Below the pieces are notes generated by a model. It was not told where the DNA came from. It saw only the letters and a list, made by a program, of their open reading frames with translations, and ran no database searches. A stretch of DNA of 36,192 bases from a virus. The position numbers were made by a program, and so were the translations under genes. Shown in pieces: positions 1 through 36,192 of the stretch. Where the stretch lies: the IMG/VR virus record IMGVR_UViG_3300042451_000713, positions 1 through 36,192 of that record. One strand, 5' to 3'. Position 1 is the first letter of the stretch. Every line of letters begins with the position of its first letter.

Positions 1-120
1 CGGCTGACCAAGGCCATTGATTTGACTATCATCGACCTTGATGAACGCCACGAAAGACAAGACCTTCGGGCTTGGGAGTTTGCTGAACTTCTACGAAAGG
101 CCAAGGGGGTGCAGTCGTGA
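1..120 (+). CDS. Coiled-coil protein, 3' part (same gene as 35643-35915)
   Basis: This is the last 39 codons plus stop of the 90-aa coiled-coil gene found complete at 35643-35915; the 5' part is cut off by the window edge. The reading frame enters at Arg-Leu-Thr-Lys of the coiled coil and ends at TGA 118-120. The stop overlaps the GTG start of the next gene (GTGA), indicating translational coupling. Function unknown. Confidence 0.85.
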   Translation, partial: RLTKAIDLTIIDLDERHERQDLRAWEFAELLRKAKGVQS

Positions 121-397
121 GCGAACCGAAGCGATACAACGAGGAGATGGTCAACATCTCCAATGGCGACCCTTGCGGTGAAATCGAATTCGATTATTCG
201 GCAAGTATGGTCGAAGCATTTGAAGGTCGATGGGTAGCGTGGGAGGACTACGCCGAACTCAAGGCCGAAGCCGAGCGGTATCGTCTGGCAAGCCTCCGTG
301 TCGATGTGAGTGAACTACACGCACAGTTCAACCGAGCATTGTTCGATGATACTATTGCCGAGAACGCCCGCCTCAAGGCCGAGGTCGAGCGGCTGAC
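1..397. repeat. Left copy of 397-bp terminal direct repeat
   Basis: Bases 1-397 are identical to 35796-36192. This is most simply the overlap of a circular or circularly permuted phage genome, giving a unit of about 35,795 bp. The last base of the overlap coincides with the end of an internal 38-bp repeat (360-397, also 35766-35803), so an assembler may have stopped there. Genes in this stretch are therefore the same genes as those at the right end. Confidence 0.95.
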
Positions 398-548
398 TGC
401 TGTCTTTGTCCCCGAAAACTTAATTCTCCGCGCCGACGTCGAGCGGCTGACCAAGGCCGGGGATGCCGTCTGCGAGTCTCCTTATCTTTTGGAAACTGAC
501 CCTGCCGTTATTTCCTGGCGAGCCGCCACGGAGGGCAACAAGTCATGA
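117..548 (+). CDS. Coiled-coil protein of unknown function, GTG start
   Basis: The product has 143 residues and no recognised family. The N-terminal half (about 1-50) is mixed and rich in acidic and aromatic residues. The rest contains repeated heptad-like units, with ENARLKAEVERLT near residues 82-94 and a second copy, ADVERLTK, near 105-112, so a parallel coiled coil is likely. The GTG at 117 overlaps the stop of the preceding coiled-coil gene and the TGA at 546-548 overlaps the next ATG at 545, so all three are probably translated as one unit. A 38-bp stretch (360-397) is identical to DNA in the neighbouring coiled-coil gene, suggesting internal duplication or gene conversion. The first two thirds are repeated at the right end of the window. 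Confidence 0.75.
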   Translation: MSEPKRYNEEMVNISNGDPCGEIEFDYSASMVEAFEGRWVAWEDYAELKAEAERYRLASLRVDVSELHAQFNRALFDDTIAENARLKAEVERLTAVFVPENLILRADVERLTKAGDAVCESPYLLETDPAVISWRAATEGNKS

Positions 549-853
549 AAGCTTCACGCATGGCTTACCGCCGGAAGACCGACCCGGTGCTTTCCGCCGT
601 CATCGCAGAAATCAACAAGTCCGCCGTCAAGCCTGACCCCGGCTTCTTCAAGCGAGACGACTGGGCCAAGCGCTGGAACATGACGAATAGCCAGGCCCGC
701 ATCTACATCGAGCGGGCATTGGAAACCGGAATCCTCATCACGCGCCGTTTCCGCGTCATCACCAACGGAAGACTCCGCCTCCTTGACCACTTCGGCCCTC
801 CTGACCAGGCGAAAATGAAAAAGCCTTGTCGCGCCAGAAAAAGGCGACATTGA
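545..853 (+). CDS. Small winged-helix-like DNA-binding protein
   Basis: A 102-aa basic protein. Residues about 37-75 (FKRDDWAKRWNMTNSQARIY followed by a helix and a beta-hairpin-like ITRRFRV stretch) read as a helix-turn-helix with a wing. The C-terminus is strongly basic (Lys/Arg-rich). The ATG at 545 overlaps the previous stop; an alternative in-frame ATG lies at 563. It sits directly upstream of the replicative helicase and may act as an accessory replication or transcription factor. That role is inferred only from position and the HTH-like pattern. Confidence 0.7.
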   Translation: MKASRMAYRRKTDPVLSAVIAEINKSAVKPDPGFFKRDDWAKRWNMTNSQARIYIERALETGILITRRFRVITNGRLRLLDHFGPPDQAKMKKPCRARKRRH

Positions 854-882
854 GTTCCAGCTCCCAACTTTCCCATCAACCC

Positions 883-2205
883 ATGCCCAACAATAACCAC
901 GCAGACATCGAGAGATTCCTCCTCGGTGGACTGCTCAGGGACTCGCTCCCATTTCCACCGGGACTCCTCCCCTCGGACTTCCACGAACCAAACCATCAGG
1001 ACATCGCCGCGGCCATCGTGACGCTCGCGGAGGAGGGAATCTCCGCCGACGAACTCACGGTGACCATGCGCCTACGAGAGCGCAAGTCCCCGGTTGAAGC
1101 TTTCTATGTTTCGGGCCTGACCAGCGCCATCGGCAACTCGATTGTCAATCCGGCCTGGGCCGACGAGGTCAAGCGACAGTCAGTCCTGCGTCACATCCAC
1201 GCGGTGACCAAGAAGACCGCGGAACTCGCCGCTGACCCGGCGGCTGACCCGGACGCGCTCCTTGCCTACACGGAAGGTTCCCTGAAGGCAGTCCAAGGAC
1301 GCGCACAAGGCTCTGCAACCCCGGTCAAGATGGACGCGGAAAGCCTCCTCGCCTTCGACCGCTCCAACGACCCCAATACGGTACTGGGCAATCGCTGGCT
1401 GTGCAAGGGAGGGTCGGCGCTCATCGTCTCCCAGGCCGGGGTCGGCAAGTCATCCCTGATGATGCAGGCCGCGGTGAACTGGGCAGTCGGCGGGCGAAAG
1501 GACTTCTTCGGAATCAAAGCCAAGCGACCCCTCCGTATCGTGATTGTCCAAGCGGAGAACGACTTCGGGGACGTCGCCGAAGCCTATCAGGATGTCGTGG
1601 CCGGAGCTGACCTATGGCCGGACGAGAAGTTCACGCTGAATGAAAACCTGGCTATCTTCCGCGACTCCCAGTCCGTCGGTGACGCGTTCCCTGGAATGCT
1701 CCGACAGCTCATCACGACCCATCGCGCCGACCTGGTCTTCGTTGACCCTTTGCTTTCCTTCGCCGGGATTGACATCGCCGACCAAGCGCAAGCTTCCCAG
1801 TTCCTTCGGCACGACCTGAACCGGGTCTTGGTGGACACTCAAGCCGTCCTCATCGCCATGCACCACACGACCAAACCGCGAGCCGCCAAAGACAAGGAGG
1901 GTCAGACGGTCGCCGACCTGGCCTACTCCGGCGCGGGAAGCTCCGAGTTCGTCAACTACTTCCGTGAGGTCGCCGTCCTCGTTCGCCAGCAGGGTGAAGA
2001 GCCAATCTTCAAGTTCGGCCTGACCAAGCGCCGCGGGCGAGCGGGCCTAAAGGACTTCGCCGGGGACTTCGCCGGGGAAATCTCCATCCGTCACTCCCGA
2101 AAGAAGGGCGAAATTCGCTGGGAGTACGCTTTCCCAGGGGAGGGTCAGCCTGGCGAACCGGAGAAAGAGCCGCCAAGGGCCAAACCGAGGGAAAGAACCT
2201 GGTGA
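883..2205 (+). CDS. Replicative helicase, DnaB-N plus RepA-like AAA ATPase
   Basis: A 440-aa protein. Residues about 5-85 resemble the helical DnaB N-terminal domain (ERFLLGGLL, then a region with SADELTVTMRLRE). The core is a RecA-fold ATPase of the RepA/AAA_25 type: Walker A GVGKSS with Lys189, Walker B LVFVDP with Asp288, and a conserved His-His-Thr (327-329) of the MHHTTKP motif. The family forms hexameric rings that unwind DNA at phage or plasmid origins. No polymerase or separate primase is visible, so host enzymes are probably recruited. I prefer the ATG at 883 because its leader is A/C-rich like other starts here. An upstream in-frame ATG at 826 would overlap the previous gene and add 19 low-complexity residues. 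Confidence 0.88.
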   Translation: MPNNNHADIERFLLGGLLRDSLPFPPGLLPSDFHEPNHQDIAAAIVTLAEEGISADELTVTMRLRERKSPVEAFYVSGLTSAIGNSIVNPAWADEVKRQSVLRHIHAVTKKTAELAADPAADPDALLAYTEGSLKAVQGRAQGSATPVKMDAESLLAFDRSNDPNTVLGNRWLCKGGSALIVSQAGVGKSSLMMQAAVNWAVGGRKDFFGIKAKRPLRIVIVQAENDFGDVAEAYQDVVAGADLWPDEKFTLNENLAIFRDSQSVGDAFPGMLRQLITTHRADLVFVDPLLSFAGIDIADQAQASQFLRHDLNRVLVDTQAVLIAMHHTTKPRAAKDKEGQTVADLAYSGAGSSEFVNYFREVAVLVRQQGEEPIFKFGLTKRRGRAGLKDFAGDFAGEISIRHSRKKGEIRWEYAFPGEGQPGEPEKEPPRAKPRERTW

Positions 2206-2215
2206 CAGATTTTTT

Positions 2216-2285
2216 CAGAAAACTTCTTGTCGCGTCCCGAATCGTGACCCAGGGTTCAACTGTTCCACCAAACCAAACTCCACAA
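2216..2285 (+). promoter_or_regulatory. Early leader element P1 (17-bp box class)
   Basis: First of four related upstream elements. A TCAGAAA box and a TTGTC box span 2216-2231 (17 bp counting base 2215). They are followed by GTGACCCAGGGTT (2244-2256) and an A/C leader GTTCCACCAAACCAAACTCC, and the ATG lies 55 bp after TTGTC. The same layout occurs at 24487, 26421 and 29241. It probably marks a phage promoter or activator site, but no standard -10/-35 pair is clear. Confidence 0.6.
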
Positions 2286-2759
2286 ATGACCTCCAACGAA
2301 ATCCCCTCCAGCCTCTACGAACGCGTCGCCTCCGCTTACGCTTCCTGCGGCGAGTTCAACCTCAAGTCCAACGACTACTCCGGAAACCGCGTCTCCGGCT
2401 TCAAAGTCACCCGCACTTACGACCTGGGCCGCGAGCCTGTCGAAATCGTCCGCCTTTCCGAAAACGAATACCTCGTCATCGACCAGCCTCGCAACTTCAA
2501 GGACTACTTCTCCTGTGGCGGCTCCAGCGCCTGGGGTCGTGATGGCGCGGCTACCGCCGAAAAGCTCCGCAAGTTCTACGCCTCCCATCACCTCCACGTC
2601 AAGGCCGACGGAACCATGACCCTTGAGCTTCAAACCTGGACTGGCGGTCGATTCCACCGGGATGCCGAGAAGTCCCAGAAACAGCTCGCCAAGTACGTCA
2701 AGGCTCACCTCGCCCGAAAGACCCCTCTGCCTCACCTCAACGCCATCACCCTGGCCTGA
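2286..2759 (+). CDS. Unknown protein expressed from element P1
   Basis: A 157-aa soluble protein of no family I recognise. It has a mixed alpha/beta look, with a central stretch NEYLVIDQPRNFKDYFSCGG and a C-terminal basic helix (residues about 125-150, KSQKQLAKYVKAHLARK). The start is set at ATG 2286 because it directly follows the conserved leader element. An in-frame ATG at 2202 would translate the regulatory element itself and is unlikely. It is the first gene after the helicase and opens a short run of small genes. Confidence 0.7.
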   Translation: MTSNEIPSSLYERVASAYASCGEFNLKSNDYSGNRVSGFKVTRTYDLGREPVEIVRLSENEYLVIDQPRNFKDYFSCGGSSAWGRDGAATAEKLRKFYASHHLHVKADGTMTLELQTWTGGRFHRDAEKSQKQLAKYVKAHLARKTPLPHLNAITLA

Positions 2760-2781
2760 CCACCCCTCGCCACAAACGACC

Positions 2782-3018
2782 ATGACTCCCCAAGAAATTC
2801 AAATCCTCGCCATCCTTCGCTCCTACATCACGGAATGGGGTACGAAGCCTACCGCGGTCGAGCTTGCCGGGTACGAGACACCCGATGGCGTATCTCACCC
2901 GGCGCTACGGACTGTCATGTCCACGGCTCAGACCATGCGAAGCCTCCATCGCCGCGGCCTCGTCTCAAGGTGGGAAACTACTTTCGGCTTTATCTACGCT
3001 CCCAGCGAAATCGCATAA
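2782..3018 (+). CDS. Small helix-turn-helix-like protein
   Basis: A 78-aa protein starting at ATG 2782 after a C/A-rich leader. It has an N-terminal helix (QEIQILAILRSYITEW), a TAVELAGY turn and a later recognition-helix-like segment ending SLHRRGLVSRW, the layout of MarR/LexA-type winged-helix N-termini. A role as a small regulator is a guess. A longer in-frame ATG at 2623 would overlap the previous gene by over 130 bases and is not favoured. Confidence 0.6.
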   Translation: MTPQEIQILAILRSYITEWGTKPTAVELAGYETPDGVSHPALRTVMSTAQTMRSLHRRGLVSRWETTFGFIYAPSEIA

Positions 3019-3022
3019 CCCG

Positions 3023-3487
3023 ATGAATGTCTTCTTTCTCGACCCCAACCCGGCCCGCGCCGCTCAAATGATGTGCGACAAGCATGTCGTCAAGATGACG
3101 CTCGAAACCGCTCAAATCCTGTCCACCATCGTGGGCGGGCCGTACAAGCCTACCCATCAGCACCATCCCTCCGTCCTCTGGGCCAAAGACAATACGGCCT
3201 GGGTTTGGGCGCATTTCATGGCACTCCTTGACGAGTACACCCTCCGGTACGGCCGGACTCACAAGTGCGCGGAGGTCGCCAGCTTCATCTCTCAAAGGCT
3301 CCCAGCAGGCTCCCTGCGCCCTTTCACTCCCCCTCCCCAGGTGATGCCCGAGGAGTACCACTCCAACGACCCTGTGGAGGCTTACAGGGAATACTACCGA
3401 CAGGACAAAGCCCGGTTCGCCCGGTGGGAGCGCGGTCGCCCTTCCCCGGCCTGGTTTGCCCCCTCCATGTCCGCCGCCAGACCGTAA
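3023..3487 (+). CDS. Conserved phage protein of the CDKHVVKM type
   Basis: A 154-aa protein whose N-terminus (FFLDPNPARAAQMMCDKHVV, then KMTLETAQILST) matches a conserved motif I know from many unrelated phages, where the protein is usually left uncharacterised. Conserved features are an Asp near residue 7, Cys-Asp-Lys-His near 18-21, and Tyr/Trp-rich segments (SVLWAKDNTAWVWAHF, then YRxYYRxDKARFARW). The last two look like nucleic-acid or nucleotide contacts, but no activity is established to my knowledge. ATG 3023 is four bases after the preceding stop. The frame upstream of it (from 2864) is a shadow of the preceding gene. Confidence 0.75.
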   Translation: MNVFFLDPNPARAAQMMCDKHVVKMTLETAQILSTIVGGPYKPTHQHHPSVLWAKDNTAWVWAHFMALLDEYTLRYGRTHKCAEVASFISQRLPAGSLRPFTPPPQVMPEEYHSNDPVEAYREYYRQDKARFARWERGRPSPAWFAPSMSAARP

Positions 3488-3503
3488 TTACCTAAAGGTA
3501 ATT
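3486..3503. promoter_or_regulatory. 18-bp AT-rich palindrome, operator-like
   Basis: AATTACCTAAAGGTAATT is an 8-bp perfect inverted repeat with a 2-bp centre, unusually AT-rich for this genome. It overlaps the last codon and stop of the preceding gene. A third half-site, TTACC, occurs at 3511-3515. This is the geometry of a dimeric repressor operator; the protein that would bind is unknown, though several small HTH proteins are encoded nearby. Confidence 0.5.
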
Positions 3504-3541
3504 GTAATGCTTACCTTCGCCTGACGGCTAGGTCGCATTAC
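3504..3541 (+). promoter_or_regulatory. Structured 38-nt stem-loop before gene 3556
   Basis: GTAATGC (3504-3510) pairs with GCATTAC (3535-3541). Inside it ACCT (3513-3516) pairs with AGGT (3530-3533), and GCC/GGC close a TGAC loop (3519-3528). The result is a three-segment hairpin immediately after the AT-rich palindrome and just upstream of the next ATG. There is no U-tract, so it is more likely an RNA control element or a second protein site than a terminator. Confidence 0.5.
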
Positions 3542-3555
3542 CCAAACCGACAACC

Positions 3556-3897
3556 ATGCCCAGGCATCCCAACCCGAAACTCCGTCTACTGCGCTTTTGG
3601 AAGCGGATGTGGAAGGACAACCCTACCCTCATGGAAGAAGCCCGCCAGCGAGCCGTCCAGTCCGCCCAAAATGCCTACCGGGAACGCAACCGAAGGGTCG
3701 CCAGCGCCGTATCAGCCTGGCCCGGGGAAATGACCAACGAACAGCTCAAGCTCCGGTGCTTGTCATGGGCGGCAGAATGGGACTTCAAGCCGAGGTCGTT
3801 CAAGACCAAGGTCGTCCGCCTGGGACTCATCACCTACGACCCGGCCCGCAAGCTTTGGATTAATCGGTGCTTGCCAAGCGAAACGGATACCCCTTGA
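3556..3897 (+). CDS. Small basic protein, HTH-like, unknown function
   Basis: A 113-aa, Arg/Trp-rich protein. The N-terminal 50 residues form basic helices (LRLLRFWKRMWKD). Residues about 57-95 (MTNEQLKLRCLSWAAEWDFK, then SFKTKVVRLGLI) could be a helix-turn-helix. It is preceded by the 18-bp palindrome and the complex hairpin, so it is probably regulated separately from the gene before it. No homologous family is recognised. Confidence 0.65.
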   Translation: MPRHPNPKLRLLRFWKRMWKDNPTLMEEARQRAVQSAQNAYRERNRRVASAVSAWPGEMTNEQLKLRCLSWAAEWDFKPRSFKTKVVRLGLITYDPARKLWINRCLPSETDTP

Positions 3898-3907
3898 ATG
3901 CGTCCGC

Positions 3908-4543
3908 TTGACTGACACGCGGACTCTATCTGCTGAGTATTCCAGATGGTGGCGAAAGCTCACTCCTGAGGAGCGCCGCGGCCTGATTGATTCCGGCGCG
4001 TTCCGCGCTGATGACCCGATGAACAATACGGCGGAGGACAGTCGCTCCACCATCAATGGAAATCACTTTGACTTCCAGCGTAACGAGGAGGAGTCGTTCA
4101 ACAGGGTCGTGGAACGCATTGGCTCGTTCAGCATGAACCGGGAAGCGCTCAACCCGACCATCAACCAGGTCGTGACCAATGAGGATGCCCAGGCTCCTGC
4201 CGACCCTCGCCTGGAACAGTTGGACCTCGCCTCTCTCCGTCTCCGGGCCACGCTCCACTTCCTGTTGGATGGTCTGGATGAGTCCACCGACCCGGCCATG
4301 CGCCTACACGCTGACATCATCCGTATCGTCGTCGGTGAAGGCAAACCTCCAAAGATGACAGTCCTCGCCCGGCGGCATAAGCTATCACGCGCGGCTATCT
4401 CCCTCCGGTGCCGGAAGCTCCTCCGGCGACTTGGTCTTGAGCCTTCGCGCTTTATGCGTCCGGAAGACGAGGTAAATAACATGAGAATCTCCTCAATCCT
4501 CCGGAATCTCCCGAAAAGCCAGGCCACCCCTCCACCCCGGTGA
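3908..4543 (+). CDS. HTH regulator with sigma-region-4-like C-terminus
   Basis: About 211 aa if the TTG at 3908 is used; the first in-frame ATG (4011) would give a shorter protein. The C-terminal part (about 145-185, KMTVLARRHKLSRAAISLRC followed by RKLLRRLGLEPSRF) is a clear helix-turn-helix of the sigma-region-4/ECF type. The central part (residues 95-140) is helical and acidic. It is the last gene before the late half, so it is a good candidate for a late-gene activator or alternative sigma-like factor. That role is inference. The unusual start codon lowers confidence in the 5' end only. Confidence 0.65.
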   Translation: MTDTRTLSAEYSRWWRKLTPEERRGLIDSGAFRADDPMNNTAEDSRSTINGNHFDFQRNEEESFNRVVERIGSFSMNREALNPTINQVVTNEDAQAPADPRLEQLDLASLRLRATLHFLLDGLDESTDPAMRLHADIIRIVVGEGKPPKMTVLARRHKLSRAAISLRCRKLLRRLGLEPSRFMRPEDEVNNMRISSILRNLPKSQATPPPR

Positions 4544-4646
4544 AGGAATCTTTTAAAAAGGTCGGGATTTCGGAAAGCCCAACCGCGTCCAGGTGAAATT
4601 TGTATCATTTTAGCCAAAAATCCAAACCCTAAACTCCATCCACGTC
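4544..4646. other. Intergenic region at the early/late boundary
   Basis: About 100 bases without a gene, more AT-rich than the surroundings (CTTTTAAAAAGG at 4550-4561 and TATCATTTTAGCC from 4602). It holds an imperfect hairpin GGGATTTCGGAAAGCCC. A late promoter, or the packaging start site expected upstream of the terminase genes in lambda-type phages, could lie here, but no diagnostic sequence is visible. Confidence 0.35.
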
Positions 4647-5303
4647 ATGAGCCAGAAAATCGAAATCAAAAGCATCGCCGTCGCGGCGCTGAAACCCTAT
4701 GAAAAGAACGCGCGGACGCACTCCGATGAGCAAGTCGAACAGCTCGCCAAGAGCATCGAGAAGTTTGGGTTTAATAATCCCATCCTCATCCGAGAAGATT
4801 TAACTGTCATCGCCGGGCATGGTCGCCTCGCCGCGGCCACGAAGCTTGGACTCGTCGAGGTTCCCACCATCACGCTCTCGCACCTGACCGCTGACCAGGC
4901 GCGGGCCTATGTGCTGGCCGACAATCAACTGGCGCTCAACTCCGACTGGGACAAAGAACTGCTCAAGGAGGAACTGCTCGCCATCCAAGAAGCCGGGGAG
5001 ATTGACCTGGCGCTCATCGGCTTCAACGAGAACGACTTGAAGTACCTCATCACCGATGTCGGCGACGTGGAACAGTCCTGGAACGGCAAGCCGCGCATGG
5101 ACACCATCAAGGAACGCGCCGGAGCTTACGAAACCTCCATCATCCGCCAGATTGTCCTCATCTACGGCGTGGAGGAATACAACTCCGTCATTGACGCGCT
5201 GTCTGACTACGCGGACAAGTTCGGCCTTGCCAACAACGCGGAGGTCATCAACCATCTTTTGGAATCCAATGGCTATCAGGTCAATATCCGCAACAATTCG
5301 TAA
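4647..5303 (+). CDS. ParB/sulfiredoxin-like domain protein
   Basis: A 218-aa protein. The N-terminal 90 residues are a ParB-type domain: a KPYEKNART start, the LAKSIEKFGF helix, NPILIRE, and the hallmark G-H-G-R (57-60) followed by LAAATKLG. In phages this domain is common as a stand-alone protein or fused to DNA methyltransferases; it can act as a CTPase, nuclease or nucleotidyl-transfer module. No methyltransferase is fused here; the C-terminal half is helical and acidic with no recognised domain. The gene overlaps the following dioxygenase gene by 35 bp, indicating coupled expression. Together they may act on DNA bases before packaging (inference). Confidence 0.85.
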   Translation: MSQKIEIKSIAVAALKPYEKNARTHSDEQVEQLAKSIEKFGFNNPILIREDLTVIAGHGRLAAATKLGLVEVPTITLSHLTADQARAYVLADNQLALNSDWDKELLKEELLAIQEAGEIDLALIGFNENDLKYLITDVGDVEQSWNGKPRMDTIKERAGAYETSIIRQIVLIYGVEEYNSVIDALSDYADKFGLANNAEVINHLLESNGYQVNIRNNS

Positions 5304-6090
5304 TCTCAATCCCAAGGACTTCAAGGAGCGCTCCGCGAAGCCGGAGGACTGCTCCACCTTGATTGATGAGGACACCATCGTGACCGTCGATGGTCGCATC
5401 GTCCTTGTCTACATCGCGAAGGTGGACGAGGACATGAAAGAGTTCGTGGATGCCCTGGGCCGGGTGAACTACCTGAAGAGCTACCGAAGCAACGGACTCC
5501 TCAGTACCGCCCGAATCTTCGGCTACGCGCCGCGCAACGCGGTTCGTAACCATCCATGCCGCGCCGCGACCCTATCCGCCGAACAGCCTACGGAGAGCCA
5601 GGTCGTCCAGATGTTCGCCGAGGTCGCCGCGAAGTATTACCGCCAGCACAATCCAGCGATGGCGGCGGAACACGACAGGCTCACCCTTGAGAATGTCCGG
5701 CCGGAGTACCGGATGGGGGACACGATGTTCACCAGCGGAATCATCAACCACAACAATCCTCTCCGCTATCACTTCGACTCCGGTAACTACAAGAACGTCT
5801 GGTCGGCCATGTTCGCGTTCAAGAAAGACATCGAGGGAGGCTACCTGGCGCTTCCGGAGCTGGACATGTGCCTGAAATGCACCAGCGGAAGTCTTACATT
5901 GTTTGACGGACAGTCGCTCATCCACGGAGTGACTCCCATCCGCAAGCTTTCCGAGAACGCGGTTCGCTACACAGTCGTCTTCTACAGTCTTAAGCAGATG
6001 TGGAACTGTGAGTTGCCGAAGGACGAGGTGTCGCGTATCCGGCAGATGCGCGCTGAAATCGAACTGAAGAAGCGAAACAAGAAATCCTGA
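5269..6090 (+). CDS. 2OG-Fe(II) dioxygenase, TET/JBP-like
   Basis: A 273-aa protein with a complete double-stranded beta-helix dioxygenase signature: His168-x-Asp170 (RYHFD) and His219 (LIHGVTP) as iron ligands, and Arg233 as the likely 2-oxoglutarate anchor. The order GG-YLALPE, then GSLTLFDGQ, then HGVTPI, then RYTVVFY matches what I know of the TET/JBP family, which hydroxylates the methyl group of 5-methylcytosine or thymine in DNA. A general protein hydroxylase of the same superfamily is the alternative. ATG 5269 lies inside the end of the ParB-domain gene; the frame is open further upstream but there it is only a shadow of that gene. The stop overlaps the small-terminase start. Placement directly before the terminase suggests action on DNA to be packaged. 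Confidence 0.78.
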   Translation: MAIRSISATIRNLNPKDFKERSAKPEDCSTLIDEDTIVTVDGRIVLVYIAKVDEDMKEFVDALGRVNYLKSYRSNGLLSTARIFGYAPRNAVRNHPCRAATLSAEQPTESQVVQMFAEVAAKYYRQHNPAMAAEHDRLTLENVRPEYRMGDTMFTSGIINHNNPLRYHFDSGNYKNVWSAMFAFKKDIEGGYLALPELDMCLKCTSGSLTLFDGQSLIHGVTPIRKLSENAVRYTVVFYSLKQMWNCELPKDEVSRIRQMRAEIELKKRNKKS

Positions 6091-6704
6091 TGGCGGTCAG
6101 CCAAAAGACGCTCGCCGAAAGGTGGGAGCTTTCGCCCGGCCGCATTTCCCAGCTAGTGTCCGAAGGGATGCCGCTGGACAGCATCGAGGAGGCGGAGAAG
6201 TGGAGGGCGCAAAGACACCTGACGACAGGCATCGCGCCGGGGGATTACAAGTTAGAACCCGGTTCACAAGCGCCAGGTGAAGGTGAAGACGCGCAGGAAG
6301 CGGAAGACAAAGCTCCGCCGACAGTCCTTGAGACATTCGACTCCATCGTCGAGCGCCAGCGCATCCTCGTCCAGATTTCCCGCAATCAATACATCAAAGC
6401 GGTCAAGTCCGGCTCTCCTCAACAGTCCCGGCTCTACGCCTCCTACGACAAGACCGTCAACACGCTCACGAAGCTGAAGGCGGAGGCGGACAGGCTCGCC
6501 CTGATGAACCGGGAGTATATCCGCGCGTCCGATGCCAAGGAAGCGATGCGAGTCTTGGCGAGCGAGTTCGTGAACCGATTGGACAAGCTTGCGCTGGATG
6601 TCGCCGAGGCATGCAACCCGGAGAACCCGGCGAAGGCAGTCAAAGCGCTGGAAGCCTGGTCGCTCCGCGTGAGAACGGAACTCTCCAAGGATGGACAAAG
6701 TTGA
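6090..6704 (+). CDS. Terminase small subunit, Nu1-like
   Basis: A 204-aa protein. The N-terminus (residues 4-30, QKTLAERWELSPGRISQLVS followed by GMP) is the winged-helix DNA-recognition motif of lambda Nu1-type small terminases. A flexible acidic linker (about 50-75) follows, then helices rich in Lys/Glu that would oligomerise and contact the large subunit. The gene starts inside the stop of the dioxygenase gene (TGATG) and overlaps the large-terminase start by 14 bp, the standard order for a cos-type packaging cassette. Confidence 0.85.
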   Translation: MAVSQKTLAERWELSPGRISQLVSEGMPLDSIEEAEKWRAQRHLTTGIAPGDYKLEPGSQAPGEGEDAQEAEDKAPPTVLETFDSIVERQRILVQISRNQYIKAVKSGSPQQSRLYASYDKTVNTLTKLKAEADRLALMNREYIRASDAKEAMRVLASEFVNRLDKLALDVAEACNPENPAKAVKALEAWSLRVRTELSKDGQS

Positions 6705-8514
6705 ACTCATCAAGGTCGGCCGGAATGTAATCCGCCCGGCCTATTCAGGCGACATCGTGGAATGGCTTGAAAGCAACGTCAACGCCATCCCCGACTCCCC
6801 CATGCCTGGGCCGTTCAGGTCGGACAGGACTCCATGGATTGCTGAAGCACTCCGCATCGCCGCCGACCCGGAGACGCGGCTACTGACAATCCTCGCCAGC
6901 ATCCAGTCCGGCAAGTCCCTGCTCGCCAGGCTATTCTCCTGCTACATCATCGCGAATCAACCTGGCCCGACGATGGTTCTTCAGGCTACGGATGCCGAGG
7001 CGAAAGACTTCTCCATCCGCTACCTCCGTCCGGTCTGGAACAACTGTCCCCCGGTCAAGGACAAGTTCAAGAACGACGACATGGAGCGCTCGACGACTTC
7101 GGACTTCGACCGGATGACCATTTACTGCCGGGGCATTCACAACGAAACGAACCTCCAGCGCTTGTCGCTTCGGTACGTCATCGCGGACGAGTGCTGGATG
7201 GCTCCGCAGGGTCACCTGGCTGAAGCTTCGGCCCGCGTGACCGCGTTCGGCTGGATGGGCAAGCGCATCTTCATGTCCCAGGGAGGTCAGGACGGCCAAG
7301 AGTTCCACCAGCTCCATGAGTCCACGGACATGCGCGACTGGAACATGTGTTGCCCGGCGTGCGGCCATCTTCAGCCGTGGACCTGGTCGCAAGTGAAGTT
7401 CCCGGAGGAGGCGAAAGTGAACGACGAGTGGGACTTCCTGAAGGTTGCCCACGGAACGACCTACGAGTGCGTTTCTTGCAAGGAACGGCTACCGGATACC
7501 AACGCGACGCGCCTGGAGGCGAACTCAAAGGGTCGGTTCGTGTCCACGAAAGCTTCAACGAATGCCAGCTATGTCGGCCTCCATTGGAACAGCATGGCGA
7601 CCATGAGCTGGGGGGAGCTGGCGGTGATGCTCATCAAAGCCAAGGAATCCATCGAGGAGTACGGCGACGAAGAGCCTTTGAGAATCTTCATCCAGAAGCG
7701 CTTGGCTGAAAAGTTCGAAGAACAGGCCGACGAAATCAAAACCGAGGCCGCGCCTGGCGACTTCGCCATGGGGTCAGACTGGGAGCAGGAGGGCGGATTC
7801 GTCAAAGGTCGGCCGACTGTCTTCCATGCCATCACCCCGGAAATGCGGGCCGAGCCTGACTTCGTCAGGATGCGCTTCATGGGAGTGGACGTCCAGAAGC
7901 GCGGCTTCTACTGGGTCATCCGTGGATGGTCTGGGGATGGGCGCTCCCGGATGGTGGACTGTGGTTACTGCTTCTCATGGTCACAGCTCATCGAGACGCA
8001 AACCAAGTACCAGGTTCACCCGGCCAATGTGTTCGTGGACTCCGGCTACCAGCCAGACGAAGTCCTGCAAGCTTGCGCGGCTAACGGATGGGTAGCTACG
8101 CGCGGTGACCAGCGAAACGAGTTCGCCTGGCGAGTGAAGACCCCGGCGGGACTCAAGACAGAGCTTCGTCCGTACTCCGCGCCAGTCGTGGAGGCCGTGG
8201 GAGGGAAGCGCGTCAAGCGATTCTACTTCTCCAACCTCCGCCTGAAGGATGTTCTGGCGGCGCTCATCAAGCGCGGAAAGCACATGATTCCCCGGGATGT
8301 GTCAGAGGAGTACAAGGAGCAGATGAAGTCAGAGAAGCGAACCATCTCGACAAACGGAAAGCCATTATGGGAGCAGATTGCCCAGAGGGACAATCACTTC
8401 TGGGACTGCGAGGTCATCTGTATCCTTCCGGCCTTGGCTTGGAGGCTGACTGGAAAGGTTGACGATGTCATCGCCATGCCAGAGAAAGAGTCCACTCCTG
8501 AGCAAGAGTCTTGA
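6691..8514 (+). CDS. Terminase large subunit, lambda gpA family
   Basis: A 607-aa packaging ATPase-nuclease, of usual length for the GpA family. ATPase part: Walker A ASIQSGKS at 69-76 (Lys75) and Walker B VIADE with Asp166-Glu167. A zinc-binding insert has C220/C221-x-x-C224 and C260-x-x-C263. The C-terminal RNase-H-like nuclease has Asp400 (GVDVQKRG), Asp450 (FVDSGY) and Asp572 in HFWDCE, the three expected metal ligands. It cuts concatemeric DNA and drives it into the prohead through the portal. This family typically makes cohesive ends, so a cos site is expected; none could be assigned. A terminator-like hairpin follows the gene. Confidence 0.97.
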   Translation: MDKVELIKVGRNVIRPAYSGDIVEWLESNVNAIPDSPMPGPFRSDRTPWIAEALRIAADPETRLLTILASIQSGKSLLARLFSCYIIANQPGPTMVLQATDAEAKDFSIRYLRPVWNNCPPVKDKFKNDDMERSTTSDFDRMTIYCRGIHNETNLQRLSLRYVIADECWMAPQGHLAEASARVTAFGWMGKRIFMSQGGQDGQEFHQLHESTDMRDWNMCCPACGHLQPWTWSQVKFPEEAKVNDEWDFLKVAHGTTYECVSCKERLPDTNATRLEANSKGRFVSTKASTNASYVGLHWNSMATMSWGELAVMLIKAKESIEEYGDEEPLRIFIQKRLAEKFEEQADEIKTEAAPGDFAMGSDWEQEGGFVKGRPTVFHAITPEMRAEPDFVRMRFMGVDVQKRGFYWVIRGWSGDGRSRMVDCGYCFSWSQLIETQTKYQVHPANVFVDSGYQPDEVLQACAANGWVATRGDQRNEFAWRVKTPAGLKTELRPYSAPVVEAVGGKRVKRFYFSNLRLKDVLAALIKRGKHMIPRDVSEEYKEQMKSEKRTISTNGKPLWEQIAQRDNHFWDCEVICILPALAWRLTGKVDDVIAMPEKESTPEQES

Positions 8515-8564
8515 CATCCCCTAGCGGGACTAAAAGATTCAAGTCGCACCTCCTTTACTCGGGC

Positions 8565-8627
8565 ATGGGTTGGGGAGGCGGCACCCATCCCCTCTGCCAA
8601 CATGGTCAAGGGATGGGCCTTTCTTTT
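8565..8627 (+). terminator. Terminator-like hairpin with competing upstream stem
   Basis: CCCATCCC (8584-8591) and GGGATGGG (8610-8617) form an 8-bp perfect stem followed by CCTTTCTTTT, a rho-independent-type signal. An alternative stem ATGGGT (8565-8570) with ACCCAT (8583-8588) uses the same 5' arm, so the two folds exclude each other as in an attenuator. The T-tract runs directly into the 15-bp element at 8626. Confidence 0.65.
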
Positions 8628-8640
8628 GACTCCCGCGTAG
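8626..8640 (+). promoter_or_regulatory. Late 15-bp element, copy 1 (TTGACTCCCGCGTAG)
   Basis: Exact copy of the element found five times in the structural region. It begins 19 bp before the ATG of the gpW-like gene, the same distance as copies 3 and 5, and ends in GTAGGG, which could give weak Shine-Dalgarno pairing. It overlaps the T-tract of the preceding hairpin. Confidence 0.75.
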
Positions 8641-8644
8641 GGTT

Positions 8645-8911
8645 ATGGCTCAGGCAACCGGGTGCTTTCTAATTCTATCTCAAGCTCGCGTTGAGGCTAT
8701 CGCCGACCGAGCGGCCAGCATGCTCATGGAAGGAAAGACCATGATGAGCTACACGGATTCCGGGACTTCTGTTTCCAAGTCCTTCCCGATGGACATCCAG
8801 ACGACCCTGATTGAGTGCCGATACGCGCTCCAAATCAAAGACCCGGCTCAGTACGGCTCTATCGACCGCGTGAGAGTTTACAATGGACTCTGGAACTTCC
8901 GAGGCCTATAA
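8645..8911 (+). CDS. Head-tail connector, lambda gpW-like
   Basis: An 88-aa protein between large terminase and portal, exactly where lambda carries W. The central pattern (helix with ADRAASMLMEGKTMMSYTDS, beta hairpin, then FPMDIQTTLIECRYALQI) fits the gpW fold of two helices around a beta hairpin, in which the protein plugs the portal after packaging. Sequence similarity alone is weak; position supports the call. Translation starts at ATG 8645 just after 15-bp element copy 1. Confidence 0.6.
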   Translation: MAQATGCFLILSQARVEAIADRAASMLMEGKTMMSYTDSGTSVSKSFPMDIQTTLIECRYALQIKDPAQYGSIDRVRVYNGLWNFRGL

Positions 8912-8917
8912 GAGTTT

Positions 8918-10498
8918 ATGCCAAAGAAACTTACGAAGTCTCAAGTCCGCAAAGCCGTCGCCGATGTAAAGGCGTATGCCCGCAAGAAAGGACTGAAGAC
9001 GATGGCCGATGGATTCGGCGGCGGAGGTTCGGGCATCTTCTCGCAGTTCGAAGGCGCGAAGTATTCCAATAAGCGCCAATGGGTCAATACACCCTGGCCC
9101 GCTGACCAGAAGAAGGTGATGACGGTCTTTGACCGCCAAGAGCTTACGCGCAAGATGCGCTGGCTCGCGGTAAACTCCGGACTCATCCGTCAGATGATTT
9201 CGGACAATGTGATGTACGCCATCGGCGACGGCATCCGAGGTCAGGCCGCGTCCAAGGATGAAGCTTGGAATGACCTGGCGGAACACTACTTCCTAGACTG
9301 GGCGAACAAACCTTGCGACATCACCGGGCGATTCAACTTCTGGGAGTGCCAGCAGATTTCCTGCCGAAAGGTTGATGTGGATGGAGAGATGTTCATCCTT
9401 AAGACTTTCTCTTCTGACGGAGTCGCCAAGATTCAGCTCATCGAATCCCACCGGGTCGGCACTTCCGCCGCGGCTATGGGTGCGCCGGAAGGAATGTTCG
9501 ATGGCATCATGTTCAACAAGTATGGCGCTGTCATCGGATACAATGTAATCCGTAGCGATGGAACGACCCGGCTCGTTCCGGCGAACTCCATGCTTCACTT
9601 GCATCACCCGGAGAATGTGTCCGGAGCGCGCGCCTACTCGCCGATGCAACACAGCATCAACAACTTAATCGACATCCTTGAGATTCTGTCGATGGAGAAG
9701 CTTGCCGTCAAGACTGCCGGGGACATCACCAGAACCATCACGCGCGAGAATCCTCAGTTCGACGGAACGACGGCTGACTTTGAGGCCTTCGGCATGCGCC
9801 CGCAGGATTATCCGCAGGGTGTCTACGACAACCCGGAACAGGTCGGCTCGTTCATCGGCGGCAAGATTCTCTCCCTTGCGCCCGGCGAGAAACTCGAAAG
9901 CTTCCAAAGCCAACGCCCGAACGCGAGCTTCACCGGATTCATTGAGCACCTCCAGAAGGATTCTACGGCCGGAGTCCTCCCCTATCAGTTCACCGCCGAC
10001 CCCAATGGTATCGGCGGCGCGGCCATCCGCCTGGTCGTCAGCAAGGCGGAACGTCATTTCGGCGCTCGCCAGCACATGTTCATGACTCGCTTCCTGACCC
10101 CGGTCTGGGGCTATGTCATCAGCAACGCAATTTCCCGCGGTGAGCTTCCTCCTAACGACGAATGGCACAAGGTTAACTGGGTCACTCCGCGCCGCGTGAC
10201 TGTCGATGCAGGACGCGAGTCCGCCGCTAACCAGAAGGACATCGCGATGGGCCTCAAGACCCTGTCCGACCACTTCTCGGAGCTGGGCATGGACCCGAAG
10301 GAGGAAATCCGCCGTCGCGCTTCCGACGCGAAGCTTCTCAAAGATACCGCCGATGAGTTTGGAGTTCCTGTCTCCATGCTCTATCAGCCTTCCAACAATC
10401 CGGCTGACATCGACATCACCCTGGGCGACTCGCCCGAACCAAAGCAGGAAACCTTCACCCCTTTCCCAGACGACTCTAAAAATAATCCCGATGCGTAA
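8918..10498 (+). CDS. Portal protein, lambda gpB family
   Basis: A 526-aa protein of the lambda-type portal family, with the expected segments: an N-terminal clamp region with Arg-Lys-Met-Arg near LTRKMRWLAVNSGLIRQMI, IGDGIRGQ, the FNFWECQQIS region, HLHHPENVSGARAYSPM (conserved in the family), and a C-terminal AAN-KDIAMGLKTLSDHFSE segment. It forms the dodecameric ring at one vertex of the head through which DNA enters and to which the connector attaches. Its stop overlaps the protease start by 8 bp. Confidence 0.93.
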   Translation: MPKKLTKSQVRKAVADVKAYARKKGLKTMADGFGGGGSGIFSQFEGAKYSNKRQWVNTPWPADQKKVMTVFDRQELTRKMRWLAVNSGLIRQMISDNVMYAIGDGIRGQAASKDEAWNDLAEHYFLDWANKPCDITGRFNFWECQQISCRKVDVDGEMFILKTFSSDGVAKIQLIESHRVGTSAAAMGAPEGMFDGIMFNKYGAVIGYNVIRSDGTTRLVPANSMLHLHHPENVSGARAYSPMQHSINNLIDILEILSMEKLAVKTAGDITRTITRENPQFDGTTADFEAFGMRPQDYPQGVYDNPEQVGSFIGGKILSLAPGEKLESFQSQRPNASFTGFIEHLQKDSTAGVLPYQFTADPNGIGGAAIRLVVSKAERHFGARQHMFMTRFLTPVWGYVISNAISRGELPPNDEWHKVNWVTPRRVTVDAGRESAANQKDIAMGLKTLSDHFSELGMDPKEEIRRRASDAKLLKDTADEFGVPVSMLYQPSNNPADIDITLGDSPEPKQETFTPFPDDSKNNPDA

Positions 10499-11885
10499 TC
10501 TATCCAAAGACTTCAAGGGCCAGCGACCGCTCCTCATCCAGCCCGCCCAGGCTGAAGCCTACCTGAACCGGGTCGGCGACATGGACATCCCCATGTCCGC
10601 CAAGATGTCCGACATGGGTGAAATGCTTTCCGCCATCTTCGGCGAGAAGCCGACGCTCGAAAAGTTCCCTCCCTTCGCCATCATCCCGGTCAAAGGAGTC
10701 ATCGGCAAGAACCTCTCGGAGCTTGAATCCATGTGCGGATGTTGCGACATCCACGATGTCGAGGAGATGCTGGAAGAGTGCGAGCGCGACACCTCCATCA
10801 AGACCATCATCTTGGACATCGACTCGCCCGGCGGCACTTCCGTCGGAGTCCCTGAACTCGCCAATCGAATCAAGAACTGCACCAAGGAAGTCATTTCGTT
10901 CACCGGGAACGAGTGCTGTTCCGCGGCCTATTGGCTCGGCTCCCAGGCCTCCAAGTTCTATGCTACGCCTTCGGCCTCCGTTGGCTCTATCGGCGTGTAC
11001 ATCGCTTTCCCTGATTGCTCTGAAGCTTTCAAGATGGAAGGCGTGAAGATGGATGTCATCAAGTCCGGCGCGTACAAGGGTGCTGGAATCCCCGGCACGT
11101 CCTTGGACGAGGGCCAGCGCAAGATGCTCCAGATGGAGGTCGAAGACATCCACGCCGACTTCAAGGAGGCCGTGAAGTCCGTCCGCTCATTCGTCGAGGA
11201 CAGCTCCATGGAGGGCCAGATGTTCTCCGGCAAGCGCGGCGCGGAAGCCGGACTGGTCACTTCCCTGACCAATGGTTTCGACGAGATGCTCCAAGAGCTT
11301 GATGCCGCCGTGTTCGCCCAGGTCGAGTCCGACGAGGAGAACGACAAGCGCCACGCCGACGAGATGAGCGCTTCCTCCGAGGAAGAGTCCGAAGACGAAA
11401 AGGCTTTCGCCCTCAAGAAGCTCAAGGCTACCGCGGCTTCCCGCGCCCTGGCCGGGTTGAAGATTAAGATGTCCGACGAAGACAAGGATGACGAAAAGAA
11501 GTCCAACGGCGACGAGGATGAAGAGGACGAAGAAGAAAAGAAGGAGTCCAAGTCTGACGACGAGGACAAGCCCAAGGACAATGACGAGGAAGAAGAAAAG
11601 AAGTCCGAAGGGGATGACGAAGACAAGAAGTCCGAAGACGACGACAAGCCCAAGGAAGAGGGCGAAGACGAAGAGAAGAAGTCTGAAGACGAGGACGACG
11701 AGAAGAAGTCCGAGGATGAAGACCAGGGTACCGAACCCCAGCCTGACGGCGAAGATGAGCCTGAAGACGGCAAGTCCAAGGAAGACGCGGACGACGAAAA
11801 CGACTCCGGGGAGAAGGCCGTAGAAACCGACTCCAAGCACAATAAGGAGTCCGTCAAAAAGAACCGCTCCAAGGGAGTCGCTTGA
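10491..11885 (+). CDS. Head maturation protease (S49/gpC type) with long acidic tail
   Basis: A 464-aa protein. Residues about 60-285 are an SppA/ClpP-like S49 peptidase: LDIDSPGGTSVGV, then Ser144 in CCSAAYWL as the likely nucleophile and Lys196 in AYKGAG as the likely general base. The family, like lambda gpC, cleaves scaffold and portal during prohead maturation. The last about 160 residues are extreme low complexity, almost only Asp, Glu, Lys and Ser with repeated DEDKKSED-like units, and should be disordered. Such a tail is not usual in the family and may act as an internal scaffold or DNA mimic inside the prohead. ATG 10491 overlaps the portal stop. The stop TGA is part of 15-bp element copy 2. 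Confidence 0.9.
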   Translation: MRNLSKDFKGQRPLLIQPAQAEAYLNRVGDMDIPMSAKMSDMGEMLSAIFGEKPTLEKFPPFAIIPVKGVIGKNLSELESMCGCCDIHDVEEMLEECERDTSIKTIILDIDSPGGTSVGVPELANRIKNCTKEVISFTGNECCSAAYWLGSQASKFYATPSASVGSIGVYIAFPDCSEAFKMEGVKMDVIKSGAYKGAGIPGTSLDEGQRKMLQMEVEDIHADFKEAVKSVRSFVEDSSMEGQMFSGKRGAEAGLVTSLTNGFDEMLQELDAAVFAQVESDEENDKRHADEMSASSEEESEDEKAFALKKLKATAASRALAGLKIKMSDEDKDDEKKSNGDEDEEDEEEKKESKSDDEDKPKDNDEEEEKKSEGDDEDKKSEDDDKPKEEGEDEEKKSEDEDDEKKSEDEDQGTEPQPDGEDEPEDGKSKEDADDENDSGEKAVETDSKHNKESVKKNRSKGVA

Positions 11886-11896
11886 CTCCCGCGTAG
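11882..11896 (+). promoter_or_regulatory. Late 15-bp element, copy 2
   Basis: TTGACTCCCGCGTAG, 33 bp before the scaffold-gene ATG. The TGA in it is the stop codon of the protease gene. It belongs to the long-leader class with copy 4, both followed by a CTCAAC sequence and then a G-poor leader. Confidence 0.75.
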
Positions 11897-11914
11897 GCTC
11901 AACTCAAAAGACCG

Positions 11915-12379
11915 ATGACCCTCGAAGAATCCCTCAAGGCGCTGAAGTCCGCCTTCACCTCCAAGTCCGGCGAGGCCGAGGCTATGGCGAAGGAAGTCTC
12001 TGACCTGAAGGCCTCCAACAAGTCCCTCAAGGACTCTGTTGAAGCTTCGGCCAAGGCCTCCGTCAAGGCGGTCGCCGCGGTTGCCGCCGAGCGCGATGCC
12101 GCCATCGCCAAGGTCGAGGAACTGACCAAGGCGCTCGCCGCTACCGAGGAGCTGAAGAAGCAAGCTGTCTCCCAGATTGAGTCCGTCGGCAAGAAGTCCG
12201 CGGCCATCGCCGCGTCTGTCGGCGTGACCCCGGTGGAAATTTCCGCCGCTGATTCTGCCGCGACCAAGTCTCCTGAAGAAACCTGGAGCGAGTACCTCGC
12301 CATCAGCAACCCGGCCGAGAAGGTCGCGTTCTACAACAAGAACCGCGCCTCTATCGTCGCCCACCTGGGCATCAAGTAA
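11915..12379 (+). CDS. Scaffold-like coiled-coil protein
   Basis: A 154-aa protein, Ala/Lys/Glu-rich and predicted helical for residues 1-105 (repeated LKASNKSLKDSVEAS, AAERDAAIAKVEELTKALAA). It ends in a compact segment with ETWSEYLAISNPAEKVAFYN. Its place between maturation protease and major capsid protein is that of a scaffold or decoration gene; the long coiled coil favours scaffold. It is preceded by 15-bp element copy 2, so its expression is probably set separately from the protease. Confidence 0.7.
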   Translation: MTLEESLKALKSAFTSKSGEAEAMAKEVSDLKASNKSLKDSVEASAKASVKAVAAVAAERDAAIAKVEELTKALAATEELKKQAVSQIESVGKKSAAIAASVGVTPVEISAADSAATKSPEETWSEYLAISNPAEKVAFYNKNRASIVAHLGIK

Positions 12380-12410
12380 TTTTCACCAACCACTCACTCC
12401 CTAAATAATC

Positions 12411-13325
12411 ATGGCTAACAACGTCCTCAACCAGGGCCTCGCCCCCCAGTTCGTCGCCGCGGAAACCCTCCGTACGCTCGTCCCGGTGCTTGCCCCCCTC
12501 AACAAAATCGTGACCACCGACTTCAGCGCCTATGTCGCTGAAAAGGGCCAGGTCGTCCACACTCGCTTCGCTAATAAGTTCACGGCAAGCACCTACGTCC
12601 GCGCCAACGGCTTCGTCCCTGCCGACGCTAACGCTACCGACGTCGCAATCACGCTCGACTCCCACAAGTATGTCGCCGCGGCCTTTGACGACACCGAAGT
12701 CGCCACCATCTCGCTCGACATGCTCCGCCGCGTGTTCATCGCTCCGATGGCTAACGCTACCGTCAAGTCCCTGTTCGATGGCGTTCTGGCTCAGACTACT
12801 GTCGCCAACTACGCTGGCATTGCCTACACTGGCACGAAGGCTAACTTCAACCGCGTTGCTATCGCTGGTGCCGCGACCGCGATGACCAAGGCTAACCTCC
12901 CTCTGACCGACCGCTCTATCCTGCTCTCGCCGGATGCTTTCGGCCAGCTCCTTCAGGATGCCTCCGTCGCTCAGTACCTCTCCATCGGCGACACCTCCGT
13001 CATCCGTGACGGCAAGGTCGGCCGACTGCATGGTATCGACATCTACGAATACAACGGCTTCGATGCCGCTCCTGCGGGTCAGAACCTGGCTGGTATCGCC
13101 TCTTGCCGCGAGGGCCATGTCCTCGTCACGCGCGTCCCTGCCGCTCCGACGACTGGCGGCGGCGAACAGATTACTGTTCAAGACCCCGACTCCGGCTTCG
13201 CCTTCTCCCTCCGTAGCTGGTACGATTGGACCAAGGGTCTGTCGAACATCTCGGCTTCGTGGATTACTGGTGAGTCCGTGGGCAACCCGGACGCCGCCCT
13301 CCGCGTCGTCATCACCGACCTCTAA
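12411..13325 (+). CDS. Major capsid protein
   Basis: A 304-aa protein, the expected size and position for the shell protein. Features suit a HK97-fold coat of the P22-like branch: an N-terminal helix, RFANKFTAS-YV, TLDSHKYVAAAFDDTEVATI, a long central helix, RSILLSPDAFGQLL, and GRLHGIDIYEYNGF, the typical beta-rich A-domain segment near the end. Codon use is the most biased in the window (almost no rare codons), consistent with very high expression. The leader is A/C-rich with no Shine-Dalgarno. A strong terminator follows directly. Confidence 0.88.
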   Translation: MANNVLNQGLAPQFVAAETLRTLVPVLAPLNKIVTTDFSAYVAEKGQVVHTRFANKFTASTYVRANGFVPADANATDVAITLDSHKYVAAAFDDTEVATISLDMLRRVFIAPMANATVKSLFDGVLAQTTVANYAGIAYTGTKANFNRVAIAGAATAMTKANLPLTDRSILLSPDAFGQLLQDASVAQYLSIGDTSVIRDGKVGRLHGIDIYEYNGFDAAPAGQNLAGIASCREGHVLVTRVPAAPTTGGGEQITVQDPDSGFAFSLRSWYDWTKGLSNISASWITGESVGNPDAALRVVITDL

Positions 13326-13344
13326 TCCAGAGGTCAGGCGTAAC

Positions 13345-13370
13345 AAGACCCCGGGCAACCGGGGTCTTTT
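13345..13370 (+). terminator. Rho-independent terminator after the capsid gene
   Basis: A perfect 10-bp stem AAGACCCCGG/CCGGGGTCTT closed by a GCAA tetraloop, followed by a short T-rich stretch. It is 20 bases after the capsid stop. It would separate the very abundant capsid message from the connector genes. Confidence 0.88.
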
Positions 13371-13405
13371 GTTTGGGAGGGCCATTAGACCCCTCTGGCG
13401 AGGCC

Positions 13406-13419
13406 GTGGCGGCTCTTTT
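13406..13419 (+). terminator. Weak second hairpin with T-tract before element copy 3
   Basis: A short GC-rich imperfect hairpin (GGCCGTGGCGGC region) ends in CTCTTTT, whose last two T's begin 15-bp element copy 3. It mirrors the hairpin/T-tract/element arrangement seen at 8584-8640. Confidence 0.35.
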
Positions 13420-13432
13420 GACTCCCGCGTAG
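13418..13432 (+). promoter_or_regulatory. Late 15-bp element, copy 3
   Basis: TTGACTCCCGCGTAG, starting exactly 19 bp before ATG 13437, as in copies 1 and 5. It follows two hairpins that would stop upstream transcription, so it is well placed to restart or protect a message. Confidence 0.75.
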
Positions 13433-13436
13433 AGGC

Positions 13437-13778
13437 ATGGGCAGTATCCAAGACGAATGGGCCGCAGATGCCGGGCAAATCCTTAACGAGATTCCCAAGG
13501 CCGTGACTGTCCAGAAAGCTTCAGGCCTCCCGGTGTCTTTTAATGTCCTCATGACCGACCCGATGGTTCAGCAGGATTTGGAGACTGGAGGCTTCTTGGA
13601 CTCCGCGGCATTTGATGTGAAGTTCCTCAAGTCTGATGTCTTGGCTCACCCCGGTGTCGTCATCTTTGGAAACCTGGTTTCCTTTAATGGAAAGCAGTAC
13701 CGAATCGTAGCCATCAATGACCGTCCCCCTTCCGCCTGGGTAGTCGTCAAGGTTCAGACCAAGGTCGGCCCGGCTTGA
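13437..13778 (+). CDS. Head-tail joining protein, gpFII-position
   Basis: A 113-aa, beta-rich protein directly after the capsid gene, where lambda carries FII. It ends in GNLVSFNGKQYRIVAIND, a strand pattern typical of the small barrel shared by FII, tail-tube and Hcp proteins. The product of 15153-15494 has the same length and a similar C-terminal half (GNLVTYGGISYIIDDITND), so the two look paralogous; both are preceded by the 15-bp element. Function is assigned mainly by position. Confidence 0.65.
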   Translation: MGSIQDEWAADAGQILNEIPKAVTVQKASGLPVSFNVLMTDPMVQQDLETGGFLDSAAFDVKFLKSDVLAHPGVVIFGNLVSFNGKQYRIVAINDRPPSAWVVVKVQTKVGPA

Positions 13779-13780
13779 AC

Positions 13781-14671
13781 ATGGCTATCAAGCCTTCAAA
13801 GCACGTTTCGCTTGATTCCAGCACATTGATGGCGCATTTGCATGACTATGCCAAAGTCATGGGAAAGGAGCTTGGAGAGGTCGTCCGGGAACAGGCCGGG
13901 CATTTCTGCATGGACTTGGTCAAGTATACGCGACCATTCACAAGTCCAGGCAAGGGACTGGATTCCGGTTCAAAGAAGAAGGGGGAGGACAATGTTCACA
14001 AAGCGCTCAACGTCGTCTTCCGTCCAATCAAATTGGCGACCCTCCAGCAACTATCCGACATGAGGAGTTTCGAGGTCTTCAAGATGTGGTCAAAAGAGAA
14101 CTCCGGCTCCGGCTCCGCCAAGTCCCTCAAGGGACAATGGGACTCCATTCAAAAGAAGCACCCTCCCAAGAAGACAATGGCATACATCGGTAGCGACCAA
14201 GGTTCGATGGGAAAAATCCACTCCAAGCTTCGTAAGTATTCAGGCAAGGGGGGATTGATGGATTTCGCTAGGAAGTCCAAGGTACCCTTCGCTTTCGTGA
14301 AAAAGGAAAACGACATCAAGGCTTACGCGAAGCAGAAAGCCAAGGATGTCGGCTCGTTGAAGGCCGGGTACTGGTACGCGGCGCAGAAAATCCGGGCCAA
14401 GGAAATCCGCGCTCCAGCATGGATTAAACACACCATCGGCCAGCAATACGCCATCGGACAAGACCTGATTAATCAATCGATGAAGCCAGAAGCGCTGATT
14501 GGCAACCTGGTCGGCTTCCGGGCCATGCCTAGGGGACTCCTCAATGCCGCTATCAGTTATCGCCAGTACGCCATGCGGACGAAGATGGCCGCGGAGCTTA
14601 ACAAGCGCAAGGTTCCGCTTTGGCTTGCAACGGCTCAAGGACTCACTACGAACACGCAACAACACTTCTGA
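13781..14671 (+). CDS. Tail completion protein, gpZ-position
   Basis: A 296-aa basic protein, Lys-rich throughout (KPSKHVS, GSKKKGEDNVHKALN, KKHPPKKTMAYIG). It lies between the FII-like and U-like genes, as lambda Z does; Z-type proteins help join tail to head. ATG 13781 follows the previous stop by two bases; a TTG six bases upstream is possible but less likely. Sequence similarity to a named family is not obvious to me. Confidence 0.6.
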   Translation: MAIKPSKHVSLDSSTLMAHLHDYAKVMGKELGEVVREQAGHFCMDLVKYTRPFTSPGKGLDSGSKKKGEDNVHKALNVVFRPIKLATLQQLSDMRSFEVFKMWSKENSGSGSAKSLKGQWDSIQKKHPPKKTMAYIGSDQGSMGKIHSKLRKYSGKGGLMDFARKSKVPFAFVKKENDIKAYAKQKAKDVGSLKAGYWYAAQKIRAKEIRAPAWIKHTIGQQYAIGQDLINQSMKPEALIGNLVGFRAMPRGLLNAAISYRQYAMRTKMAAELNKRKVPLWLATAQGLTTNTQQHF

Positions 14672-14673
14672 CC

Positions 14674-15120
14674 ATGACGACCTACGGAATTCGAACCATC
14701 GCCGAACAGTCCCTCGCGGCTTGGTTCGCCACGAACGCGGGCATGCTCCCAGGCGTTCAAATCAATGTAGGCCAGACCGGGGAGATTCGCTCCATCCCCT
14801 CAGTCATCCTGTACGCGGAAGGCGCGGACTCCCATCCCAACTTCGGCGGGCGACCCCTTGGGAACTTTGAACTTTCCATCAAGATTTACATCTACTCCTC
14901 CGCCGACGACGCGCCGACCGAAATCGAGGCGCTCAATCTGCACCGGAACCGGGTCGAGAACGTCCAAGCTATCATGCAGGATTTGGCCGGATTGAAGGCC
15001 GCGTGGACTCAAGGCAAGCTTTACCATGCTTGGTTGCGTTCCGACGAGGAGGGGGTTTCCGACCGACGATACGGAAATGTCCTGACCTACACGGCGGCAT
15101 GCGTCTATCCCCCGGCTTGA
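14674..15120 (+). CDS. Tail terminator, gpU-like
   Basis: A 148-aa protein of mixed alpha/beta character, typical of minor tail protein U: an N-terminal helix (RTIAEQSLAAWFATNA), a strand block (SIPSVILYAEG), FELSIKIYIYSSADDAPTEIE, a helix with LHRNRVENVQAIMQDL, and a final strand. U caps the growing tail tube and binds the connector. The start two bases after the previous stop and the place in the Z-U order support the call. The stop codon forms part of 15-bp element copy 4. Confidence 0.7.
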   Translation: MTTYGIRTIAEQSLAAWFATNAGMLPGVQINVGQTGEIRSIPSVILYAEGADSHPNFGGRPLGNFELSIKIYIYSSADDAPTEIEALNLHRNRVENVQAIMQDLAGLKAAWTQGKLYHAWLRSDEEGVSDRRYGNVLTYTAACVYPPA

Positions 15121-15131
15121 CTCCCGCGTAG
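15117..15131 (+). promoter_or_regulatory. Late 15-bp element, copy 4
   Basis: TTGACTCCCGCGTAG, 36 bp before ATG 15153. Its TGA is the stop of the U-like gene and it is followed by ACTCAAC, as in copy 2. Confidence 0.75.
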
Positions 15132-15152
15132 ACTCAACACCAAGCGACCCCT

Positions 15153-15494
15153 ATGGCACTCCCTCAAACTTACGGCGTTGACCACGAATACGGCCCGGTC
15201 GATGTGACCTCCTCGTTCATCACCATCCAGTCGGACAACCTGAAGGAAAACACCAATCTTCATGTCGAGGTCAAGGACTCCCAAGGTCGAATCATCACCG
15301 TCCGAAAAGACGACCTCCTGCAGAGCGTCAATTTTTCTGGTGTCCTTAAAGTCGGCGGCACTATCCCTGTCCCCGGCAACCTGGTCACCTATGGTGGTAT
15401 CTCGTACATCATCGACGACATCACCAACGACGGCACCAATGAGAGCTTCCGAAAGGTAGCCATCAACGGCCGCAAGTACCAGGAAATCGCCTAA
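15153..15494 (+). CDS. Tail-tube-position beta protein, FII paralogue
   Basis: A 113-aa beta-rich protein in the position of the major tail (tube) protein between U and the chaperone/tape-measure genes. It is short for a tube protein. Its C-terminal half (PGNLVTYGGISYIIDDITND, then a helix-poor end) resembles that of the FII-position protein at 13437. FII and tube proteins are known to share a fold, so a duplicated barrel that has become a minimal tube subunit is possible; a second connector subunit is the alternative. A small hairpin follows the gene. Confidence 0.5.
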   Translation: MALPQTYGVDHEYGPVDVTSSFITIQSDNLKENTNLHVEVKDSQGRIITVRKDDLLQSVNFSGVLKVGGTIPVPGNLVTYGGISYIIDDITNDGTNESFRKVAINGRKYQEIA

Positions 15495-15509
15495 TCCCTT
15501 TTCAGGGAT
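15494..15509 (+). other. Short intergenic hairpin
   Basis: ATCCCT-TTTC-AGGGAT, a perfect 6-bp stem overlapping the stop of the previous gene and ending nine bases before the next ATG. There is no T-tract. It could modulate translation of the chaperone-position gene or limit mRNA decay. Confidence 0.4.
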
Positions 15510-15518
15510 AAACCACCA

Positions 15519-16094
15519 ATGGAAAAGCGGTGGATTAAGGCGGCGACAATCCTGCAACCCTCAATCGAGGTTTGCGGGACTCGTCTTTTAAAGTTCAGCC
15601 TCCGTCACCGGGTCGCCCTAGAAGCAATCGACAGTCCAGTCCTCCGGCCTGGCGCTCCCATGACCGCGTCCCACCTTGTAGCCGCAGTCAAAATCCTGTC
15701 CAGCAAGACAATCGAAGAAATCGCTACCCCGGCCACGCTGAAGCAAAAATACTGGGTCAGTAGCATGGAGTTCAACCAGTCCCGGCTAATCAAGGAAATG
15801 TCGAAGCTCATTCAATACCTTGACCTCCAAGCTTCGTGGCCTCGGTTCTGGCAGGACGAAGACAACAAGAACTCCAAGGGCGATAATGGAATCCCCTGGG
15901 AACTCGCCGTCGTTGCATCATTGGTCAGGAACGGATGTACTACAGAAGAGGCTTGGACTATGCCGGAAGCGGAGGCAATCTGGATGCACATGGCTAACTG
16001 CGCTTACCAAGGTTCGGAAATCAAAATCATCACCGACCAAGAATGGGACGCGATGATGAAGCACAAGGAAAGCCTAAAAGAAAAATCCAACTAA
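15519..16094 (+). CDS. Tail assembly chaperone-position protein
   Basis: A 191-aa protein located between the tube-position gene and the tape measure, where siphophages encode their assembly chaperones. The C-terminal part (EEAWTMPEAEAIWMHMANCA, then TDQEWDAMMKHKE) resembles the short conserved ends of such chaperones. I looked for the usual slippery site and a downstream overlapping frame and saw neither, so only one form seems to be made. Assignment is by position and should be taken as tentative. Confidence 0.5.
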   Translation: MEKRWIKAATILQPSIEVCGTRLLKFSLRHRVALEAIDSPVLRPGAPMTASHLVAAVKILSSKTIEEIATPATLKQKYWVSSMEFNQSRLIKEMSKLIQYLDLQASWPRFWQDEDNKNSKGDNGIPWELAVVASLVRNGCTTEEAWTMPEAEAIWMHMANCAYQGSEIKIITDQEWDAMMKHKESLKEKSN

Positions 16095-16100
16095 AAGAAC

Positions 16101-17312
16101 ATGGCAGATGACGTAAAAGTAAAGTTCGGCGGGGACTTCACGGAAGTCTCTAAAGGCGCGGAGTCAGCGACCTCCAAGGCCGGGGGAGCTTTGTCTGCAT
16201 GGTACAAGGACTTCACCAGGTCTACGATGGCAAGCCTTACGGCCGCGGTTGCCTTGAGCGCCTTGTTTGGCAAGCTTGTCGAGAACCTCGTGGCGACAAG
16301 CAAGTATGCAAAAGAAGTTGACGATGCTTTCAAAAGATTCGGAAAGGGCACTGGCTCAGACGAGTTCCAGAAGGTTGCCAAATACGGCAAAGAGGTAGGC
16401 GTTTCCATGGAAGCAGTAGGTCGTACGATGAACTACTTCGCCAAGGTCACAGACGCCGCATCGAAAGGGAGCGCGTCCCACCGGGCCGCTCTTATCGGAT
16501 TGAAGTTCACGGAGGATGAAATCAGCTCCGGACGAATCTCCGCGATTGAGGTTCTTTCTAGAATGTCCGACGAGTACGACCGAACCGGGAACGAGGCCTT
16601 GTCCGCCCAGCGAGCCGTCCAACTCTTCGGCGTTCAAGGCGAGCAGTTGTCCGCTATTTACAAGAACGGAAAGCATAACCTGGTGGCATTCACCGAAGCG
16701 ACCAAGACTATGGGCGACGCGCAGATTGAGGCTCTCGCGAAGACAGAGCGCCGAATCGAAAGATTCAAGGAAGGGATGAAGGGAGTCGGTGCTGTGATTT
16801 TGGAAAATCTCGGCGCCGCGTCCGCATGGGTTGAAGGGAAGGGAGTCGCCCAAGAGGTTTTCGCGGGGACTTACGGAGAGACAGGCGGAACGGAAGAACA
16901 GGAAGCCCGCTCTATTTCAGGTCAAATCTTCGGAGAATTAAAAGGCGACCGGGATGCAGTCACGGCCGCAATCGATAGACTCAAAGGAATTGAAACGTCC
17001 TTTTTCTCAAGCGAAAAGGAGTCCCGGACTGCGAAGCTTGCACAAGAGGGTCTTTATGCGCTCCTGAAGAAGGCCGAAGAAAAGCCAAAGGACGACAAGA
17101 AGGAAACCGGGCCTCCCTTGCTGAACAATGTCAGAGCGATGGCCGTATCTTCGCTTCAGGAGATTGGCGGCGGAGATGTCAGCTCTGTCCTGTCTGGGAC
17201 TTACCAGACTTCGATGCTTGACGCGGCAACCAAGACTGCCGAGAATACGCGCAAGCTCGCCGAGGATGCCGGGAAAGCGCCACAGGCGAAACCAACTAAC
17301 ATCGCTAAATAA
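16101..17312 (+). CDS. Short tape measure protein
   Basis: A 403-aa helical protein, Ala/Lys/Glu-rich. It has an N-terminal amphipathic segment (DDVKVKFGGDFTEVSKGAES), a hydrophobic stretch SLTAAVALSALFGKLVENLV at about 43-62, heptad-like helices including KTERRIERFKEGMKGVG, and a C-terminal AATKTAENTRKLAED that resembles the ENT-repeat ends of tape measures. Tail length scales at roughly 0.15 nm per residue, so a tail of about 60 nm is expected, short for a siphovirus. It starts six bases after the chaperone-position gene and its stop overlaps the next ATG. Confidence 0.75.
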   Translation: MADDVKVKFGGDFTEVSKGAESATSKAGGALSAWYKDFTRSTMASLTAAVALSALFGKLVENLVATSKYAKEVDDAFKRFGKGTGSDEFQKVAKYGKEVGVSMEAVGRTMNYFAKVTDAASKGSASHRAALIGLKFTEDEISSGRISAIEVLSRMSDEYDRTGNEALSAQRAVQLFGVQGEQLSAIYKNGKHNLVAFTEATKTMGDAQIEALAKTERRIERFKEGMKGVGAVILENLGAASAWVEGKGVAQEVFAGTYGETGGTEEQEARSISGQIFGELKGDRDAVTAAIDRLKGIETSFFSSEKESRTAKLAQEGLYALLKKAEEKPKDDKKETGPPLLNNVRAMAVSSLQEIGGGDVSSVLSGTYQTSMLDAATKTAENTRKLAEDAGKAPQAKPTNIAK

Positions 17313-18193
17313 TGCCCACCCCATCCACGACTAGACTCGATTACGGCAACCCTCTTGGCTGGGCCGAGTATGTAGCCGCGCCGCAAGGCTCTATCACCTG
17401 TGACGCATACGGCCTCGTCCAGTCTCAACTTGTTTTCACAGTTGATTCCGCGGACGAGCAGATTGTCAACGTCCTGAATACGGCAAGCTTTGCAAACGCT
17501 CCGTACCCTTACAACATCGGCATCGAAATGACGGCATACAAGTATGCTATCAGTTTTCAGCCAGGAGGTGTCGCGACTGTGACCATTGATTTCGTCGGAA
17601 TTAAGCGCGAGTCCGGAATCACCGACTGTCAGATTACAGGTGTTTCTAACACGACGGCTCAACCGATTGAAACGCACCCGAACTTCACAGTAGTGACGGA
17701 CGACACGATTGGAAATCAGTCTCCGACGCAAATCCTAGCCGGGCCTCCTTCCCAGCCATCCAGCAATCCTAACAAGCCAATCTTCATTCCTTCCGGGGAT
17801 GTTTATGCGCCTTGGCGCTTTGATGGTTTCGGTCTTGCCGCCGACGGAACTCGCAACCGTAAGGCTGGCATCCGCCACTTCCTTCGACCTATGTATTCCG
17901 TCCGTGGCGTCGTCTTCTTCAACCGGGCGCAGGGATACCGGGCCGCCGCCATGACCAACGGAGTGGGACGAACCTTGTCTAACGAAGATGACATGTTCAA
18001 ACTAATCACGCCTAACGACATTCTCGGTGCGCTTTCCCCTGACCTATGCTTGCTGACGGCGGCAAACGCCGAGTGCATCGGAAGTCCTGATTATTACGGC
18101 GCAATCAAGGTCACTTATGACATCATGATTGGCGGCGAGCTTGGTTGGGACTCCGACATTTACGGCCCGATGGCTTCGGCCATCTTCGGATAA
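17312..18193 (+). CDS. Distal tail protein, unknown family
   Basis: A 293-aa beta-rich protein directly downstream of the tape measure, where siphophages encode the distal tail (Dit) or hub protein. No signature of a named Dit family is visible to me. Proline- and serine-rich residues about 140-158 look like a linker between two domains. The TAATG overlap with the tape measure indicates coupled translation. Confidence 0.55.
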   Translation: MPTPSTTRLDYGNPLGWAEYVAAPQGSITCDAYGLVQSQLVFTVDSADEQIVNVLNTASFANAPYPYNIGIEMTAYKYAISFQPGGVATVTIDFVGIKRESGITDCQITGVSNTTAQPIETHPNFTVVTDDTIGNQSPTQILAGPPSQPSSNPNKPIFIPSGDVYAPWRFDGFGLAADGTRNRKAGIRHFLRPMYSVRGVVFFNRAQGYRAAAMTNGVGRTLSNEDDMFKLITPNDILGALSPDLCLLTAANAECIGSPDYYGAIKVTYDIMIGGELGWDSDIYGPMASAIFG

Positions 18194-18195
18194 AA

Positions 18196-19773
18196 ATGGA
18201 AGACTTAGGTTTCAATGGCTCCGGGTCGCATTTCAACTCCCGGTTTGAAGCCGGAGCGCCTATCCAAGCGAAGCAACTTAACGAGCTTGCGGCTGGGGTT
18301 CAGGCAAGCTTGCCGATTCCTTATCTCGGCGAAGGGCCTAGTGTTAGCTTCACCCCTGGCGGCTCTATCATTGTCGACAATCGTTACAGGTTTGAGCCTG
18401 GAGGCCCTTCTGGAACAATCATCCAGCAGTATCAAATGCGTTCCATCGCGGTGGACGGTTCCGCTCGCCTTCAAATCGCGAAAGGAACTGTAAGCTTCAC
18501 TCAAAGCAACATGCCTCGCGTCCGCCAGGGTGGTCACAGCGACCAGCGTCAGGGTTGGATTAGCAAGGTGGCTGTCTACGGCGATGGAGTAACTGTTACT
18601 TCCGGCGCTGGTGACCCTTTGTGGATGGACGGAAACGGCTATTACAGTTTCAGCAACGTCGGCACTTACTATGTCACAATCAGCAAGTTCGACATCACGC
18701 AGTCCAATGACGACACGGATAGCGAACTCCTGAACGCAGAAGCCCCATGGGTTTCAATCTTCCCGGCCGGAGACGACATTGAGGACATAATCTTTTCTGA
18801 GACTGGGCCTTCCCTTTATGTCAATAAGACCAACGTCCAAAAGATGGTCGGCTACGACGCGATGTCTACTGGACTTCAAGGTGACTGGGGAAATTGCCAC
18901 ACGACTTGGTTCAACCCTGTAAAGTGGGGCTACGCGCTGAAGCTGATTGGAATAGTGACGGTCACGAATCCTGCTGACCAGGGTTTCGTCATCTCTATTG
19001 ACCAGCACATCGTCGGCCCTATTGACCTCCAGATTCCCTGCCTGTTCAACGGAACGACCCTTTGCAATCAAGACGACCTGACGGAGACGAACGACCCTTA
19101 CAATATCAACAAGGACTCAACGCCGAAGTGGGCGAACATGGCTAACTCTAGCACCCTGAGCGGGATGGATAGTTTGGTCAATGCCAACGATGATTGGTAT
19201 GAAGAGTTCGTAGGCCCGGCGGACTGGACGGAACAGAACTACGACTACAAACTCCCGGGAAGCTGTGCCGCGCAGGACGACGGCGATACTTGCGAGCATC
19301 CGTTCCAGATGAAGCCAAGGGAACTGACAGTAGCATCGCCAGAAGGCCCAGTCATTCTTTACCGCGCCAACATCTGTGCTGGTACTGTCAACAACCTTAT
19401 CCCTTGGAACCGTCCCGGCCCAAGCAAGGTCAAGCTCCCGACAAGCATCGACTTCGGCTACGGCGGCCCGGGAGTATCAGAATGCAAAGTTTTCCTGAGA
19501 GTTGGAACTGAAGGCCATAATACCAACAATCCCATCTTCCCGGTCACCGACGACAGCTCCGAGCTGTATCCGACAATCGTTCAGTATTACGAGGACCAAT
19601 ACCCCGACATCCCTGCCGACGACGACATCTTCTGCTACATCCTCATGGGCGTGGCGCGGAACATCGGCGACCCCCAAAACTTCACCATCGACCAGACAAT
19701 CTCCGGCTCTGTCTGGGCCGAGCGTCTCAAGATTGGTGACAACGTCGCCCGGTATTACTGGGCCGGAGTCTGA
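18196..19773 (+). CDS. Large tail-tip protein of unknown family
   Basis: A 525-aa protein, beta-rich, acidic and aromatic. It contains at least ten Cys, several in the last third (GSCAAQDDGDTCEHPF, ICAGTVNN, SECKVF), and GNCHTTWFNPVKWGYA in the middle. The N-terminus has Gly-rich turns and NELAAGVQASLP, a motif often seen at the start of minor tail proteins. It probably forms part of the adsorption apparatus. Base composition is slightly less GC-rich than in the head genes. It starts three bases after the preceding stop and overlaps the next ATG. Confidence 0.55.
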   Translation: MEDLGFNGSGSHFNSRFEAGAPIQAKQLNELAAGVQASLPIPYLGEGPSVSFTPGGSIIVDNRYRFEPGGPSGTIIQQYQMRSIAVDGSARLQIAKGTVSFTQSNMPRVRQGGHSDQRQGWISKVAVYGDGVTVTSGAGDPLWMDGNGYYSFSNVGTYYVTISKFDITQSNDDTDSELLNAEAPWVSIFPAGDDIEDIIFSETGPSLYVNKTNVQKMVGYDAMSTGLQGDWGNCHTTWFNPVKWGYALKLIGIVTVTNPADQGFVISIDQHIVGPIDLQIPCLFNGTTLCNQDDLTETNDPYNINKDSTPKWANMANSSTLSGMDSLVNANDDWYEEFVGPADWTEQNYDYKLPGSCAAQDDGDTCEHPFQMKPRELTVASPEGPVILYRANICAGTVNNLIPWNRPGPSKVKLPTSIDFGYGGPGVSECKVFLRVGTEGHNTNNPIFPVTDDSSELYPTIVQYYEDQYPDIPADDDIFCYILMGVARNIGDPQNFTIDQTISGSVWAERLKIGDNVARYYWAGV

Positions 19774-20285
19774 TGGCCTCCCGCATCGGCGGGCCTGTCA
19801 TCAATGGTTTCAACCCAAGGCTGAAGACTTGGGCAGATATGCGTTCTCCGCTTGTGCTTAACGGAGCGACTTGGAACTCTTCGCGCACCGAGTTTTCCAA
19901 ACAGTTTCCTCTAAGCCCTAACGACCCGCCTTGGACTTCGTATAAGTATTTCAAGTGGAACAGCGGCTCCCTGTTTAGGCACGACACAAGAATCGCTTTT
20001 GAATCTGGGGTTGCCTATGTCTCCTGCTTTAGCCAAGAGGAGTCCTACGACCCACCTTACCCAAGTTATACTGCTCTTAACATCGGAGACTTCGGGCCAC
20101 GGAATGTAGACAACAACGACTTCCTTCAACTTGTAGGCGAGCCAATCGACATCGACCTCGGGACATTCATTATCAACGCTGATGCCCATAGCCCGACGGC
20201 GGGAGGTCAAACCTTGACCGATTGGCCTGTCGGAACGTCCCCATTCCGCCAAATCTACGCCATCGGGAAGCTGACAGGGTTCTGA
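19773..20285 (+). CDS. Small tail-tip protein of unknown family
   Basis: A 170-aa Trp/Tyr/Pro-rich protein, beta-type, with no recognised domain (GGPVINGFNPRLKTWADM at the start, WPVGTSPFRQIYAIGKLTGF at the end). The start overlaps the stop of the large tail-tip gene (TGATGG), so the two are likely made in fixed ratio and act together. Confidence 0.5.
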   Translation: MASRIGGPVINGFNPRLKTWADMRSPLVLNGATWNSSRTEFSKQFPLSPNDPPWTSYKYFKWNSGSLFRHDTRIAFESGVAYVSCFSQEESYDPPYPSYTALNIGDFGPRNVDNNDFLQLVGEPIDIDLGTFIINADAHSPTAGGQTLTDWPVGTSPFRQIYAIGKLTGF

Positions 20286-20287
20286 CT

Positions 20288-20302
20288 TTGACTCCCGCGT
20301 AG
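20288..20302 (+). promoter_or_regulatory. Late 15-bp element, copy 5
   Basis: TTGACTCCCGCGTAG, starting 19 bp before ATG 20307 and followed by GGTC then ATG, almost identical to copies 1 and 3. It opens the fibre/lysis part of the late region. Confidence 0.75.
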
Positions 20303-20306
20303 GGTC

Positions 20307-20633
20307 ATGGCGGCACCGACAATCATTTGGAAGCGCGGGCAGACTTTCGTCGCATCCGGCCCTTACGTCCCAGGCGCGGGCGACCCGGTCAACCTAGCCG
20401 GGGTCACCATCGAAAGCGAGGTCATGGACTTCTCCAGGGTTCGCCGACCCCTCGCCGTCACCATCGGCCAAGACAACCTGACTGTCACGCTCAGGGCGGA
20501 AGCTTCTGATACGGCGGAATGGACGGTCGGGACTGCCGCCATCGACCTCCGTTGCGTAAAGGACGGAATCGTTTTCGCCACTACGACTGTCCGCTTCGTC
20601 GTCGACCAAGAAATCACTCTCCCGAATGGCTAA
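20307..20633 (+). CDS. Small tail-fibre-associated beta protein (BppU-N-like)
   Basis: A 108-aa protein predicted to be all beta, with alternating strands WKRGQTFVASGPY, GVTIESEVMDFS, LTVTLRAEASDTAEW, AAIDLRCV and ATTTVRFVVDQEITLP. This is the pattern of the small N-terminal domains that hold fibres to baseplates (for example BppU-type). It overlaps the fibre gene by 8 bp, so it is probably the fibre's adaptor. Confidence 0.6.
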   Translation: MAAPTIIWKRGQTFVASGPYVPGAGDPVNLAGVTIESEVMDFSRVRRPLAVTIGQDNLTVTLRAEASDTAEWTVGTAAIDLRCVKDGIVFATTTVRFVVDQEITLPNG

Positions 20634-22632
20634 CATCGAACTTACCCTGACCCCGGCTTCTCCTACCGGGTCAATGGTCTTCACCCTAGGCGCACCTGGC
20701 GCTCAAGGCCCGGCTGGAACCATCGCCGTCGGGACTGTCACGGCGAGCGCACCTGGCGCGCCCGCGGTCATCGTCAATGTCGGAACGCCTACCGCGGCTA
20801 TCCTTGACTTCACCATCCCGCGCGGGGAGCAGGGTACCCAAGGCATCCAAGGCATCCAAGGCATCCAGGGAGTCCAAGGTGTCCAAGGTGTCCAAGGGGA
20901 AAAGGGAGACAAGGGCGACCAAGGCATCCCGGGAACTTCCGGTGTCGCCTTCGCTACGGCTCCGCTGTCCTACGACTCCGGCACCCAGACGGTCAGCATT
21001 AGCCCGAATCCGAACTTCGACTCTATCTCCATCGCTACTGGGGGCTACGCAGGTTTATTCCAGAATCAAGTCTTCATCGGCGACGGCATCCTGACGAACT
21101 ACTTGGACATGACTCAGGGTCTTGTCCTTCAGAACGGTTCAATCACCTTCCCCGACTCTACAGTTCAGACGACCGCGTTCCCCGGCTTCGCTGGCTACGC
21201 GCTAGAGTCTTGGGTGACTGCCGGGTTCGCCGTCAAGTCCGCAGGACAGCCAGTCTCTGGGACTGTCGGCCAGGTTCTAACCAAGAACAGCGGAACGAAC
21301 TACGATTCGTCGTGGACTACGCTCATCCCGGGCGACCGCTACCTGACGACATCGACGACGAGCCTTCAAATCAATAACCAGACCAAGACGCTAACGATTG
21401 GAACAGGGTTGTCGTATACTTCTCAGCAGGACGTTGTCATCGCCTACGATGCTGACCACCACATGCATGCCAGGGTGCTGACCTACAACTCCGCCACCGG
21501 AGTGATGACTGTTGATGTCCTGAGCCACTCTGGAACAGGCACATTTGCCCTCTGGACTGTCAATGTTGGCGGAGCTGTTCCGGCTCAGTCAGTTGCCTGG
21601 GGTTCCATCACCGGGACGCTCGGCAACCAGGCTGACCTGGCTACGGCACTCAACGCGAAGCTTTCGACTGTTGATGCGGCCGCAACTTACTATCCGCTGA
21701 CCAACCCGACCGGGTTCATCACCAGCGCGGCGCTGACTCCGTATCTGACGACGGCGACCGCGGCATCGACTTACTTCACCATCGCCTCTGCCGCCGGGAA
21801 AGCGAACCTCTCCGGCGCGACGTTCACTGGTAAGGTCAACTTGGCAACGATTTCGGCATCAAGCCCGAGCGTGAACCTCGGAGGGCAATGCGACTCTGCA
21901 CCTGCTTCGGCAACGAACGGAGACCTGTGGATTTCAAATGCGGCCTCGCCTAAACTGACCTATCGGACTAACGGCATTAACTACAACTTGGCCGTCCTGA
22001 ATCAGTTCAACACCTTTACCGGGCAGATGGTGATTAATACAACCTCTTCATCGACCGCGGCCCTGCGTGTCACTCAGCTCGGAGCAGGAAACGCCATCGA
22101 GGTCGAGGACAGCACCAGCCCTGACTCGACTCGCTTCGTCGTCGATGCGAACGGCAAAGTCGGCATCGGTGTAGTCCCAGACACTAACGCCGCGCTGAAG
22201 GTTGATACGAACGGCATCATGTTCGGCGACGGAACGACGCAGACCACGGCCGCAGTTCCGCCGACTCCTCCGACTCCTCCAAGCCCAATCATCGCTTTTG
22301 CGAACACGATTGCGTCTCAGATTACATCTCTGACTTGGAACCTTAACAGCGACGGAGCGACGGCAAGCATTCAATTTGTCTTCAACCTGAACAACGCATC
22401 CGTAATCGAAAGGATGAGGGAAAGTAGTGGTCAAAATGCTTACATCAGTTGCACCTTTGATAATGGCTTCGGTTACCAACAAACTGTCTGGTGTCTAATC
22501 TCCTCCCCTTTGACTTCTGTCACGACGACCGATTTTAGTGAATCATTCCAATACTCAATCGGACTGAACGGAACTGTAAGGGTCAAACTTGGAAACGAAC
22601 AGGGCTACGACTTTTACGATATTACTCTATGA
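20626..22632 (+). CDS. Collagen-like tail fibre / receptor-binding protein
   Basis: A 668-aa trimeric-fibre type protein. Residues 1-66 form a beta head (ELTLTPASPTGSMVFTLG). Residues about 67-103 are Gly-X-Y collagen repeats (GIQG and GVQG units, then GEKGDKGDQGIPG). Then follow beta-rich shaft segments, including a TTSLQINNQTKTLTIGTGLSY domain met in other phage fibres, NQADLATALNAKLST and repeated VGIGVVPDTNAALKV-type units. A proline hinge (PPTPPTPPSP, about residue 546) leads to a final domain of about 120 residues that is visibly less GC-rich, probably the receptor-binding head. The collagen part rests on 9-bp DNA repeats and is prone to length change. Confidence 0.85.
   Translation: MANIELTLTPASPTGSMVFTLGAPGAQGPAGTIAVGTVTASAPGAPAVIVNVGTPTAAILDFTIPRGEQGTQGIQGIQGIQGVQGVQGVQGEKGDKGDQGIPGTSGVAFATAPLSYDSGTQTVSISPNPNFDSISIATGGYAGLFQNQVFIGDGILTNYLDMTQGLVLQNGSITFPDSTVQTTAFPGFAGYALESWVTAGFAVKSAGQPVSGTVGQVLTKNSGTNYDSSWTTLIPGDRYLTTSTTSLQINNQTKTLTIGTGLSYTSQQDVVIAYDADHHMHARVLTYNSATGVMTVDVLSHSGTGTFALWTVNVGGAVPAQSVAWGSITGTLGNQADLATALNAKLSTVDAAATYYPLTNPTGFITSAALTPYLTTATAASTYFTIASAAGKANLSGATFTGKVNLATISASSPSVNLGGQCDSAPASATNGDLWISNAASPKLTYRTNGINYNLAVLNQFNTFTGQMVINTTSSSTAALRVTQLGAGNAIEVEDSTSPDSTRFVVDANGKVGIGVVPDTNAALKVDTNGIMFGDGTTQTTAAVPPTPPTPPSPIIAFANTIASQITSLTWNLNSDGATASIQFVFNLNNASVIERMRESSGQNAYISCTFDNGFGYQQTVWCLISSPLTSVTTTDFSESFQYSIGLNGTVRVKLGNEQGYDFYDITL
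20832..20900 (+). repeat. 9-bp tandem repeats encoding the collagen segment
   Basis: Units of the type GGCATCCAA / GGTGTCCAA are repeated about seven times in frame, each coding Gly-Ile/Val-Gln. Such arrays expand and contract by slippage and change fibre length. Confidence 0.8.
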
Positions 22633-22733
22633 CCTACCTCATCTGCATCGCAATCGGCTTCGCCGCCGGAGTCTACCGCAACACCATCGTCGAAAAGGCG
22701 CGCGAGCTTTACATCAAGTACTGCTCCAAGTGA
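22629..22733 (+). CDS. 34-aa membrane peptide of the lysis block
   Basis: A short reading frame whose ATG overlaps the fibre stop (ATGA) and whose TGA overlaps the ATG of the following lipoprotein (TGATG). The peptide begins with a hydrophobic segment, MTYLICIAIGFAAGVY, and ends with a basic amphipathic tail, so it should span the inner membrane once. The tight coupling on both sides argues that it is real. It may be a lysis accessory such as a pinholin-like or spanin-associated peptide; its function is not known. Confidence 0.65.
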   Translation: MTYLICIAIGFAAGVYRNTIVEKARELYIKYCSK

Positions 22734-23455
22734 TGCGTGTCGCCGCGGTCATCGCCCTCCTTGCTTTGACCGGGTGCAAGTCCACGCCGAAGGTCGAGCC
22801 TCTTCCTGTCCAGCCTCCCGCGCCGACCAAGGAGTCCGTCGTGACCAACCTGGGAAAAGACATGGACAAGACAGACCACCGGGTCGCCTCGGCGCTTGTC
22901 GCCATCGAGAAGAACGCCGACAAGCCGAAGGTCGTCGTGGCGGAGTCTCGCCTGGCGCAGTCGTACCTCCCTGAACCTCCGGCCGGGGATGTCGCCTTCG
23001 CGATGGCCCGCGCAACCAAGTCTGACCCTCTGGATTACAAGAAGCAGATGGAGTTCGGGCGGCAACTGGCGACCGCGGTGAACAAGGCATGGGAGAAGTT
23101 GGAAGCCGACCAGAAAGAAGCCGCCAGGGTTTCCGGCCTGAAGGATGCCCGCATCAAGGAGCTGACCGAAGAGGTCGCCCGCGTGAAGCAGGAAGCTTCC
23201 CAGAACATCTGGACGCTGACTGGTGCGGCATTGTTCGTCGCTGGCGCTCTTGCCACAGCCTTTGTCGGCCCGCGTATCGGCATCCCCCTCCTCGCGTGTG
23301 CGGCGCTCGCTGGCGCTGTCCCCTTCATCTACGACTCGCCCTACTTCCTATGGGTCGCCATCGGAACATTCGCCATCGCGTCCGGCTTCGGCCTCTGGTG
23401 GGTATGGGACAAGGTTCGTGACGCCGTGAACTCCTCCAATGGCAAAAGGGATTAA
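22733..23455 (+). CDS. Lipoprotein with coiled coil and C-terminal membrane segments, spanin-like
   Basis: A 240-aa protein. It has a lipoprotein signal with lipobox LTGC (Cys15), a Pro-rich stretch, a long periplasmic helical/coiled-coil region to about residue 160 (KEAARVSGLKDARIKELTEE), and then three hydrophobic segments (about 163-185, 190-203, 207-228) with a basic end. An N-terminal outer-membrane lipid anchor joined by a coiled coil to an inner-membrane end is the layout of a unimolecular spanin, which fuses the two membranes at lysis. Known examples have one C-terminal membrane helix; three is odd. The site in the lysis block supports this. The host would then be diderm. Confidence 0.65.
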   Translation: MRVAAVIALLALTGCKSTPKVEPLPVQPPAPTKESVVTNLGKDMDKTDHRVASALVAIEKNADKPKVVVAESRLAQSYLPEPPAGDVAFAMARATKSDPLDYKKQMEFGRQLATAVNKAWEKLEADQKEAARVSGLKDARIKELTEEVARVKQEASQNIWTLTGAALFVAGALATAFVGPRIGIPLLACAALAGAVPFIYDSPYFLWVAIGTFAIASGFGLWWVWDKVRDAVNSSNGKRD

Positions 23456-23735
23456 GGTCATCTGGCGCAAGCTTGGCCGCGAGGTCGCGTGGGGACAGGC
23501 TCACTTCGACGCGGCGCGTCCGCTCATCGAGATTGACCCTCGCCTGGGCGCGAAGCGACAGTTGGAAGTCCTGTGCCATGAGGTTCTTCACATCACGATG
23601 TTCCCCGGCGACGCGTCCCCCGAAACTGAAAAGGTCGTAGACGCGGCCGGAAAGAAACTCTGCGAGACGCTCTGGAAGCAGAACTACCGCCGGGTGATGA
23701 TGGACAAGAACACGAACCCTCCGCGCATCTCATGA
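23439..23735 (+). CDS. Small HExxH metallopeptidase-like protein
   Basis: A 98-aa protein with a perfect zinc-peptidase motif His47-Glu48-x-x-His51 (CHEVLHI) in a helix preceded by a strand (PLIEIDP), the minimal zincin core. Similar small HExxH proteins occur in many phages next to lysis or tail genes; their substrate is not established. It overlaps the spanin-like gene by 17 bp and the holin by 4 bp, so it is probably part of the lysis operon, perhaps cutting a peptidoglycan cross-link or a lysis regulator (inference). Confidence 0.65.
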   Translation: MAKGIKVIWRKLGREVAWGQAHFDAARPLIEIDPRLGAKRQLEVLCHEVLHITMFPGDASPETEKVVDAAGKKLCETLWKQNYRRVMMDKNTNPPRIS

Positions 23736-24109
23736 GTCCGGCGCCGTTCAGCCCGGAAGACATCCCCAAGGAGGTCAAGGACGGACTCGTCGCCTCTGTC
23801 CTTGGAGGTCTGGCGATGACCGCTCGCCTCCTACTGTCGACTGAACCTGTCTCAATCGGATGGGTCGCTCGCCGGGTAAGTGCGGCCGCAATCACCGCGG
23901 CTATCGTAGGCTACGCCATCCAAGACCACATCGCTTCGCCAGGTCTTCGGATGGGAGTCGTGGGTGCGGCCGGGTATGCCGCTCCAGAGTGCTTGGACTA
24001 CTTGCTCAAGTACATCAAGGCCCGCGGGGAAAAGGAAGTCAGCGCTGTCGCCGGGAAACTTCCCAAGCCTAATGTCAAAAAGAAGCCCACATCCAAGCGA
24101 AGGAAGTGA
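23732..24109 (+). CDS. Holin, three membrane segments
   Basis: A 125-aa protein with hydrophobic segments at about 19-37 (LVASVLGGLAMTARLLL), 48-64 (VSAAAITAAIVGYAIQ) and 72-92 (GLRMGVVGAAGYAAPECLDYLL), and a highly basic tail ending KKKPTSKRRK. Size, three segments and cytoplasmic Lys/Arg tail are typical of phage holins (LydA-like group). Holins form membrane lesions that start lysis. It overlaps both neighbours. Confidence 0.78.
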   Translation: MSPAPFSPEDIPKEVKDGLVASVLGGLAMTARLLLSTEPVSIGWVARRVSAAAITAAIVGYAIQDHIASPGLRMGVVGAAGYAAPECLDYLLKYIKARGEKEVSAVAGKLPKPNVKKKPTSKRRK

Positions 24110-24440
24110 GGGCAACCTCTTCCTGGCGGTTTTCCTTCTGACTGCCTTCGCCGGGGCATCGGCGCTTGGCTCGGCGTACATTTCAGGCTTCGTCCTTGAC
24201 CAGCTTCAATCAACAGAGGCGATGGCGCTCATCATCACGGACGGCGGAATCAAGTCTGACTCCAAGGAGCTGGAACGAAACCTGTCCACGGCAACCCTGG
24301 CGCTCAATGCTTGCCGGGACTTGGGATGGGCGCTCTCCGTGGGGTGCATAGGGGTCGGGGTAGCCCTTGGTATCAGGTGGAGGGGGAAAACGCCTCCAGA
24401 GCCAAGCCAGAGGGGTAAAACAGGCATCCGGCGGCGATAG
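24072..24440 (+). CDS. Two-helix membrane protein after the holin
   Basis: A 122-aa protein using the ATG at 24072 inside the end of the holin gene. Hydrophobic segments at about 16-42 (NLFLAVFLLTAFAGASALGS) and 86-106 (GWALSVGCIGVGVALGIRW) flank an acidic/neutral middle, and the C-terminus is basic. It could be an antiholin or a second holin-type component. The frame remains open further upstream, but that part is a shadow of the holin gene. Confidence 0.6.
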   Translation: MSKRSPHPSEGSEGNLFLAVFLLTAFAGASALGSAYISGFVLDQLQSTEAMALIITDGGIKSDSKELERNLSTATLALNACRDLGWALSVGCIGVGVALGIRWRGKTPPEPSQRGKTGIRRR

Positions 24441-24454
24441 GTTTACCGGATGCC
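24423..24454 (+). terminator. Hairpin at the end of the lysis block
   Basis: A perfect 9-bp inverted repeat GGCATCCGG (24423-24431) / CCGGATGCC (24446-24454) with a 14-nt loop containing the stop region of the last lysis gene. No T-tract follows, so it may work as a factor-dependent terminator or as a 3' stabiliser. Confidence 0.5.
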
Positions 24455-24471
24455 AGCTCCGGGAAGCCCCG

Positions 24472-24483
24472 AAATCTAGATTT
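24472..24483. promoter_or_regulatory. 12-bp perfect palindrome beside element P2
   Basis: AAATCTAGATTT is self-complementary and AT-rich, four bases before the CCAGAAA box of early element P2. It could be an operator for that unit. No equal copy is seen at the other three elements. Confidence 0.4.
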
Positions 24484-24486
24484 AGT

Positions 24487-24557
24487 CCAGAAACTTCATT
24501 GTCACTAGGCGGATGGTGACCCAGGGTTGTGTTCGCTCAACCAAACCACCAATACAA
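24487..24557 (+). promoter_or_regulatory. Early leader element P2 (17-bp box class)
   Basis: CCAGAAACTTCATTGTC (24487-24503), then GTGACCCAGGGTT at 24516-24528, the same 13-bp sequence at the same offset as in P1, then an A/C leader and ATG 55 bp after TTGTC. It marks the start of the early gene block after lysis. Confidence 0.65.
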
Positions 24558-24842
24558 ATGACCGCCATCAAAACCATCACCTCCAAAGAACTCAAGGCCG
24601 AGGGCCGAAAGCTCCGCCGGAAGGCTCACATCATCAAGGCTCACCCCTGCGTCCGCGACATCTCCGACGAGCGCGCCACGGAGAACGGCTTCTGGATTTA
24701 CCTCCACGACGGATGGGTTTGCCCGAACTCCGAGGGCAACGCCATCAGCGAGGACACCATCAAGGAAGCGGTCAAGTGCCTCAAGGGTATCACCTACGAC
24801 CCCTCCACGCTCGACGGCGAGCCTGTCATCGCCTTGGTCTAA
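24558..24842 (+). CDS. Unknown small early protein
   Basis: A 94-aa protein, first gene after element P2. The N-terminus is basic (KELKAEGRKLRRKAHIIKAH) and the rest acidic with two Trp and two Cys (GFWIYLHDGWVCPN). No family recognised. First-expressed phage proteins of this kind often target host functions, but nothing in the sequence shows that directly. Confidence 0.65.
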   Translation: MTAIKTITSKELKAEGRKLRRKAHIIKAHPCVRDISDERATENGFWIYLHDGWVCPNSEGNAISEDTIKEAVKCLKGITYDPSTLDGEPVIALV

Positions 24843-24866
24843 TCAACCTCCAGCCGACAAACGAAC

Positions 24867-25178
24867 ATGACTCGCATCCTCCAAGAAACCGCGCTCGACA
24901 ACTCCGAGGCAGTCCTCATCAGCACCTTCCGCGACGCAGGGTTGACCGTCCCTCGCGGACTCCCGGTGAGCTGGGATGAGGCCGATGCCAAGGAGCGCTC
25001 CGTGTGCCTCTGGTACACTCACAACATCCTGTCCTACTTCGATAAGGCCCAGGTCGCCAATCACATCGTCGGGTGCGAGTTGCTCGCCAACGAAAGGGCC
25101 GGGCGAAAGCCTGTCATGTCCAAGGCCCGCGCCGACCAGATTCGCGCGATGGTCTTCTCCACTCCCACCAAGGAATAA
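24867..25178 (+). CDS. Unknown small early protein
   Basis: A 103-aa, mainly helical protein (SEAVLISTFRDAGL, then ERSVCLWYTHNILSYFDKAQ). Its leader is A/C-rich. No family recognised. Confidence 0.62.
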   Translation: MTRILQETALDNSEAVLISTFRDAGLTVPRGLPVSWDEADAKERSVCLWYTHNILSYFDKAQVANHIVGCELLANERAGRKPVMSKARADQIRAMVFSTPTKE

Positions 25179-25198
25179 CAACCAACCGAACCAAGACC

Positions 25199-25504
25199 AT
25201 GCTACACAAAATCAAAGTCACAGTTGACGTCGCCCATGACAGCGGAGAGGAGGATGTCGCCGCCAGGTACATGAAGGAACTCTTCGCCGCCGACAACCTG
25301 GACATCTCCGACATCGCCGATGTCGTCATCCATGATGTCACCGAGGCCGAAGCTTCGGGCCGTCGATACTTCGCCCGCCTGAACTATGTCCTGACTGTCG
25401 AGGCTGAATCCGCCCAGGCCGCGCAGGAAGCCGTAGATGAGTCCGTCTGTTTCTATGCCGACGGATGGTCTGTTGACCAAATCGCCGTCAGCTCCATTTC
25501 CTAA
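25199..25504 (+). CDS. Unknown acidic early protein
   Basis: A 101-aa protein, strongly acidic (EEDVAARYMKELFAADNLD, SDIADVVIHDVTEAEAS), with an alternating strand/helix pattern resembling a small ferredoxin-like fold. The ATG at 25199 follows an A/C leader. The longer open frame upstream is a shadow of the preceding gene. High acidity is shared with DNA-mimic proteins, but there is no specific motif. Confidence 0.62.
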   Translation: MLHKIKVTVDVAHDSGEEDVAARYMKELFAADNLDISDIADVVIHDVTEAEASGRRYFARLNYVLTVEAESAQAAQEAVDESVCFYADGWSVDQIAVSSIS

Positions 25505-25520
25505 CCCCACCAAAACCAAC

Positions 25521-25733
25521 ATGCCCAACATCAAAGACCGCAAACCGCACCAGTACCGAGAGACTCTTCAGCGAGGCCGCGCCGTGAACCTCACCGTCAC
25601 CGCGCCCTCCGGCCTGGCGAAGCTCGTTCACATCGAGTCCCGGCTCGCCAACAAGTCCGTCTCGCACTTCATGCGCGACATCCTCGCCGACCGCTACAAG
25701 CACCTCGTCGGCCTCAACCGCCAGGCTCGCTGA
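25521..25733 (+). CDS. Ribbon-helix-helix-like small protein
   Basis: A 70-aa basic protein. A strand (RAVNLTVTAP) followed by two helices (SGLAKLVHIESRLANK, SVSHFMRDILADRYKHLV) is the ribbon-helix-helix pattern of Arc/MetJ-type repressors. It may regulate the early block it lies in. Confidence 0.65.
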   Translation: MPNIKDRKPHQYRETLQRGRAVNLTVTAPSGLAKLVHIESRLANKSVSHFMRDILADRYKHLVGLNRQAR

Positions 25734-25735
25734 CC

Positions 25736-26005
25736 ATGTACAACCTCGAAACCATCGGCCGACCCGGCATCTCCATGCTGGGCGGCAACGACCCGGAGTG
25801 CGTCCGGGTCTTGGAGGCCTTCCACAAGTCCCTCGGCCGACCGGAGTGTGACCTGAGCTACGGCGACAGCTTCACCCTGCACATCGCCAAGGGACAGTCT
25901 CTCAAGGAAGCCCTGACCCTGGCCGATGAAGAGTGCCAGCACCCCGACAGCGACGCGCCTCCCGAGGCCCGCGGCCATGTCCAAGCGCTCCTCGCCAATC
26001 TCTGA
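25736..26005 (+). CDS. Unknown small protein
   Basis: An 89-aa mildly acidic protein, two bases after the previous stop. It contains a helical middle (ECVRVLEAFHKSLG) and a second helix (GQSLKEALTLADEECQ). No family recognised. Confidence 0.6.
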   Translation: MYNLETIGRPGISMLGGNDPECVRVLEAFHKSLGRPECDLSYGDSFTLHIAKGQSLKEALTLADEECQHPDSDAPPEARGHVQALLANL

Positions 26006-26009
26006 TACC

Positions 26010-26216
26010 ATGCACCCTCCCAAAACCGCACAAACATTCACGCTCACCCGCGACCAGCTCGTCGGACTGTCCCAGCTCCAGGCCCGGGGATGGACGCTCG
26101 ACTTCAACGACTTCATGAACCTCCCCGGGGAACGCGCCATCGCCATCCGCGTCGTCGGTCAGTCCGGAATGGTCATGTACATGGTCATCGAGCCGGACGG
26201 CTACACTCACTCCTAA
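26010..26216 (+). CDS. Unknown small protein
   Basis: A 68-aa protein with a helix (TRDQLVGLSQLQARGW) and a hydrophobic strand pair (ERAIAIRVVGQSGMVMYMVI). ATG 26010 follows the previous stop by four bases, and the stop overlaps the next ATG (TAATG). No family recognised. Confidence 0.58.
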   Translation: MHPPKTAQTFTLTRDQLVGLSQLQARGWTLDFNDFMNLPGERAIAIRVVGQSGMVMYMVIEPDGYTHS

Positions 26217-26395
26217 TGAGTCCCAACTACATCATGTCTGTCCTGCATGGCCTGGCGGAGATTCCGCAGGACGAGGACAAGCTCGCCGAGCTGATTGAAG
26301 CTGTCGAGCGCGAGCCGGGCCTGTACCTGACAAACGGAGCCGGATGCCGCGGCTATGAGCAACTGAAAGCCATCTACGAAGGGGGGATTCTGTGA
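26216..26395 (+). CDS. Unknown 59-aa protein
   Basis: A 59-aa helical acidic protein coupled to the previous gene through TAATG. A second in-frame ATG six codons in is possible. It ends just before element P3. Confidence 0.55.
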   Translation: MSPNYIMSVLHGLAEIPQDEDKLAELIEAVEREPGLYLTNGAGCRGYEQLKAIYEGGIL

Positions 26396-26401
26396 GCCTG
26401 G

Positions 26402-26417
26402 CCGGAGTGAACTCCGG
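26402..26417 (+). other. Hairpin just upstream of element P3
   Basis: CCGGAG-TGAA-CTCCGG, a perfect 6-bp stem four bases before the CCAGAAA box. It may close the previous transcript. No T-tract. Confidence 0.4.
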
Positions 26418-26420
26418 AAT

Positions 26421-26502
26421 CCAGAAATCTTCATTTATCCTCTTGTCACCGGGTCGGCGGGCCGTTTTGAATGACCTCGTTCCACCAAACCAAACTCCAC
26501 AA
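26421..26502 (+). promoter_or_regulatory. Early leader element P3 (27-bp box class)
   Basis: CCAGAAA at 26421 and TTGTC at 26443-26447 with TTCATTTAT between them, a 27-bp block, ten bp longer than in P1 and P2 and almost identical to P4. The ATG is 56 bp after TTGTC. The leader GTTCCACCAAACCAAACTCC is identical to that of P1. Confidence 0.65.
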
Positions 26503-26769
26503 ATGACCACCGACGAAACCGACAACAAGCTCCTTGGAAAAGTCCATTCGCAGACCATGCGGATGTCCGACCTGTCCAGAACCATCATGCGCCTCCACTT
26601 CTCCAGTGAGGGCCGCGCCAGCTCAATCAAGGAATACTACGACCTCCTTCGTAGCTCCAAGACTGTCCGCGACCAGATTGTCGGCCGCGAAAGCAGGAAG
26701 ACCGCAACCTGGCTCATCCGGACTGTCTGTAAGCCTGTCAACAACGACGGCTCCCAAATCATCGCCTAA
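26503..26769 (+). CDS. Unknown small protein expressed from P3
   Basis: An 88-aa helical basic protein (KVHSQTMRMSDLSRTIMRLH, SIKEYYDLLRSSKTVRDQIV). The start is chosen at ATG 26503, in the fixed position after the leader element. The frame is open upstream only through the element itself. No family recognised. Confidence 0.65.
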   Translation: MTTDETDNKLLGKVHSQTMRMSDLSRTIMRLHFSSEGRASSIKEYYDLLRSSKTVRDQIVGRESRKTATWLIRTVCKPVNNDGSQIIA

Positions 26770-26801
26770 TATTTCCACCCGACCACCAAACCAAAAAACA
26801 A

Positions 26802-27023
26802 ATGAACTCCATCAATATCACCACCATCATCATCGCGACGACCCTCGCCAAGATGTTCGCCGCCGGAGGCAACCCCGACACGCTTGTCGAGGTCATCTCC
26901 GCGTTCCGCGCCGCGCTCAAGGCCGACCGCAAGCGCGTCCCGGCCTGTGACCTCAAGCTCCTGGAGCTTGCCCGGGCCATCCGCGCTGACTACGGTTACA
27001 TCATCGAGGAGCGCGGCGCTTAA
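26802..27023 (+). CDS. Unknown small helical protein
   Basis: A 73-aa protein. The N-terminal 20 residues are hydrophobic and Thr/Ile-rich (INITTIIIATTLAKMF) and may associate with the membrane. The rest is helical with alternating charges. The leader ACCACCAAACCAAAAAAC is a clear example of the non-SD type. Confidence 0.6.
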   Translation: MNSINITTIIIATTLAKMFAAGGNPDTLVEVISAFRAALKADRKRVPACDLKLLELARAIRADYGYIIEERGA

Positions 27024-27042
27024 TCCAACGAAGCTTCGCGCC

Positions 27043-27180
27043 ATGAAAACCATCGCCTCCCTGTTCGCCATCGCTCTGTTCGCTTGGCTCGCCGTCGTCA
27101 CCTTCTGCGGCCCGGAACTCTACCGAATCATCAATGGCCCTGACCCGGTGAAAGCCAAGGTCATCCGCCGCCATCGCTAA
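27043..27180 (+). CDS. 45-aa single-span membrane protein
   Basis: A short protein with one hydrophobic helix (SLFAIALFAWLAVVTFC, about residues 6-22) and a basic C-terminus (KAKVIRRHR), so an N-out/C-in inner-membrane protein is likely. Small membrane proteins in early blocks can act in superinfection exclusion; there is no direct evidence here. Confidence 0.6.
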   Translation: MKTIASLFAIALFAWLAVVTFCGPELYRIINGPDPVKAKVIRRHR

Positions 27181-27188
27181 TCACCACC

Positions 27189-27536
27189 ATGCCCAAGAAG
27201 AAACCCAAAGACCTGGCGGCGCTCGTCGCCGACCTCTATCCCCACAAGGAAATCAACCTCCCTCAAGAGGCGATGGTCGCCTACTGTGAACACCTGGGAA
27301 TCACCGAGCCGGGATTGAGCGACCTGGAGAACGCGTCCGATTGCTACTACGGAAGCCATCGTAGCGACAAGGACTTCGCCTACGAGCTTGCGGATGCCAT
27401 CGACCTGTTCGGCGACTTGCCCAAGGGAGGTCGACATACTCACCATCTGGAGCTTTACTTCGACTGGGACAAGTACGCTCGCGACCTGATGTTCGACCAC
27501 TTTGAGTCCTCCGGATACTACTTCCGCAACCAATGA
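27189..27536 (+). CDS. ArdA-like antirestriction protein (short form)
   Basis: A 115-aa protein. The second half matches the conserved C-terminal part of ArdA: YYGSHRSDKDFAYELADAI (about 53-71, compare the ArdA pattern Y-G-x-x-S-x-x-D-F-A-x-x-L), then LELYFDWDKYARDL (87-100) and FESSGYYFR at the end. ArdA dimers imitate bent DNA and block type I restriction and modification enzymes. Full-length ArdA is about 165 residues, so the N-terminal domain is reduced here. The surface would be acidic (Asp/Glu-rich from residue 33). The stop overlaps the next gene start. Confidence 0.78.
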   Translation: MPKKKPKDLAALVADLYPHKEINLPQEAMVAYCEHLGITEPGLSDLENASDCYYGSHRSDKDFAYELADAIDLFGDLPKGGRHTHHLELYFDWDKYARDLMFDHFESSGYYFRNQ

Positions 27537-27766
27537 GCAACCTACTGCACCCGAAGCTGGAGCGCCTGGAGGTCGTCGCCGACAAGGATGGATGGGCGAG
27601 CCGGGATGAGTTCACCTGGCGACCCTGTCCCTGTTGCGGCGACCGACTGGCCGGGGAGCGCTACGAGGTGAAAGCCATCTACTACAACCGGAAGTCGCCC
27701 TCCACGATTTCCGTCATGCGTGGAAGCTTCTGGGTCTGCAACGACTGCGTCATCGAGTACCAATGA
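27533..27766 (+). CDS. Small zinc-ribbon protein
   Basis: A 77-aa protein with C-P-C-C-G near residues 32-36 and C-N-D-C near 69-72, a typical zinc ribbon spaced by beta strands. It overlaps the ArdA-like gene by 4 bp, so the pair is co-translated and may work together. No catalytic motif is visible. Confidence 0.68.
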   Translation: MSNLLHPKLERLEVVADKDGWASRDEFTWRPCPCCGDRLAGERYEVKAIYYNRKSPSTISVMRGSFWVCNDCVIEYQ

Positions 27767-28038
27767 GTCACCAGGCGATTATCAACCGGGCGATGAAGGA
27801 GCTGTTCTACATCAACGAGCTTATCATGTCCGGCGACATCTGTTCCAACAAGACCGCGCTCCCCCGGTGCAGGAAGATGTGCGATGGATGGGCCGAGGAG
27901 CTGTCGTGGGCCGGGTGCGCTGACATCCGTCTAGAGCCTTACATGGCCGCGGGCGGATGGGTCGGCCTGACCTACTCGTACTCCCCGCCAGGCGACGAAG
28001 CCGTGTCCAGCTCCAACGTCCCGCGCCGATTCCCTTGA
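27763..28038 (+). CDS. Unknown small protein
   Basis: A 91-aa protein with a helical N-terminus (INRAMKELFYINELIM) and four Cys (SGDICSN, PRCRKMCDGW, WAGCAD) that could bind metal. It is coupled to the zinc-ribbon gene by ATGA. No family recognised. Confidence 0.58.
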   Translation: MSHQAIINRAMKELFYINELIMSGDICSNKTALPRCRKMCDGWAEELSWAGCADIRLEPYMAAGGWVGLTYSYSPPGDEAVSSSNVPRRFP

Positions 28039-28040
28039 AC

Positions 28041-28301
28041 ATGAAAGACCCCACGATTGAACAAATTTATCAAGCGCTGATGGATAACGGATACGGAGGT
28101 GACGAACTGGTCACAGACCGCTCCATCGCCATCCACTACTTCGCCGAAGCCTGGTACGAAGGGCAGTACTCAAACCTTTACCGGGTGATGTGCCAGGTCA
28201 GGTACAACGCAAAAGGGATGGTACTTGAAAGTGAGAGCGACATGGCTCAAGAAATCTACGGATTCCTAGAGAATCACTTTTACCCTCACCACCGAAACTA
28301 A
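28041..28301 (+). CDS. Unknown small protein
   Basis: An 86-aa acidic, aromatic protein (TIEQIYQALMDNGYGGDELV, then SIAIHYFAEAWYEGQYSN). The start is in a TGAACATG context, as in two other genes here. The stop overlaps the kinase start. No family recognised. Confidence 0.58.
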   Translation: MKDPTIEQIYQALMDNGYGGDELVTDRSIAIHYFAEAWYEGQYSNLYRVMCQVRYNAKGMVLESESDMAQEIYGFLENHFYPHHRN

Positions 28302-28831
28302 TGACCACGACCCCGACCATCGTCGCCCTCGGCGGCGAGCCAGCTTCAGGCAAGACGACCATCTTCAAACTCCTTCGGGCCAGGTTTGAGCGCGTCATCT
28401 ACCCCTTCCAGTACGGACTCGTCCGCGGGATGTCCGACCGGGACATGAAGGTTCTGTTCATCGGCGTGTATGATAACTCGACCTGGGAGGGGTGCGACAA
28501 GTTATCCATGTCCGTCCAGCCTGACTTTGAAAAGATGGTCAAGTCGCTCACAGGAAAAGACTGCGTCATCTACATCGAGGGTGACCGACTGTTCAACCCT
28601 TCCTTGTTCCGGCGCTTTCAAATCCAGTCGGTCGTCATCCACGCGTCGCCGGGTACATTGTCCCATCGACACAAGCTCCGCGCTGACAGCCAGGGTGAGT
28701 CGTTCCTCAAAGCCAAGCGAACGAAGATTCGACGCATGGTGGATGAGTTCAAAATCAGAACCATGCCCAACGAGACACCCGAAGACCAGAAACTCATCGT
28801 GGATTGGCTTCACTCAAAATCAAAGCGATGA
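28301..28831 (+). CDS. P-loop kinase, candidate DNA-base hypermodification kinase
   Basis: A 176-aa P-loop kinase. Walker A GGEPASGKTT is at residues 11-20 (Lys18); a conserved middle block reads GVYDNSTWEGCDKLSMSVQP, then IYIEGDRLF as Walker B-like segment, and a Lys/Arg-rich lid (HRHKLRADS, KAKRTKIRR). Phage kinases with a G-V-Y-x-x-x-T-x-x-G-x-D-x-L-S-M block are, to my knowledge, a distinct group related to kinases predicted or shown to phosphorylate hydroxymethyl bases in phage DNA. The presence of a TET/JBP-like oxygenase in the same genome fits such a role (inference). An ordinary nucleotide kinase is the alternative. Confidence 0.75.
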   Translation: MTTTPTIVALGGEPASGKTTIFKLLRARFERVIYPFQYGLVRGMSDRDMKVLFIGVYDNSTWEGCDKLSMSVQPDFEKMVKSLTGKDCVIYIEGDRLFNPSLFRRFQIQSVVIHASPGTLSHRHKLRADSQGESFLKAKRTKIRRMVDEFKIRTMPNETPEDQKLIVDWLHSKSKR

Positions 28832-29316
28832 AACTCCCAGTCCTTCTCATGTTCGCATGCGCTTCGGCGCTGGGATACACCGATGCTCAAATCCTCAAGG
28901 CGATTGGGATGGTCGAGTCCAGAATGAACCGGGGAGCGATTGGTGACGCGGGCCTGGCGCTCGGCGCGTATCAGATGCACCGGGCCGCGTGGATTGACGC
29001 GAACGCGCAACTTGTCAGCGAGGGTCGCCGCGCTCACTCACGAAGCTTCTGGCGCGTCGCCAAGGTTCAGGACGAGGTCGCGCTGGCATACCTCCGCGTC
29101 ATCAGAAAGCGCTTCAGGATGGCCGGACTTGGCGAACCGACCCCGGCCATGATTGCGGCCTGTTGGAACAAAGGATTCTCCGGGGCGATGAAAGCGCCTT
29201 CATCCGCCAATCGGTACGCTTCATTGGTCGAAACCGAACTCCAGAAACTTTCATTTATTTCCTTGTCCCTGGCCCGAACCCGGCCCAAGGTTATGTTCGT
29301 TCCACCAAACCAATAA
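28828..29316 (+). CDS. Secreted lytic transglycosylase-like endolysin
   Basis: A 162-aa protein. An N-terminal signal peptide (MKLPVLLMFACASALG) is followed by a lysozyme-fold motif: LKAIGMVESRMN with the likely catalytic Glu30, then GDAGLALGAYQM (the usual substrate-binding GxxQM type) and AACWNKGFSG. It would cut glycan strands of peptidoglycan. It overlaps the kinase by 4 bp and lies well away from the holin, which is unusual. The last about 25 residues are encoded by early element P4, so this end is shaped by the regulatory DNA. Confidence 0.75.
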   Translation: MKLPVLLMFACASALGYTDAQILKAIGMVESRMNRGAIGDAGLALGAYQMHRAAWIDANAQLVSEGRRAHSRSFWRVAKVQDEVALAYLRVIRKRFRMAGLGEPTPAMIAACWNKGFSGAMKAPSSANRYASLVETELQKLSFISLSLARTRPKVMFVPPNQ

Positions 29317-29320
29317 ACAA
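29241..29320 (+). promoter_or_regulatory. Early leader element P4 (27-bp box class)
   Basis: CCAGAAA at 29241, TTCATTTAT, and TTGTC at 29263-29267 (27-bp block as in P3), then a GC-rich spacer with TGGCCC/GGCCCA, GTTCCACCAAACCAA and the ATG 54 bp after TTGTC. It lies entirely within the 3' end of the endolysin gene plus four bases. Confidence 0.65.
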
Positions 29321-29575
29321 ATGACCATGACCACCGAAGCCCGAATCAACGAAATCCTCGCCAGCCAAGAGTTCCCCATGCTTCACCGCGAGGGAACCCT
29401 GGCGAAGACCAAGCGCGAGTACGCGTTCTGGTTTGTCCAGCTCCTCGACGCGCCGAAGGGTTCCGTCGAATACAAACTCGCCAAGCGCAAGCTTCGCCGG
29501 GTGAGCGAAGCGCTCATGAACGAGCATCTCGCCGTCATCACCAAGGTCGGAATCAACAATCGCCCCCAGGGTTGA
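29321..29575 (+). CDS. Unknown small protein expressed from P4
   Basis: An 84-aa basic helical protein (REYAFWFVQLLDAPKGSVEY, then KLAKRKLRRVSEALMNEHL). Two ATGs six bases apart can start it; the first (29321) fits the element spacing. No family recognised. Confidence 0.62.
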   Translation: MTMTTEARINEILASQEFPMLHREGTLAKTKREYAFWFVQLLDAPKGSVEYKLAKRKLRRVSEALMNEHLAVITKVGINNRPQG

Positions 29576-29594
29576 ACCTCCATCACAAACGAAC

Positions 29595-30056
29595 ATGACT
29601 CCCCTCTACAAATACTACACCGAGTCCCAGTCTGGACACGGCAAGAACCGTCCCGGCGCTCCCCGGTGCGAAGCCATCCTGACTGACTGGTTTGAAACTC
29701 CGGCGACCCTCCAAGACCTGGCGCTCAAATACAATTCCAAGACCGTCCAGTCCATCTCCCGCGTCATCTTCCGCGCCATCAAACGGAAGCCGGAACTCGC
29801 CGGACTCAAGAAGGCTCAACCCAAGAGACTCCTGTGCGCCAGCAACTTCGAAGGCGGAATCACTCGCGGCCTGTTCAGCCTCAAGCAAGAGGTTCGTGAC
29901 AAGATTAACGACCTCCGCGCCCAGGGTTTCACCTACAAGGAAATCGCCAAGGAGCTGAACATCAGCGTCGCGACTGCTTTCAACTACGCCAAGAGCATCG
30001 ACTACCGGGCCGACCGCGCTGACCCGGCTGAACCCTTCGGCCTCCCTCACGCCTAA
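29595..30056 (+). CDS. Helix-turn-helix regulator
   Basis: A 153-aa protein. Two HTH-type segments are visible: residues about 34-60 (TLQDLALKYNSKTVQSISRV) and a clearer resolvase-like one at 98-130 (VRDKINDLRAQGFTYKEIAK, then ELNISVATAFNYAKS). It lies second in the P4 unit, ahead of the recombination genes, and may regulate early transcription. Confidence 0.7.
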   Translation: MTPLYKYYTESQSGHGKNRPGAPRCEAILTDWFETPATLQDLALKYNSKTVQSISRVIFRAIKRKPELAGLKKAQPKRLLCASNFEGGITRGLFSLKQEVRDKINDLRAQGFTYKEIAKELNISVATAFNYAKSIDYRADRADPAEPFGLPHA

Positions 30057-30061
30057 TTCCA

Positions 30062-30334
30062 ATGGAAACCAAACATCGCATCGCCAACCTAAAAGCCATC
30101 CTCCGGGTCACCCGGAAGGACTTGGCCCTCCTTCGCCTCAAGGCGCGTGAGGCCGGGACTCGCGTCAACGCGGCCCTCACCAAGTCCAAGAACGACCCGG
30201 CTCACTCTCACATGTACATCTCCGAAGTCGGCCTGGCGATGATGGACATGGAGCGGGCGAAACATGCGGCTACCGAGACGAGGCGCTCCATCAGTCAGCT
30301 TCGCTTGGAACTCCGCGACCTCCAGTCCCGATGA
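30062..30334 (+). CDS. Coiled-coil small protein
   Basis: A 90-aa Lys/Arg/Leu-rich protein, helical throughout (LKAILRVTRKDLALLRLKAR, ETRRSISQLRLELRDLQSR), probably an antiparallel coiled coil. It overlaps the RuvC-like gene by 4 bp. No further function is visible. Confidence 0.62.
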   Translation: METKHRIANLKAILRVTRKDLALLRLKAREAGTRVNAALTKSKNDPAHSHMYISEVGLAMMDMERAKHAATETRRSISQLRLELRDLQSR

Positions 30335-30795
30335 GCGGAATCCTCACCATCGCCATCGACCCCGGCGTGAACGGAGGAGTCGCCTGGCATTACAACGGCA
30401 AGACGACCGCGCTCCGCATGCCTCCCACCGACTTCGACACTTGCCAGCTTCTGGCGAACCTTTCCAAAGGGCAAGACCTGGTGGAGCTGTTCATCGAGCT
30501 ACCTCCCCTGTTCGCCGGGCGAAACATCCCAGGCTCGGCCATCGGCAAGATGATGCTCAACTACGGCATCTGCTATGGTGCGGCCGTCGCGCTCGGCTTC
30601 AAGATTCACCCGGTGCGGCCTCCCATCTGGCAGAAGGCGCATCCGGTCGGAACGAAGGGTGAGCTGTCCACGACCGAATGGAAGAACAAGCTCAAGGCGC
30701 GAGCCGCGGAGCTTTACCCCGACAACCATGTCACGCTCGCCACGGCGGACGCGCTCTTAATCCTTGACGCGGGCCTCCGCCGCGCCATCAACTGA
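30331..30795 (+). CDS. RuvC-like Holliday junction resolvase
   Basis: A 154-aa RNase-H-fold nuclease. Its expected metal ligands are Asp10 (IAIDPGVNGG), Glu56 (LFIELPP), Asp140 (ATADALLI) and possibly Asp146, in the order used by RuvC and phage resolvases. It would trim branched recombination intermediates before packaging. It lies directly upstream of the Erf annealing gene, forming a recombination module with the exonuclease at 32585. Confidence 0.82.
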   Translation: MSGILTIAIDPGVNGGVAWHYNGKTTALRMPPTDFDTCQLLANLSKGQDLVELFIELPPLFAGRNIPGSAIGKMMLNYGICYGAAVALGFKIHPVRPPIWQKAHPVGTKGELSTTEWKNKLKARAAELYPDNHVTLATADALLILDAGLRRAIN

Positions 30796-30811
30796 TTTCC
30801 CCCACACAAAC

Positions 30812-31420
30812 ATGCCCAACGAAAAGAAACAGACCACCGACGCGCAGAACCTTGTCGCGTTCCTCAACAGCGTCAGCAACGTCATCGCCGACAAAGTGAA
30901 CCCGGCCTTCAAGAGCAAGTATGCCTCGCTCTCTGAAATCTTGGACACGGTGAAGGCGGAGGCCGCGAAGCACGACATCGCCGTCCACCAGACCCTGTCC
31001 TCCGCGGAGGGCCAGGTTCGCGTCACCACGACATTCATCCACGCCTCCGGCGCTGTCGTTGACTGTGGTACGCTCGCCTTCCTCGCTCCGGGCGATGCCC
31101 AGAAGCTGGGAAGCGCCATCACCTACCTCCGCCGACAGTCGCTCCAGACCGCGTGCGGCATCTCCACCGATGTCGATGATGATGGCGCAAAGGCTTCTAA
31201 CCAGGCCTCCCGCCTCCCTGACCCTCACGGATTACTCCAGCGCTCCAAGGACGGTGCTTGGCATCACTTCATCCCGGCGGACAAGCTCCCCAAGGCGAAA
31301 GAGTACCTTGTCGCCAAGGGATGGCTTCCGGCCGAAGCTTCCATCGACAGCCTAGGTAATCAGCACCAGATGGTCATCGCTGAAAACCAGGCCGCGTTCC
31401 TCAAGGCTATTTCCAAATGA
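30812..31420 (+). CDS. erf: ERF-family single-strand annealing protein
   Basis: A 202-aa protein of the ERF family: NPAFKSKYASLSEILDTVKA near residues 29-48, VTTTFIHASG, then DAQKLGSAITYLRRQSLQTA, CGISTDVDDDGA, which is the family signature. Erf rings anneal complementary strands during phage recombination and genome circularisation. The C-terminal 60 residues form a separate small domain after a linker. The start ATG 30812 follows a typical C/A leader. Confidence 0.9.
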   Translation: MPNEKKQTTDAQNLVAFLNSVSNVIADKVNPAFKSKYASLSEILDTVKAEAAKHDIAVHQTLSSAEGQVRVTTTFIHASGAVVDCGTLAFLAPGDAQKLGSAITYLRRQSLQTACGISTDVDDDGAKASNQASRLPDPHGLLQRSKDGAWHHFIPADKLPKAKEYLVAKGWLPAEASIDSLGNQHQMVIAENQAAFLKAISK

Positions 31421-31704
31421 GCCGCGAAGAAGAAAACGAACTCCGGCGCGAGGTGACGAGCCTCCGCCTCCAGCTTCACCACTCCCAGATGCAAGTGGAG
31501 CGCCTCAATGGAACGACCCGGTACTTCCAGATTGAGGCCCGGGACTTTGAGTCCAAATGGCTACGCGTCATGGAGGAGAACGAAATCCTCCGCCGCGATG
31601 GTGTCCAGATGAGGATTGAAATGGCAAAGGAATTGGAGGCGACGCGGGCCGACCTGGACCGGGCCAACGAAGTCCTCGCCAAGCTCTTTAAGAAGGATGC
31701 CTGA
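31417..31704 (+). CDS. Coiled-coil protein
   Basis: A 95-aa, fully helical charged protein (EEENELRREVTSLRLQLHHS, then AKELEATRADLDRANEVLAK), overlapping the erf stop by 4 bp. Probably an oligomerisation or adaptor protein of the recombination module; no motif beyond the coiled coil. Confidence 0.65.
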   Translation: MSREEENELRREVTSLRLQLHHSQMQVERLNGTTRYFQIEARDFESKWLRVMEENEILRRDGVQMRIEMAKELEATRADLDRANEVLAKLFKKDA

Positions 31705-31951
31705 CCGACGCGCCAATCCACCGACGGCCATGTCCCACATGGCTTCCAAGATGCCTCGCGAGAGCCATGCCTTGTTCCTCATCATCGATGGCCGGGTAGA
31801 GAACCCGGAGTTCGTGGTCTGGGACAAAGATTCCTTCACCGAGGAGCTTTGGAAGTGGAAGCGCCGGGAGGTTCGCGTCTCCGGTCGCCATGTCGAGTTC
31901 TGGGCCAAGCGCGGCCAAGAGTTCTACCGAATCAATCCCAACGCAGTATGA
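31697..31951 (+). CDS. Small protein, first of a tandem paralogue pair
   Basis: An 84-aa protein (73 if the inner ATG at 31730 is used). The core ALFLIIDG, then FVVWDKDSFTEELWKWKR, then VSGRHVEFWAKR is shared in spaced residues with the next gene (ALFIHLDN, VKAWRLDEFVHKLAVWKR, SPVSVRFFAR). The two genes overlap by 4 bp and look like a tandem duplication. Function unknown. Confidence 0.62.
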   Translation: MPDRRANPPTAMSHMASKMPRESHALFLIIDGRVENPEFVVWDKDSFTEELWKWKRREVRVSGRHVEFWAKRGQEFYRINPNAV

Positions 31952-32205
31952 GAGTCCTGACCAAACCAAAGCCTACTCCTTTGAGCATCTTCAAGCTATC
32001 CGTCTCTACGCCGGAATACTACGCTCTCTTTATCCACTTGGACAACTACCCCTACTGCGAAGTCAAAGCCTGGCGCTTGGATGAGTTCGTTCACAAGCTT
32101 GCGGTCTGGAAGCGGGACAACCTAGCTTCCCTCCGCTCCCCGGTGTCCGTTCGATTCTTCGCCCGGTCAAAAGAAAACCCCTCCATCCAAGAAGTCCGAT
32201 TCTAA
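31948..32205 (+). CDS. Small protein, second of a tandem paralogue pair
   Basis: An 85-aa protein related to the preceding one over about 60 residues, including a conserved ALF-I-LD strand, a W-x-x-D-x-F-x-x-x-L-x-x-WKR helix and a terminal V-x-F-x-A-R strand. Predicted fold is beta-alpha-beta. Function unknown. Confidence 0.62.
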   Translation: MRVLTKPKPTPLSIFKLSVSTPEYYALFIHLDNYPYCEVKAWRLDEFVHKLAVWKRDNLASLRSPVSVRFFARSKENPSIQEVRF

Positions 32206-32212
32206 AACAACC

Positions 32213-32554
32213 ATGCCAAACAAAGACCACATCCAGCGTCAGCTCGCCATTATCAGCGATGAGCTGTCCAGCCTTGAATACTACTGCGACACGGAGATTG
32301 TCGGCGACGACGCGCGACACCTCCTCGGAGACATCAAGGCCGCGGAGAGGGAACACCTCCGGGCCAAGAACACTCCCCTGAAAGACCTCTACGAATTGAA
32401 GCCTCTGTACGACAGACTCAAGCGCGTCCACATTTCCATCTTCGTGATGAAGAACACCCTGGCTCAATGCGAGAAAGCAATCGACAAGGCAATTGAATCC
32501 TGTCACTCCATCTCTTCCAGCATTGAAGATGTTCCCGGCGACGAGAGCATTTAA
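32213..32554 (+). CDS. Unknown helical protein
   Basis: A 113-aa acidic helical protein (QRQLAIISDELSSLEYYCD, then KPLYDRLKRVHISIFVMKNT). It lies between the paralogue pair and the exonuclease. No family recognised. Confidence 0.62.
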   Translation: MPNKDHIQRQLAIISDELSSLEYYCDTEIVGDDARHLLGDIKAAEREHLRAKNTPLKDLYELKPLYDRLKRVHISIFVMKNTLAQCEKAIDKAIESCHSISSSIEDVPGDESI

Positions 32555-32584
32555 TTTCCCCCACCAAACCAAACACAAACAACC

Positions 32585-33391
32585 ATGCCCGACATCATCA
32601 ACACCCGACAAGAATACAACGCGACCATCGCCCTGAACTACTCCGGGTCGAAGGAACTGCTCAAGTCCCCTCGCCACTACAAGGCGTACCTCACGGCTGA
32701 CCGCGAAGAGACGAAGGCGCTCCGCTTCGGTTCGTTCGTCCATCACCTCGTTCTGGAGTCCACTCCGGTTGAGGAAAAGTTCGCCGCCATCCCGGAGGGC
32801 ATTGACCGCCGAACCAAGGAGGGCAAGGCCGCGTATGAAGCTTTCGTGGCTACCTCCGCCGGGAAGACGCTCATGACCGCCGAGGAGTGGGAGTACGGCT
32901 TCTGGATTTCCGCCGCGGCTGACCAGGCGCTCAAGTCCTTGGGAGTGAAGTTCACCAAGACGGAGTTCATGTTCAGCGTGGATTACTGCGGCGCGAAGCT
33001 CAAGTGCGCCATCGACGCGCTCGGCGACGACGGCTACCTCTACGACATCAAGACGACGGAGGACGCGTCCCCTCGCGGCTTCCTCCAGTCCGTTCGCAAC
33101 TACCGCTACAACCTCCAAGCGCACATCTACCGCACCTGCTACGAGGCCGCGTTCAACACCAGGGTCAAGGGATTCCGTTTCATCGCCATCGAGAAGGAAG
33201 CTCCTTTCGATTCCGCCGTCTACGAACTCGGCCCGGAGCTGATGACGCAAGCTTCCTTTGACTTTGAAAAGGCAGTCACCACCTACAAGTCCTGCGTCGC
33301 TCTTGACGAATGGCCCGGCTACGGCTCTGATGTCAAGGTCATCGACCTGGGCGCGAAGGCCTCCAGCGCCGAACCCATCAAATTCGCTTGA
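32585..33391 (+). CDS. PDDEXK exonuclease, RecE/DUF3799-like
   Basis: A 268-aa nuclease. It has a conserved RFGSFVHHLVLE near 47-58 (His53/54), Glu127, Asp144 (CAIDAL), and the core Asp154-x-Lys156 (YDIKTTEDASP), followed by YNLQAHIY. This is the order of the RecE/exonuclease VIII C-terminal domain (PDDEXK_1, DUF3799). It resects double-strand ends so that the Erf protein can anneal the exposed strand. The leader before ATG 32585 is one of the clearest A/C-rich non-SD leaders. Confidence 0.86.
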   Translation: MPDIINTRQEYNATIALNYSGSKELLKSPRHYKAYLTADREETKALRFGSFVHHLVLESTPVEEKFAAIPEGIDRRTKEGKAAYEAFVATSAGKTLMTAEEWEYGFWISAAADQALKSLGVKFTKTEFMFSVDYCGAKLKCAIDALGDDGYLYDIKTTEDASPRGFLQSVRNYRYNLQAHIYRTCYEAAFNTRVKGFRFIAIEKEAPFDSAVYELGPELMTQASFDFEKAVTTYKSCVALDEWPGYGSDVKVIDLGAKASSAEPIKFA

Positions 33392-33444
33392 TGGCAACCT
33401 TCGGCCCATTCACCATCCCAATCTCCCACCAACCAGATACCATA

Positions 33445-33918
33445 ATGAACCCTCCCAACAACGAACTCCCGCCCCTCAAGAACATCGAGAAGTCCGGCAC
33501 CTACCTCCTGAAGCTGACGAAGCCGAAGGACGACAAGATGCAGGAGCGCTTCAAGGTCAACAAGAAGGGCTACGCCTCATGCCGCCTCTTCTTCGTGGAC
33601 GGCGACGGCAACTGCATGACCAAGAACTACTCCGTCGAGTTCGGCAAAGGCCTGGCGATGCTCGTCGGCAAGATGACCGGGACTTTCACCCCGGAAGCGC
33701 CGACCTCCATCACGGTCGAGAACCTCATCCGCTATGTCTCCCCGGCCTTCGGCAAGAAGGCTACCATCGAACTGGAGGTCACCCCTGACAAGGAGTGGAA
33801 CGGCAAGATGCAGTACAACTACAAGCTCAAGAAGATTACGCCTCACTCCGCGCCGACCTCCGCGTCTGACATCCCGGAGTCGTTCTCTTCCTCGGCCGAC
33901 CAGGACGTTCCGTTCTAA
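33445..33918 (+). CDS. SSB-like single-stranded DNA-binding protein
   Basis: A 157-aa protein with a beta-rich OB-like core (SGTYLLKLTKPKDD, YASCRLFFVDGDG, GKMTGTFTPEAP, YNYKLKKITP), then a Ser/Pro-rich linker and a C-terminal tip DQDVPF. That tip is the D-x-x-PF end by which bacterial SSB recruits partner proteins. It follows the exonuclease and would protect the strands it exposes. ATG 33445 is preferred; the frame is open to 33388, but that part is a spacer. Confidence 0.75.
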   Translation: MNPPNNELPPLKNIEKSGTYLLKLTKPKDDKMQERFKVNKKGYASCRLFFVDGDGNCMTKNYSVEFGKGLAMLVGKMTGTFTPEAPTSITVENLIRYVSPAFGKKATIELEVTPDKEWNGKMQYNYKLKKITPHSAPTSASDIPESFSSSADQDVPF

Positions 33919-33939
33919 ACCTGGCGCGTCCTTTCCGGC

Positions 33940-34530
33940 ATGAACAATGTAATCCTCATCACAGGATACGCTCGCGCCGGGAAGGACTCCCTCGCGGAGG
34001 GCATCTCCCTCGCGGCGAGCGGCCCGGTCGCTCACCTGAACTTCGCCGACGTCCTCAAGCAAGCTTGCGACTCCTACATGCAGTCGCTCGGCATCGGCGG
34101 TTCGGGTGCGACCAATACTTTCCGAAACGAATCATTCAAGGTTCGCCATCGCGACTTCCTCGTCTCCGCCGGGACGTTCGCCAGGTCGCTTGAAGAAGAT
34201 GTCTTCGCCTTGGCGTTTACGCGCCAATGCCAGCTCATCGCCCGGTGCAACAATAGCATCGGACTCGGCACGACAATCGTCTGTTCTGACTGGCGATATT
34301 TCAATGAGGCAATGGTCGTTAGCAACACCATAGGCGAGCTTGACGATTGGTCTGTTCACTGGGTCATGGTTAGAACTACAGGAGTAGAAGCCGCCAACGA
34401 AGAGGAGGGCAAATCAATCGGACAGCTAATCCGCAACTTGCAGTTCCATCACGAATTCACATTCCTGCCGGACTCCCGACAGCGAATCCTAAACGAAGGC
34501 AAAGACCTGGCCCGCAAGCTTGGCCTGTGA
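33940..34530 (+). CDS. Deoxynucleoside monophosphate kinase
   Basis: A 196-aa P-loop kinase. Walker A GYARAGKDS has Lys15, followed by HLNFADVLKQ, FLVSAGTFARSLEED and the family-specific CSDWRYFNEA block (compare D-x-R-F-x-N-E in phage T4 gp1 type dNMP kinases), with a Glu-rich lid (AANEEEGKS). It makes dNDPs for replication and in some phages also accepts modified nucleotides. It belongs to the replication/recombination run. Confidence 0.8.
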   Translation: MNNVILITGYARAGKDSLAEGISLAASGPVAHLNFADVLKQACDSYMQSLGIGGSGATNTFRNESFKVRHRDFLVSAGTFARSLEEDVFALAFTRQCQLIARCNNSIGLGTTIVCSDWRYFNEAMVVSNTIGELDDWSVHWVMVRTTGVEAANEEEGKSIGQLIRNLQFHHEFTFLPDSRQRILNEGKDLARKLGL

Positions 34531-34537
34531 CGATGAC

Positions 34538-34876
34538 ATGGTCTGCGACAACAATGGAAAGCTACCTCTGTCTTTCGAGGAGCGATGCGAGATTCTCGGC
34601 ATCAGCCCGGCCCGCGCAAAGTTCCTCATGGCATGCGAGTTTCACAAGAAGGACAAAGTCCAATCATACGACGAGTCCGTCCTTGTGCGCGAAGCCTTCC
34701 GGCTCGGCATGGGTTTCCGCGACACGGCTGACATGATGGGCTTCACGGACGAGAAGCTTGCGTCCTTCGGCGTTCCTTTCCCCAAGCGCTCTGCGTACCC
34801 TCCGCCCCCTGGCCCGCAGAAAACCTACAACCTATTTGCGCCCGAACCGACAGACCCGGTTCGATGCAGAAATTGA
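34538..34876 (+). CDS. Unknown protein with HTH-like middle
   Basis: A 112-aa protein. The middle (SFEERCEILGISPARAKFLM, then SVLVREAFRLGMGFRDTADM) contains two helix-turn-helix-like turns. The C-terminus is Pro-rich (YPPPPGPQKTY). It starts at ATG 34538 just after the dNMP-kinase stop; a TTG at 34520 is an alternative. No family recognised. Confidence 0.6.
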   Translation: MVCDNNGKLPLSFEERCEILGISPARAKFLMACEFHKKDKVQSYDESVLVREAFRLGMGFRDTADMMGFTDEKLASFGVPFPKRSAYPPPPGPQKTYNLFAPEPTDPVRCRN

Positions 34877-34878
34877 AC

Positions 34879-35646
34879 ATGAAAGAAAAGCCCATCAAGT
34901 TCGTCTTCGCCTCTGACACGCATGGTGACATGGCTTGCCCTGAAAGCCTGGCGGCGCTCTACGCGTACTGCAAAGACTTCAAGCCGGACATCCGCATCGG
35001 CGGAGGTGACCACTTCGACATGCGCTCGCTTCGGAAAGGCGCGATGAACGACACCGAGGGCGCTGAAAGCCTGAAAGAAGATGTCGAGTCCGGCATCGAG
35101 TTCCTGCGAAAGTTCCGGCCGACCTATTACCTGAAAGGGAATCACGAATACAGACTGTCGGCGATGGCGCGTTCCCATCCTTCCGCCGTCGTGCGCGATT
35201 ACTGCGCCGACTTGGAAGCCAAGATTGACCGCGAAGCCCGCAAGGCCGGGGTCAAGCGCATCCTGCCCTACCATGGAAAGCGCGGCCTACTCCGTGTCGG
35301 GCCTATCTCCGCCCATCATGGCATCGGCTCCAACCTGACGAAGCTGGGAATGCACTACGCGGAGGAAGGAGGCCTGTTCATGTGCGGCCACGGCCACACA
35401 GGTCACCAGGTTAACTTGCCAAAGCATGGCGGAGGCGCGGCCTACATGTCGCCTTGCCTGTGCCGCATCGACGACATGGAGTACGCGGCGAACTACCTCG
35501 GTACGGCCCGGTGGAACAACGGATTCATCGCCGGATGGTATTCTGGCCGCGACTGGAAGGCATGGATAATCCACCGCATCGGCGACCGATGGCTCTGGCA
35601 ATCCGACCTGACTGTCTGGACTCCACCGAAAGGATTACGCCCATGA
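34879..35646 (+). CDS. Calcineurin-like metallophosphoesterase
   Basis: A 255-aa protein with all five metallophosphoesterase motifs: D-x-H (Asp13/His15, SDTHGD), GDH (Asp44-His45), GNHE (Asn88-His89), H-H-G (146-148) and GHGHTGH (His171, His173). It binds two metal ions and hydrolyses phosphoesters; in phages the substrate may be nucleotides or nucleic-acid ends. I chose ATG 34879, two bases after the previous stop in the TGAACATG context used elsewhere. ATG 34864 would add five residues. Its stop overlaps the next gene. Confidence 0.85.
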   Translation: MKEKPIKFVFASDTHGDMACPESLAALYAYCKDFKPDIRIGGGDHFDMRSLRKGAMNDTEGAESLKEDVESGIEFLRKFRPTYYLKGNHEYRLSAMARSHPSAVVRDYCADLEAKIDREARKAGVKRILPYHGKRGLLRVGPISAHHGIGSNLTKLGMHYAEEGGLFMCGHGHTGHQVNLPKHGGGAAYMSPCLCRIDDMEYAANYLGTARWNNGFIAGWYSGRDWKAWIIHRIGDRWLWQSDLTVWTPPKGLRP

Positions 35647-35915
35647 GCAACCACGAAGACGACACCTGCCCGCACCTTGTCCGGGCGAACCTGCTGGAAT
35701 CCGAGAACGCCCGGTTGCGTTCGTTTTGCACTCGCACGATTATTCCAAACATAGACTTGGAGAGGGAGAACGCCCGCCTCAAGGCCGAGGTCGAGCGGCT
35801 GACCAAGGCCATTGATTTGACTATCATCGACCTTGATGAACGCCACGAAAGACAAGACCTTCGGGCTTGGGAGTTTGCTGAACTTCTACGAAAGGCCAAG
35901 GGGGTGCAGTCGTGA
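35643..35915 (+). CDS. Coiled-coil protein of unknown function
   Basis: A 90-aa protein with a short Cys/His-containing N-terminus (DDTCPHLVR) and two heptad units (ESENARLRSF, ERENARLKAEVERLTKA). The ATG overlaps the phosphoesterase stop by 4 bp (ATGA). A 38-bp segment (35766-35803) is identical to DNA in the following coiled-coil gene. The 3' part reappears at the left edge of the window (1-120). Confidence 0.72.
   Translation: MSNHEDDTCPHLVRANLLESENARLRSFCTRTIIPNIDLERENARLKAEVERLTKAIDLTIIDLDERHERQDLRAWEFAELLRKAKGVQS
35766..35803 (+). repeat. 38-bp direct repeat within the coiled-coil gene pair
   Basis: Bases 35766-35803 equal 360-397 (and therefore 36155-36192). Both copies code for ENARLKAEVERLT in frame. 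The window ends exactly at the last base of the second copy, so the repeat has probably caused the assembly break. Confidence 0.9.
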
Positions 35916-36192
35916 GCGAACCGAAGCGATACAACGAGGAGATGGTCAACATCTCCAATGGCGACCCTTGCGGTGAAATCGAATTCGATTATTCGGCAAG
36001 TATGGTCGAAGCATTTGAAGGTCGATGGGTAGCGTGGGAGGACTACGCCGAACTCAAGGCCGAAGCCGAGCGGTATCGTCTGGCAAGCCTCCGTGTCGAT
36101 GTGAGTGAACTACACGCACAGTTCAACCGAGCATTGTTCGATGATACTATTGCCGAGAACGCCCGCCTCAAGGCCGAGGTCGAGCGGCTGAC
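35796..36192. repeat. Right copy of 397-bp terminal direct repeat
   Basis: Identical to bases 1-397 and evidence that the map is circular or circularly permuted. Confidence 0.95.
35912..36192 (+). CDS. Coiled-coil protein, 5' part (same gene as 117-548)
   Basis: GTG start at 35912 overlapping the previous stop, running off the right edge after 93 codons. It is the same gene as the complete copy at 117-548 and is listed only because of the terminal overlap. Confidence 0.85.
   Translation, partial: MSEPKRYNEEMVNISNGDPCGEIEFDYSASMVEAFEGRWVAWEDYAELKAEAERYRLASLRVDVSELHAQFNRALFDDTIAENARLKAEVERL

Follow-up and report, generated by a model that had tools for sequence, protein, structure and literature searches.

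A short sequence element precedes late genes at five junctions in the genome of an uncultured phage (IMG/VR record IMGVR_UViG_3300042451_000713, positions 1 to 36,192; this whole stretch of 36,192 nucleotides is referred to as the window). The element is genuine, it is conserved, and the selection on it is strong; for these reasons, it is almost certainly functional. It probably represents a compact, phage-specific late promoter of approximately 20 bp, read by host RNA polymerase together with a phage factor; that it acts as a promoter, where transcription starts, and which factor is involved are inferred from sequence comparison.

The contig ends in an exact 397-bp direct terminal repeat (1-397 and 35796-36192), and because it is terminally redundant, the record is probably complete at 35,795 bp. 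Terminal repeats of several relatives measure 106-127 bp, which matches the size of an assembler k-mer. Judged by its capsid protein, this phage is closest among cultured phages to Verrucomicrobia phage P8625 (29.5% identity; genome paper PMC4642752), and TerL relatives encoded by bacteria are found, among others, in Akkermansia prophages and in a Verrucomicrobiaceae MAG (37-39%); on these grounds, we infer a host in the Verrucomicrobiota. A phage DNA collection searched at near identity contained no match to the window, and Rfam and tRNA scans of the window returned nothing. The genes that bear on the following are:

826-2205, helicase
3556-3897, + strand, conserved 113-aa gene directly 5′ of the 3908 gene, possible co-factor
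3908-4543, + strand, 211-aa HTH protein with a weakly sigma-region-4-like C-terminal half, candidate reader of the element
6090-6704, TerS
6691-8514, TerL
8645-8911, + strand, 88-aa gene downstream of copy 1, with a conserved MAQATGCF start
8918-10498, portal
10206-11885, S49 protease
12411-13325, + strand, major capsid protein (PHROG 283/267), second gene after copy 2
20626-22632, tail fibre (668 aa)
23732-24109, holin

The sequence TTGACTCCCGCGTAG occurs in five exact copies, at 8626, 11882, 13418, 15117, and 20288, all on the + strand and nowhere else, just as a preceding sequence-only reading had reported. The copies, extended to the conserved unit described below, are classified as short or long according to their distance from the start codon:

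8626-8645, + strand, copy 1 (15-mer plus pyrimidine-A at 19-20), short; A20 is the A of the ATG at 8645; before the block of the 8645 gene, portal, and protease
11882-11901, + strand, copy 2, long; ATG at 11915; over the TGA of the protease ORF; before a 154-aa probable scaffold gene and the capsid gene
13418-13437, + strand, copy 3, short; A20 is the A of the ATG at 13437
15117-15136, + strand, copy 4, long; ATG at 15153; over the TGA of ORF 14620-15120; before a 113-aa probable tail protein
20288-20307, + strand, copy 5, short; A20 is the A of the ATG at 20307; before the block of the 20307 gene, tail fibre, and lysis genes

The spacings described previously also hold: the 15-mer begins 19 bp before the ATG at three copies (8645, 13437, 20307) and 33 or 36 bp before it at the other two (11915, 15153), and the latter share a following CTCAAC and contain the TGA of the preceding gene (11883-11885 and 15118-15120). 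No copy with one or two mismatches to the 15-mer is present in the genome, and the sole match with three mismatches is a single sequence counted twice via the terminal repeat. Seven matches at up to three mismatches are thus observed against a mean of 1.2 in shuffled sequences, and the 15-mer is the only 14-mer or 15-mer to occur five times in the genome. The five-copy occurrence is far above chance. The motif is absent from the early region and from the opposite strand, as is the case for phage-sigma late promoters.

In each of sixteen related phage genomes, five copies are present, and the five gene junctions that they occupy are the same. When IMG/VR was scanned with the 15-mer, 51 stretches were identified, most of them relatives whose copies occupy these junctions and whose flanks have diverged; the matches outside the phage family (L010, L019/L032, L034, L040, L052, L055) have no gene-start context and resemble chance occurrences. 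Relatives were additionally gathered with capsid and TerL profiles, which avoids the bias of a motif-based search, and these likewise show it at the five junctions, in a spelling that often differs between genomes yet is alike within one genome. The element reads TTGACTGCCGCCTAG in G005, TTGACTCCCGCGTTG in G006 and G007, TTGACTGTGGCGGAG in G008, TTGACTCCCGCGCTA in G011, TTGACAACATCGCAT in G012, and TTGACnnnnTCGCCAGA in G013; TCCCGCGTAG versus TGTGGCGGAG exemplifies a pair of differing versions from two phages. In G003, one version is common to the three short sites and another to the two long sites. The element is retained although the encoded proteins diverge (tail gene identity falls to 30%), and the late genes that serve as anchors are mostly without known function. 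A site-specific reading factor would be the simplest cause of such concerted changes in spelling.

The element had been described as 15 bases long; the 15-mer is exact in the window, but the conserved unit spans 20 nt and comprises box 1 (TTGAC), box 2 ([GT]CG at positions 10-12), and a pyrimidine-A (YA) at positions 19-20. When non-homologous sites were compared inside each of 13 genomes, within-genome identity was 0.79-1.0 at positions 1-15 (1.0 at positions 2-5, 10-12, and 14-15), approximately 0.57 at positions 16-19, and 0.96 at position 20, and it equaled background at position 21 in short-long pairs. Among 106 short and 88 long distinct instances, many of which are related and hence not independent, position 19 is C or T in 106/106 short sites and 99% of long sites, as compared with C or T immediately before the ATG in 50% of other conserved genes. 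At long sites, the base at position 20 does not belong to the start codon, and it is A in 99% of them. The GG-rich tetramer with which three window copies were previously said to end is not conserved; what stays is the YA, fixed beside variable positions 16-18. The start codon lies 19 nt from the beginning of the element at short sites and 26-42 nt at long sites, and the 20-nt unit is intact throughout.

The sequences upstream of the short sites place a further constraint on the function of the element. A terminator-like hairpin and an intrinsic terminator precede short copies in the window:

8584-8625, + strand, terminator-like hairpin CCCATCCC...GGGATGGG with a T-rich tail; ends 8 nt before copy 1
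13347-13374, + strand, intrinsic terminator GACCCCGG-GCAA-CCGGGGTC-TTTTGTTT that follows the capsid gene and lies 43 nt before copy 3

In many relatives, three copies are preceded by intrinsic terminators. Terminator-like hairpins with a T-run occur upstream of 44 of 112 short sites; among long sites the count is 1 of 123, and random windows have them in 2% of cases. In some relatives, the terminator that follows the capsid gene abuts the copy-3 element; in G011, a terminator T-run even merges into the first TT of the element, with the ATG 19 nt further on, so that approximately 20 nt are left. Provided that these terminators are functional, the downstream gene has to be transcribed from a start inside the element or immediately 5′ of it, and no other promoter was seen in the space after the terminators.

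The element begins with TTGACT, which had been noted as -35-like without a -10 at the right distance, and no -10 is indeed present 17 nt after it. It is highly improbable that the copies are ordinary host sigma-70 -35 boxes with a weak or activator-dependent -10. TTGAC is the -35 core, and the cultured relative P8625 has TTGACA-17-TATTGG before late genes; however, a -10 hexamer approximately 17 bp after TTGACx was not found upstream of the genes, and at short sites a -10 at 17 nt would lie inside the gene, whereby the start codon would be lost from the mRNA. Moreover, identity between sites stops at position 20, and a sister clade of phages lacks TTGAC.

Among the three functions offered by the sequence-only reading, namely late promoter, RNA processing site, and translation enhancer, the late promoter is best supported, owing to the abutting terminators, the fixed initiator-like YA, the concerted change, and a conserved phage regulator. 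The translation enhancer is disfavoured because the spacing to the ATG is variable (19-42 nt) and the 20-nt unit nevertheless remains intact, and for RNA processing, no conserved upstream sequence pairs with the element. An element acting at the RNA level nevertheless merits attention: transcripts from upstream promoters would contain UUGACUCCCGCGUAG, and a phage or host protein or RNase would recognize it in RNA and cut or bind there, thus freeing the ATG, with cleavage before the A of the ATG at short sites generating a leaderless mRNA. All copies lie on the coding strand before start codons, Shine-Dalgarno cores are scarce in the window (5/35 gene starts, below the 20% background), and A20 coincides with the ATG at short sites, all of which would suit such an element. 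We consider it unlikely, given that the hairpins directly upstream of many short sites would require read-through, the distance to the ATG varies, conserved pairing is lacking, and a pyrimidine at position 19 is typical of transcription starts. One candidate for upstream pairing, an inverted partial copy located after TerL and before copy 1, was rejected, being present only in the window and its closest relative.

As a late promoter, the element would extend from approximately -19 to +1, with box 1 (TTGAC) at about -19 to -15 and box 2 ([GT]CGnnn) at about -10 to -5, and both boxes would be read by a phage-encoded promoter-specificity factor together with the host RNA polymerase core. The start site would be position 20, the A of the pyrimidine-A pair. 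At the three short sites, this A would be the A of the start codon, yielding leaderless mRNA, and a terminator often sets the corresponding blocks apart from the genes before them. At the two long sites, before the scaffold and capsid genes and before a tail gene, the promoter would sit on the previous stop codon and generate a leader of 10-20 nt; these promoters may be internal boosters for highly made proteins. The factor may be the HTH protein encoded at 3908-4543, perhaps together with its neighbour at 3556. A point against this model is that in the clade of the window the -10-like part of the element is rich in GC, an odd property for melting by host RNA polymerase.

The 3908 family is present in 15 of the 16 element genomes; in the exception, G004, the contig ends there, the first element lying 4,085 nt from the contig end, and the family is thus found in every element genome whose sequence spans the region. 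The previously proposed binding of this protein to the element is therefore reasonable. At the corresponding position, phages of the sister clade encode a diverged homologue; in an Akkermansia prophage, a homologue is detected weakly; and the 3556 gene is syntenic in the element clade and the sister clade. AlphaFold2 (AF2) modelled the C-terminal half of the 3908 protein, including the HTH, confidently, and a deeper alignment lifted the mean pLDDT only from 69 to 71. Sigma factors and region-4 domains are frequent among its Foldseek matches, none of them significant (E ~0.5-1), and include domain 4 of sigmaA (4g8x; TM 0.58 by target); its significant matches among viral structures are nearly all uncharacterised phage proteins. 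Neither a profile search against PDB sequences nor Pfam returned a match, and no sigma region 2 was identified in the protein. A partial Mantel test of element divergence against 3908 divergence did not support coevolution (p 0.22); the best score was that of 31616-31951 (partial r 0.63, p 0.002, uncorrected for approximately 20 tests). The latter encodes a small protein present in all element genomes, in which no HTH was seen. The 3908 protein is hence the best candidate reader, not an established one. It is a serious possibility, though short of probable, that this family of small phage proteins, not recognisable as sigma by sequence, directs host polymerase to a 20-bp two-box promoter starting at the A of the start codon, that key virion operons thereby yield leaderless mRNAs, and that the whole constitutes an undescribed system of Verrucomicrobiota phages and prophages.

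Promoters of single-subunit RNA polymerases are also about 20 bp long, constant within a genome, and changing between clades. The constancy of the 20-bp element within genomes, its change between clades, and its start-proximal position would fit an unrecognised phage enzyme of this kind (T7-like or N4-like). That reading is improbable: among the ORFs covered by family scans, neither an RNA polymerase nor a recognisable sigma gene was identified, and the record, probably complete, has no ORF near 800 aa, the largest encoding the tail fibre (668 aa), TerL, the protease, a late protein of 542 aa, and the portal. Very improbable, too, are binding sites for a repressor or a ParB-like partition protein in place of a promoter. 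A ParB-like domain protein is encoded at 4647-5303, and five dispersed sites could serve as operators; against this, most of the genomes with the element lack the ParB-like gene, the element is asymmetric, in a single orientation, and locked to gene starts, and no other promoter is visible after the terminators. On the same distribution, the ParB-like protein was rejected as the reader. Its gene overlaps that of a TET/JBP-like 2OG-Fe dioxygenase (5056-6090); the pair, found in few relatives, is a possible DNA base modification cassette (4647-6090).

Related designs occur beyond the element clade. The sister-clade element, T[TA]CCA...GGGCAAnnnYA, stands in the same register. Akkermansia prophages show a like geometry, with TTGACA... 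and YA at 19-20; sites with the ATG at 19, 21, or 22 keep the YA at 19-20, and at two sites with the ATG at 20 it is shifted one base later. A host-wide signal was rejected because matches to TTTGACA-N13-ATG in Akkermansia assemblies cluster on prophage contigs and are not genome-wide. The Akkermansia prophages L297-L301 have more than five element sites each, including TTGACA-type elements before TerS and other genes, and the element middle is not conserved among their copies.

Several characterized systems invite comparison. The late promoters of phiEco32 (tAATGTAtA, a single element read by the phage sigma phi32_gp36) and of phage 7-11 (GTAAtg-16-aCTA, SaPh711_gp47) start transcription 6-9 bp from the element, 6-8 bp downstream of it in phiEco32, and are used by host core polymerase with a phage sigma (PMC8948821; see also PMC4331800); phiEco32 thus offers a precedent for the proposed promoter. 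As in those phages, few copies precede late or structural genes and the spelling diverges between related phages. By contrast, the present element differs in sequence and in its two-box 20-nt layout, its start appears to coincide with the ATG at three sites, its candidate factor is not a sigma by sequence, and the phages and host phylum are unrelated. The element may work like these phage-sigma late promoters; the features compared do not prove membership. T4 late promoters have an AT-rich -10-like box. They are 8 bp long, have no -35 element, and are read by gp55 with gp33 (PMC2988020), thereby resembling the present element in being compact and downstream-only and in relying on phage specificity factors on the host core (PMC2988020). 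T4, however, has a sliding-clamp activator and many sites, whereas here the boxes contain GC and the sites are five; family scans of the ORFs identified no gp45, gp55, or gp33 homologues, and an AT-rich 8-bp box was not found. The start-associated sequences (SAS) of cluster K mycobacteriophages are likewise short, asymmetric repeats; they share one orientation and directly precede start codons (PMC3203893). They contain the Shine-Dalgarno sequence AGGAG, lie 3-7 nt from the ATG, and precede non-structural genes (PMC3203893), whereas the present element has no Shine-Dalgarno sequence, includes the A of the ATG or lies 26-42 nt away, and precedes late genes; it is not an SAS. Several late genes of P8625 are also preceded by TTGACA, but with a sigma-70-like -10 at 17 nt, a GTATCC dyad, and a start codon much further away. 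Upstream of 5448, 10772, and 15594 in P8625 (L066), TTGACA-17-TATTGG/TATCTG overlaps a GTATCC...GGATAC dyad, a different late-promoter design. Three traits set the present element apart: a two-box design of 20 nt, a start site that appears to fall on the start codon, and a candidate factor that does not resemble sigma in sequence.

These observations offer a testable rule, readable from the sequence, for how late genes are controlled in a large group of uncultured Verrucomicrobiota phages, Akkermansia relatives included. Literature searches, with subscription papers outside their coverage, retrieved neither a description of this signal nor published work on transcription in this Verrucomicrobiota/Akkermansia phage group. 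Since every phage has a version of its own that matches across all its sites, the group constitutes a natural experiment for the recognition code of the reading protein. In genomes that lack annotation, the element can point to the beginnings of operons, and it may be a source of orthogonal promoters. Should transcription begin at the A of the ATG, leaderless translation in Shine-Dalgarno-poor bacteria would be linked to phage promoter design.

Two further repeats were observed. In G008, eight near-identical copies of GCAACGCATC spaced by multiples of 69 bp lie at 27189-27879, downstream of the fifth element, apparently in a repetitive protein. In the window, CCACCAAACCAA occurs at 2265, 26482, 26783, 29302, and 32561, within an A/C-rich leader just before the ATGs of early or replication genes, and relatives have different versions, for example CCACCAACCC in G002 and AACCCAAACCCACAAATGA in G003; it is possibly the early-class counterpart of the late element.
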